From Zoogloea dura (GTDB taxonomy: Bacteria > Pseudomonadota > Gammaproteobacteria > Burkholderiales > Rhodocyclaceae), in contig NZ_JABBGA010000031.1 in the NCBI RefSeq assembly GCF_012927165.1, positions 1 to 45,763 on the forward strand: a DNA stretch of 45,763 nt, read 5' to 3'. The notes beneath the pieces are model-generated. The model worked only from the letters and a program-made list of their open reading frames with translations, was not told the origin of the DNA and made no database searches. This document shows, piece after piece, positions 1 to 45,763 of the stretch (its first letter is position 1; each line of letters starts with the position of its first letter). The translations under genes were made by a program, and so were the position numbers.

Positions 1-917
1 GCGTCATCCAGGCCCATCTCGAGGAAGGCCTGCTTGAGGTCGTTGTAGGTCTTGCCGGCGGTGAGGATGCCGAGCCAGGCGTCGCGGTTCTCGAAGACGA
101 TGTTGTTGAGCTTGTTGGCGCGGGCGTAGCGCTTCACCACTTCGAGGCGCCGGGTGTAGAGGGATTGCTCCATCTCGAGGGCGTCGGCGCGCACGTTCAT
201 GCCGAGGTTCATGCGCGGGGTGAACAGCTGGCCGTCGAATTCCAGGTCGGGGGTGACGAAGTTGAGCCGCTCGGGGGAGACCAGGGCGCTGCCGCTGCCG
301 TCGGCGACGTTGGTGACGATCTTCATGCCCATCCACACACCGGCCATGCGCGACAGGTTGTAGCCGTGCAGGCCCAGGTCGAGGATCTCCTGGACGTTGC
401 CCGGGTAGAGGGAGGGGATGCCGACGTGAAAGAGCATGGGTTCGCTCTGGCTGGCGAGGGACGAGCTCTTGCAGCTGGGGTCGTCGCCGACGATGGCGAG
501 CACGCCGCCGTTCTTGCCGATGCCGGTGTAGTTGGCGTGTTTGAGGGCATCACCGGAGCGGTCCACGCCCGGGGCCTTGCCGTACCACAGGCCGGTGACC
601 CCGTCGAACTTCTGGCCGCCCACGGTGTGCAGCATCTGGGTGCCCCACACGGCGGTGGCGGCCAGGTCTTCGTTGATGCCGTCCACGAAGTGGATGTTCT
701 GCTCGAGCAGGTGCTTCTGCTGCTTGATCAGCGCCGCGTCCAGCATGCCCACCGGGGAGCCCCGGTAGCCCGAGACGAACATCCCGGTCTTGAGACCCCG
801 GCGCGCGTCCGTGCGCACCTGGTCCAGCGTCAGCCGCACGATCGCGTCTATCCCACCCAGGTTGATGATGCCGGTCTCCTGGGTGAATGGGTTGGTCTTC
901 TTTTCTGTCGATGACAT
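1..917 (-). CDS. Indolepyruvate ferredoxin oxidoreductase family protein, N-terminal part (partial)
   Basis: The minus-strand frame starting at ATG 917 reads MSSTEKKTNPFTQETGIINL and continues open for 305 codons to the window edge. A GAAAGGAC Shine-Dalgarno sits just upstream. The sequence (GMFVSGYRGSPVGMLD, then VDGINEDLAATAVWGTQ, GLWYGKAPGVDRSGDALKHA and AIVGDDPSCKSSSLASQSE) is that of the long fused IorA/IorB-type enzymes of proteobacteria, which usually exceed 1,100 residues, so only about a quarter is present. The family oxidatively decarboxylates aryl pyruvates (indolepyruvate, phenylpyruvate) to aryl-acetyl-CoA with thiamine diphosphate and ferredoxin. It lies 74 bases downstream of the Bcr/CflA exporter in the same direction, so it may be read with the aromatic operon. 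Whether it shares a pathway with the dioxygenase genes is inference. Confidence 0.85.
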   Translation of the reverse strand, partial: MSSTEKKTNPFTQETGIINLGGIDAIVRLTLDQVRTDARRGLKTGMFVSGYRGSPVGMLDAALIKQQKHLLEQNIHFVDGINEDLAATAVWGTQMLHTVGGQKFDGVTGLWYGKAPGVDRSGDALKHANYTGIGKNGGVLAIVGDDPSCKSSSLASQSEPMLFHVGIPSLYPGNVQEILDLGLHGYNLSRMAGVWMGMKIVTNVADGSGSALVSPERLNFVTPDLEFDGQLFTPRMNLGMNVRADALEMEQSLYTRRLEVVKRYARANKLNNIVFENRDAWLGILTAGKTYNDLKQAFLEMGLDD

Positions 918-991
918 CGGATGTCCTTTCTCTCTCATTGATATGCAGGGGCGGTCCCGGGCCTGAGGTCTTGTTGTGTCCGGGGAGGGGG

Positions 992-2203
992 TCAGGGTTG
1001 CGGCGTAGCGCTACGCCGGTCGGTCTGCCGGAACAGCAAGAAGCCCAGCACCGAGGTGGTGGCGGTGGCGGCGATGACGCCGGCCATGGGCAGGCCGCTG
1101 CCGTCATGCAGATAGCTGACGCCGGCACTGGCGAGCATGCCCAGCCCGAACTGCCCCGACACGAACAGGGCCGCCGCCGCGCCGGTGTTGAGCGGGTAGC
1201 GTTCCATCAGCAGGCCGACGCAGTTGGCGCCGAGCAGGCCGGTGACGCTGACCATCAGGAAGAGGCCGGCGATGGTGAGCGGCAGGACGTCGTGCAGAGA
1301 CACCCCGAGCAGCAGGGTGAGGGCGCCGGCCAGGCCGGTGAGGCAGGCCGCGCCTATCATGCGGACGGCCCCGACCCGGCGCACCAGGCGGGAGTTGGCG
1401 TAGTTGGCGGCGAAGATGCCGAGGGCGTTGGTGGCGAACAGCACGCTGTAGGCCCGCGGCGAGAATTGCTGCATCTCGATGAAGTAGTAGGGGCTGGCCG
1501 TGATGTAGGCAAACATGCCGGCGAAGGACATGCCACCGGCCAACAGCAGGCCGATGGCGGCCGGGTCGCCGAGCAGCTTGAGGTAGGCCGCGAAGGCCTT
1601 GCCCAGCGACAACTGCCCCCGGCGTTCGGGGGGCAGGGTCTCGGGGAGCTGGAAGTACACCGTGGCCAGGCTGAGGATGCCCCACACCAGGATGGCGGCG
1701 AAGGTGCCCCGCCAGCCGGCCAGATCGAGGATGACGCTGCCCAGCAGGGGCGACAGCAGCGGCGCGATGGCGGTGATCATGGCCAGCAGGGACAGCTTGC
1801 GCAGGGCCTCGGTCTGGGAGAACACATCGCGCACCACGGCCCGCGCCAGCACTGATGCGGCGCCGCCGCCGAGGGCCTGGATGAAGCGCGCGACGATCAG
1901 CTGTTCCACCGAGGTGGCGAGCAGGCAGGCCAGGCTGGCCAGCACGAAGAGGCTGATGCCGCTGAGCATCACGCGGCGCCGGCCATGGCGGTCGGAGATC
2001 GGCCCGTAGCCGAGCATGCCGATCGAGAAGCCGCCGAGGAAGACGGTGATGGACAGCTGGACGGCTTCCGGGGTGGTATTGAGCCCGGCCCGGATGGCGG
2101 GCAGGGCGGGCAGGTAGAGGTCGGTGGCCAGCGGCCCGAAGGCCACCAGCATGCCGAGCAGCAGCAGGAAGCGCCCTTGGGCGGCAGGGTTCCCGGTCGT
2201 CAC
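992..2203 (-). CDS. MFS transporter, Bcr/CflA drug-resistance family
   Basis: A 403-residue inner-membrane protein with the 12-helix major facilitator layout. The N-terminus FGPLATDLYLPALPAI and the motif-A loop GYGPISDRHGRRRVM between helices 2 and 3 are typical of Bcr/CflA proton antiporters (bicyclomycin, chloramphenicol, other small molecules). The start is GTG at 2203, with GGAGG nine bases upstream; no better ATG lies nearby. It begins only 15 bases after the stop of the AAHS importer gene, so the two are cotranscribed. In this operon it may export a toxic aromatic substrate or intermediate, giving a pair of one importer and one exporter. The substrate cannot be told from sequence. Confidence 0.85.
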   Translation of the reverse strand: MTTGNPAAQGRFLLLLGMLVAFGPLATDLYLPALPAIRAGLNTTPEAVQLSITVFLGGFSIGMLGYGPISDRHGRRRVMLSGISLFVLASLACLLATSVEQLIVARFIQALGGGAASVLARAVVRDVFSQTEALRKLSLLAMITAIAPLLSPLLGSVILDLAGWRGTFAAILVWGILSLATVYFQLPETLPPERRGQLSLGKAFAAYLKLLGDPAAIGLLLAGGMSFAGMFAYITASPYYFIEMQQFSPRAYSVLFATNALGIFAANYANSRLVRRVGAVRMIGAACLTGLAGALTLLLGVSLHDVLPLTIAGLFLMVSVTGLLGANCVGLLMERYPLNTGAAAALFVSGQFGLGMLASAGVSYLHDGSGLPMAGVIAATATTSVLGFLLFRQTDRRSATPQP

Positions 2204-2218
2204 TGGGCGGCCCTCCGG

Positions 2219-3580
2219 TCAGTGGGCGGCCAGGTGTTCAGCGCCTTTCGGTGTATCGGGCGGAAGATCCGGGTTCTCGGTGAGGCCGCGGTAGGTCCGG
2301 TCGAGCAGGATCACGGCGACGCCGGCGACGACCAGCACGGCGGCAAAGAACTGGTAGATGTCCTGGGGCGTCCACGCGGACTTGAGCAGGTAGCCGGTGA
2401 AGATCGGGGCGATGATGGCCACGCCGCGCCCGAAGCCGATCATCAGGCCGACACCGGTACCACGCACCGAGGTCGGGTAGATGAAGGGGCTGATCGCGTA
2501 GAAGGCCGCCAGGCCGCCGTTGGCGCAGGCGCCCACAGCGAGGGCCAGCACTACGGCGAGGCCGGCGTCGGTGAAGTTGTTGGCGAACAGGGTGTAGGCC
2601 AGCGAGCCGGCGAACATGATCAGGGCGGTGACGATGCGCGGCCGGATCACCAGGGTGAGGCCGGCGAAGAGCAGCGAGCCGAGCACCCCGCCGATGGCGA
2701 TGAGCACGCCGGTGCGCCCGCCCAGGGCGGCGTTGCCGGTGGCGTCGGCGATGAGCTTGGCGGTCCAGGTGTTGGCGAAGTAGAAGGCCGCGGTGAGGCT
2801 GGCGTAGCCGAGCCACAGCAGGGCGGTGCGTGGCAGCATGATGCCGCTGAACAAGGCCTTGCTGGCGACATGCATCTCGCTGCTCTCGAGGGGCGGCGGC
2901 AGGGCCTTGGCCGGCGGGTAGCCGAGCTTGCCGGCGATCTTGTTGTACTGATCGAGGGCGCCGTCGGGGGCGTTCTCGATCAGGTACTCGATGGATTCGG
3001 GCAGGGCGGCGAGCACCCACAGCAGGCTCAGGGCGGTGAGCACGGCGCCGAAGACGAAGGGCGCGCGCCAGCCGAATTCGGCGATGAGGGGGTTGGTGAG
3101 GGCGCCGCCCATGGCCACCCCGGCGGGCAGGCCCATGCCGTAGATGCCCATCACCGTGCCACGCCGGGCGTCCGAGCTGTACTCGGAGACGATGATGTTG
3201 AGGCTGGAGATGATGGCGCCGATGAACAGGCCGGCAAAGGCGCGGAAGGCGACCAGCTGCCACAGGTCGGTGGCCACGGCGGACAGCCCCATGCCGATGA
3301 CGATGAGGCTCAGGCACAGGATGATGTGGCGGCGGCGGCCGATGCGGTCGGCGAGGGGCGAGATGAAGGTGGCGCCGATGGCCATGCCGAAGATGCCGGC
3401 GCTGAGCAGGTAGCCGACCTCGACCGGGCCGAGGCTCCAGGCCTTGGCAACGTGGGGGGCGACGAAGGCCATGACCAGCACCTCGTAGCCGTCGATCATG
3501 CACAGCACGATGCACAGGGCGATCATGCCCATCTGGAAGCGACGCATGGGCTGCGTCAGGATGGCTTCACGTAAATCCAT
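2219..3580 (-). CDS. MFS aromatic acid:H+ symporter (AAHS family)
   Basis: A 453-residue, 12-helix major facilitator protein. Helix 1 carries CMIDGYEVLVMAFVAPHVAK, which corresponds to the conserved DGxD-type signature of the AAHS family (PcaK, BenK, MhpT), and the loop LADRIGRRRHIILC is motif A. These importers bring benzoate, 4-hydroxybenzoate or hydroxyphenylpropionate-type acids across the inner membrane with protons. Start at ATG 3580 with GGAGAG six bases upstream. A gap of 135 bases separates it from the flavin reductase gene; that gap holds a 7-bp GC-rich inverted repeat (3675-3681 with 3698-3704), so expression of the transporters may be modulated separately. Its place in the operon makes it the likely uptake system for the phenolic substrate. 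Confidence 0.88.
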   Translation of the reverse strand: MDLREAILTQPMRRFQMGMIALCIVLCMIDGYEVLVMAFVAPHVAKAWSLGPVEVGYLLSAGIFGMAIGATFISPLADRIGRRRHIILCLSLIVIGMGLSAVATDLWQLVAFRAFAGLFIGAIISSLNIIVSEYSSDARRGTVMGIYGMGLPAGVAMGGALTNPLIAEFGWRAPFVFGAVLTALSLLWVLAALPESIEYLIENAPDGALDQYNKIAGKLGYPPAKALPPPLESSEMHVASKALFSGIMLPRTALLWLGYASLTAAFYFANTWTAKLIADATGNAALGGRTGVLIAIGGVLGSLLFAGLTLVIRPRIVTALIMFAGSLAYTLFANNFTDAGLAVVLALAVGACANGGLAAFYAISPFIYPTSVRGTGVGLMIGFGRGVAIIAPIFTGYLLKSAWTPQDIYQFFAAVLVVAGVAVILLDRTYRGLTENPDLPPDTPKGAEHLAAH

Positions 3581-3715
3581 TGTCTTCTCTCCTGCTGTCT
3601 GGGCGCGTGCGGGGGAGGTCTTCCCTCCGGCTTGCGGGTGGCCGCGATGGCCGGTCTTCTTATAGTTGTGCGGGGCGCCGGCTGTGCGGCCAGGGCCCCG
3701 GCGCTGCGTGCTGTT

Positions 3716-4282
3716 TTACTGGGGGAGGCGGCGGAAGGCGCCGTTCAGGTAGACCAGGGCTTCGCCGTCGGTGCGCTCGCGCACGGCGAGGACTTCGCAC
3801 AGGAAGGCGTGGTGGGTGCTCTCGTCAAACATCTTGATGACGCGGCAATCGAAGCTCGACAAGGTGTTGTCGAGCACCGGGGCGCCGCTCACCAGGGTCG
3901 TCCAGCTGCCGGTGCCGAAGCGGTCTTCACCCTGCACACCCTCGACCATGCCGGCGAAGACGCGGGCGACATCTTCCTGCTCGCCGGCCAGCACATTGAC
4001 GGCGAGCGCCGCGCTGGTCTGGATCAGGTTGTTGGCATAGACGTTCTTGTTCACGAAGACCACCAGGCGCGGCGGATCGGTGGTGACCGAGCAGACCGCG
4101 GTGGCGGTCAGGCCGGCGCGGTGGGTGCCGTCGGTGGCGGTGATGATGGACACGGCGGCGGCCAGGTGGCGCATGCCGTTGCGTTGTTCGAGCGGGGTGA
4201 CGAGAGGCAGGTCGGCGAGGGCGGGGGTGGAGATGTCCCGGGCCGGGGTCTGGTGGACGACGTTGCCGGTGAGATCGGTCAT
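3716..4282 (-). CDS. Flavin reductase (HpaC-like, small component of two-component monooxygenase)
   Basis: 188 residues from the ATG at 4282 (MTDLTGNVVHQTPARD). The frame is open further upstream, but the family begins near RNGMRHLAAAVSIITA, so the inner ATG is preferred. The protein is a flavin reductase-like split barrel: GLTATAVCSVTTDPPRLVVF is the flavin-binding strand-loop of the HpaC/HsaB group, followed by ALAVNVLAGEQEDVARVFAG and a C-terminal HAFLCEVLAV strand. Such enzymes reduce free FMN or FAD with NAD(P)H and hand it to a partner oxygenase. The partner is the monooxygenase gene 74 bases upstream. The cytosolic reaction supplies reduced flavin for hydroxylation of a phenol. Confidence 0.88.
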   Translation of the reverse strand: MTDLTGNVVHQTPARDISTPALADLPLVTPLEQRNGMRHLAAAVSIITATDGTHRAGLTATAVCSVTTDPPRLVVFVNKNVYANNLIQTSAALAVNVLAGEQEDVARVFAGMVEGVQGEDRFGTGSWTTLVSGAPVLDNTLSSFDCRVIKMFDESTHHAFLCEVLAVRERTDGEALVYLNGAFRRLPQ

Positions 4283-4356
4283 GGAAGTTCTCTCTGCGGA
4301 TCGTTGAAAGAGGGCCCGGCGCACCGGCCGGGCCGCCCGAAGATTCAGACTCGGAC

Positions 4357-5550
4357 TCAGACGCGGACGCCGAAGGGGTTGGCCTTGGGCAGGGGGTTGC
4401 CCAGCAACTGGCCGCCCAGCAGGTCGCCGATGTTGTCCTGGTTCTGGGTGATGTGGTTGGTGCCGACCAGCAGGTCGCGCAGCTGGCGCTGCATCGGGCA
4501 GTTGAGCCAGACGCCGCGGGTGGAGGTCTTCTTGAAGATCATGTGGGCTGCATCGAAGACTTCACCGCCGGTGAACTGGTTGGTGGCGAAGTGGCGGATG
4601 CGGGTGTCGAGGGGCACCAGCTCGCCCTTGGAGGCATAGCCCCAGGCTTCCTCGGTGTTGTGCAGCACGCGGGTGGTGGCGCCGAGGATCTTGGCGTAGG
4701 CCTCGCCCAGCTTGCCCTTGATGAAGGGGTCCTGCACGGCGGCGCCGACGGCCTGGTTGAGGTTCTGGCGCGGCACCATGTGCTCGATGTAGAGGTCGAC
4801 CATGCCGCGGGCCATGCCGATCAGCACCGACGACACGGCGGCGTAGAAGACGTAGAAGAAGGGCATCTTGTAGAGGTTGTTCACGTCGCCGTGGGATTCC
4901 TGGTCGTAGGCGCCGATGACGTGGCTGCGGTAGGCGGGGACGAACACGTCGCGGATCGACAGCTTCTTGCTGCCGGTGCCGGCCAGGCCGACCACGTACC
5001 AGTCGTCGATGATGTCGAAGTCGGAGCGCTGGACCCAGAAGGAGCGGAAGACCTGCTCGCCGTTCTCTTCGACACGGCCGCCGAGGAAGGCGCCGCCGTC
5101 GGCGTGGTCGCAGCCGCTGGAGGTCAGCCACTCGCCGTTGAGCACGTAGCCGCCGTCAACCTTGGTGACGGTGCCGAAGGGGGCGTAGGAGGAGGACACC
5201 AGGCGGGTGTTGTCCTGGCCCCACAGCTCGTCGCCGCACTGGGTGGGCAGCAGGCCCACTTCGAAGGGATGCACGCCGAGCACCATCACGTTCCAGGCGC
5301 TGGAGGGGCAGCCGCGGGCCAGCTCCATCAGGACCTTGTTGAGCACGTTCGGGTGCATTTCGTAGCCGCCCCACTGTTTGGGCTGGAGGATCTTGAAGAA
5401 ACCGGCGTCCTTGAACTTCTGGATGGTTTCGCGGGACACCATGCGGGCCTTTTCGCAGGCCTCGGCGCGTTCGCGCAGCCAGGGGATCAGGGCTTCGGCG
5501 CGGGCGACGATCTCGGCTTCGGTGGGGATCTGGGTGTCGAGGGTGGTCAT
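4357..5550 (-). CDS. Group D flavin-dependent monooxygenase, large component (acyl-CoA dehydrogenase fold)
   Basis: 397 residues starting at ATG 5550, with AAGGAG nine bases upstream; an upstream in-frame ATG at 5652 lies inside the dioxygenase gene and is rejected. The protein has an acyl-CoA dehydrogenase fold but belongs to the HsaA / HpaH-C2 / DszC-type monooxygenases: ARGCPSSAWNVMVLGVHPFE, then GYVLNGEWLTSSGCDHAD (FMN-binding middle domain), VVGLAGTGSKKLSIRDVFVP, and a C-terminal helical bundle with STRGVWLNCPMQRQLRDL. These enzymes hydroxylate phenols ortho to the hydroxyl group with reduced flavin and O2, making catechols. It lies between its flavin reductase and an MhpB-like catechol dioxygenase, so the product is expected to be the dioxygenase's substrate. 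The exact phenol is unknown. Confidence 0.87.
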   Translation of the reverse strand: MTTLDTQIPTEAEIVARAEALIPWLRERAEACEKARMVSRETIQKFKDAGFFKILQPKQWGGYEMHPNVLNKVLMELARGCPSSAWNVMVLGVHPFEVGLLPTQCGDELWGQDNTRLVSSSYAPFGTVTKVDGGYVLNGEWLTSSGCDHADGGAFLGGRVEENGEQVFRSFWVQRSDFDIIDDWYVVGLAGTGSKKLSIRDVFVPAYRSHVIGAYDQESHGDVNNLYKMPFFYVFYAAVSSVLIGMARGMVDLYIEHMVPRQNLNQAVGAAVQDPFIKGKLGEAYAKILGATTRVLHNTEEAWGYASKGELVPLDTRIRHFATNQFTGGEVFDAAHMIFKKTSTRGVWLNCPMQRQLRDLLVGTNHITQNQDNIGDLLGGQLLGNPLPKANPFGVRV

Positions 5551-5609
5551 GGTCTTGTTCTCCTTTGATATGGGTCGTTGCAGGGCGGTGGGACGGGTGT
5601 TCGTGTGGA

Positions 5610-6548
5610 TCAGGCCTGCTCGGCGCTGATCACGCCGTAGCCGGCAATCCATTCGTTGATGGCGCGGTAGTAGTCCTTGCGGGCGCTATAAGGGCCGGTG
5701 GCGGCGAGGGCGGCGAAGGCGGCAACCCAGGTGCGGATCTCGTGGGTGGAGCGGCCGGCCGCTTTGGAGATCTCGTCGATCTTGAAATCGTCGATCTCGT
5801 CGAGGCGGCGCTCGATCAGCAGGTCCATGAAGGCCTGGTCCCATTCGGCGTTGAGCGGCGTCTGGGCGCTTTCCGGTGTGCCGTAGATCTTGCCGGCGGC
5901 GATGGTGCGGGCCTGGCGGGCGGCGCGGGCCTCGGGCGTCGGGTTGCGGCCGGCGATCAGGAAGTTGGCGATCTCGTCGGGCGCGCCGTTGAGCAGCGGC
6001 ACCGGCGGTTCGTGGGACAGGCCGCCGGTGCCGAGGATCAGCACCCGCTTGTCGAGCTTGGCGAGGAAGCGGCCGACGGCTTCGCCGAGCTTGCGGACGC
6101 GGCGGTAGGGGCCGAAGGGCGGGGCCACCGAGTTGATGATGATGGGGATCACCGGGTAGCGGGTGAGGCTGCCGGTCATCTCCTCGAGCGTCTGGGTGCA
6201 GCCGTGATCGACCTGCAGGCGGTGCGAGATGGCGATGTCGAGATCGCTGTCGAGGATGTGCCGGGCCAGGTCCAGGGCGGTATCCCGCGGGATCGACAGG
6301 GGGCCGGACATGGTCTGGTAGTCACCCACCGAGTCGGCCGCCGTGGCGATGACGAAGGGCGGCATCAGGTCGTAGAACAGGCCGTTGTAGTGGTCCGGGG
6401 CGAAGACGATGATCAGTTCGGGGTCGAAGGCCTCGACTTCGGCACGGCTCCGGGCGAGCACGTCGTCCACTTCCTTGACGACGTCCGCGCCCGGATCGTT
6501 GAGGCCGCGCAGCGGGGTGTGCGACAGGCATTTGAGCTTGATGGACAT
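5610..6548 (-). CDS. mhpB: Extradiol catechol dioxygenase, MhpB-like (LigB superfamily)
   Basis: 312 residues from ATG 6548, chosen because AAGGAGG lies a few bases upstream. The protein follows E. coli MhpB closely along its length: KCLSHTPLRGLNDPG at the N-terminus, ELIIVFAPDHYNGLFYDLMP, VDHGCTQTLEEM, LGTGGLSHEPPVPLL and a C-terminal GRSTHEIRTWVAAFAA. The conserved histidines in the DHG and GLSHEPP motifs are retained. MhpB opens 2,3-dihydroxyphenylpropionate next to the hydroxyls using Fe(II) and O2. It is the first gene of the operon. No hydrolase, hydratase or aldolase (MhpC, D, E equivalents) is in the window, so the substrate may differ from dihydroxyphenylpropionate; the symbol indicates family, not proven substrate. 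Confidence 0.85.
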   Translation of the reverse strand: MSIKLKCLSHTPLRGLNDPGADVVKEVDDVLARSRAEVEAFDPELIIVFAPDHYNGLFYDLMPPFVIATAADSVGDYQTMSGPLSIPRDTALDLARHILDSDLDIAISHRLQVDHGCTQTLEEMTGSLTRYPVIPIIINSVAPPFGPYRRVRKLGEAVGRFLAKLDKRVLILGTGGLSHEPPVPLLNGAPDEIANFLIAGRNPTPEARAARQARTIAAGKIYGTPESAQTPLNAEWDQAFMDLLIERRLDEIDDFKIDEISKAAGRSTHEIRTWVAAFAALAATGPYSARKDYYRAINEWIAGYGVISAEQA

Positions 6549-6568
6549 GTTTCCTCCTTGCAGGGTGA

Positions 6569-6613
6569 TTTCAGGCAAGCCGCTCCCCTCAGGGGCTCGG
6601 GGAGCTCCTGAAA
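6569..6613 (-). promoter_or_regulatory. Two-tier stem-loop in the mhpB 5' leader
   Basis: Two nested perfect inverted repeats: outer arms TTTCAGG (6569-6575) with CCTGAAA (6607-6613), inner arms GCTCCCC (6582-6588) with GGGGAGC (6599-6605) around a 10-base loop. The structure ends about 13 bases before the mhpB Shine-Dalgarno. Its position between the possible minicistron and the ribosome binding site suggests a role in leader folding or transcript stability. It has no U-tract, so it is not a simple terminator. Confidence 0.45.
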
Positions 6614-6666
6614 GCAAGGGCGAAGTGATCTGGAACGGGCGTCGCGACGGACGTGAAGCGGGGGGA

Positions 6667-6696
6667 CTAGCTGGAGTCGCTGCGGGGCGTGGTCAT
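6667..6696 (-). CDS. Possible 9-codon leader minicistron upstream of mhpB
   Basis: In the mhpB leader an ATG at 6696 is preceded by GGAG at good spacing (GGAGACACCGATG) and opens a 9-codon frame, MTTPRSDSS, ending in TAG at 6667. It lies downstream of the AT-rich promoter region and upstream of a compound stem-loop. It may be a translated leader peptide, or a chance frame; nothing in the residues (no run of one amino acid) identifies an attenuation signal. Confidence 0.3.
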   Translation of the reverse strand: MTTPRSDSS

Positions 6697-6704
6697 CGGT
6701 GTCT

Positions 6705-6835
6705 CCGTATTTATTCTATTTAGCTGAACGCATTCTAGAGACGATCACGGATACAGGAAAATTTTTCCCGAACATGTCCACTGTATGCACAATTCTGTTT
6801 TTAAACAGTTTTTTGTGTTTTGTGTGCAGATTTAG
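6705..6835 (-). promoter_or_regulatory. AT-rich promoter/operator region of the aromatic operon
   Basis: This segment stands out as AT-rich in very GC-rich surroundings and is the only credible place for the promoter of mhpB and the following genes. It contains three symmetric elements: GGAAAA-T-TTTTCC at 6756-6768, CTGTTT-TT-AAACAG at about 6795-6808, and separated arms TGCACA (6786-6791) and TGTGCA (6823-6828). Such symmetry suggests binding by a dimeric regulator; no regulator gene lies beside the operon in this window. The rest of 6549-6968 holds the leader features and a feoA-distal hairpin, and no protein gene. Confidence 0.45.
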
Positions 6836-6857
6836 GTGGGGCGGGAGGGGAATGCGA

Positions 6858-6890
6858 GCCGGGCACGCCACGGGATGCGGCGTGCCCGGC
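6858..6890 (-). terminator. Strong hairpin downstream of feoA
   Basis: A perfect 12-bp stem (GCCGGGCACGCC with GGCGTGCCCGGC) around a 9-base loop, about 80 bases beyond the feoA stop. It probably ends feoBA transcription or protects the 3' end. There is no T-run on either side, so it is not a canonical intrinsic terminator. Confidence 0.45.
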
Positions 6891-6968
6891 AGGCCGGCGT
6901 GGGAGCCGGCGGGTTGCGCTACGGAAGGGGATTCCGCAGCACGGTTGGCAGGATGAGCAGTGGCAGGA

Positions 6969-7217
6969 TCAGCGGCTGACCCACACGTGGCGGGCAACGC
7001 TGTGCTCCAGGGCCAGCTCGACTTCATCGGCAAGGATCACCGTCATCGGTTTCTGTTGCAGCACGCGGATCGGCCGGTTCTCGGCCAGCCCATAGGCGGT
7101 GAGCTGTTCGCGCTGGTGGGGGTCGATCTCGTCGCCGAGGGAGGCCAGGCGGACTTCCTGGCCGGGGGGAATGAAGGCCAACGGTACGAGGGCCTGGTGG
7201 TCGGAGTGCTTGCTCAT
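6969..7217 (-). CDS. feoA: FeoA ferrous iron transport accessory protein
   Basis: An 82-residue SH3-like protein. VPLAFIPPGQEVRLASLGD followed by REQLTAYGLAENRPIRVLQQKPMT and a closing IL-DEVELALEHSVARHVWV match the FeoA fold, in which a small barrel binds or regulates FeoB. It starts at ATG 7217, four bases after the feoB stop, so it is the second gene of a feoB-feoA operon, the reverse of the usual feoA-feoB order. No feoC is present. It acts at the cytoplasmic face of the membrane. Confidence 0.85.
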   Translation of the reverse strand: MSKHSDHQALVPLAFIPPGQEVRLASLGDEIDPHQREQLTAYGLAENRPIRVLQQKPMTVILADEVELALEHSVARHVWVSR

Positions 7218-7221
7218 GGTG

Positions 7222-9168
7222 TCAGGCGAGGGCGCGCAGGGCGATGTTGAAGAGTCCGCCCACCAGGAAGGCGAAGGGCACGATCAGGGCCACCATGGTG
7301 GCGGCGGTCTTCACGCCCTGCTCCTTGACCATCATCATCAAGCTGGCGAAGCAGGGGATGAACAGGGTGATGGTGATCATGCCGACCACGGCCTGGATCG
7401 AGTCCAGGTGCTCGCTCATGGCGAACAGGCCAGTGGCGCCGAAGTCGCGGCGCAGGAAGCCCATCACGAAGGCGGCGCTGGCCTCCGGCGGCAGGCCGAG
7501 CCAGCCGGACACCAGGGGTTCGCCGGCGCGGATGATGGCGGGCAGGACGCCCAGCTTGTCGAGGCTGAACATCAGGAAGGTGCCGACCAGGAACAGCGGG
7601 ATGACCTCGACCAGGTACCACTTGAGGCGCCCGGCGGTCTTCTTGAGCACGTTGCCGAAGATCGGCAGGCGCATCGGCGGCATCTCGGTGACCAGCGGGA
7701 TGCGCCGGCCGGGGATCAGCTTGGAGGCCAGGAAGCCAGTGAGCATGAGGATCCCGACCATCGCCAGGGCCCACATCAGCACAGCCTGGAAGGACAGGCT
7801 GCCGAGCATGCCGAGCACGACCCCGAGCTGGGCCGAGCAGGGGATCGCCAGGGCCAGCAGGAAGGTGGTGATGAGGCGCTCCCGCGGGCTGTGCAGGATG
7901 CGCGTGGTGAGGGTGGCCATGGTGACGCAGCCCAGGCCCAGCACCATCGGTAGCACGGCCCGGCCATTGAGGCCGATGAGGGCGAACAGGCGGTTGGCGA
8001 TGACCGACAGGCGCGGCAGGTAGCCCGAGTCTTCGAGCACCCCGAAGGCCAGGAAGAAGGTGGTGACGATGGGCAGGATGAGGGCCAGGGCGTAGGTCAT
8101 GCCCATGGTCCACAGACCGTACTGGCCGACCAGCAGCTCCGACACCCACTTGATGGGCACGTAGGCATCGATGAAGTGGGTCATTGCCGGGTTCAGGATG
8201 CCCTCGAAGAGGCCTTCCTCGAGCAGGCCCACCAGGGTGGTGGCCCCGAAGACCCCGACGAACTCATACACCAGGTAGAGGATGCAGAGCAGGATCGGCA
8301 GGCCCCAGACGGGATGGACCACCGCCTGGCCGACCCGCTGGCTCAGCAGGGGGGTGCTCCGGATGCTGCGCCTGACCACGCTGCGGGCCAGCACGTCGGC
8401 AGCCTCGGTGCGCTCCTTGGCCAGCAGGGTGGGCAGGTCGCCGCCGGCCCGCGCGCGGGCTTCCTGGCGCAGGGTCGCGATGCCGGCGAAGCGGTCGCCG
8501 GCATGCTGGCGCATCCACGCCTCGACCTCGTCGTCTCCGCCCAGGAAGAGGATCGCCAGGCCCCGCGCGGCCAGCACGGGGTGGGGGCAGTGTTCGGTGA
8601 TGGCGGCGGCCACACGCTCGATCTCGGCGTCGAAGGCCTTGTCGTATTGCAGGATGCGCCGCGGTGCGCGGGCATCGGTGAGGTGCCGGGTGAGGGCGCC
8701 GACGCCCTTGCCGTCGGTGGCGACGGTGGCTTCCACCGGCACACCGAGCGCTTCCGAGAGGGCCGCCAGGTCGATGCTCACGCCGCGGGCGGCGGCCTCG
8801 TCGTGCATGTTGAGGGCCAGCACCAGCGGCGCGCCGAGTTCGGCGAGCAGCGCGGTCAGGGTGAGGGTGCGGCGCAGGTTCTTGGCGTCTCCCACCTGCA
8901 GCAGGGCGCGGGTGGGTTCATTGAGCAGGGCCCGCACGGTGGTGCGTTCGTCGTCGCTGCGGGAGGGGAGGGCCAGTACGCCCGGCGTATCGAGGAGCGC
9001 GGAGTCCCGGTCGAAGCGGGCGCTGGCACGGGTGACCTCGACCGTGGTGCCCGGGTAGTTGGAGACATTCACATAGGCGCCGGTCAGTCGGTGGAACAGG
9101 ACCGACTTGCCGACGTTGGGGTGTCCGACCAGCAGGAAGGTGCCGGGGATGCTCAGGGTTCCGCTCAT
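7222..9168 (-). CDS. feoB: FeoB ferrous iron transporter
   Basis: 648 residues. The N-terminal G-protein domain shows G1 GHPNVGKS (residues 15-22), switch region VSNYPGTTVEVT, G3 DTPG and the FeoB-type G4 NMHD. A helical spacer follows, then the membrane domain with two Gate-type halves: ILPIVTTFFLAFGVLEDSGY, then LGLGCVTMATLTTRI with the cysteine common to Gate motifs, and near the C-terminus FLRRDFGATGLF and IPCFASLMMMVKEQGVKTA. FeoB takes up Fe(II) across the inner membrane, driven or gated by GTP. At 648 residues it is at the shorter end of the family. A Fur box lies about 120 bases upstream. It begins the feoB-feoA operon, divergent from the siderophore cluster. Confidence 0.93.
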   Translation of the reverse strand: MSGTLSIPGTFLLVGHPNVGKSVLFHRLTGAYVNVSNYPGTTVEVTRASARFDRDSALLDTPGVLALPSRSDDERTTVRALLNEPTRALLQVGDAKNLRRTLTLTALLAELGAPLVLALNMHDEAAARGVSIDLAALSEALGVPVEATVATDGKGVGALTRHLTDARAPRRILQYDKAFDAEIERVAAAITEHCPHPVLAARGLAILFLGGDDEVEAWMRQHAGDRFAGIATLRQEARARAGGDLPTLLAKERTEAADVLARSVVRRSIRSTPLLSQRVGQAVVHPVWGLPILLCILYLVYEFVGVFGATTLVGLLEEGLFEGILNPAMTHFIDAYVPIKWVSELLVGQYGLWTMGMTYALALILPIVTTFFLAFGVLEDSGYLPRLSVIANRLFALIGLNGRAVLPMVLGLGCVTMATLTTRILHSPRERLITTFLLALAIPCSAQLGVVLGMLGSLSFQAVLMWALAMVGILMLTGFLASKLIPGRRIPLVTEMPPMRLPIFGNVLKKTAGRLKWYLVEVIPLFLVGTFLMFSLDKLGVLPAIIRAGEPLVSGWLGLPPEASAAFVMGFLRRDFGATGLFAMSEHLDSIQAVVGMITITLFIPCFASLMMMVKEQGVKTAATMVALIVPFAFLVGGLFNIALRALA

Positions 9169-9289
9169 GATCTGCAGGGGCTGATGGGTAATGGATTCGG
9201 TGCCTGGGCCGGGAGAGGCCGACGACCGGTTGTTGCGCCGAACTCCCGTTCATGCGCATCAGCGCTGCATGATACTGCAGATCGCAAAC

Positions 9290-9308
9290 GCAAATCATTA
9301 TCATTGTT
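9290..9308 (-). promoter_or_regulatory. Fur box upstream of feoB
   Basis: On the minus strand the bases read AACAATGATAATGATTTGC, a close match to the GATAATGATAATCATTATC Fur consensus. It is the only AT-rich patch in front of feoB, and the known Fur control of feo operons supports Fe-dependent repression. Together with the fecI promoter below, it accounts for the 324-base gap 9169-9492; the bases in between show nothing else. Confidence 0.75.
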
Positions 9309-9390
9309 GAGGGGTGGAGCCGGCCGCAGCGCCTCAGAGTGAATGTCCGGTGCAGGCCCGCTCCAGTGGGCGAGGGGTCTCCGTGGCCGT

Positions 9391-9432
9391 TTGACTCCAG
9401 GTGCTCTAATTGAAATAATGAGAATCATTCTC
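9391..9432 (+). promoter_or_regulatory. fecI promoter overlapped by a Fur box
   Basis: TTGACT (9391-9396), a 17-base spacer and AATAAT (9414-9419) make a good sigma-70 promoter. AATAATGAGAATCATTCTC (9414-9432) overlaps the -10 element and matches the Fur consensus, with GAGAATCATTCTC nearly palindromic. Iron-loaded Fur bound here would block RNA polymerase, so fecI-fecR should be on only in iron starvation. Confidence 0.75.
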
Positions 9433-9492
9433 AAATTTTAGCCAGCCACGCCCTTTGCGGCCAGCCAGCGAGCCCGTAGCCAGGAGGCTCCC

Positions 9493-10005
9493 TTGAATAC
9501 CGCTGCATCATCCGAATCCGTCACCGAGCTTTATCGCGCACATCATGGCTGGCTCAACGGCTGGCTGCGGCGTCGCCTGGACAATGCCAGCGATGCCGCC
9601 GACCTGGCGCAGGATGCCTTCCTGCGGATCATCCGTGCCCGCAACGCCGACGCCATCGTCGAGCCGCGGCACTACCTTGCAACCATCGCCAAGGGCCTGG
9701 TGGTGGATCTCTTCCGCCGGCGCAGCCTGGAAAGCCAGTACCTCGAACTGCTGGCCCGCCAGCCGGAGCAGGAATGGCCGTCGGAGGAGGCGCGGGCGCT
9801 GGTCATCGAGACCCTGATGGAGGTGGACCGGATGCTCGACGGCCTGGGGCCGAGGGTCAAGGAGACCTTCCTGCTGGCCCAGTGCGAAGGACTGAGCTAT
9901 CCGGAGATCGCCGGGCGGGTGGGGATCTCCCTGCGCACGGTCAATAACTACATGGCGCGGGCCATGGAGCATTGCTGTCTCTACCAGTTGCAGCAGGGCG
10001 CATGA
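9493..10005 (+). CDS. fecI: FecI-type ECF sigma factor
   Basis: 170 residues. Start is TTG at 9493, supported by AGGAGG five bases upstream; no ATG is suitably placed. Sigma region 2 spans about residues 10-75 (ELYRAHHGWLNGWLRRRL, DAADLAQDAFLRIIRAR) and region 4 about 105-160 (LGPRVKETFLLAQCEGLSYP and EIAGRVGISLRTVNNYMARA). This is the iron-starvation subgroup that responds to an outer-membrane siderophore receptor through a FecR protein. Its stop overlaps the fecR start (ATGA), and the receptor gene follows, giving the usual fecI-fecR-receptor order. It should direct RNA polymerase to the receptor promoter when the cognate siderophore binds. A Fur-controlled promoter lies upstream. Confidence 0.9.
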   Translation: MNTAASSESVTELYRAHHGWLNGWLRRRLDNASDAADLAQDAFLRIIRARNADAIVEPRHYLATIAKGLVVDLFRRRSLESQYLELLARQPEQEWPSEEARALVIETLMEVDRMLDGLGPRVKETFLLAQCEGLSYPEIAGRVGISLRTVNNYMARAMEHCCLYQLQQGA

Positions 10006-10985
10006 GTCTGCGAAGTCCTGCTCCGGCCCGTGACGAGCGCGAAGCGATCCGCGCCGCCGCCGCATGGTATGCCCGGCTGGCGTCCGGGAAGCCCGACGAT
10101 GCCCTGAGGCAGGCCTGGAGTGGCTGGCTCGCTGCGTCGGAGCTGCATCGCCAGGCCTGGCAGCGGGTCGAGGCGGTATGTGGGCAGTTCGGCCAGTTGC
10201 CCGGCCCGCTTGCGGGGCCGGCGTTGCGGGGCGTGTCGGGCCGGCGGCGGGCCATCCTGAACGGCCTGCTGCTGCTGGGCGCCGCGGCGCCGCTGGCCTG
10301 GCAGCTGGAGCGCAGCCAGGCACTGGGCAGCTGGCAGGCCGCCCAGCAGACCCGGGTCGGCGAGCGTCGCCCCTTGTCCCTGGCCGATGGCAGCCTGCTG
10401 GTGATGGACACCGACAGCGCCCTCGATCTGGCCTTCGACGCCCGCCAGCGCCTGATCCACCTTCACCAGGGCCGGATCCTCGTCACCACGGCCGGGGCCT
10501 CCCGCCTGGCGGCCGAGTATCGGGACAGCCCCCTGCGGGTCCGCACCCGCCACGGCGAGGTTGAAGCCCTCGGCACGCGCTTCGTGGTTCGAACCGGCAG
10601 TGAGGCGAGCCAGGTGGCTGTGCTGGAGGCACGGGTCCGCGTCACGCCGGCAGCCGGCAGCCGGACCGGGGTGCTGCTCGAGGCGGGCCAGCAACTCGAC
10701 TTCGGCATCCAGGAGGTGGGTGATGCCAGGCGCGCCGCGCCGGCGGCGAGTGCCTGGACCGACGGCAGCCTGGTGGCGGTGGATATGCCGCTGGGTCAGT
10801 GGGTGGCGGAGCTGGGGCGTTATCGGCGCGGCATCCTGCGCTGCGATCCGGCCATCGCCGGGTTGCGGGTGTCGGGCGCCTATCCCCTCGACGATACCGA
10901 TCAGGCGCTGCGCATGCTGGTCGACACCTTTCCGGTGCGCAGCGTGCTGCGCACGCGTTACTGGGTGTCCATCGAGGCCGCCTGA
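10002..10985 (+). CDS. fecR: FecR-type anti-sigma/sigma-regulator
   Basis: 327 residues from the ATG overlapping the fecI stop; the frame is open ten codons further up but that would lie inside fecI. The N-terminal cytoplasmic domain (EAIRAAAAWYARLASGKPDD, then WSGWLAASELHRQAWQRVE) is the DUF4880 anti-sigma region. A membrane segment follows near residues 80-100 (ILNGLLLLGAAAPLAW). The periplasmic FecR domain includes VGERRPLSLADGSLLVMDTD and LGTRFVVRTG, and the C-terminal part (ILRCDPAIAGLRVSGAYPLD) resembles a secretin/STN-like fold. FecR senses the receptor's N-terminal signalling domain and controls FecI across the inner membrane. The next gene is the likely receptor partner. Confidence 0.88.
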   Translation: MSLRSPAPARDEREAIRAAAAWYARLASGKPDDALRQAWSGWLAASELHRQAWQRVEAVCGQFGQLPGPLAGPALRGVSGRRRAILNGLLLLGAAAPLAWQLERSQALGSWQAAQQTRVGERRPLSLADGSLLVMDTDSALDLAFDARQRLIHLHQGRILVTTAGASRLAAEYRDSPLRVRTRHGEVEALGTRFVVRTGSEASQVAVLEARVRVTPAAGSRTGVLLEAGQQLDFGIQEVGDARRAAPAASAWTDGSLVAVDMPLGQWVAELGRYRRGILRCDPAIAGLRVSGAYPLDDTDQALRMLVDTFPVRSVLRTRYWVSIEAA

Positions 10986-11016
10986 CACGGCCACGGCCCG
11001 CGCAGCGGCGCAGCAC

Positions 11017-11087
11017 TTTTTTTTGGGGGAAGGTGCACGATTGCCGCCCCTGGATCGGCCCCCGGGTAGAGCCACCTCATCTACCCG
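11017..11087 (+). promoter_or_regulatory. fecR-receptor spacer with T-run and start-proximal stem-loop
   Basis: The 112-base gap between fecR and the receptor holds a run of eight T (11017-11024) after a short GCGC/GCGC repeat, a weak terminator-like element, then a perfect 8-bp stem CGGGTAGA (11063-11070) and TCTACCCG (11080-11087) ending ten bases before the receptor ATG. I could not identify a convincing FecI-type promoter by eye, although one is expected here. Confidence 0.4.
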
Positions 11088-11097
11088 AGTGAACACC

Positions 11098-13587
11098 ATG
11101 CCGAATCGACGTCCGTCCAAGTTCCCCTCTGCCTCCCGAGCCTCGCGCAGCGCGCCCGCCCGGGTCCTGCGCGGTACTGTGCTGGGGCTGCTGGCTGCAG
11201 GTTTGATGCCCGTACCACAGGCCTTCGCCGCGGAGGGGGGCGCCCCGCTGTCGCCTGCCGCCGCCCGCCAGTTCGACCTGCCCGCCGGCCGCCTGAGCGA
11301 GGTGCTGGCACGCTACGCAGCAGAGGCGGGCGTTGCCTTGTCCTTTGATGCGGCGGGTCTGCGCCATCTGCAATCGCCTGGCCTGAAGGGGCGTTACAGC
11401 GTCCAGCAGGGTTTCGAGCGCCTGCTCGGGGAGTCCGGTCTGCAGGCCGTGGATCAGGGCGGAGGCAGCTACCGCCTGCAGGCCCTCCCCAGACCGGCGG
11501 CCGACGGGGCCACCCTCCAGGCCGTCACGGTGCGCGCGGTCGCGGTCTCCGACGGGACCACCGAGGGCAGCGGCTCCTACACCACCCGCTCGATGCAGAC
11601 GGCCACCCGGCTGCCCCTGTCGATCCGCGAGACGCCCCAGTCGGTGTCGGTGATCACCCGACAGCAGATGGACGACCAGGGGCTGATCCAGCTTACCGAC
11701 GTGGTCCGCCAGACCGCCGGCATGACCGTCAGCCAGGGTGGGAACCTGGGTTCCGATTCGAGCCCCATCTACTCCCGCGGCTTCGAGGTGGAGAACTACC
11801 TGGTGGACGGCATCGGCCATCTGCACAGCAACTACAGCAGCATCTACCAGAGCAATGACATGGCCTTGTACGACCGGGTCGAAGTGGTGCGCGGCGCAAC
11901 GGGGCTGATGAACGGCATCGGGCTGCCCAGCGCCACCATCAACCTGATCCGCAAGCGTCCGGCCCGCGAGCTGCAGGGCAGCGTCCGGGTAGAGGCGGGA
12001 TCCTGGGAGCATTACCGGGCCGAGGCCGACGTGTCCCTGCCGATCGAGGAGGGCGGGCGCCTGCGCAGCCGCTTCGTCGCCGCGCAGCAGGAAAACGGCT
12101 CCTACATCGACCGGCTGAAGGAGAGGAAGAAGATCCTCTACGGCGTCTTTGAAGCCGAGCTGTCGCCCAGCACCCTGGCCGCCTTCGGCCTGACCTACCA
12201 GGAGCATGAGGCGACCGGCCATTCCCGGGGTGGGCTGCCCCTGTTCTACACGGATGGCACGCGGACCCGCTGGAAGCGTTCGGATTCGGCGGCGGCCGCC
12301 TGGGCCTATTCCAGCCGCGAGAGCGTGGCCCTGTTCGCCTCGCTGGAGCACCGTTTCGACAACGAGTGGGCGCTGAAGGGTGTGTACTCCTACGACCACA
12401 CCCGCTTCGACGAGCAGGTGGGCTATGCGGCCGGCGGCTTCCCCGACAAACTCACCGGTGTCGGCATCAACCTGTACGGCGGGCGCTGGGCCGGCCCCCC
12501 TACCCAGAACAGCCTGGACCTGAGCGCCCGCGGCCCCTTCACGGCCTTCGGGCGCAAGCACGACCTGGTGCTGGGGGCGACCCTGTCCCACACCCTGCAG
12601 GATTCGGAGTCCTACCACCTGTGGTACATCCTGCCGGTGGGCAACATCCGTGAATGGAACGGCCGTACGCCGGGCAGGCCGGACAACTCCGTCAAGGGCG
12701 ACTTCAACTACAGCGAATACACCCGCAGCGCTTACGCCACCACCCGCCTGCGCATCACCGAGCCCTTGTCCGTGATCCTCGGTGGGCGCACCACCAGCTG
12801 GGGTGACAAGAAGTACAACAGCAGCTACGCCACCGGCGAGAGCTCGACCGAGAGGCGCGAGTGGGGTGACCGCTTCACCCCCTATGCGGCGCTGGTCTAT
12901 GAGATCGACCGGCAGTGGTCGGCCTATGGCAGCTTCACCAACATCTTCAAGCCCCAGAGCAACAAGGACGCCACCGGCAAGTCCATTGACCCCCTGCTCG
13001 GCAATGCCTACGAGCTGGGCGTCAAGGGCGAGCTCTACGGCGGCCGGCTGAACGTGGCGGCGGCGGTCTACAAGATCCAGCAGGACAACTACGCGGTGTC
13101 CCTGCCCGGGGTGCTGGCACCCGATGGCTCCCAGGCCTACCGGGCGGCCTCCGGTACCGAGACCCGCGGTTTTGAAGTGGAGGCCAGCGGCCAGCTGGCC
13201 CGCAACTGGCAGGCCGCCTTCGGTTTCTCGCGCAACCTGACCCAGGATCGCGACGGCAAGCTCCTCAACACCAACGTGCCGCAGAACACCCTGAAGTTGT
13301 TCACCACCTACCGCCTGCCCACCGTCGGCAACGGCCTGCGGGTCGGCGGCGGGGTGCGCTGGCAGAACCGGACCTGGTCCGACTTCAGCTGGGTGGCCGG
13401 TTCGCCGAGGGTCACCCAGGAAGGCTACGCGCTGGTGGACCTGACGGCGCACCTCAACCTGGCGAAGCAGCTCACCGCCTCGATCAATCTCTACAACCTC
13501 TTCGACAAGACGTATCACACCAACTCGTCGTCGTCCTACTACGGTGAGCCGCGCAGCCTGCGGGTTGGCCTGAACTACCTGTTCTGA
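11098..13587 (+). CDS. TonB-dependent siderophore receptor with N-terminal signalling (STN) domain
   Basis: 829 residues from ATG 11098; the frame is open upstream but overlaps fecR in another frame. A signal peptide covers about residues 1-45 (LGLLAAGLMPVPQAFA). Next comes the secretin/TonB N-terminal signalling domain (FDLPAGRLSEVLARYAAEAG to SGLQAVDQGGGSYRLQ), a TonB-box-like ATLQAVTVRA, the plug (RLPLSIRETPQSVSVITRQQ, YDRVEVVRGATGLMNGIGLP) and a 22-strand barrel ending in VGLNYLF with terminal Phe. Plug wording is that of FpvA/FoxA/FhuE-like hydroxamate or mixed siderophore receptors; the ligand cannot be named. With FecR and FecI just upstream it should be a transducer that induces its own gene. 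The Shine-Dalgarno is poor and a stem-loop precedes the start. Confidence 0.92.
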   Translation: MPNRRPSKFPSASRASRSAPARVLRGTVLGLLAAGLMPVPQAFAAEGGAPLSPAAARQFDLPAGRLSEVLARYAAEAGVALSFDAAGLRHLQSPGLKGRYSVQQGFERLLGESGLQAVDQGGGSYRLQALPRPAADGATLQAVTVRAVAVSDGTTEGSGSYTTRSMQTATRLPLSIRETPQSVSVITRQQMDDQGLIQLTDVVRQTAGMTVSQGGNLGSDSSPIYSRGFEVENYLVDGIGHLHSNYSSIYQSNDMALYDRVEVVRGATGLMNGIGLPSATINLIRKRPARELQGSVRVEAGSWEHYRAEADVSLPIEEGGRLRSRFVAAQQENGSYIDRLKERKKILYGVFEAELSPSTLAAFGLTYQEHEATGHSRGGLPLFYTDGTRTRWKRSDSAAAAWAYSSRESVALFASLEHRFDNEWALKGVYSYDHTRFDEQVGYAAGGFPDKLTGVGINLYGGRWAGPPTQNSLDLSARGPFTAFGRKHDLVLGATLSHTLQDSESYHLWYILPVGNIREWNGRTPGRPDNSVKGDFNYSEYTRSAYATTRLRITEPLSVILGGRTTSWGDKKYNSSYATGESSTERREWGDRFTPYAALVYEIDRQWSAYGSFTNIFKPQSNKDATGKSIDPLLGNAYELGVKGELYGGRLNVAAAVYKIQQDNYAVSLPGVLAPDGSQAYRAASGTETRGFEVEASGQLARNWQAAFGFSRNLTQDRDGKLLNTNVPQNTLKLFTTYRLPTVGNGLRVGGGVRWQNRTWSDFSWVAGSPRVTQEGYALVDLTAHLNLAKQLTASINLYNLFDKTYHTNSSSSYYGEPRSLRVGLNYLF

Positions 13588-13600
13588 TCCGGGAGGCGTG

Positions 13601-13903
13601 ATGAATCCATCTCCTGCGGCCGGCCAACCCGGCGCCTCGGTGCTGTCACGGGTCCTGGCGGCGGTTTTCGGCGGCTACCTGCTGGCCTCCGCCGCGGTGG
13701 TCCTGCTCAGCCATCTCCTGCCCACGTCCGTACCGGAGGCGGTGCTAGGGGCGACCCTGTTCGGTTTCGCCATCCACGTGGCTGCCGTGATCGGCGTATT
13801 CGCGGCCGCCAGCGCCCGCCGGGCGTGGGGCGCGCTGCTGGCATCGACCGCGCTGATGGCCGGGCTCGCGGCCCTGTTCCAACTATTCGGAGCGCAACCA
13901 TGA
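13601..13903 (+). CDS. Small inner-membrane protein, DUF3649-like (siderophore cluster)
   Basis: 100 residues with three hydrophobic helices (SRVLAAVFGGYLLASAAVVL, LGATLFGFAIHVAAVIGVFA, WGALLASTALMAGLAALFQL). The ATG at 13601 is chosen over GTG 13598 because the GGGAGG ribosome site would be too close to the latter. The protein resembles the DUF3649 family that accompanies PepSY and DUF3325 proteins in siderophore receptor operons; the family label is from context and composition and its function is unknown. Its stop overlaps the PepSY start (ATGA), so the two are translationally coupled. Confidence 0.7.
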   Translation: MNPSPAAGQPGASVLSRVLAAVFGGYLLASAAVVLLSHLLPTSVPEAVLGATLFGFAIHVAAVIGVFAAASARRAWGALLASTALMAGLAALFQLFGAQP

Positions 13904-15516
13904 AATCCACCTTCCGCCAGTCCATGGCCTGGCTGCATACCTGGGGCGGCCTGTGGCTCACCTGGGTGCTGTTCGCCATCTTCCTGACCGGCACCCTGGG
14001 GGTCTTCGACGATGCGATCTCCCACTGGATGCGCGACAAGGGGCGCGCCGAGGCCGCCCCCGCCCTCGATGCCGAAGCGCGCGCCGGTGCGCTCCGGGCG
14101 GCCCAGGCCTTCCTGGCACGGGAGGCGCCCCAGGCCGAGTTCTGGAGCATCGGCCTGCCCGGCGAGGAGGACCCGGCGCTGCAGCTGTTCTGGCAGAGGG
14201 ATGAGGGCCAGCCCGTCGAGAACCGGCGCCTCGACCCTGTCAGCGGCGAGGTGCTGCCCCGTTCGCAAGTGCGCGAAACCGAGGGTGGGCACCATTTCGT
14301 GCACATGCATTTCGAGTTCCACGCAGGCAAGGCGGGCATCTGGCTGGTCGGGATCGCCACCCTGGCCATGCTGGTGGCCCTGGTGTCGGGCATCGTCGTG
14401 CACAAGAAGATCTTCACCGACTTCTTCACCTTCCGGCCGGGCAAGGGCCAGCGTTCCTGGCTGGACGGCCACAACGCCCTGGGCGTGCTGACCCTGCCCT
14501 TCCTGTTCATGATCACCTATACCGGGCTGATCATCTTCTGGGCCACCTACATGCCGGCCGGCATCCTGGCCCGCTACGACGGCGACCGGGAGGCCTTCTT
14601 TAGCGCCCTCACCGAAGGGCCGGCCCCGCGACCCGAACAGCATGTGGCGGCAACCGTGCTGCCGATGAGTCCGCTGCTCCCGGTGGCGGAGCAGGCCCTG
14701 GCCCGCGAGGCCGCCTTCGTGGTGGTCAACCATGCGGGCGACCGCAGTGCCGCAATACGGGTTTTCGGGCGTTTCGATCCGGATGCCGACAGTGACCGCC
14801 TGGTGGGCCGCAGCAGCGGACGCGTGCAGTTCGACGCAGTGAGCGGCGAGCTGCTCGACGTGCAGCGCCCCAACACCACCCGCGGTGGTGAGGTGCTGGC
14901 CGTCCAGCGCACCATGAATGCACTGCACTTCGTCCGCTTCGGTGGCTATCCACTTAAATGGCTGTACTTCATCAGCGGCATGGCGGGGGCGGCCATGCTG
15001 GCCACCGGCGCCATCCTCTTCGTGGTCAAGCGCCGGCGCCGTGGCGACGAGGCCTTCGGTGCGGCCACGCCGCGGGTCATGCGGGTCATCGAGGCCCTCA
15101 ACGTGGCCGGCATCGTCGGGCTGGGGCTGAGCTGCGTGGCCTACCTGTGGATCAACCGTCTCCTGCCCCTCGGCATCGATGCGCGGGCGGCGTGGGAGAT
15201 CCGCCTGTTCTTCGCCGTGTGGCTGCTCAGCCTGCTCCACGCGGGGCTGCGGCCGCCGCTGCGGGCGTGGAGTGAGCAGCTCCTCGCCGCGGCCCTGCTG
15301 TGCCTGGGGCTGCCCCTGGTGAATGCGTTGAGCACCGGCGACCACCTGCTGGCCGCCTTGCTGCGGGACGACTGGGAGAGCGCCGGCGTCGAGCTGACGG
15401 TGCTGGCCTTCGGCATCCTCTTCGTGCTGGCCTGGCGACGCCTCAGGGCCCGCCTGCACGCCGTCGCCGTCGCGCCCTTGATCCCCGGGCCCGATCGCGG
15501 AGGGGCACTGACATGA
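13900..15516 (+). CDS. PepSY-associated transmembrane protein, putative siderophore-iron reductase
   Basis: 538 residues from the ATG that overlaps the preceding stop. The N-terminus AWLHTWGGLWLTWVLFAIFL is the hallmark of PepSY_TM proteins (the FoxB/PiuB-like group). Histidines suited to heme coordination recur: HTWGG at the start, GHHFVHMHFEFHAGKAG in the middle, HNALG and NALHFVRFGGYPLKWLYF later. Four to seven membrane segments surround periplasmic PepSY repeats. Members of this family help release iron from ferric siderophores, probably by reduction at the inner membrane. It lies between DUF3649 and DUF3325 genes and is coupled to both by 4-base overlaps, implying a stable complex or tight stoichiometry. 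Confidence 0.85.
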   Translation: MKSTFRQSMAWLHTWGGLWLTWVLFAIFLTGTLGVFDDAISHWMRDKGRAEAAPALDAEARAGALRAAQAFLAREAPQAEFWSIGLPGEEDPALQLFWQRDEGQPVENRRLDPVSGEVLPRSQVRETEGGHHFVHMHFEFHAGKAGIWLVGIATLAMLVALVSGIVVHKKIFTDFFTFRPGKGQRSWLDGHNALGVLTLPFLFMITYTGLIIFWATYMPAGILARYDGDREAFFSALTEGPAPRPEQHVAATVLPMSPLLPVAEQALAREAAFVVVNHAGDRSAAIRVFGRFDPDADSDRLVGRSSGRVQFDAVSGELLDVQRPNTTRGGEVLAVQRTMNALHFVRFGGYPLKWLYFISGMAGAAMLATGAILFVVKRRRRGDEAFGAATPRVMRVIEALNVAGIVGLGLSCVAYLWINRLLPLGIDARAAWEIRLFFAVWLLSLLHAGLRPPLRAWSEQLLAAALLCLGLPLVNALSTGDHLLAALLRDDWESAGVELTVLAFGILFVLAWRRLRARLHAVAVAPLIPGPDRGGALT

Positions 15517-15851
15517 GCGTCGCCCTCCCTGTCCTTGCAGCCCTGCTGCTGTGCCACGCCGCCCTGTCCAGCCTGTGCCTCGCCATGGACCGCCATCACG
15601 CCCAGGTCTTCGGACGCAAGCCGGCAGCGTGGCTGGCGCACGCCCTGCGGGTGGCGGGCTGGAGCCTGCTCGGCCTGGCCCTGGGGTATTGCGGCCGGCA
15701 CTGGGGCTGGGCCATCGGGCCGGTGGCCTGGTTCGGCTTCCTCTCGGCCGCCGCCCTGGCCCTGGTGTTCGCGCTGCCCTATGCATCCCGCCTGACAGGC
15801 CGGCTGGCCGTGGCCAGCCTGGCCGGCGGACTGGTGCTGATGTTCTCTTGA
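15513..15851 (+). CDS. Small inner-membrane protein, DUF3325-like
   Basis: 112 residues from the ATG overlapping the PepSY stop. Hydrophobic helices ALPVLAALLLCHAALSSLCL, WSLLGLALGYCGRHWGWAIG and SAAALALVFALPYASRL with MDRHHAQVFGRKPAAWLAHA between them match the DUF3325 family, which occurs next to PepSY proteins in iron-siderophore operons. Function is unproven; it is likely an accessory subunit of the PepSY protein. It is followed after 11 bases by the DUF4198-like gene. Confidence 0.72.
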   Translation: MSVALPVLAALLLCHAALSSLCLAMDRHHAQVFGRKPAAWLAHALRVAGWSLLGLALGYCGRHWGWAIGPVAWFGFLSAAALALVFALPYASRLTGRLAVASLAGGLVLMFS

Positions 15852-15862
15852 TCCGGACTGGA

Positions 15863-16486
15863 ATGGAAATGAAGTCATTCAAACATGCGGGCGGGCTTGC
15901 CATGCTTGCTCTGGCCCTGCTGGCAGCGCCCGCCGCCCGCGCAGACTATGCGTGGATCGAGGCGGATGGGCCGGGTGCCCGGGTGCAGGTGGGCGAACTC
16001 GGCACACCGCGCGAAGCCCGGCTTGTCGATGCACGGGCGCTGGCCGCCTCCGGCCAGAAGCTGGCGCTCCCTGCCGAGGGCGCACGCTGGGAGATTCCCG
16101 CCGCGCCTGCCGGCGATCTGCGCTTCTCGGCCCGGACGGTGGATGCCGCGGGCACCCTCGAATACCTGCACGCCCGTAGCGGCCGCCATGACACCCGCGC
16201 GGTGAACGACCTGGAGCTGGCCCCCACCCGCCCCGGCGGCTCGACCTTCCGCCTGTACTGGAAGGGTGAGCCGGTCAGCGCGTCGCTGGTGCGGGTGAGC
16301 ACGGCGGCCGGCTGGCAGAAGACGCTGCGGCCGGCGGAGGATGGCAGCGTCAGCCTGGACACGCCTTTCCCGGGGCTCTACGTGCTGGTCGTGTCGGCCC
16401 GCATGGACGGCGGCGCGGAGGTGGACGGCAGGCGCTACGCCGAAGTCCGGCATACCGCCAGCCTCAGCTTCAGGGTGGGGGAATGA
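15863..16486 (+). CDS. Secreted periplasmic protein, DUF4198-like
   Basis: 207 residues. A signal peptide (GGLAMLALALLAAPAARA) is followed by a beta-rich domain beginning DYAWIEADGPGARVQVGELG and ending YAEVRHTASLSFRVGE. The start WIE motif and the C-terminal strand resemble DUF4198 proteins, periplasmic carriers or accessory factors common beside metal transporters. ATG 15863 and 15869 are both possible; the choice changes two residues. The stop overlaps the macA start (ATGATG). A periplasmic role in handling iron or the siderophore between PepSY reductase and MacA is inference. Confidence 0.6.
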   Translation: MEMKSFKHAGGLAMLALALLAAPAARADYAWIEADGPGARVQVGELGTPREARLVDARALAASGQKLALPAEGARWEIPAAPAGDLRFSARTVDAAGTLEYLHARSGRHDTRAVNDLELAPTRPGGSTFRLYWKGEPVSASLVRVSTAAGWQKTLRPAEDGSVSLDTPFPGLYVLVVSARMDGGAEVDGRRYAEVRHTASLSFRVGE

Positions 16487-17664
16487 TGGGCCGGCCAGGA
16501 TTGTGGCGCCGGCTGGCAGGGCTGCTCGCCCTCGCCGGCATGGTGGCCGCGGGAGCGGGATGGGCCCTGCGTCCCACGCTGGAGTACGAAACGGCCGGGG
16601 TGGCGCGGGGTGACATCGAGGCCACCGTCACCGCCATCGGCACCCTCGAGCCGCGCCGCTATGTAGACATCGGCGCCCAGGTGTCCGGGCGTATCACCCG
16701 GCTGCACGTCCAACCGGGCAGCGTGGTGGGCAAGGGTGACCTGCTGGTCGAGATCGACCCCAGCGTGCAGCGCGCCACCGTCGATGCCGGACGTGCCGCG
16801 CTGGCCGGCCTGCACGCCCAGCTCGCCGAGCAGCAGGCCCAGCTGCGCCTGGCCGCCCTGCAGCAGGCCCGCCAGCAGCAGCTCTCGCGGGACGAGGCGA
16901 CCCGCCAGGAGGACGTGGATACCGCCGAGGCTGGACTGGCCGCGGCGCAGGCCCGGGTGGACAACCTGAAGGCCCAGATCCGCCAGACCCAGGCCACCCT
17001 GCAGGCCGACGAGGCCCGCCTGGGCTACACCCGGATCGATGCGCCGATGGCCGGCACGGTGGTCAGCGTCGAGGCGCGGGAAGGCCAGACCCTCAACGCC
17101 ACCTACCAGACACCGCACATCCTGCGCATCGCCGACCTGTCGGGCATGACGGTATGGACCGAGGTGTCGGAGGCCGATGTCCGCCAGGTGAAGGCCGGCC
17201 AGGCGGTCTACTTCACCACCCTGGGTGGCCATGGTGAGGCCGCGCCGCGGCGCTGGACTGGCCGTGTGCGCCAGATCCTGCCTGCACCACGCCCGGCGCC
17301 GGCGGTGCAGGGCAGCAGCGCCCAGCCGGCTGCCAGCAAGGCGGTGGCCTACACGGTGCTGTTCGACGTAGACAATGCCGACGGCGAGCTGATGCCCCAG
17401 ATGACGGCCCAGGTCAGCATCATCACTGCCGCCGCCAGAGGCCGGCTGCAGGCGCCGCTGGCCGCCCTGGAGCCGGTGGCGGGCGCGGCGGACCGCTTCA
17501 GTGCCCGGGTCCGCAAGGCCACCGGCGAGGTCGAGCGGCGCGAGATCCTGGCCGGGGTGCGCAATCGCCACATGATCGAAGTGCGCGAAGGCCTGGCCGA
17601 GGGGGAGGCCCTGGTGGTGGCCGAGCGCCGTCTTGATGGCGGCCCGCGGAGATTCACCTGGTGA
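16483..17664 (+). CDS. macA: MacA-like periplasmic adaptor (RND/HlyD family)
   Basis: 393 residues, anchored by one N-terminal membrane segment (LAGLLALAGMVAAGAGWALR). The biotinyl-lipoyl half GTLEPRRYVDIGAQVSGRIT and its partner LGYTRIDAPMAGTVVSVEAR flank an alpha-helical hairpin (residues about 95-175, rich in AQLAEQQAQLRL-type repeats), followed by beta-barrel and membrane-proximal domains. It joins MacB to an outer-membrane channel; no TolC-like gene is in the window. It overlaps the preceding gene and its stop overlaps the macB GTG start. In Pseudomonas the related PvdR-PvdT pair exports recycled pyoverdine, so a siderophore-efflux role is likely here by context. Confidence 0.85.
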   Translation: MMGRPGLWRRLAGLLALAGMVAAGAGWALRPTLEYETAGVARGDIEATVTAIGTLEPRRYVDIGAQVSGRITRLHVQPGSVVGKGDLLVEIDPSVQRATVDAGRAALAGLHAQLAEQQAQLRLAALQQARQQQLSRDEATRQEDVDTAEAGLAAAQARVDNLKAQIRQTQATLQADEARLGYTRIDAPMAGTVVSVEAREGQTLNATYQTPHILRIADLSGMTVWTEVSEADVRQVKAGQAVYFTTLGGHGEAAPRRWTGRVRQILPAPRPAPAVQGSSAQPAASKAVAYTVLFDVDNADGELMPQMTAQVSIITAAARGRLQAPLAALEPVAGAADRFSARVRKATGEVERREILAGVRNRHMIEVREGLAEGEALVVAERRLDGGPRRFTW

Positions 17665-19634
17665 GCGCCGCGGACCTTCCCCTGATCGCCCTGCGCGACC
17701 TGCGCAAGACCTACGGCGGTGGCGAGCAGCCGGTGGTGGAGGTGCTGCGCGGCCTGTCGCTGGACATCCATGCCGGCGAGTTCGTGGCCATCGTCGGCGC
17801 CTCGGGCTCCGGCAAGTCCACCCTGATGCACATCCTGGGCTGCCTGGACCGCCCGACCTCCGGCCAGTACCTCTTTGCCGGGCAGGACGTGGCCGGCTTC
17901 GATGCCGACCGCCTGGCCTGGCTGCGGCGCGAAGCTTTTGGCTTCGTCTTCCAGGGCTACCACCTGATCGCCAGCGAGACCGCCCGTGAGAACGTCGAGG
18001 TCCCCGCCGTGTATGCCGGCCTGGACGAGTCGGAGCGCTCTGCGCGGGCCAGCGCGCTGCTCGAGCGGCTGGGCCTCGGGGACCGCCAGCACAACCGCCC
18101 CCGGCAGCTATCCGGTGGCCAGCAGCAGCGGGTGTCGATCGCCCGGGCGCTGGTCAATGGCGGACGCATCATCCTCGCCGACGAGCCCACCGGCGCCCTC
18201 GACTCACGCAGCGGCGCCGAGGTCATGCGCCTGCTGGCCGAGCTGGCGGAGGCTGGGCACACCATCATCCTGATCACCCACGATCACCGTGTGGCGGCCC
18301 AGGCCCGCCGGGTGATCGAGATCCGCGACGGCCTGATCGTCGCCGATTCCGGCGTGCCGGCGGGGCAGGGGAAGGCCCTTGAAGAGGAGGCTGCGCAGGC
18401 CCGTTTCCCCGACGCCCCGCCGGCCGGGTCCGCCGCAGGCGCCTGGCGCGCCGAGCTGAAGGAGGCGGCCCGCAGCGCCTGGCGCGGCATGAACATGAAC
18501 CGCGGCCGGACCGGCCTGACCCTGCTCGGCATCGTCATCGGCGTGGCCTCGGTGATCGCCATGCTGGCCATCGGCGAGGGCGCCCGCCAGAAAGTGGCCA
18601 CCCAGATGGGCAGCATGGGCGCCACCATCATGTACATGGGCAGCCGGCCGCCCCCCACCGGCGGACCAGCCGGCATGGTCACCGAGGAGGATCTGGCCGC
18701 CATCGCCAGCCTGCCCGAGGTGGCCCGGGTGATGCCGGTGATCGGCGACCCGATCTCGGTGCGGCGCGGAAACATGGAGCGCAACCTCTACGTCTTTGCC
18801 GGCACCGAGGCGATGCCCCGCATGCACCACTGGCCCCTGGCGGCCGGGCGTTTCTTCAGCGCCCGCGAAGACAGCGACCTGGCCCCCCTGGTGGTGCTCG
18901 GCCACAAGGCCAGGGAGCACTTCTTCCCCGGCGGCGGCGACCCCATCGGCCGGCATCTGTTGATCGGCACGGCGCCCTTCGAGGTCATCGGGGTGATGGC
19001 CGAACGGGGGGCCGAATCCGGCAGCCAGGACTACGACGACATGGTCTTCATCCCCTACCGGGCCGGGCGGGCGCGGGTCTACCGGGCCCAGACCCAGCCC
19101 GACTACACGGTGATCGAGGCCGCCGGTGCGGCGCAGGTGCTGGCCGCCGAACAGGCCATCCGCCGGGTCCTGCTGGAACGCCACGGGCGCGAGGATTTCG
19201 GCATCGGCAATGCCGCTGCCAAGCTGCAGGCCGAGATGGAGACCCGCGAGGCGATGACCATGATGCTCGGCCTGATCGCCGCTGTATCCCTGGTGGTGGG
19301 CGGCATCGGCGTGATGAACGTGATGCTGATGACGGTGCGCGAACGGACCCGCGAGATCGGCATCCGCATGGCCACCGGCGCCCGCCAGCGCGACATCCTG
19401 CGCCAGTTCCTGACCGAATCGGTGCTCCTCACCGTGGCCGGCGGCCTGCTCGGCGTGGCGGCCGGGCTGGTGGCCGGCGGGCTCATGCTGCTGTGGGACG
19501 TGCCGGTGATCTTCTCCCTCACCGCGATGCTTGGCGCCTTCGCCTGCGCGGTGGTCACCGGCCTGCTCTTCGGCTACCTCCCCGCCCGCCAGGCGGCGCG
19601 GCTGGACCCGGTGGTGGCGCTGGCGGGGGAGTAG
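17661..19634 (+). CDS. macB: MacB-like ABC exporter (ATPase-permease fusion)
   Basis: 657 residues, GTG start overlapping the macA stop (GTGA). The N-terminal ATPase shows Walker A GASGSGKST, Q-loop FVFQGYHLI, signature LSGGQQQRVSIARAL, Walker B IILADEPTGALD and H-loop LITHDH. After a linker (residues about 235-275) come the first membrane helix (GLTLLGIVIGVASVIAMLAI), a large periplasmic domain, and three C-terminal helices of the FtsX type (VGGIGVMNVMLMTVRERTRE). MacB is a mechanotransmission pump that expels substrates from the periplasm through MacA and an outer-membrane channel. It ends the siderophore operon, converging on nrdB 33 bases on. Confidence 0.92.
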   Translation: MSAADLPLIALRDLRKTYGGGEQPVVEVLRGLSLDIHAGEFVAIVGASGSGKSTLMHILGCLDRPTSGQYLFAGQDVAGFDADRLAWLRREAFGFVFQGYHLIASETARENVEVPAVYAGLDESERSARASALLERLGLGDRQHNRPRQLSGGQQQRVSIARALVNGGRIILADEPTGALDSRSGAEVMRLLAELAEAGHTIILITHDHRVAAQARRVIEIRDGLIVADSGVPAGQGKALEEEAAQARFPDAPPAGSAAGAWRAELKEAARSAWRGMNMNRGRTGLTLLGIVIGVASVIAMLAIGEGARQKVATQMGSMGATIMYMGSRPPPTGGPAGMVTEEDLAAIASLPEVARVMPVIGDPISVRRGNMERNLYVFAGTEAMPRMHHWPLAAGRFFSAREDSDLAPLVVLGHKAREHFFPGGGDPIGRHLLIGTAPFEVIGVMAERGAESGSQDYDDMVFIPYRAGRARVYRAQTQPDYTVIEAAGAAQVLAAEQAIRRVLLERHGREDFGIGNAAAKLQAEMETREAMTMMLGLIAAVSLVVGGIGVMNVMLMTVRERTREIGIRMATGARQRDILRQFLTESVLLTVAGGLLGVAAGLVAGGLMLLWDVPVIFSLTAMLGAFACAVVTGLLFGYLPARQAARLDPVVALAGE

Positions 19635-19667
19635 GGCGGGGGGCTTTTCCCGTGCCCGCGAGTCTGC

Positions 19668-20795
19668 CTACTCCCAGGCCAGCGCCCCTCCCGTCTGGTA
19701 CTCCGTGACCCGCGTCTCGAAGAAGTTCTTCTCCTTGCGCAGGTTGGCCTGTTCGTCGAGCCAGGGCAGGACGTTCTCGGCGCCGGGGAAAGGTTCGGCG
19801 AGGCCGACCTGGCGGGCGCGGCGGTTGGCCATGAAGCGGAACTGGCGGGTGTGCAGGTCGGCGTTGTAGCCGAGGATGGGGTCGCGCAGGATGTAGGCGG
19901 CGTAGGCTGCCTCGGCGGCTTCGGCTTCGTCCCACAGGGTTTTCAGGGCGGCCGGGTCGAGGCTCAGGTTCTCTTCCTTGAGCAGTTCGCGCACCACCCG
20001 GATGCCGAAGGCGCAGTGCAGCACCTCGTCGCGCATGATGTACTGGAGCTGCTCGGCGGCGCCCTTCATCAGGCCCCGGCGCTGCAGGGCGAAGATGGGG
20101 GTGAAGCCGTTGTAGAACCAGCAGCCCTCGAAGATGGCCGCGAAGAAGAAGTAGGAGAGGGCGAATTCGTGCAGGTTGTCCCGGTCGGCCAGATCGAAGT
20201 CGGGGCGCATGACCCGCTCCAGGCGTCGGTTGGCCAGGGCGATCTTGCCGTGGATGGCGGGCACCACCCGGTAGCGGTTGTAGATCTCCTGCTGGTCGAG
20301 GCCGATGCTCTCGATGCAGTGCTGGTAGGTCCAGGTGTGCAGGGCTTCTTCATACACCTGGCGGGCCTGGTAGATCTGTAGTTCGGGAGCGCTCATCTTC
20401 TCCATCACGGCCAGGCCGATGTTGCGCATGGCCAGGATGTCGGAGGTGGTGAGGTAGGCCAGCACGTTCTCGAAGACATGGCGCTCGGCGCCACTGAGCT
20501 TGTGGTGGTAGTCGTGCACGTCCTGGGCCATGGAAATCTCCAGGGGCGTCCAGTGGTTGCGGTTGGCCTTGAGGAAGAACTCCCAGGCCCAGGGGTACTT
20601 GAAGGGCGCCAGCTGGTTGATGTCGGTCTTGCCGCCGACGATGCGCTTGTCGGCGGCGTTGACCGGGGCCAGGGACGGGCCGGGGGCCGCGGCGGGTGCC
20701 GGTGCCGCAGTCCCGGCTTGTGCCGGGGCGGGGCGGGCAGGCGGGGTGGTCCGTACGGGCGCGTCGTCCCAGTCGTTGAAGTGCAGCGCGCTCAT
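19668..20795 (-). CDS. nrdB: Ribonucleotide reductase class I, beta subunit
   Basis: 375 residues from ATG 20795, whose first bases overlap the nrdA stop (ATGA). The first 45 residues are an Ala/Pro-rich extension (ARPAPAQAGTAAPAPAAAPG) before the ferritin-like core. Metal ligands and radical site are intact: D119 (TTSDILAM), E150 and H153 with the radical Tyr157 in YEEALHTWTY, then AIFEGCWFYNG and MRDEVLHCAFG. The subunit makes the tyrosyl radical needed by NrdA to turn ribonucleotides into deoxyribonucleotides; it needs O2 and iron or manganese but not B12. Cotranscribed with nrdA behind a cobalamin riboswitch. Confidence 0.92.
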   Translation of the reverse strand: MSALHFNDWDDAPVRTTPPARPAPAQAGTAAPAPAAAPGPSLAPVNAADKRIVGGKTDINQLAPFKYPWAWEFFLKANRNHWTPLEISMAQDVHDYHHKLSGAERHVFENVLAYLTTSDILAMRNIGLAVMEKMSAPELQIYQARQVYEEALHTWTYQHCIESIGLDQQEIYNRYRVVPAIHGKIALANRRLERVMRPDFDLADRDNLHEFALSYFFFAAIFEGCWFYNGFTPIFALQRRGLMKGAAEQLQYIMRDEVLHCAFGIRVVRELLKEENLSLDPAALKTLWDEAEAAEAAYAAYILRDPILGYNADLHTRQFRFMANRRARQVGLAEPFPGAENVLPWLDEQANLRKEKNFFETRVTEYQTGGALAWE

Positions 20796-23578
20796 TGGCA
20801 GGCCTCGCATTCGGGGTTGTCGATGGCGCAGAAGCGCGGGGCTTCGTCGCCCGTGGGGGCGGGCTCGTCGCGGCCGCCGGATTTCTCCATCTGGCTGGCG
20901 CCCAGGGTGCGCAGGTAGTAGGTGGTCTTGAGGCCACGCAGCCAGGCCAGCTTGTAGATCTCGTCGAGCTTGCGGCCGGACGGTGTGGCCAGGTAGAGGT
21001 TGAGGGACTGGGCCTGGTCGATCCACTTCTGGCGCCGGGCGGCGGCTTCGATCAGCCACACCGGGTCGATCTCGAAGGCGGTGGCGTAGCGGGCCTTGAG
21101 TTCGTCCGGCACCCGGTCGATGCGGGCCAGGGAGCCGTCGAAGTACTTGAGGTCGGCCACCATCACTTCGTCCCACAGGTCGAGGGCCTTGAGGTCGCGC
21201 ACCAGGGCTTCGTTGACCACCGTGAACTCCCCGGACAGGTTGGATTTGACGTAGAGGTTCTGGTAGCCGGGTTCGATGCTGGCGGACACGCCGACGATGT
21301 TGGAGATGGTGGCGGTGGGGGCGATGGCCACGCAGTTGGAGTTGCGCATGCCGTGGCGGGCGATGCGCTCGCGCAGGGCGGCCCAGTCCAGGCGGGCCTC
21401 GCGGTCCACCTCCAGCTGCCCGCCGCGCCCTGCTTCCAGCAGGCCGAGGGAGTCCAGGGGCAGGATGCCGCGGCTCCACAGGCTGCCGTCGAAGCTGCTG
21501 TAGCGGCCGCGCTCGCGGGCCAGTTCGGTGGACGCCCAGTAGGCCTGGTAGCACACCGCCTCCATGGCCCGGTCGGCGAAGTCCACCGCCTCGTGCGAGG
21601 CGTAGGGCAGGCCGAGGGCATACAGGCAGTCGGCAAAGCCCATGATGCCGAGGCCCACCGGGCGGTGCAGCAGGTTGGCCCGGCGGGCCTTCGGGGTGGC
21701 GTAGAAGTTGATGTCCACCACGTTGTCGAGCATGCGCAGGGCGGTGCTGATGGTGCGGGCCAGCTTGTCCATGTCGAGCCGGCCGTCCTTCAGGTGGGCG
21801 GGCAGGTTCACCGAGCCCAGGTTGCACACCGCGGTTTCGTTGTCGGAGGTGTTGAGGGTGATCTCGGTGCACAGGTTGGAGCTATGCACCACGCCCACAT
21901 GCTGCTGCGGCGAGCGCAGGTTGCAGGCGTCCTTGAAGGTGAGCCAGGGGTGGCCGGTCTCGAATAGCATGGTGAGCATGCGCCGCCACAGCTGCACGGC
22001 AGGGATGCGCTTGAACAGGCGCAGCTCTCCGGCGGCGGCCTTGGCCTCGTAGGCGGTGTAGGCGGCCTCGAAGTCGGCGCCGAAGCGCTCGTGCAGGTCG
22101 GGGGTGTCCACCGGCGAGAAGAGGGTCCATTCGGCGTTGTCCATGACCCGCTTCATGAACAGGTCGGGGATCCAGTTGGCGGTGTTCATGTCATGGGTGC
22201 GGCGCCGCTCGTCGCCGGTGTTCTTGCGCAGGTCGAGGAATTCCTCGATGTCCAGGTGCCAGGTCTCCAGGTAGGCGCACACCGCGCCCTTGCGCTTGCC
22301 GCCCTGGTTCACCGCCACGGCGGTGTCATTGACCACCTTGAGGAAGGGGATGACGCCCTGGCTCTGGCCGTTGGTGCCCTTGATGAGGCTGCCGAGGGCG
22401 CGCACCGGGGTCCAGTCGTTGCCCAGGCCGCCGGCGTATTTCTGCAGCAGGGCGTTCTCCTTGACCGCCTGGTAGATGCCTTCCAGGTCGTCCGAGACGG
22501 TGGTGAGGTAGCACGACGAGAGCTGCGGGTGGCGCGTGCCGCTGTTGAACAGGGTCGGCGTGGAGCACATGAAGTCGAAGCTCGAGATCAGGTCGTAGAA
22601 CTCGATGGCGCGGGCCTCCCGGTCGATCTCACCGAGGGCCAGGCCCATCGCGACGCGCATGAAGAAGACCTGCGGCAGCTCGATGCGGCGCCCGTCCATG
22701 TGCAGGAAGTAGCGGTCGTAGAGGGTCTGCAGGCCCAGGTAGCCGAACTGCAGGTCGCGCTCGGGGCGCAGTGCGGCGGCCAGGCGCGGGAGGTCGAACT
22801 CGGCCAGGCGTGGGTCGAGGAGTTCGGCGCCGATGCCCTTGCGGACGAATTCGGGCAGGTAGTCGGCATAGGTGCCGGCCAGTTCGTCCAGCCCGATGCG
22901 GTGGCCCAGCACCTCCCGGCCGAGGCTGGCCAGCAGCAGGCGGGCGGTGACCTGGTTGTAGGCCGGCTCCCGTTCGATCAGGCTGCGCGCGGCGAGGATC
23001 AGGGCCTGCTCCACGTCGGCGAGGGGCACGCCGTCGTAGAGGTTCTTCAGGGCGTGGTCGAGCACGCTCGGGGCCGATACGCCCTCGCCCAGCCCGCTGC
23101 AGGCGGCCTGGCAGGTGCGCAGCAGGGCGGCGCTGTCGAGGGGGATGCGGCGCCCGCCGTCCACCACGTGCAGCACCGTCTGCTCACGGGCCTCGGCCGG
23201 CGCGGCAGCCCGTTCGGCGGCGCGGCGTTCGCGATAGAGCACGTAGGCGCGGGCCACGTCGTGTTCGCCGGAGCGCATCAGGGCCAGCTCCACCTGGTCC
23301 TGGATATCCTCGATGGACACCGTGCCACCGTCGGGCAGGCGCCGGGTCAGGGCCCGCAGCACGGTGTCGGTGAGGCGGCCGACGATCTCGCGCACCCGGG
23401 ACGAGCCGGCGCTGCCGCTGCCCTCGACGGCCAGGAAGGCCTTGCTCATGGCCACGGCGATCTTGTCCGCGTTGAAGGCGACCACGGCCCCGTTGCGGCG
23501 GATGACCTGCAACGCGGCAAGGGTCGGGTCGTGGCTGTCGGGCTGGCTGGTGCTGGGGGGCAGGGCGGTGGCGAGCAA
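20792..23578 (-). CDS. nrdA: Ribonucleotide reductase class I, alpha subunit
   Basis: 928 residues if started at TTG 23578, the best choice: GGAG lies eight bases upstream, whereas in-frame ATGs further up fall inside the cobalamin riboswitch and the next ATG downstream would delete the ATP cone. The ATP-cone (QVIRRNGAVVAFNADKIAVA) is followed by the large-subunit barrel: HPQLSSCYLTTVSDD holds the first redox cysteine, SSNLCTEITLNTSDN the active-site Cys and Glu, AVCNLGSVNL the second redox cysteine. The C-terminus ends CAIDNPECEACQ with the shuttle CxxC. It reduces ribonucleoside diphosphates with NrdB. The cobalamin riboswitch means expression should fall when B12 is plentiful, the pattern seen where a B12-dependent class II enzyme is also encoded. 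Confidence 0.9.
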   Translation of the reverse strand: MLATALPPSTSQPDSHDPTLAALQVIRRNGAVVAFNADKIAVAMSKAFLAVEGSGSAGSSRVREIVGRLTDTVLRALTRRLPDGGTVSIEDIQDQVELALMRSGEHDVARAYVLYRERRAAERAAAPAEAREQTVLHVVDGGRRIPLDSAALLRTCQAACSGLGEGVSAPSVLDHALKNLYDGVPLADVEQALILAARSLIEREPAYNQVTARLLLASLGREVLGHRIGLDELAGTYADYLPEFVRKGIGAELLDPRLAEFDLPRLAAALRPERDLQFGYLGLQTLYDRYFLHMDGRRIELPQVFFMRVAMGLALGEIDREARAIEFYDLISSFDFMCSTPTLFNSGTRHPQLSSCYLTTVSDDLEGIYQAVKENALLQKYAGGLGNDWTPVRALGSLIKGTNGQSQGVIPFLKVVNDTAVAVNQGGKRKGAVCAYLETWHLDIEEFLDLRKNTGDERRRTHDMNTANWIPDLFMKRVMDNAEWTLFSPVDTPDLHERFGADFEAAYTAYEAKAAAGELRLFKRIPAVQLWRRMLTMLFETGHPWLTFKDACNLRSPQQHVGVVHSSNLCTEITLNTSDNETAVCNLGSVNLPAHLKDGRLDMDKLARTISTALRMLDNVVDINFYATPKARRANLLHRPVGLGIMGFADCLYALGLPYASHEAVDFADRAMEAVCYQAYWASTELARERGRYSSFDGSLWSRGILPLDSLGLLEAGRGGQLEVDREARLDWAALRERIARHGMRNSNCVAIAPTATISNIVGVSASIEPGYQNLYVKSNLSGEFTVVNEALVRDLKALDLWDEVMVADLKYFDGSLARIDRVPDELKARYATAFEIDPVWLIEAAARRQKWIDQAQSLNLYLATPSGRKLDEIYKLAWLRGLKTTYYLRTLGASQMEKSGGRDEPAPTGDEAPRFCAIDNPECEACQ

Positions 23579-23580
23579 GG

Positions 23581-23610
23581 CGATTCTCCGAGTTGGGGGG
23601 CGGAGAATCG
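23581..23610 (-). promoter_or_regulatory. Shine-Dalgarno-sequestering hairpin of nrdA
   Basis: A perfect 10-bp inverted repeat, CGATTCTCCG and CGGAGAATCG, around a 10-base loop. On the mRNA strand the 3' arm contains the GGAG ribosome site of nrdA and ends two bases before the TTG start, so pairing would block translation. It is the natural candidate for the riboswitch expression platform. Confidence 0.7.
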
Positions 23611-23744
23611 AGGACCCGGTGGGTGCCACCCGGCAACACGGCGGCTGGCTCCCCTGGCGGGAATGGCAGCCCCGGCGCACGGTGGCGGCGGGACCGCTCC
23701 TCGTTTCAGGGACACCCCGCCCCAAAAGCATTGAAGGAATGGGC

Positions 23745-23915
23745 CATGGCAGGTCTCCTGACTCTCGGGTCCGTGTGTCGTGCCAGCCTTCCCGGAGCGC
23801 ATCCAGTGGCAGTGGGGGCACGAAACTCGCCGATCACAGTTGCGGGGGCAGTGCTGGCATTGAGGCGTGTCGCCTCGCACCAGCTTCCCTTTTCATCCCC
23901 TGTCGGGGAACCAAT
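23745..23915 (-). promoter_or_regulatory. Cobalamin (B12) riboswitch upstream of nrdA
   Basis: Read on the minus strand the conserved cobalamin-aptamer elements occur in order: GGGGATGAAAAGGGAAGCTG near 23902-23883, the B12 box GCCCCCGCAACTGTGATC near 23849-23832, CCACTGG then GGGAAGGCTGGCACGA near 23802-23778, and GTCAGGAGACCTGCC closing P1 at 23763-23748. About 165 bases separate the aptamer from the nrdA start; that spacer ends in the hairpin covering the ribosome site. Within the 589-base gap 23579-24167 the remainder is the thioesterase promoter. Confidence 0.93.
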
Positions 23916-24050
23916 GACGGGGCGGAGTGTAGGAGGGGGGCTGGCGGGCTGTCAAGGATTTTCCCGTATGTAGTGGGTGGGGTGGCTTTGGGGTCAATGG
24001 GTAGTGGGTCGGGAAGGGCTGTGCGCTCGGCCGGAGCAGCGTGCGGCGGG

Positions 24051-24140
24051 TTCGCAAGCTTCGCAAACGCACGGGTTTCCCCTGGAAAATCTTCGCCATT
24101 TCAGTGGCTTCCGGTGTTTTCCGGATGCGTATATTGCGAA
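24051..24140 (+). promoter_or_regulatory. Thioesterase promoter module with PrpR/ScfR-like repeats
   Basis: Starts with TTCGCAAGCTTCGCAAA (24051-24067) and ends with TGCGTATATTGCGAA (24126-24140), which holds a -10-like TATATT. It aligns gaplessly over 90 bases with the prpC promoter (minus 34248-34159) at 62 of 90 positions. The A repeat differs there by one base and the 15-base end is identical. The module ends 27 bases before the thioesterase ATG. Confidence 0.75.
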
Positions 24141-24167
24141 GCGTCTCCTCAACCCCGGTACGCATCC

Positions 24168-24596
24168 ATGACACTTGCTACTCCTTCCACGACGCCACCT
24201 TCCCGCCCGCGCGAGACCGTCTTTGTCGAGATGGTCTTTCCCGATCAGGCCAACCATTACGGCACCTTGTACGGTGGCAATGCACTGGGCCTGCTCGGCA
24301 AGGCGGCCTTCGTCACGGCGACGCGGTTCGCCCGCTGCGCGGTGGTCATGGCGGCCTCCGGGCACGTGGATTTCCATGTGCCGGTGAAGCTGGGCCAGAT
24401 GCTGGAACTGACCGGCCGCATCATCCGTGTCGGGCGCTCGTCGATGAGCGTGGAGGTCAGCGGTATGGCCGAGACCCTGGCCGGCGGGGAGCGCACCCCG
24501 GCCCTGCGGGGGTGCTTCGAGATGGTGGCGGTGGATGGAGAGGGCCGCCCCCGGGCCATCGATCCGGACGACGGGCATCCCGTCCTCCCGACCTGA
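24168..24596 (+). CDS. Acyl-CoA thioesterase, hotdog fold
   Basis: 142 residues from ATG 24168. The core VFVEMVFPDQANHYGTLYGG followed by ALGLLGKAAFVTATRFARCA and GHVDFHVPVKLGQMLELTGR is that of the YciA/BACH-type acyl-CoA thioesterases, cytosolic hexamers that hydrolyse short- to medium-chain acyl-CoA. The frame is open far upstream but that part is antisense to nrdA. Divergent from nrdA and convergent with metE (23 bases apart), it is a single-gene unit. Its promoter is a near copy of the prpC promoter, so a role in controlling propionyl-CoA or related acyl-CoA level, returning CoA when the methylcitrate cycle is loaded, is likely but inferred. No clear Shine-Dalgarno is seen. Confidence 0.85.
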   Translation: MTLATPSTTPPSRPRETVFVEMVFPDQANHYGTLYGGNALGLLGKAAFVTATRFARCAVVMAASGHVDFHVPVKLGQMLELTGRIIRVGRSSMSVEVSGMAETLAGGERTPALRGCFEMVAVDGEGRPRAIDPDDGHPVLPT

Positions 24597-24619
24597 AAGG
24601 CCGGCGGCGGCCTCCGGTG

Positions 24620-26908
24620 TCAGGCTTCCGCTGCTACCTGGCGGCGGACCTCCTGTGCGGCTGCCACCATGTTGCGCAGGGCCGCCTCGGTCTCCGGCCA
24701 GCCCCGGGTCTTCAGGCCGCAGTCCGGATTCACCCACAGGTTGATGGCGGGAATCACGCGGCGGGCCTTGTGCAGCAGTGCCACCATCTCACCTGTATCC
24801 GGCACCCGCGGCGAATGGATGTCATACACGCCCGGCCCGATCTCGTTGGGGTAGCGGAACTCGCCGAAGGCGCCGAGCAGTTCCATGCCGGAACGGCTGG
24901 TCTCGATGGTGATGACGTCCGCGTCCATGGCGGCGATCTCCGGCAGGATGTCGTTGAACTCCGAATAGCACATGTGGGTGTGGATCTGGGTGTCGTCGCC
25001 CACCGCCGACGCGGCAATCCGGAAGGCCCGGCTGGCCCAGGCGAGGTAGTCCCGCCAGCCGGCGCGACGCAGGGGCAGGCCTTCGCGGATCGCCGGCTCG
25101 TCGATCTGGATGATGCCTATCCCGGCCTGCTCCAGGTCGGCAACCTCGTCGCGGATCGCCAGGGCGATCTGCAAGGCCGTGTCGGCGCGGGGCTGGTCGT
25201 CGCGGACGAAGGACCATTGCAGCAGGGTGACCGGTCCGGTGAGCATGCCCTTCATCGGGCGAGGCGTCAGGCTCTGGGCAAAGCATGTCCAGGCCACGGT
25301 CATGGGGCGGGGGCGGGATACGTCGCCGAAGATGATCGGCGGCTTCACGCAGCGCGAGCCGTAGGACTGGACCCAGCCGTTGGCCGAGAAGGCATAGCCG
25401 TCGAGGCGTTCGCCGAAGTACTCGACCATGTCGTTGCGCTCGGCCTCGCCATGCACCAGCACGTCCAGGCCGAGGGCCTCCTGTTTGCGCACGGCCAGGG
25501 TGATCTCTGCCTCCATGGCGGCCTGGTAGGCGCCGCCGCCGATCTCGCCGCGCTTGTGGGCGGCCCGGGTGGCACGGATCTCGCGGGTCTGGGGGAAGGA
25601 TCCGATGGTGGTGGTCGGCAGCGGAGGCAACCCGAAGCGCGCCCGCTGGCGGGCCTGGCGCTGGGGGAAGGGGGCGGCGCGCCGATCGGCGTCGGGGCCC
25701 AGGCTGCGCAGGCGCGCGGCAACCGCCGGATTGCTCACCCGGGGGCTGGCGCGGCGGTCGGCCAGGTGCTGGCGTGCGATGGCCAGCTCGTTCCGCACGC
25801 TGTCTTCACCGTCTGTCAGGGCGCGCTTGAGCAGGGCCAGCTCGTCCAGCTTCTCGGTGGCAAAGGCCAGCCAGTGACTCAGTTCGCTGTCGATGCCACT
25901 GTGCGCGCCGGCCTCCCCGGCCAGGCTGACCGGAACATGCAGCAGCGAGCAGGAGGGGGCCAGCCACAGGGTGTCACGGCGTTCCCGCAGGGGTTTGAGG
26001 GTGGCCAGGGCGCGGTCCGGGTCGCAGCGCCAGATGTTGCGGCCGTCGATGATGCCTACCGAGAGTTGCTTGTGGGCCGGCAGCCAGTCGGCCACCCGGA
26101 GGACCTCGTCGGGCGCGCGCACGGCATCAATGTGGAGGCCGTCCACCGGCAACCGGCAGGCCAGTTGCAACTGGTCGGCGAGCGGCGAGAAGTAGGTGGC
26201 CAGCATCAGGCGTGCGCCGGCTGATGCCAGGGCGATGTAGGCGGCTTCGAAGGCGGCCCGCCAGGGGCCGGGCAGGTCCAGGCCCAGGATCGGCTCGTCC
26301 ACCTGGACCCATTCCGCGCCTTCGGCCTTGAGGCGCTGCAGGATCTGCCCATACACCGGCAGCAAGTGTTCCAGCAGCGCGAGGCGGTCGAAGGGCTGGC
26401 CGCCCCTTTCCTTGCCCAGCCACAGGAAGCTGAGCGGCCCGAGGAGGGTCACCTTGACCCGGTGGCCCAGGGCCCGGGCTTCGGCGACCTCGGCGAAGAG
26501 GCGTCCGGAGGCAAGCCGGAAACGGGTCTCGGGCAGGAACTCCGGGACCAGGTAGTGGTAGTTGGTGTCGAACCACTTGGTCATCTCCAGGGCCGGATGG
26601 CCTACGCCGCGGGCCAGTGTGAAATGCCTCTCCAGTTCGTCCTCGCGGCCCGAGAAGCCGAAGCGCGGGGGCTCGCAGCCGAGCAGCTGGATGTGGCCGG
26701 CGACGTGGTCGTAGAAGGCAAAGTCGCCCACGCTGACGCAGTCCAGGCCGGCGTCCCGCTGCAGGGCCCAGTGGCGTGCCCGCAGGTCGCGGCCGATGGC
26801 TTCGAGGGCGGGTCGGTCGAGTTCGCCGCGCCAGTGTGCTTCGAGGGCGAACTTCAACTCGCGCTGGGCGCCGATGCGGGGAAAACCGAGGATGTGGGTG
26901 TGGATCAT
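24620..26908 (-). CDS. metE: Cobalamin-independent methionine synthase
   Basis: 762 residues, the usual MetE length. The N-terminus [20 protein letters not shown] and the C-terminal catalytic half with [40 protein letters not shown] and [12 protein letters not shown] are typical. Zinc ligands are present in [10 protein letters not shown] (His and Cys) and NPDCGLKTR (Cys730). It transfers a methyl group from 5-methyltetrahydropteroyl-glutamate to homocysteine without B12. The divergent metR lies 101 bases away. I looked for a second cobalamin riboswitch in front of metE and found none; control should be by MetR. Confidence 0.95.
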
Positions 26909-26957
26909 GGAAGCTCCGGGGAAACAGATCTAAGGGCTTGTCATGATTGGCGCAGGG

Positions 26958-26970
26958 TGATTATTATTCA
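26958..26970. promoter_or_regulatory. Putative MetR operator in the metE-metR gap
   Basis: TGATTATTATTCA differs by one base from the TGAA-N5-TTCA consensus of MetR and is in the middle of the AT-rich divergent promoter region. A second perfect repeat, ATTAGC-AGA-GCTAAT (26994-27008), ends one base before the metR ATG. Confidence 0.5.
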
Positions 26971-27009
26971 AACGATTAATTCTAAGAAAAAGCATTAGCA
27001 GAGCTAATA

Positions 27010-27951
27010 ATGGCGACTTCCATCCTTGAACTGCGTCACCTGCGCACGCTGTTCGCGTTGCGGGCCACCGGCAGCCTCACCCGGGCGGCCGATCTGCTGA
27101 GCCTGACCCAGTCGGCCCTGTCCCAACAGGTGCGGCAGCTGGAGGATCGCTACGGGGGGGCGCTCTTCGAGCGGAAGTCGGCCCCCCTGGTGTTCACGGC
27201 CCTGGGCGCGCGCCTGCTGCGCCTGGCGGACGAGGTCCTGCCGGGCGTGGACGAAGCCGAGCGTGACCTGGCCCGCCTGGCTTCGGGCCGGGCCGGCAGC
27301 CTGCGCATCGTGGTGGAGTGCCATACCTGCTTCGACTGGCTGATGCCGGCCATGGACAGCTTCCGCAGCCGCTGGCCGGAGGTGGAGCTGGACATCGTTT
27401 CGGGATTCCACCCGGACCCGGTGGGCTTGCTCCACCAGGGCCGGGCCGACCTGGCCATCGTGGCCGAGCCGGAAGCCGACCCGGCCATTGCCTACCATCC
27501 GCTGTTCCGCTTCGAGATCGTCGCGCTGCTGGCCAATGGCCATCCGCTGGCGACCCACTCCTATCTGGAGGCGGCGGATTTTGCGGGGCAGACGCTGATC
27601 ACCTACCCGGTGCCGGACGAGATGCTCGATGTGGTGCGCTGCGTGCTGGAGCCGGCCGGAGTGCGTCCGGCGCGCCGCACCACCGAGCTGACCGTGGCCA
27701 TGCTGCAACTGGTGGCAAGCGGCCGGGGCCTCGCCGCGCTGCCCCTGTGGGCGGTGCAAGGCTATCTGGATCGCAAGTACGTGCTGGCACGTCCGATCGG
27801 AGCTACCGGACTGACCGGCCGTCTGCATGCCGCCACCCTGACCAGCGCGGCCGGACGGCCCTATATGGCCGACTTTGTCAGCGTGATGCGGGAGCGCAGC
27901 TTCGCCGAGCTGGCCGGCATCGAGCTGCTCCGCGAGGATGGGGCGCCCTGA
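27010..27951 (+). CDS. metR: MetR, LysR-type activator of methionine synthesis
   Basis: 313 residues. The N-terminal winged helix (ELRHLRTLFALRATGSLTRA, SLTQSALSQQVRQLEDRYGG) and the effector domain (LRIVVECHTCFDWLMPAMDS) follow E. coli MetR closely, including the ECHxC stretch. MetR activates metE and related genes with homocysteine as co-inducer. The ATG 27010 is chosen from homology; it has little Shine-Dalgarno and an inverted repeat abuts it. Divergent from metE, the standard arrangement. Confidence 0.92.
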   Translation: MATSILELRHLRTLFALRATGSLTRAADLLSLTQSALSQQVRQLEDRYGGALFERKSAPLVFTALGARLLRLADEVLPGVDEAERDLARLASGRAGSLRIVVECHTCFDWLMPAMDSFRSRWPEVELDIVSGFHPDPVGLLHQGRADLAIVAEPEADPAIAYHPLFRFEIVALLANGHPLATHSYLEAADFAGQTLITYPVPDEMLDVVRCVLEPAGVRPARRTTELTVAMLQLVASGRGLAALPLWAVQGYLDRKYVLARPIGATGLTGRLHAATLTSAAGRPYMADFVSVMRERSFAELAGIELLREDGAP

Positions 27952-27960
27952 CCCTGGTCC

Positions 27961-28098
27961 TCAGACCGCAGCGGCCTTGCTCCAGGGGGCGTGCATGACC
28001 TTCCGGGCGAGCTGAAGGCGCCACCCGGTGAAGCAGTCCTCCAGCACGCTGCGGACGAGCAGCGTGAAGCCGTCGCGGGGCGGCGGGGTTTCATGGCT
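27961..28098 (-). pseudogene. Short orphan reading frame, possible gene remnant
   Basis: On the minus strand a frame of about 45 codons ends at TGA 27961 and reads ETPPPRDGFTLLVRSVLEDC then FTGWRLQLARKVMHAPWSKA. Nearly all of its third positions are G or C, as in real genes here, but no ATG, GTG or TTG with a ribosome site opens it; the only in-frame start is an internal GTG that would leave 28 codons. It lies between the prp terminator and the metR stop. It may be the end of a decayed gene or a very small protein. Family unknown. Confidence 0.3.
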
Positions 28099-28105
28099 TT
28101 TGAAT

Positions 28106-28169
28106 AAAAAAGCCGGCCGGGCCCTAGTCCTGGAGAGACTAGCTAGGGAGAGAAGAGAGAAGGCCCGGC
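28106..28169 (-). terminator. Intrinsic terminator of the prp operon
   Basis: On the minus strand the arms GCCGGGCC-type repeats (28162-28169 with 28116-28123) enclose an inner CTAGTC/GACTAG stem (28124-28129 with 28137-28142), and the outer stem runs into TTTTTT at 28111-28106. It begins 30 bases after the prpB stop. Confidence 0.75.
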
Positions 28170-28198
28170 GGCGAAAAGCTTATGGAGCGGCAGGGCCG

Positions 28199-29059
28199 TC
28201 AGGCGTAGTGCTTCTCCAGCGCGTCCCAGTCGGGTTTGCCCACCAGGCGCTGGCGCTCGGCGAAGGGGGTGACCAGGGCCGGATCCTCATCCAGGCGGCG
28301 GGTGTCGCGCAGGACGCCCAGGGCCTTCTGCATGCCGGCCAGGGCGCCCTGCAGCGCGGCGTTGGCATACAGGACAAAGCCATAGCCGAGCTGTCCCAAC
28401 TGATCGGCATCGAAGATCGGCGTGCGGCCGCCGATGACCATGTTCATCAACTGGGGGCGGGGGAGCTGCTGCGGCAGCGCGCGGATCTCCTCGGCGCGGG
28501 TCACCGCCTCGACGAAGAGGATGTCGGCGCCTGCCTCGGCGAACTTCAGGGCGCGCTCCACGGCGGCCTCGAAGCCCTGGGTGGCGCAGGCGTCGGTGCG
28601 CGCCATGATGAGCAGGTCGCCGTCCTGGCGGGCATCCACGGCGGCCTTGATCTTGCTCACGGCCTCCTCGGTGGGGATCACGTCCTTGCCCGAGAAATGG
28701 CCGCAGCGCTTGGGCGCCACCTGGTCTTCGAACTGGATGCAGTCGGCCCCTGCGCGTTCCAGGGTGCGCACGGTGTGGCGCACGTTGAGGGCGTTGCCGA
28801 AGCCGGTGTCGGCATCGACGATGAGGGGCAGGCTCACCGCGTCGCGGATGCGCGCCGTGTGGTCGGCGATGTCCGCCAGGCCCATGAAGCCCTGGTCGGG
28901 CAGGCCGAAGCACATGTTGGTGACGCCAGCGCCGGTGATGTAGATGGCTTCAAAGCCGAGGTCTTCGATGACCCGGGCCGACAGGGCGTTGAAGGCGCCC
29001 GGCACGAGGACGCCGCGGCGGGCGTCGGCCAGGGCGCGGAGTGTCTGGCGAGTGGACAT
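28199..29059 (-). CDS. prpB: Methylisocitrate lyase-like protein (isocitrate lyase/PEP mutase family)
   Basis: 286 residues from ATG 29059, with CAGGAAA upstream; a further in-frame ATG at 29110 lies before the prpF stop and is rejected. The fold signature is clear: YITGAGVTNMCFGLPDQGFM, VDADTGFGN (81-89), FEDQ (110-113), and the mobile lid KRCGHFSGK (117-125) with catalytic Cys119. As the last gene of prpC-acnD-prpF it should split 2-methylisocitrate into pyruvate and succinate. The lid differs from the KRCGHRPNK form of enterobacterial and many betaproteobacterial PrpB and looks closer to the wider isocitrate lyase/oxaloacetate decarboxylase branch, so the substrate range may differ. Confidence 0.75.
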   Translation of the reverse strand: MSTRQTLRALADARRGVLVPGAFNALSARVIEDLGFEAIYITGAGVTNMCFGLPDQGFMGLADIADHTARIRDAVSLPLIVDADTGFGNALNVRHTVRTLERAGADCIQFEDQVAPKRCGHFSGKDVIPTEEAVSKIKAAVDARQDGDLLIMARTDACATQGFEAAVERALKFAEAGADILFVEAVTRAEEIRALPQQLPRPQLMNMVIGGRTPIFDADQLGQLGYGFVLYANAALQGALAGMQKALGVLRDTRRLDEDPALVTPFAERQRLVGKPDWDALEKHYA

Positions 29060-29106
29060 GGGGTTTCCTGAAAGCGGTGAGGGGGCGGGTGGCAGGGGCG
29101 CGGGAT

Positions 29107-30312
29107 TCACAGGCCGTCTCCGGGGACGCGTACCCAGCCTTCCATCAGCGTGCGGGCGCTGCGGCTCATGAGGGCGCGGGTGACCTGCCAGGCGCCGTGC
29201 TCGCAGCGGGCTTCGGCGCCCACGCGGAGGGTCCCGGAGGGGTGGCCGAAGCGCACGCTGCGGCGTTCGCCGCCGCCGGCGGCGCGGTTCACCAGGGTGC
29301 CGGGGATGGCCGCCGCCGCGCCGATGGCCACCGCGGCGGTGCCCATCATGGCGTGGTGCAGCTTGCCCATCGACAGGGCGCGGACCAGCAGGTCCACCTC
29401 GTCGGCCGCCACCGTCCGGCCGCTGGAGGCGAGGTAGGCGGTGGGGGGGGCGACGAAGGCGATCTTGGGGGTGTGCTGGCGCCGGGCGGCTTCGTCCAGG
29501 CTGGCGATCAGGCCCATGCGCAGGGCGCCGTGGGCGCGGATCGCCTCGAAGCGGGCCAGTGCCGGGGCGTCGCCGTTGATGGTGTCCTGCAGCTCGGTGC
29601 CGGTGTAGCCCAGGGTCGCGGCGTCCAGGAAGATCACCGGGATGCCGGCGTTGATCAGGGTCGCCTGGAAGCGGCCCACCCCGGGCACGTCCAGCTCGTC
29701 GAGCAGATTGCCGGTGGGGAACAGGGCGCCGCCGTCACCGTCGCTGTCGGCGGCGGGGTCGAGGAACTCAAGCTCCACCTCGGCGGCCGGAAAGGCCACG
29801 CCGTCCAGTTCGAAGTCGCCCGTCTCCTGGACCTCGCCTTCGCGGACCGGCACGTGGGCGATGATGGTCCGGGCGATGTTGGCCTGCCAGATGCGCACCG
29901 TGCACAGGCCGTCGCGGGGGATGCGGGCAGGGGCCACCAGCCCGGCGCTGATGGCGAAGGCGCCGACCGCGGCGGACAGGTTGCCGCAGTTGCCGGACCA
30001 GTCCACGAAGGGCGTGTCGATGGAGACCTGCCCGAACAGGTAGTCCACATCGTGGTCGGGCCGTTCGCTGGCCGCCACGATGACAGCCTTGCTGGTGCTG
30101 GAGGTGGCTCCGCCCATGCCATCGATCTGCTTGCCGTAGGGGTCGGGGCTGCCGATCACCCGCAGCAGGAAACGGTCCCGGGCGCTGCCGGGCCGGCGGC
30201 ACGGCTCCGGCACGTCCTGCAGGCGGAAGAACACGCCCTTGCTGGTGCCGCCCCGCATGTAGGTGGCGGGGACGCGGAGCTGGGGAGCGTATGGATGCGC
30301 AGTGGCGTTCAT
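29107..30312 (-). CDS. prpF: PrpF, aconitate isomerase-like accessory protein of AcnD
   Basis: 401 residues from ATG 30312, one base after the acnD stop. Typical PrpF sequence: VPATYMRGGTSKGVFFRLQD at the N-terminus, DGMGGATSSTSKAVIV, DWSGNCGNLSAAVGAFAI with the Asn-Cys-Gly site of the diaminopimelate-epimerase-like fold, and GKLHHAMMGTAAVAIGAAAA near the end. PrpF isomerises the trans/cis product so that AcnD can complete conversion of 2-methylcitrate. It is always found with AcnD and replaces PrpD in this pathway type. Confidence 0.93.
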   Translation of the reverse strand: MNATAHPYAPQLRVPATYMRGGTSKGVFFRLQDVPEPCRRPGSARDRFLLRVIGSPDPYGKQIDGMGGATSSTSKAVIVAASERPDHDVDYLFGQVSIDTPFVDWSGNCGNLSAAVGAFAISAGLVAPARIPRDGLCTVRIWQANIARTIIAHVPVREGEVQETGDFELDGVAFPAAEVELEFLDPAADSDGDGGALFPTGNLLDELDVPGVGRFQATLINAGIPVIFLDAATLGYTGTELQDTINGDAPALARFEAIRAHGALRMGLIASLDEAARRQHTPKIAFVAPPTAYLASSGRTVAADEVDLLVRALSMGKLHHAMMGTAAVAIGAAAAIPGTLVNRAAGGGERRSVRFGHPSGTLRVGAEARCEHGAWQVTRALMSRSARTLMEGWVRVPGDGL

Positions 30313-30313
30313 G

Positions 30314-32959
30314 TCAGACCGATTCCTTCTCGGTGGTGGCCAGGAAATCCTGGGCGAAGCGTTGCAGGACACCGCCCGCAGCATAGATGGAGACGTCTTC
30401 TGCGGTGTCGAGGCGGCAGGTGACCGGGACTTCCAGCGTATCGCCCGCGGGCCGCCGGATCACCAGGGTGAGGTCGGCGCGGGGCGCAGGCTCGCCGAGG
30501 ACGTCGAAGGTCTCGGTGCCGTCGATGCCCAGGGTCAGGCGGGTGGTGCCCGGCTTGAACTCCAGCGGCAGCACGCCCATGCCCACCAGGTTGCTGCGGT
30601 GGATGCGCTCGAAGCCCTCCGCGACGATGGCTTCGACGCCCGCCAGGCGCACGCCCTTGGCCGCCCAGTCGCGGGAGGAGCCCTGGCCGTAGTCGGCGCC
30701 GGCGATGATGATCAGGGGCTGCAGGCGCAGCATGTAGGTCTCGATGGCTTCCCACATGCGCATCACCGTGCCCTCCGGCTCGACCCGCGCCAGGGAGCCC
30801 TGGCGCACGCTGCCGTCCGGATTGCGGACCATTTCGTTGCGCAGGGTCGGGTTGGCGAAGGTGGCCCGCTGGGCGGTCATGTGGTCGCCCCGGTGGGTGG
30901 CGTAGGAGTTGAAGTCCTCCTCCGGCAGGCCCATTCTCGCCAGGTATTCGCCGGCGGCGGAGTCGGGCAGGATGGCGTTGGAGGGTGACAGGTGGTCGGT
31001 GGTGATGTTGTCCGGAAGCACCGCCAGCGGACGCATCCCTTGCAGCGTGCGCTCGCCGGCCAGCACGCCTTCCCAGTAGGGTGGGCGGCGGATGTAGGTG
31101 GAGCGGGGCCGCCAGGCATACAGGGGGTCAGGCGCGGCGGTCACCTTGCCAAGGTCGAACATCGGGCCATACACCTCGCGGAACTGCTCGGGCTTCACGC
31201 AGGCCGCCACGATGGCGTCGATCTCCGTGTCGGACGGCCACAGGTCGGCGAGGGTGATCGGGCGGCCGTCGAGGCCGTGGCCCAGCGTGTCGCGCTCGAT
31301 GTCGAAGCGCACCGTGCCGGCCAGGGCGTAGGCCACCACCAGGGGCGGGGAGGCCAGGAAGGCCTGCCGGGCATGGGGGTGGATGCGCCCGTCGAAGTTG
31401 CGGTTGCCCGACAGGACGGCGGTGGCGTAGAGGCCGCGTTCGACGATCTCCTGCTGGATTTTCGGGTCCAGGGCGCCGGACATGCCGTTGCAGGTGGTGC
31501 AGGCGTAGCCGACGATGCCGAAGCCGAGCTTCTCGAGCTCCGGCAGCAGGCCGGCTTCTTCCAGGTAGAGGCGGGCGACCCGGGAGCCCGGGGCGAAGGA
31601 GGTCTTGACCCAGGGCTTGCGGACCAGCCCCAGGGCATTGGCCTTCCTGGCCAGCAGGCCGGCCGCCACCAGGTTGCGCGGGTTGGAGGTATTGGTGCAG
31701 CTGGTGATGGCGGCGATGATGACCGCACCGTCGGGGAGCAGGCCTTCACGCTCTTCGGCCAATGCCTGCTCCAGTCCGACGGCGATGCCTCTTTCGGCGA
31801 GCTGTGCCGTGGGCAGGCGCTTGTGCGGATTGGACGGGCCGGCCATGTTGCGCTCGACGCCGGCCAGGTCGAACTCCAGCACCCGTTCGTATTCGGCGTG
31901 CGCCAGAGCGTCGGCCCACAGGCCGCTGGTGCGTGCGTAGTGTTCGACCAGCGCCACCTGTTCAGGGGCGCGGCCGGTGAGCCGCAGGTAGGCGAGGGTT
32001 TGTGCGTCGATGTAGAACATCGCCGCGGTGGCGCCATACTCCGGGCACATGTTGGAGATGGTGGCCCGGTCGCCGACCGACAGGCTCGCCGCGCCGTCGC
32101 CGAAGAACTCCAGCCAGGCACCCACGACCTTCTGCCTGCGCAGGAATTCGGTGAGGGCCAGGACGATGTCGGTGGCGGTGATGCCCGGCTGCCGCCGGCC
32201 CGTGAGGCGCACGCCGACGATGTCGGGCAGGCGCATCATCGAGGCGCGGCCGAGCATCACCGACTCGGCCTCCAGCCCGCCCACGCCGATGGCGATCACG
32301 CCCAGGGCATCCACATGGGGGGTGTGGCTGTCGGTCCCCACGCAGGTGTCCGGAAAGGCCACCGACCGGCCGTTTCCGTCGGGCTGGACCTGGACCACCG
32401 GTGACATCTTCTCCAGATTGATCTGGTGCATGATGCCGTTGCCGGCGGGGATCACATCCACGTTCCGGAAAGCGCGGCGGGTCCATTCGATGAAGTGGAA
32501 GCGGTCTTCGTTGCGGCGCTCTTCCACCGCCCGGTTGCGGGCGAAGGCATCCGGATCGTCGCCGCCATATTCCACGGCCAGCGAGTGGTCGACGATCAGC
32601 TGGGTGGGCACCACCGGGTTGATCCGCGACGGATCACCGCCTTGGTCGGCGATGGCGTCGCGCAGGCCGGCCAGGTCCACCAGGGCGGTCTGGCCCAGGA
32701 TGTCGTGGCATACCACGCGGGCGGGATACCAGGGGAAGTCCAGGTCCTGCCGCTGCCAGGCGATCTGCGCCAGTGCATCGCCGAGCAGGGCCGGGTCGCA
32801 GCGGCGGACCAGTTGCTCGGCCAGCACGCGGGCGGTGTAGGGCAGGCTGTCCCAGGCGCCGGGGCGCACGTCGTCGATGGCCGCACGGGCGTCGAAATAG
32901 TCCAGCGAGGTGCCGGGCAGGGGCCGGCGGTAAGCGGTGTTCATGGCGGTGCGGCTCAT
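30314..32959 (-). CDS. acnD: AcnD, Fe/S-dependent 2-methylcitrate dehydratase
   Basis: 881 residues from the ATG overlapping the prpC stop (ATGA). An aconitase-superfamily protein with cluster cysteines in [15 protein letters not shown] and [15 protein letters not shown], the latter in the AcnD form. Other landmarks are [57 protein letters not shown] and [20 protein letters not shown]. It dehydrates 2-methylcitrate to 2-methyl-trans-aconitate, using an oxygen-sensitive 4Fe-4S cluster. Lies between prpC and prpF, the usual acnD-prpF neighbourhood. Confidence 0.93.
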
Positions 32960-34110
32960 TGGCGCTGCTCGATGGGCACGAAGACCCGGTCTTCCGGGCC
33001 CACGTAATGGGCACTGGGGCGGATGATCTTGTTGTCGATGCGTTGTTCGATGATGTGGGCGGCCCAGCCCGACGTGCGGGCGATCACGAAGAGCGGTGAG
33101 AACATGGCCGTCGGCACGCCCATCATGTGATAACTGACGGCGCTGAACCAGTCCAGGTTGGGGAACATGTTCTTGGCGTCCTGCATCACCGCTTCCAGGC
33201 GCTCGGCGATGTCGAACATCCGGGTCGAACCGGCATCGACGGAGAGACGCCGGGCCACTGCCTTGATCACCGCATTGCGCGGGTCGGACACGGTATACAC
33301 CGGATGGCCGAAGCCGATCACCACTTCGCCGCCGGCCACCCGGCGGCGGATGTCCGTCTCGGCATCATCGGGCGTGTCGTAACGCTTCTGGATCTCGAAG
33401 GCGACCTCGTTGGCGCCCCCGTGCCGGGGGCCGCGCAGCGCGCCGATGGCGCCGGTGATGGCCGAATAGATGTCCGAGCCGGTGCCGGCGATGACGCGGC
33501 CGGCGAAGGTGGAGGCATTGAACTCGTGTTCCGCGTAGAGGATCAGCGAGGTGTGCATGGCGCGCTCCCACGGGGCCGGGGGTTTCTCGCCATGAAGCAG
33601 GTGGAGGAAATGGCCGCCGATCGATTCGTCGTCGGTCTCCACCTGGATGCGCTGGCCCTTGGTGGACCAGTGATACCAGTAGAGCAGCATGGAGCCCAGG
33701 GAGGCCAGCAGGCGGTCGGCAATGTCACGGGCGCCAGGCAGGTTGTGATCGTCCTTCTCGGGCAGGACGCAGCCGAGGGCAGACACGCCGGTACGCATCA
33801 CGTCCATCGGATGGGCGCTGGCGGGCAGCCGTTCGAGGGCTTCGCGGACGCTCGCAGGGAGGCCGCGCAAGGCCTTCAGGCGGGCCTTGTAGGCGCGCAG
33901 TTCGGCGGCGCCGGGCAGCTTGCCGTGCACCAGCAGGTGGGCGACTTCCTCGAATTCACAGGCTTCGGCGATATCGAGAATGTCGTAGCCGCGGTAGTGC
34001 AGATCATTGCCGCTGCGGCCCACCGTACACAGGGCCGTATTGCCCGCCGTGACGCCGGACAGGGCGACGGACTTCTTGGGCTTGAACGGCGTTTCGCGGG
34101 TCATCGTCAT
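32956..34110 (-). CDS. prpC: 2-Methylcitrate synthase
   Basis: 384 residues from ATG 34110, nine bases after AAGGAG; the frame upstream crosses the promoter. Citrate-synthase fold with the PrpC signatures [49 protein letters not shown] and the C-terminal [20 protein letters not shown] and WAAHIIEQR. It condenses propionyl-CoA with oxaloacetate. It is the first gene of the prpC-acnD-prpF-prpB operon, placed divergent to its regulator. Confidence 0.94.
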
Positions 34111-34158
34111 CGTGGGAGTCTCCTTCGGTGGAATTGTGCTTGCGTTTGCCTCGTTGGG

Positions 34159-34248
34159 TTCGCAATATACGCAACCCGGATTGTCCGTAACTGACTGAAT
34201 TGGCGATGATTTGTGAATCCCGTGCCGTAAATTTGCGAATCTTGCGAA
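34159..34248 (-). promoter_or_regulatory. prpC promoter module with PrpR/ScfR-like repeats
   Basis: Read towards prpC it begins with TTCGCAAGATTCGCAAA (34248-34232) and ends with TGCGTATATTGCGAA (34173-34159). Forward-strand TTCGCAATATACGCAA spans 34159-34174. These direct and inverted TTCGCAA units resemble the TTTGCAAA-type sites of the RamB/ScfR family. The A repeat lies 31 bases from the prpR start, so prpR may be autoregulated from the same site. The module is repeated in front of the thioesterase at 24051-24140. Confidence 0.75.
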
Positions 34249-34279
34249 GATTCTCGGCGCCCGCCAGGAAGGACCTGCC

Positions 34280-35716
34280 ATGAGAAAGACCTTCATGGGC
34301 GTGCGCCTGCGCCGCCTCCGCGAGGAACGCGGGCTGACCCAGGTGGCCCTGGCCCAATTGCTCGGGATCTCGCCCAGCTATCTCAACCAGATCGAGCAGA
34401 ACCAGCGCCCGCTGACGGTGCAGGTGCTGCTCAAGCTGAGCGCGGCCCTGGGCGTGGATGTGCAGCGCTTTTCCGAGGACGACGAGGCGCGCCTGGTGGC
34501 CGATCTGCGCGATGTCTTCGGGTCTGGCGCGGTGCTGGCGGGACAGGCGGAGAGCGTGTCCCAGGCGGAGATCCGCGAGCTGGCGGCAAGCATGCCGGCG
34601 GTGGGGCGCACGCTGGTGGCCCTGGAGCGGCGCTGCCGCGACGCGGAGGAGCGGGCCGCCGCCTTTGCCGCCCGGCTGGGCGAGGATCGTGGCCAGGCCC
34701 TGCGCACCCAGCCCATGCCCTACGAGGAGGTGAGGGATTTCTTCTACGCCCGTCACAACCACGTGGCCGAGCTGGACGACCTGGCCGAGCGGCTCTTCGA
34801 TGCCTGGTCGCTGCAGCCGGGCGAGACCGGGAGCGGCCTGGCCATCCGCCTCGAGAGCGTGCATGGCATCCGGGTGGTGCGCGACGAGCGGGCCTTCGGC
34901 GAGGGCGACGCGGGAACCCTGCGCCGTTTCGACAAGGGGGAGCGGGTGCTGCGCCTGTCCCCCCTGCTGGCGCCGGGGCAGCAGGCCTTCCAGATGGCCA
35001 CCCAGCTGGCCTTCCTGGAGGCGGAGGAGGCCATCGAGGGGCTGGCGGCGCAGGCGGTGTTACGCAGCGAGGAGGCGCGCCGCCTCGCACGCATCGGTCT
35101 GGCCAACTACTTCGCGGGGGCCCTGGTGCTGCCCTACCGGCGCTTTCTCGACAGTGCCGAGCGCCTGCGCTACGACATCGACCTGCTGGGCAGGCGTTTC
35201 GGTACCGGCTTCGAGACCGTCTCCCACCGCCTGTCCACCCTGCAGCGCCCGGGGGCGTGCGGAGTGCCTTTCTTTTTTGTGCGGGTGGATCGGGCCGGCA
35301 ACATCTCCAAGCGCCAGTCCGCCACCGACTTCCATTTCTCGCGGGTGGGCGGGACCTGCCCCCTGTGGAATGTGTACGAGGCCTTTGCCCAGCCAGGGCG
35401 CATCCTGACCCAGCTGGCGAGCATGCCGGATGGCCGCACTTACCTGTGGGTGGCGCGCACCGTCTCCCATGGGCGGGGGGGTTACGGGGTGCCGGGCAAG
35501 ACCTTTGCGGTGGGGCTGGGCTGCGACCTGCAGCATGCGCCGCGCCTCACCTATGCCAAGGGGCTCAAGCTCGACGATCCGGGGGCACCGACACCCATCG
35601 GCGCCGGATGCAAGGTGTGCGAGCGGGTCGGCTGTCCGCAGCGGGCCTTTCCGTCCGCGGGCAGCCGCCTGGATATCGATGAGAACAGCAGCCGTTTCGA
35701 GCCCTACGGGGGCTAG
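34280..35716 (+). CDS. prpR: Short-chain fatty acyl transcriptional regulator (ScfR/RamB family), PrpR
   Basis: 478 residues from ATG 34280, with AGGAAGGA upstream. The Xre-type helix-turn-helix fills residues 8-62 ([40 protein letters not shown]). The middle holds the peptidase M78-like region ([20 protein letters not shown] and [20 protein letters not shown]), and the C-terminal domain ends with the Cys cluster [16 protein letters not shown]. Family members such as RamB, and the ScfR proteins next to prp genes, respond to acyl-CoA or methylcitrate-cycle intermediates. It is not the sigma-54-dependent enterobacterial PrpR. Divergent from prpC and the obvious candidate for the TTCGCAA sites. 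Confidence 0.9.
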
Positions 35717-35736
35717 CGGGCCGCCACCGTGCCTGC

Positions 35737-37764
35737 TCAGTCGAGCCGGAAGCGGCCGATGTCCTGCTCCAGGTGGGCGGCCAGGTCCTTCAGGTGGCCG
35801 GCCGTGCGGGCGGTGGCCTGGGAGTGGGCGCTGTTCTGCTCGGCCATCTGGGCGATGCCTTCCACCCGCTGGGCGATCTCGGTGCTGGCGGCGCTCTGTT
35901 CCCTCAGGGCGTCGCTGATCTCGTTGATGGAGTCCATCGTGCGGCCCGCCCCGTCGCGGATCTGGCTGATGGCGTCACCCGCCTGGCCGGCCCGCTCGAC
36001 CCCTTCGCCGACCCGGGTCACGCCTTCTTCCATGGCCTGCACCGCGTCGCGGGCGCCGTTCTGGATGCCGCCTATCATGTCGGCGATCTCGCGGGTGGAT
36101 TGGGCTGTGCGTTCGGCCAGCTTGCGCACCTCGTCGGCCACCACGGCAAAGCCGCGGCCCTGTTCGCCGGCCCGGGCGGCCTCGATGGCGGCATTGAGGG
36201 CGAGCAGGTTGGTCTGGTCGGCGATCTCCTTGATGGTGCCGACGATGGCCGAGATCTTCGAGGAGTGGGCACCCAGCTTGCGCACGATGTCGGCGGAGCG
36301 GCGCACCACCTCGGAGATGCTGTTGATGTCGGTGAGGGTCTGGCGCACGACCTCGCTGCCCTCGCTGGACAGGCGCCCGGCCTCGCCGGCTTCGGACTGG
36401 GCGTCCCGGGCGTTGCTCGAGATGTGGTTGATGCCGACCGTCATCTCCTCCACGGCGGCGGCCATGGCGGTGGCGGCATCGCTCTGCCGGGTGGAGCCCT
36501 GGGCGACCTGGTGGGAGGCCCCGGCCAGTTCGTCGGCGGCTGTCGACAGCTTGTCGGCAGTCTGGCGGGCACCGCGCAGCAGGGTGGCGATGGAGCTGCT
36601 CATGCGGTTGAAGGCGCCGGCAATGCGCTGCAGCTCGTCGCGGGTGTCCAGCTCGACTTTGACCGTCAGCTGGCCGTCGGCGACCTGCTCGGCGCTGCGG
36701 GCCAGCGTGGCTACTGCTCCGCCGATGGCCGCGGCAACCGCCGTCAGCAGGTAGATGACGAGCAGGGACACCCCTGCCGCTGCGGTGATGGAGACGGTGA
36801 AGCTGCGCAGCAGGCGCGCCTCGCGCCCGGCCAGGAGCTTCTCCAGTTCGGGCAGAAAGCTGTCGAAGGCGTTGCGGTAAAGGGCGTCGATGGTGGCGGT
36901 GGAGCGTGTCACCCACTGATCGGGGGAGGTCTCGTAGCGGCCTGCCAGGATGTCGCTGCGGATGGTCTGGTTCAGCCAGGCGATCTGCGGCCCGGTCTCC
37001 TTCTCGAGGCGGCTGACGCTGGCGTGGATGTCGGGATGGCCTTCGCTGGCCTTCAGCAGCTTGCGGATCACGTAGCGGTAGCGCGATTCGCTGGTGACCA
37101 GCAGGGCGGTGAGTTCTTCCCGGTCCTTCTCCGAGGCGGCCTTGGAGCTCAGCAGATGATTGCCCATGGCGCGCATGCGGCCGATGCGCTCGATCACATC
37201 GGGCAGGTTGGCCAGGGTGGCGTCGATCATGAAGAAGCTGTCGGCCTCCATGTCGAGCAGCAGGCCCGAGGTGGTCAGCAGGCTGTCCACGTGCTCGAGC
37301 ACCTGCTCGATGAGTTTGCGGTGGGCCAGACGATTGGCGGTGGCCTCCATCTTCCCGCCTTCGCTCACCAGGTTGTTCCATGCCTTGCTGATCTCCTGCG
37401 CGGCGGGAAGGACGGGCTGGAGCGCGGGTGCCTCGCGCAGAAGGGCTACCGCCTGCTCGAGCGCAGCCTGTGCCTGGTGCGCGCTGGCGTCGGCCCGCGG
37501 CTGCAGGTCGCCGCGGCCGGACAGAATGCTCACCATCTGGCCGCGGTGCTGCTGGATGGCTTGCAGGGCGTGCAGGGTCGGCACGACCACCCTGAGTCCG
37601 GCGAGCTCGTCGCGGGTGGTGCGCACTTCGCTCCACAGCTTGAAGCCGAAGGCGCTGCCGAGGCCACCCAGGGCCAGCACCAGGAACAGACTGATCAGGG
37701 TGAACTTGCCGCGGAAACTCATGCGGTTCAGCACGCGGACGGCGGGGGTGAGGAAGGTGTTCAT
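35737..37764 (-). CDS. Methyl-accepting chemotaxis protein
   Basis: 675 residues from ATG 37764 ([20 protein letters not shown]). Membrane helix 1 is near residues 21-40, a periplasmic domain of about 280 residues follows (rich in helices, resembling nitrate/nitrite-sensing or 4-helix-bundle types; ligand unknown), helix 2 is near 321-348, then HAMP (about 350-398). The signalling tip [20 protein letters not shown] and [20 protein letters not shown] is intact. It ends in GRFRLD with no CheR-binding pentapeptide. It shares its direction with the c-di-GMP operon but 142 bases separate them, so it may be its own unit. Confidence 0.92.
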
Positions 37765-37906
37765 GGGATACCTGCGGCAATGCGGTTCAGCGGTTCGGGG
37801 AGGATGCGCGGGGCTTGCGGGAGCGCCCGTGTTGTTTGGAACCGATTTTCCGTGTGGCCAGCGGGGGGCCGCATTGACCCGTGACAAGAACGTCAGCGGG
37901 GGCGAG

Positions 37907-40006
37907 TCAGGCCGGGCGGCGTGAAAGGAGCAGGGCTGCGGCTACGTCGGGGGGGACAGGCCGCGAAAAATGGTAGCCCTGGGCATAGGGGCAGCCCATG
38001 GCGCGCAGAGCATCGACCTGGGCCAGCGATTCGGTGCCTTCGGCGATGACTTCGAGGCGCAGGGCCTGGCCCAGGTTGAGTATGGCCCGCACGATCTCGG
38101 TCCCCTCCTGGGTGGCTTCCATGCCGTGGATGAAGGACTGGTCGATCTTCAGGCTGTCGATCGGGAAGCGTTGCAGGTAGCTGAGGGAAGAGTAGCCGGT
38201 GCCGAAGTCGTCGATGCTGACGCGGATGCCCATGGCCCGCAGCCGGCCCAGCTTGGCGAGGGCCAGCTGGGCATTGACCATCAGCACGCTTTCGGTGATC
38301 TCCAGCTTGAGGCTGGAGGGGCCCAGGCCCGATTCCGCCAGGGCGTCGGCGACCTGGTCCACCAGGCTCTCTTCGGAGAACTGGCGGGCCGACAGATTGA
38401 CGCCCATGGTGAGATCCGCCAGGCCGGGATTGCGCGCCTGCCACTCACGCAACTGGCGGCAGGCCTCGCGGATGGCCCAGCGGCCGATGGCCAGGATCAG
38501 CCCGGTTTCTTCGGCAAGGGGGATGAACTCGGCGGGAGAAACGATGCCGTATTCACCCCGCGGCCAGCGGATCAGGGCTTCGAAGCCGGCGATGCGGCCG
38601 GAGTCGAGGGCGATCACCGGCTGGTAATAGAGGACGAATTCGTGCCGGTCGATGGCCCGGCGCAGATTGCTCTCCATGTCGAGGGCGGCGACCGCCCGAT
38701 GATGCATGTCGGCATCGAAGATAGCGTAGCAGGCCTTGCCGTCGGCCTTGGCGCGGTACATGGCCGTGTCGGCATCGCGCAGCAGTTCATCCGGATGGCG
38801 GTACTCGGGGCCGGAGAGGGCGATGCCGATGCTGCAGTTCATGAACAGTTCGTAGGCGTCGACCACGAAGGGCGTGGCGAACTGGCGCTGGATCCGGTCT
38901 GCCACACGGATGGCGTCGGTGGCGTCGTCGATGTCCTCCAGCAGCAGCACGAACTCGTCGCCGCCCAGCCGCGCCAGGGTGTCATTGGGCCGGCAGCACA
39001 GGCCCAGGCGGCGCCCGCATTCGATCAGCAGACGGTCGCCGGTGGTGTGGCCGAGGCTGTCATTGACGTTCTTGAAGCGGTCCAGGTCGAGGAACAGCAC
39101 GGCAAAGCAGCGCTCCGGCTGGCGCTGCAGGCGCTCGATGGCCTGGTGCAGGCGATGGGTGACCAGGTTGCGGTTCGAGAGGCCGGTGAGCCCGTCCCGC
39201 AGGGCATCCTGCAGCAGGCGCTCCTCGGCCAGCTTGCGGGCGTGGATGTCGGTCTGGGAGCCGGCCATGCGCAGGGGCTGGCCGTCCTTGTCATGCACCG
39301 CCATGCCCCGGCACAGCATCCAGCGCCAGCTGCCGTTGCGGGTGAGGATGCGGTATTCGGTGTGCAGCGGGGGGGCCGCGGCCTGCTGGTGATGGCGCAG
39401 TTCCTGGCGGAAGGCGTCGATGTCGTCCGGGTGGATCCGCGACAGCCAGTCTTCCGGGGCGCTGCCGATATCGCCGTCGGCAAAGCCCAGCATGGATTTC
39501 CAGCGAGGCGAGAAATAGGCGTGGCCGCTCTGCAGGTTCCAGTCCCACAGGCCGTCGTTGGCACCGGCGGCGGCCAGGGCGTAGCGTTCCTCGCTCTCGC
39601 GCAGGGCCCGCTCTGCCTCCTTGCGCTCCATGGCGTAGCGCATGGCGCGCAGCAGCAGGTTGCTGTTCACCTCGCCCTTGATCAGGTAGTCCTGGGCGCC
39701 GGTCTTGACCGCGTGCAGGGCCATCACCTCGTCGTCGGTGCCGGTGAGCACGATGATGGGTACCTGGGGAGCATGGGCGAACATGGTGCAGAAGGTCTCC
39801 ATGCCCAGGCTGTCGGGCAGGGACAGGTCGAGCAGCACCACCCCGATGTCGCCGCTGGAGAGCATGTCCAGCCCGTCCGACAGGCGGTCGGCGCGCCACA
39901 GGCGGAAGTGGTCGCCGTTGGCGTCGGCGAGCATCTCCTGGATCAGGCGGGCGTCGCCGGGGTTGTCTTCGACGAGCAGGACGTTGGAGGTCATGTCACC
40001 CATCAT
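37907..40006 (-). CDS. REC-PAS-GGDEF-EAL bifunctional cyclic-di-GMP protein
   Basis: 699 residues; ATG 40006 overlaps the preceding gene's stop. Receiver domain: phospho-acceptor D60 in [12 protein letters not shown]110. PAS domain: about 140-265. GGDEF motif intact at 348-352, with the inhibitory RxxD site (R339-D342) five residues before it. EAL motif at 476-478 with [16 protein letters not shown] and [13 protein letters not shown] complete. Both diguanylate cyclase and phosphodiesterase activities are therefore possible. It is the output of the upstream kinase/regulator pair. Cytosolic; there is no membrane segment. Confidence 0.92.
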
Positions 40007-40449
40007 CGTGCTCCACAGGGCAGGGTGACAGTGCGCATCCAGAAAGCGTCGATGACCTTCACGGTCTCGATGAAGCGGTCGAAATCCACCGGCTTGGTGA
40101 TGAAGCAGGCGGCCTGCAGCAGGTAGGCCTTCTGCACGTCCTGCTCGGCCCGCGAGGTGGTCAGCACCACCACCGGAATGTGCATCAGGCCCGGGTCGGC
40201 CTTGATCGCCGCCAGCACCTCGCGGCCGTCCATGCGCGGCAGGTTGAGGTCGAGCAGGATCAGGTCGGGCAGGGGCTTGCCGGCATGGATGCCTTCGCCG
40301 CGCAGGTAGGCCAGGGCTTCGACCCCGTCCCGCGCCACGTCGAAGGGGCTGTCCACCTGGTTGTCCTTGAAGGCCTCGATGGTGAGGCGGACGTCGCCCG
40401 GGTTGTCCTCGACGAGGAGGATGCTAATGGGCCGCTGACGGTCCGCCAT
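40003..40449 (-). CDS. Single-domain response regulator, Rcp1-like
   Basis: 148 residues, a stand-alone receiver with D67 in LILLDLNLPRMDG, acidic pair ED in [13 protein letters not shown] and K119 in FITKPVDFDRF. The NPGDVRLT and LNLPRMDG wording is that of Rcp1-type regulators paired with phytochrome-like kinases. It overlaps the kinase by 26 bases upstream and the GGDEF-EAL gene by 4 bases downstream. Probably a phosphoryl carrier or competitor between kinase and the second receiver. Confidence 0.9.
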   Translation of the reverse strand: MADRQRPISILLVEDNPGDVRLTIEAFKDNQVDSPFDVARDGVEALAYLRGEGIHAGKPLPDLILLDLNLPRMDGREVLAAIKADPGLMHIPVVVLTTSRAEQDVQKAYLLQAACFITKPVDFDRFIETVKVIDAFWMRTVTLPCGAR

Positions 40450-41740
40450 GGGGAGCCTCCTCGCGATCGGGCAGGGTGAAGCTGAAGGTGGCGCCCTGGC
40501 CGGGCGCCGAGACGACGTCGATCTGGCCGCCGTGGCGTTCGACGATCTTCTTGCAGATGGCCAGACCGATGCCGGTGCCCGGGTATTCGGCGGCGGTGTG
40601 CAGGCGCTGGAAGATCACGAAGATGCGCTCGGCGTAGCGCGCGTCGATGCCGATGCCCTGGTCGCTCACGGCGATCTGCCAGGCGCCGGGCTGGCGCTCT
40701 GCGGAGATATGCACCCGGGGCCGGGCGTCGCCGCGGAACTTGATGGCGTTGCCCACCAGGTTCTGCAGCAGCAGCTCGATCTGGGTGGCGTCGGCATGCA
40801 CCACCGGCAGCTCGCCGTGGCTGATGTCGGCGGCGCTCTCCTCGATCGCGGCGCGCAGGTTGGTCTGGACCCGGCTCATCACGTCCTCGAGGGGCACCGG
40901 CTGGAATTCCTTGCCGCGGCTGCCCACCCGGGAGAAGGCCAGCAGGTCGTTGATGAGCCGCTGCATGCGCAGGGCGCCATCGACGATGAAGCCCATGAAC
41001 TCGTCCGCATCGCTGTCGAGGCGGTCGCGGTAGCGCTTGTTGAGGAGCTGGGTATAGCTGGCGACCATGCGCAGGGGCTCCTGCAGGTCGTGGGAGGCCA
41101 CCGAGGCAAACTGCTCCAGGTCGGCGTTGGAGCGGGCCAGCTCGCGGGCCTGCTCGGCCAGGCGGGTCTCGGCCCGGCGCCGTTCCTGGATCTCGAGCTG
41201 GAGCTGGGCGTTGCGCTCCTCGAGCTCGGCGGTGCGTTCGCGGACCCGGTTCTCGAGCTCGTTGTGGGCCTCGCGCAGCAGGTGCTCGGCGGCGCGCCTC
41301 TCGGTCACGTCGCGCAGGATCACGGTGAACACCACGCCGTCCCGGTCGCGGAACTTGGAGATCGATGCCTCGGCCGGGAATTCGGTGCCATCGCTGCGCC
41401 GGCCGTAGATCTCGCCACGCTGGGCCATCATGCGCGAGGCCTCGGGGGCCGCGGCAAAATCCCGCACCTGGCCGCCGTGGCGGGCCACGAAGCGTTCGGG
41501 GATCAGGCGGTTGAGGGGCTGGCCGAGGATCTCCGCCTCACTGTAGCCGAAGATGCGTTGGGCGCCGCGGTTGAACAGGGTGATCGCCTGGGATTCGTCG
41601 ATCGAGATGATGGCGTCGTTGGCGTTGGCGAGGATCTCGTCGAAGCGGGGGTCGGCAACACGCAGGGTTCGCAGCGGCGCAATGGCCTCGGCGGAAGGCC
41701 TGGCGGGAGAGGTAGCACTGACCTGGGGTGTTGTGCTCAC
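40424..41740 (-). CDS. PAS sensor histidine kinase
   Basis: 438 residues, soluble. PAS domain about 30-145 (ILANANDAIISIDESQAITL, FPAEASISKFRDRDGVVFTV), coiled coil about 150-210 (HNELENRVRERTAELEERNA), phospho-acceptor H217 in FASVASHDLQEPLRMV, and an ATPase domain from about 320 (N-box LLQNLVGNAIKFRGDARP, G-box DQGIGIDARY and GTGIGLAICKKIVERHGG). The phospho-acceptor region is of the phytochrome-like type. No membrane segment, so the signal is cytosolic; ligand unknown. First gene of the three-gene operon. The 117 bases upstream hold no clear promoter motif. Confidence 0.9.
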   Translation of the reverse strand: MSTTPQVSATSPARPSAEAIAPLRTLRVADPRFDEILANANDAIISIDESQAITLFNRGAQRIFGYSEAEILGQPLNRLIPERFVARHGGQVRDFAAAPEASRMMAQRGEIYGRRSDGTEFPAEASISKFRDRDGVVFTVILRDVTERRAAEHLLREAHNELENRVRERTAELEERNAQLQLEIQERRRAETRLAEQARELARSNADLEQFASVASHDLQEPLRMVASYTQLLNKRYRDRLDSDADEFMGFIVDGALRMQRLINDLLAFSRVGSRGKEFQPVPLEDVMSRVQTNLRAAIEESAADISHGELPVVHADATQIELLLQNLVGNAIKFRGDARPRVHISAERQPGAWQIAVSDQGIGIDARYAERIFVIFQRLHTAAEYPGTGIGLAICKKIVERHGGQIDVVSAPGQGATFSFTLPDREEAPHGGPSAAH

Positions 41741-41857
41741 GGGATGCTCCGGGAATGTCTTCCCGAAGTCTGGCCGTCCTGAGGCGGGACTTCAACCATG
41801 AGGGGAGTGGGGTCAGGACGCTGCTCCGCCCCGACCCGGCAGGCACTGGTGCGCGCT

Positions 41858-43060
41858 TCAGCTACACTCGAGGACCAGGGCGATGCCTTGACCCACCCCG
41901 ATGCACAGGCTGAGCACCGCATGACGACCCTTGCGCCGCTGCAGTTCGCGGGCGGTGCTGAGCGCCAGGCGGGCCCCGGAGGCTCCGAGCGGGTGCCCGA
42001 TGGCGATGGCGCCGCCATTGGGATTGACCCGCGGGTCGTCCGCTGCGAGCCCGAGTAGCCTGAGGCAGCCCAGGACCTGGGGCGCGAAGGCCTCGTTGAT
42101 CTCGATGACATCCATGTCGGCCAGGCTCAGCCTGGCGCGGGCCAGCGCCCGGGGGATCGCCAGCGCCGGGCCGATGCCCATGATGCGCGGCTCCACGCCA
42201 CTCACCGCGCCGGCGAGGATGCGCGCCAGCGGCTTCACCCCGGCCCGTTCGCCGGCGGCGGCGCTGCCGATCAGCAGGGCCGCGGCACCGTCATTGATGC
42301 CCGAGGCGTTGCCGGCGGTGACCACGCCGCCCGGGAACAACGGCCTGAGGGCCGACAGGGTCTCGAAGCTGCTGTCGGGGCGGGGGTGTTCGTCCTCGAA
42401 GACCATGGCCGGCGGCGTCTTGCGGCCGGTGGGCACCGCGATGGGCAGGATCTCGCCGGCGTGGAATCCATCGGCTTTGGCCGCGGCGTAGCGTGCCTGG
42501 GAGGCGGCAGCGAAGCGGTCGGACTCGGCGCGGCTGATACCCAGCTCGGCGGCCACGTTGTCGGCCGTCTCGGGCATGCTGTGATTGCCCCAGGCCTCGG
42601 TCAGGCGCGGGTTGGGAAAGCGCGCGCCGATGCTCGTGTCGAAGACCCGGAAGTCGCGGCTGAAGGGTGTTTCCGACTTGGCCATGGCAAACGGGGCGCG
42701 GCTCATGCTCTCCACCCCGCCGGCCAGGTACAGCTCGCCCTCGCCGCAGCTCACGGCGCGGGCGCTGTCGAGCACCGCGGCCAGGCCGCTGCCGCACAGG
42801 CGGTTGACGGTCTGGCCGGGCACCGTCGGCGGCAGGCCGGCCAGCAGGGCGGCGTGGCGGGCCACGTTGCGGCTGTCTTCGCCGGCCTGGCAGGTGCAGC
42901 CGAGGATCACGTCCTCGATCTGGTCGGGTTTGAAGCCGCTGCGGGCGACCAGTTCACGGATCAGGGCGGCAGCCAGGTCGTCGGGGCGGACGCTGGCCAG
43001 GGCGCCGGCATGGCGTGCGATGGGGGTGCGGAGTCCCGCGTAGATGTAGGCGTCGAGCAT
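41858..43060 (-). CDS. 3-Oxoadipyl-CoA-type thiolase (PaaJ/PcaF-like)
   Basis: 400 residues, ATG 43060. Thiolase landmarks: nucleophile Cys in NRLCGSGLAAVLDSAR, GGVESMSRAPFAMAKSE, INEAFAPQVLGCLRLLGL, GGAIAIGHPLGASGARL and the C-terminal LSLCIGVGQGIALVLE. The N-terminus YIYAGLRTPIARHAGALASV is closest to PaaJ/PcaF, which cleave 3-oxoadipyl-CoA to succinyl-CoA and acetyl-CoA. Last gene of the etfA-hydratase-dehydrogenase-thiolase run, 33 bases after its neighbour. The substrate could also be a longer 3-ketoacyl-CoA. Confidence 0.85.
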   Translation of the reverse strand: MLDAYIYAGLRTPIARHAGALASVRPDDLAAALIRELVARSGFKPDQIEDVILGCTCQAGEDSRNVARHAALLAGLPPTVPGQTVNRLCGSGLAAVLDSARAVSCGEGELYLAGGVESMSRAPFAMAKSETPFSRDFRVFDTSIGARFPNPRLTEAWGNHSMPETADNVAAELGISRAESDRFAAASQARYAAAKADGFHAGEILPIAVPTGRKTPPAMVFEDEHPRPDSSFETLSALRPLFPGGVVTAGNASGINDGAAALLIGSAAAGERAGVKPLARILAGAVSGVEPRIMGIGPALAIPRALARARLSLADMDVIEINEAFAPQVLGCLRLLGLAADDPRVNPNGGAIAIGHPLGASGARLALSTARELQRRKGRHAVLSLCIGVGQGIALVLECS

Positions 43061-43093
43061 GGTGTGTCCTTTGAGCGGGGCGGGTCTGGCAGG

Positions 43094-44620
43094 TCAGGCC
43101 TCGGGAGTGAGCAGGGAGACGCCCAGGCGGGCCCGGCGGATCAGCCAGGGGCTGGGGCGGTAGCGCGGGTCACGGTAGAAGTCGTGGAGGGCATCAAGGA
43201 TGTGCAGCACGGTGGTGGCACCCAGGCGGTCGCCAAGGGCCAGCGGCCCCTGCGGGTAACCCAGGCCCAGGGTCACGGCACCGTCGATGTCGTCCGGCGT
43301 GGCGATGCGCTGCTGGGCCATGTCGCAGCCGATGTTCACGATCATCGCCAGCACCCGCTGGGCCACGCAGCCGGGGCTGTCGTGGATCAGCACCGGCTGG
43401 GCTGCGCCCCGGGCGAGAGCGCCCCACACCGCGTCGCGGGCCGCCGGGGTGGTGACCGGCGTGCGCATCAGGGTCGGCGGGCCATCGAGGAAGATCGGGT
43501 CCAGGGCCACGCAGCGGCGCGGGTCCAGCCCTTCGGCAAGGGCCGCTGCGGTGGCGTCCTGGCCGACCGGCAGCACGATGCAGGCGGAGCCAGAGCCCGG
43601 CCGGGGCTGCTCGTCGAGCTGCGCACCACCCGCGCGGAGCAGGCCGTGCACCCGCTCGCTCAGGGCCGGGTCGCGGCCGCTGACCCAGATCGGCATGCTG
43701 CCGGGCTGGGGTGGCGTGGGCTGGGGCTCGGGCATCACCTTGCCGTCGGCGTAGCGGTAGAAGCCCCGCCCGCTCTTGCGCCCGAGCAGGCCGGCGGCCA
43801 GGCGCTGGCGGGTGATCGGCGAGGGGCGGTAGCGCGGCTCCTGGTAATACTGCTCGTAGATGGACTCCATCACCGGGTGGGAGACATCCAGGCCGATCAT
43901 GTCGAACAGCTCGAAGGGCCCCATGCGGAAGCCCGCGCCGCGCAGGATGCGGTCGATGTCGGCCGGTTCGGCGATGCCCTCGCCCAGTACCCGCAGGGCT
44001 TCGGTGAGATAGCCGCGGCCGGCGTGATTGACCACGAAGCCCGGCGTGTCGCGGGTCCGCACCGGCCTATGGCCGAGGTGCCGGGCCAGGTGGGCCAGGG
44101 TGTCGCCGACCTGCGCCTCGCCGAGCACCGAGTCGATCACCTCGACCACCTTCATCAGCGGTACCGGGCTGAAGAAGTGGAAGCCGGCGACCCGGCCGGG
44201 CAGTCGGCAGGTGCTGGCGATGGCGGTGACCGACAGGGACGAGGTGTTGGTGGCGAGGATGCAGGTGTCGGCCACCACCTCTTCCAGCTGGCGGAACAGG
44301 CTGCGCTTGGCTTCCAGGTCCTCGACGATGGCCTCGACCACCACTTCGCAGCCGGTGAGGCTGGCCAGGGTTTCGGCCACCTGGAGCTGCGACACCGCCG
44401 CATCCCGTGCGGCCGGCGCCAGCTTGCCCTTGTCCGCCAGCCGCGAGAGGGTTCCGGCGATGGCGCTGCGGGCTTCGGCGGCGGCGCCGGGCTGCTTGTC
44501 GAAGAGATGGACGGTGAGGCCGGCCTGGGCCGCGATCTGGGCGATGCCCCGGCCCATCAGGCCGCTGCCGACGATGCCGATGCGGGTGGGGATGCCATCG
44601 CTGGCGGATGGGGTGTTCAT
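43094..44620 (-). CDS. 3-Hydroxyacyl-CoA dehydrogenase, PaaH/PaaC-like (long form)
   Basis: 508 residues from ATG 44620; GAGGGG lies upstream. The Rossmann motif GIVGSGLMGRGIAQIAAQAG, then VVVEAIVEDLEAKRSLF, ATNTSSLSVTAIAS, and the catalytic GFHFFSPVPLMKVVEVI precede two C-terminal domains (residues about 190-290 with PGFVVNHAGRGYLTEALRVL, and about 410-508 with SPGCVAQRVLAMIVNIGCDM). The doubled C-terminal domain and length match PaaH/PaaC, the phenylacetate-pathway enzymes acting on 3-hydroxyadipyl-CoA. It oxidises the product of the hydratase with NAD+. Lies four bases after the hydratase gene. Confidence 0.87.
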   Translation of the reverse strand: MNTPSASDGIPTRIGIVGSGLMGRGIAQIAAQAGLTVHLFDKQPGAAAEARSAIAGTLSRLADKGKLAPAARDAAVSQLQVAETLASLTGCEVVVEAIVEDLEAKRSLFRQLEEVVADTCILATNTSSLSVTAIASTCRLPGRVAGFHFFSPVPLMKVVEVIDSVLGEAQVGDTLAHLARHLGHRPVRTRDTPGFVVNHAGRGYLTEALRVLGEGIAEPADIDRILRGAGFRMGPFELFDMIGLDVSHPVMESIYEQYYQEPRYRPSPITRQRLAAGLLGRKSGRGFYRYADGKVMPEPQPTPPQPGSMPIWVSGRDPALSERVHGLLRAGGAQLDEQPRPGSGSACIVLPVGQDATAAALAEGLDPRRCVALDPIFLDGPPTLMRTPVTTPAARDAVWGALARGAAQPVLIHDSPGCVAQRVLAMIVNIGCDMAQQRIATPDDIDGAVTLGLGYPQGPLALGDRLGATTVLHILDALHDFYRDPRYRPSPWLIRRARLGVSLLTPEA

Positions 44621-44624
44621 GGGT

Positions 44625-45395
44625 CTATTCCCCTCGGAATTGGGCGTCGCGCTTGTCGAGGAAGGCGTGCATGCCTTCCTTCTGGTCGCGGCTGGCAAAG
44701 AGCAGCTGGAAGGCCTTGCGCTCCAGCATCAGGGCGGTCTCGAGGGAGGCGTCCTCGCCGGCGATCAGGACTTCCTTGATCTGGGCCAGGGCCAGCGGCG
44801 GGCGGCTGGCCAGCAGGGCGGCCAGCTCGAGGGCACGGGACTGCACCTCCGCATCCGGCACCACCTCGCTGACCAGGCCCATCGCGTCGGCCTCCCAGGC
44901 CGGTACCGGCAGGCCGCTGAGGGTCATCTTCATGGCCTTGAACTTGCCCACCGCGCGGGTCAGGCGCTGGGTGCCGCCGGCGCCGGGCATCACCCCGACC
45001 TTGACCTCCGGCTGGCAGAAGGAGGCGCCCTCGCCGGCGATGATGATGTCGGCGTGCATGGCCAGCTCGCAGCCGCCACCCCAGGCCAGGCCGCTCACCG
45101 CGGCGATGACCGGCTTGGGGCAGTCGGCGATGGCCCGCCACAGGCGGTGGGTGTGGCGCTGCATGATCTCGATGGCGCCCTGGTCGGCCATGTCGCGCAG
45201 GTCGGCCCCCGCGGCGAAGACCTTGTCGCCGCCGGTCAGTACGATGCAGCGGATCGCCGGATCGCGGCCCAGCTCGGTGAAGTGCGCGGCCAGGGCCAGC
45301 CTGACGGCCTGGTTGAGGGCGTTGCGGGCCTCGGGGCGGTTGATCCGGATCACCGCGATCTCCGGCGCCGGACGTTCCAGGATGACTTCGCTCAT
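44625..45395 (-). CDS. Enoyl-CoA hydratase/isomerase family protein
   Basis: 256 residues, ATG 45395. Crotonase fold with INRPEARNALNQAVRLALAA, oxyanion-hole strand GGDKVFAAGADLRDMAD and ISGLAWGGGCELAMHADIII-type catalytic region including EVKVGVMPGAGGTQRLTRAV with the Glu of GxGGTQRL. It hydrates 2,3-enoyl-CoA (PaaF-like is plausible from the neighbours). Between etfA and the dehydrogenase in a beta-oxidation style operon. Confidence 0.88.
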   Translation of the reverse strand: MSEVILERPAPEIAVIRINRPEARNALNQAVRLALAAHFTELGRDPAIRCIVLTGGDKVFAAGADLRDMADQGAIEIMQRHTHRLWRAIADCPKPVIAAVSGLAWGGGCELAMHADIIIAGEGASFCQPEVKVGVMPGAGGTQRLTRAVGKFKAMKMTLSGLPVPAWEADAMGLVSEVVPDAEVQSRALELAALLASRPPLALAQIKEVLIAGEDASLETALMLERKAFQLLFASRDQKEGMHAFLDKRDAQFRGE

Positions 45396-45412
45396 GGCGG
45401 TTTTCTCCCTGT

Positions 45413-45763
45413 TCAGAGGCTGCCGACCAGCTGGGGCACGGCTTCGAAGAGGTCGGCGACGAGGCCGTAGTCGGCGACCTGGAAGATCGGGGCTTCAGGA
45501 TCCTTGTTGATCGCGACGATGACCTTGGAATCCTTCATGCCGGCCAGGTGCTGGATGGCGCCGGAGATGCCGACAGCCAGGTAGAGCTGGGGCGCGACGA
45601 TCTTGCCGGTCTGGCCGACCTGGTAGTCGTTGGGCACATAGCCGGCGTCCACCGCGGCGCGGGAGGCGCCCAGGGCGGCGCCGAGCTTGTCGGCCAGGGG
45701 CTCGAGCACAGCCTTGTAGTTGTCGCCGCTGCCCATGCCGCGGCCGCCGGAGACGATGATCTT
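45413..45763 (-). CDS. etfA: Electron transfer flavoprotein alpha subunit, C-terminal part (partial)
   Basis: 117 codons present, running off the right edge. [20 protein letters not shown] is the start of the FAD-binding domain, then [40 protein letters not shown] and [19 protein letters not shown], ending [11 protein letters not shown]. EtfA with EtfB carries electrons from acyl-CoA dehydrogenases to the quinone pool. etfB and an acyl-CoA dehydrogenase are expected just beyond the window. Confidence 0.93.

Follow-up and report, generated by a model that had tools for sequence, protein, structure and literature searches.

The window, by which we mean the whole stretch of Zoogloea dura DNA analyzed (45,763 nucleotides, contig NZ_JABBGA010000031.1), carries a methylcitrate operon (prpC, acnD, prpF, and prpB), the divergently oriented regulator gene mccR/prpR and, about 10 kb off between nrdA and metE, a gene for a hotdog protein labeled 'thioesterase' (Table 1). 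Upstream of the hotdog gene and of prpC lie two 90-bp modules (copies A and B) whose gapless alignment has 62 identical bases out of 90 (24051-24140 on the plus strand against 34248-34159 on the minus strand), the same count that the first-pass annotation of this DNA had obtained. The similar end blocks and the central TCGCCA-TTCAGT stretch that it described were present, and order and orientation relative to the gene were the same in both copies, with TGCGTATATTGCGAA adjoining the hotdog gene (ATG 24168) and prpC (ATG 34107). Copy B fills a divergent intergenic region and its far end faces the regulator (ATG 34280); the other flank of copy A is occupied by nrdA behind a cobalamin riboswitch (23731-23931), without a regulator (riboswitches were searched at eight loci, hand-picked rather than randomly drawn). 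When the whole window was scanned on both strands, the next-best 90-mer for either query reached 45 identities and was the same pair in the opposite-strand reading. In a held-out test covering the window only, a position matrix built from 41 modules other than the window copies gave the two sites scores of 97.2 and 88.1, as against -15.3 for the best of 20 Markov-1 random windows, and the window's genome held exactly two operator matches in a search at E up to 0.1.

Table 1. Positions of the putative operator modules and of genes in the window.
Feature	Position	Strand	Remarks
Operator copy A	24051..24140	-	Left-to-right box order on the - strand; predicted promoter direction, + strand; E 1.6e-15
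Copy A boxes	left 24125-24140; right 24051-24067		CACTGAA core; degenerate middle box
Hotdog 4HBT gene ('thioesterase')	24168..24596	+	142 aa; N29 kept; position 44 (catalytic Asp site) is Gly; K45
prpB	28199..29110 (ORF limit; start uncertain)	-	PEP-mutase/isocitrate-lyase family; methylisocitrate lyase by position
prpF	29107..30384 (ORF limit; family match from residue 34)	-	2-methylaconitate isomerase; TIGR02334 740 bits (cut-off 441)
acnD	30314..32959	-	Fe/S 2-methylisocitrate dehydratase; TIGR02333 1698 bits (cut-off 1420)
prpC	32956..34107	-	2-methylcitrate synthase; NF009006 707 bits (cut-off 550)
Operator copy B	34159..34248	+	Divergent, between prpC and mccR; E 3.4e-17
Copy B boxes	left 34159-34174; middle about 34200-34217; right 34232-34248		Right box TTTGCGAA-T-CTTGCGAA
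mccR/prpR	34280..35716	+	ScfR family, 478 aa; HTH + M78-like + ScfRs C-terminal domain; C360, C444-x2-C447-x4-C452; Y148

The module consists of three paired-box elements of the TTTGCGAA type at nearly fixed spacing, and in Alpha- and Betaproteobacteria alike it is linked to the regulator gene; it measures 88-92 bp at 77 of the 80 named loci (the operator alignment comprised 43 modules after removal of near-copies more than 75% alike at equal length, of L172 and L128, and of modules outside 88-92 bp). In both window copies the right box reads TTTGCGAA-n-CTTGCGAA, two 8-mers of the TTTGCAAA type one base apart, each imperfect against TTTGCAAA. This is the layout of the site footprinted with PrpR in a mycobacterium, where the 8-mers, likewise one base apart, are given as TTTGCAAA and TTTGCgAA (PMC3420887). 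The mycobacterial prpDC system resembles the window in regulator family (ScfR/IsaR), cluster cysteines, divergent layout, and tandem 8-mers (PMC3420887); it differs in that the window has mostly TTTGCGAA boxes, arranged as three pairs within a span of almost constant length (90 bp), acnD-prpF instead of prpD, and a second operator for the hotdog gene. The class 2 operator of RamB, also a ScfR regulator, in Paracoccus denitrificans is described as two near-identical boxes that precede the glyoxylate operon, separated by an 18-bp spacer and both required for activation (PMC10370305), as opposed to the three paired boxes over 90 bp found here. The middle box of copy A is weak, its second half matching at 5 of 8 positions, equal to the lowest among 77 divergent modules; copy A may therefore respond differently from copy B.

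The product of mccR has the domains of an MccR/PrpR-type ScfR/IsaR regulator, namely HTH_3, M78/IrrE-like, and ScfRs C-terminal domains, all above cut-off (PF01381, 61 bits; PF06114, 78.6 bits; PF09856, 234.9 bits), and matched PDB 6cyy at 448.7 bits, while against the RamB equivalog NF038139 it scored 595.1 bits, below the curated cut-off of 700. The 4Fe4S cluster cysteines (C360, C444, C447, and C452, a C-x2-C-x4-C motif plus a further Cys) were present in 82/82 regulators. At the position equivalent to residue 155 of MtPrpR, for which a ligand-selecting role is reported (PMC6765138) and which is His in RamB, the window protein has Y148, and 81 of the 82 regulators are aromatic (F 50, Y 31, H 1).

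Distribution tied the module to this regulator. Within the family, the regulator is encoded in 28 of 296 genomes (E up to 1e-60), every one of which also contains the operator (E up to 0.001), as against one weak partial match (E 4e-4) among the 268 regulator-free genomes; the model used for this count includes both window copies and drew its training loci from at least six of the 28 genomes (G000, G005, G102, G129, G230, and G302), which favors co-occurrence. At genus level the operator was found in 9/9 regulator genomes and, among the 14 others, in G012 alone as a partial match (E 0.03). Copy B has the regulator on one side and the target operon on the other, an arrangement that copy A lacks, as do the split operators of G187, G180, and G150, in which prpC and the regulator are on different contigs and each split unit keeps an operator. 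Extra operators were found in G129, G016, and G302.

The first-pass annotation had proposed duplicated or co-selected control by the ScfR-type regulator. The part of that proposal concerning common control held up; a recent duplication, in which the 90 bases would have been copied within the genome and their position before the hotdog gene would be incidental, did not. Two gapless copies within 10 kb of each other fit such an event, but G011 holds both copies at the same genes, and there A resembles A (83/90) and B resembles B (71/90) more closely than A resembles B (62/90; 59/90 inside G011). Moreover, modules from the remaining Zoogloea in the comparison match copy A and copy B to much the same degree (57-62/90), and between G000 and G011 copy A matches at 83/90 positions versus 75/101 for the adjacent upstream bases, with 93/100 for the riboswitch stretch beyond. 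We rejected this highly improbable scenario on the A-A, B-B, and A-B comparison, which indicates that the copies predate the split of the two species; because 62/90 is ordinary between modules of different Zoogloea, the pair is better read as an old shared operator. The least probable reading of all, that the module is a general regional promoter (for nrdAB or metE, for example) outside the methylcitrate regulon, could draw on the location of copy A, flanked by nrdA and the hotdog gene, and on the extra G016 operator beside metE, but operator co-occurrence tracks the regulator, nrdA has a riboswitch of its own, and the G016 operator is followed by a GntR regulator gene that points away from metE. 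The module thus appears, from comparative sequence data, to be an old, widely conserved operator belonging to the ScfR-type regulator MccR/PrpR and not a private duplication.

The hotdog gene, which had been called an orphan, proved to be a displaced member of the methylcitrate operon, and its proposed tie to propionyl-CoA metabolism was borne out. A homologue was present within the fetched locus at 52 of 80 named mccR loci, 42 of them with the hotdog gene directly divergent from mccR, and it usually opens the operon, with the operator on one side and the next mcc gene on the other (29 of the 52 loci were read for start-codon spacing). In the genus the methylcitrate operon begins with the orthologue in 4/9 regulator genomes. 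The module stands upstream of the orthologue in 6/6 genomes that have one, so orthologous promoters lacking the repeats, which the first-pass annotation had named as counter-evidence, were not observed. No orthologue was found in G010, G016, and G019 (3/9 genus regulator genomes) and no homologue at 28 of the 80 named loci, some of which are on short contigs; judged by these absences, the gene is dispensable. Since the displaced gene has kept a full-length operator, its co-regulation with the methylcitrate genes is well supported. Linkage of a thioesterase gene to mcc genes is already published for Paracoccus denitrificans, in which Pden_1346-1350 comprise prpB, prpC, prpD, an 'acyl-CoA thioesterase' (Pden_1349), and a putative mccR (Pden_1350) (PMC10370305); the thioesterase is simply listed in the part of that report covering the cluster, and the window gene differs in lying 10 kb off with its own operator.

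The locus itself looks mosaic. The regulator is 79% identical to those of two Thauera versus 67% to those of three other Zoogloea, while acnD shows 76% identity to Thauera versus 84-85% to other Zoogloea, and a sliding comparison with three of the seven other Zoogloea placed the switch from Thauera-like to Zoogloea-like inside prpC, near codon 180. A single Zoogloea clade for the regulator was rejected (p-AU 0.0056) in a tree of 30 rows that covered 28 of the 80 named loci. In this Zoogloea lineage, mccR and a stretch of 5' prpC resemble Thauera and acnD resembles Zoogloea; the Thauera-like segment would occupy the native site, the hotdog gene and its operator being placed about 10 kb away. 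In a tree of hotdog proteins from 23 of the 52 homologue-bearing loci, the window, and two genus proteins, the nearest relative of the displaced protein outside G011 was a Rhodocyclus protein (91/87), and the gene may have come from an outside source. Copy A was about as close as copy B to other Zoogloea modules, so we infer the direction of the move from gene order only. A link between the operon and a missing B12-dependent route was considered and discarded: methylmalonyl-CoA mutase family genes occur in 21/23 genus genomes, whether or not these carry the regulator, and the two genomes lacking them are incomplete (80% and 72%).

The 90-bp module thus very probably serves the methylcitrate regulon as operator/promoter and binds the MccR encoded at 34280, a relative of mycobacterial PrpR, with copy A keeping the hotdog gene in the regulon. 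Propionyl-CoA-loaded MccR would occupy the boxes and switch the promoter, to which a -10-like TATATT inside the left box would belong; at copy B it would also control its own gene, and copy A would serve as a full-length second operator holding the hotdog gene within the regulon. The module is accordingly a candidate operator for the whole regulator group, from which the methylcitrate regulon should be predictable in genome sequences.

The role of the hotdog protein is a separate question. The first-pass annotation had suggested a CoA-releasing safety valve; on this reading the protein would hydrolyze propionyl-CoA, and so release CoA, once the methylcitrate cycle is saturated. The protein has the 4HBT fold, with a Pfam match, a model pLDDT of 88.9, and acyl-CoA hydrolases (2eis and 1vpm) as best PDB matches; it shares with YciA/ACOT-type thioesterases (2eis, 1vpm, and 2gvh) the fold and the P(D/E)xxNHxGTL(F/Y)GG loop, whose active-site Asn (N29) is kept in 51/53 homologous domains, and its regulon is shared with propionyl-CoA breakdown. 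At the central-helix position of the catalytic Asp of the class (Asp44 of Haemophilus influenzae YciA and Asp213 of mouse ACOT7; PMC2698920), however, the mcc-linked group has Gly, Ser, or Ala (27, 22, and 4 of 53 domains; no Asp or Glu), the window protein having Gly44. The same position is Asp in 23/23 readable distant paralogues of the genus (24 loci, 19 plus five, of which L061 does not cover it). The 53 domains include a remote homologue, L204 (38%), and one half of the double-hotdog protein at the Filomicrobium mccR locus (L202), whose other half bears Asp, a point in favor of hydrolysis. Against the YciA equivalog NF007970 the window protein scored 37 bits, below the cut-off of 162. The safety valve is therefore not supported by the active site, and we consider it unlikely; hydrolase activity is doubtful, though another residue could substitute for the Asp.

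Double-hotdog proteins offer a closer parallel: in 14/14 of those read, the first half has Asp, the second has Gly or Ala, and an adjacent Lys is found in both. The window protein resembles a stand-alone equivalent of the Asp-less half, as in the second half of 2gvh-like proteins, and because of this match it is probably not an ordinary thioesterase. The same pattern would suit a mixed oligomer in which the hotdog protein lends its Asn in trans to an Asp-bearing partner, as double-hotdog halves are thought to do in cis, but in the window's genome (E up to 0.001) no Asp-bearing double-hotdog partner was found and just two more distant hotdog relatives were present, at 32% identity, making this arrangement distinctly improbable. 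In preference to a CoA-releasing hydrolase we tentatively favor an atypical part in the handling of propionyl-CoA, such as acyl-CoA binding. A more specific and more speculative version is that the operon-first hotdog protein of many Alpha- and Betaproteobacteria is a conserved pseudo-thioesterase that might bind, but not hydrolyze, propionyl-CoA or a similar CoA ester, buffering it or passing it to PrpC or MccR, and that retained a full-length MccR operator when the Zoogloea operon was rearranged. If so, that retention would be a sign that the pseudo-thioesterase matters. The label 'acyl-CoA thioesterase' in propionate operons is in any case now questionable, the protein being without the catalytic residue of its family.

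A simple rule assigning boxes to promoters was sought in the split operators and abandoned, as op1 of Rhodocyclus, which precedes the hotdog gene, is an exception and the comparison involves small sets of related copies. The second half of the middle box tends to be weak in regulator-only copies and in the hotdog-only copy of the window, and the left box tends to be weak in prpC-only copies.

As the first-pass annotation had claimed, the two 90-base stretches of the window, one preceding the hotdog gene and the other lying between prpC and the mccR/prpR regulator gene, align without a gap at 62 of 90 positions; the next-best match within the window (45) is the same pair read on the opposite strand. 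Because search E-values derive from a model that contains the window copies, both were scored with a held-out matrix built from 41 related modules, with the two copies excluded from training, and obtained 97.2 and 88.1, as against -15.3 for the best of 20 random windows. Judged by its distribution in sequenced genomes, this module, a putative operator, is a general feature not confined to the window. It was found in all nine genus genomes with a full-length regulator, and in 77 of 80 named mccR loci (the best 80 among the search matches) a module 88-92 bp long lies upstream of the regulator gene; a simple two-anchor scan gave other module lengths at L153, L155 and L182, and the left box of L172 scored just 8/15. 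Of 296 family genomes, 28 encode the regulator and every one of these has the operator too; the 29th genome with an operator match has no regulator, and its match is weak and partial. At least six of the 28 regulator genomes gave modules to the operator model, so this co-occurrence test is not fully independent. A left-box-like sequence with one mismatch, TTCGCAATAGACGCA, occurs in two genomes of the genus that lack a full-length regulator.

The regulator is an ScfR-family protein by three Pfam domains, each above cut-off, and is the one ScfR match in the window's own genome. Among solved structures, those of mycobacterial PrpR come nearest to it; all four cluster cysteines are found, and a Tyr occupies the ligand-selecting position, as in the aromatic (PrpR) type and unlike the His (RamB) type. 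The curated RamB cut-off was not reached (595 vs 700 bits). Passages of PMC10370305 give MccR as the literature name for this ScfR group in Proteobacteria.

The operator comprises three paired boxes. The right-box consensus, TTTGCGAA-n-TTTGCGAA, has the same layout as the footprinted PrpR site described in part of PMC3420887. The left box contains a TATATT-like hexamer, and in 20 of the 29 loci read (L137-L199, mostly Comamonadaceae) the hotdog gene has an in-frame ATG that begins 1-3 bases past this box. We predict a -10 element within the left box and a leaderless hotdog mRNA, with which the ATG spacing agrees.

In four genus genomes (G005, G013, G014 and G017) the hotdog gene heads the operon and is separated from the regulator gene by the module. 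A homologue was present inside 52 of the 80 named loci (Alphaproteobacteria, 24/27; Betaproteobacteria, 25/49; unclassed, 3/4) and directly divergent from the regulator in 42, and the same linkage appears for Paracoccus in a published gene table (PMC10370305). A search of the genus genomes for an orthologue found none in G010, G016 and G019. In the window's genome, where the operon runs prpC-acnD-prpF-prpB, and in its near relative G011, the operator-prpC junction lacks the hotdog gene, which lies elsewhere with its own operator. Given the linkage in the genus, the named loci and Paracoccus, the inherited condition is most likely common control of the hotdog gene and the methylcitrate operon, and the gene in the window is most likely a displaced operon member that retained its operator.

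The regulator of the window clusters with those of Thauera and Pseudothauera (100/99); a single Zoogloea clade was rejected (p-AU 0.0056). Residues 61-180 of prpC are closer to Thauera (90-92% vs 82-83% to Zoogloea) and residues 181-240 to Zoogloea (95% vs 88%), with little difference in residues 1-60 and beyond 240; acnD is clearly Zoogloea-like. None of the three Thauera loci has the hotdog gene, nor does the Pseudothauera locus. These data agree with a scenario, its order of events inferred, in which the native regulator-operator-hotdog-prpC' segment would have been swapped for a Thauera-like one while the native hotdog gene and operator survived beside nrdA. Operator B has no visible Thauera likeness.

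Other genomes also have separated or additional operators. Rhodocyclus G129 parallels the window: its hotdog gene is preceded by one operator, and a second lies between the regulator and a GntR gene. The prpC and regulator genes of G187, G180 and G150 are on separate contigs, each with an operator, and Thauera sp. Sel9 (G230) has a tandem pair of operators separating prpC from the regulator, one closer to each gene. In four genomes (G016, G129, G303 and G302) a module copy is followed by a gene for a GntR-family regulator, possibly a further member of the MccR regulon.

Coordinates of the features discussed (window positions unless a locus or genome is named)
Feature	Position	Strand	Remark
Cobalamin riboswitch	23731-23931	-	precedes nrdA and adjoins operator copy A; Rfam RF00174, 114.6 bits
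Operator copy A	24051-24140		before hotdog gene
Hotdog gene	24168-24596	+	142 aa
Operator copy B	34159-34248		between prpC and regulator
Regulator gene	34280-35716	+	mccR/prpR
GntR-family gene	L274:2774-3373		behind module copy
GntR-family gene	L275:3145-4080		behind module copy
GntR-family gene	L276:2161-2784		behind module copy
GntR-family gene	L278:2190-3101		behind module copy
Tandem operators, Sel9	L280:3037-3280		local positions
Left-box-like sequence	G006:C7:920316		one mismatch
Left-box-like sequence	G007:C276:2737		one mismatch

The hotdog protein has the YciA/ACOT thioesterase fold and the loop Asn. At the position of the catalytic Asp described for this class in sections of PMC2698920, the homologous domains compared carry Gly (27), Ser (22) or Ala (4; n = 53); among 24 control loci with distant relatives from the genus, all 23 that cover the position have Asp. 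One distant relative is a double-hotdog protein with Gly in its second half, and all 14 double-hotdog proteins read have Asp in the first half and Gly or Ala in the second, followed by Lys in each half. The methylcitrate-linked protein resembles the second half of such proteins. ORF length points to a single domain in 51 of the 52 homologues found at mccR loci; the exception, L202, is a double hotdog whose other half carries Asp. The remainder of the pocket loop is conserved, and the protein is therefore not decaying. Non-hydrolytic acyl-CoA binding is slightly favored as its role; ranked slightly behind are action together with a partner and hydrolysis via other residues.

Next to the methylcitrate operon stand metE/metR and nrdAB (19668-36000), possibly forming a B12-independence neighborhood; a literature search on this subject brought up chiefly papers on mycobacteria and on B12 in general. 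Among the 80 named loci, metE is present in 38, nrdA or nrdB in 18 and both in 13. The riboswitch upstream of nrdA is the sole Rfam match in the window, and cobalamin riboswitches were found in six of eight loci picked for this search, 11 altogether.
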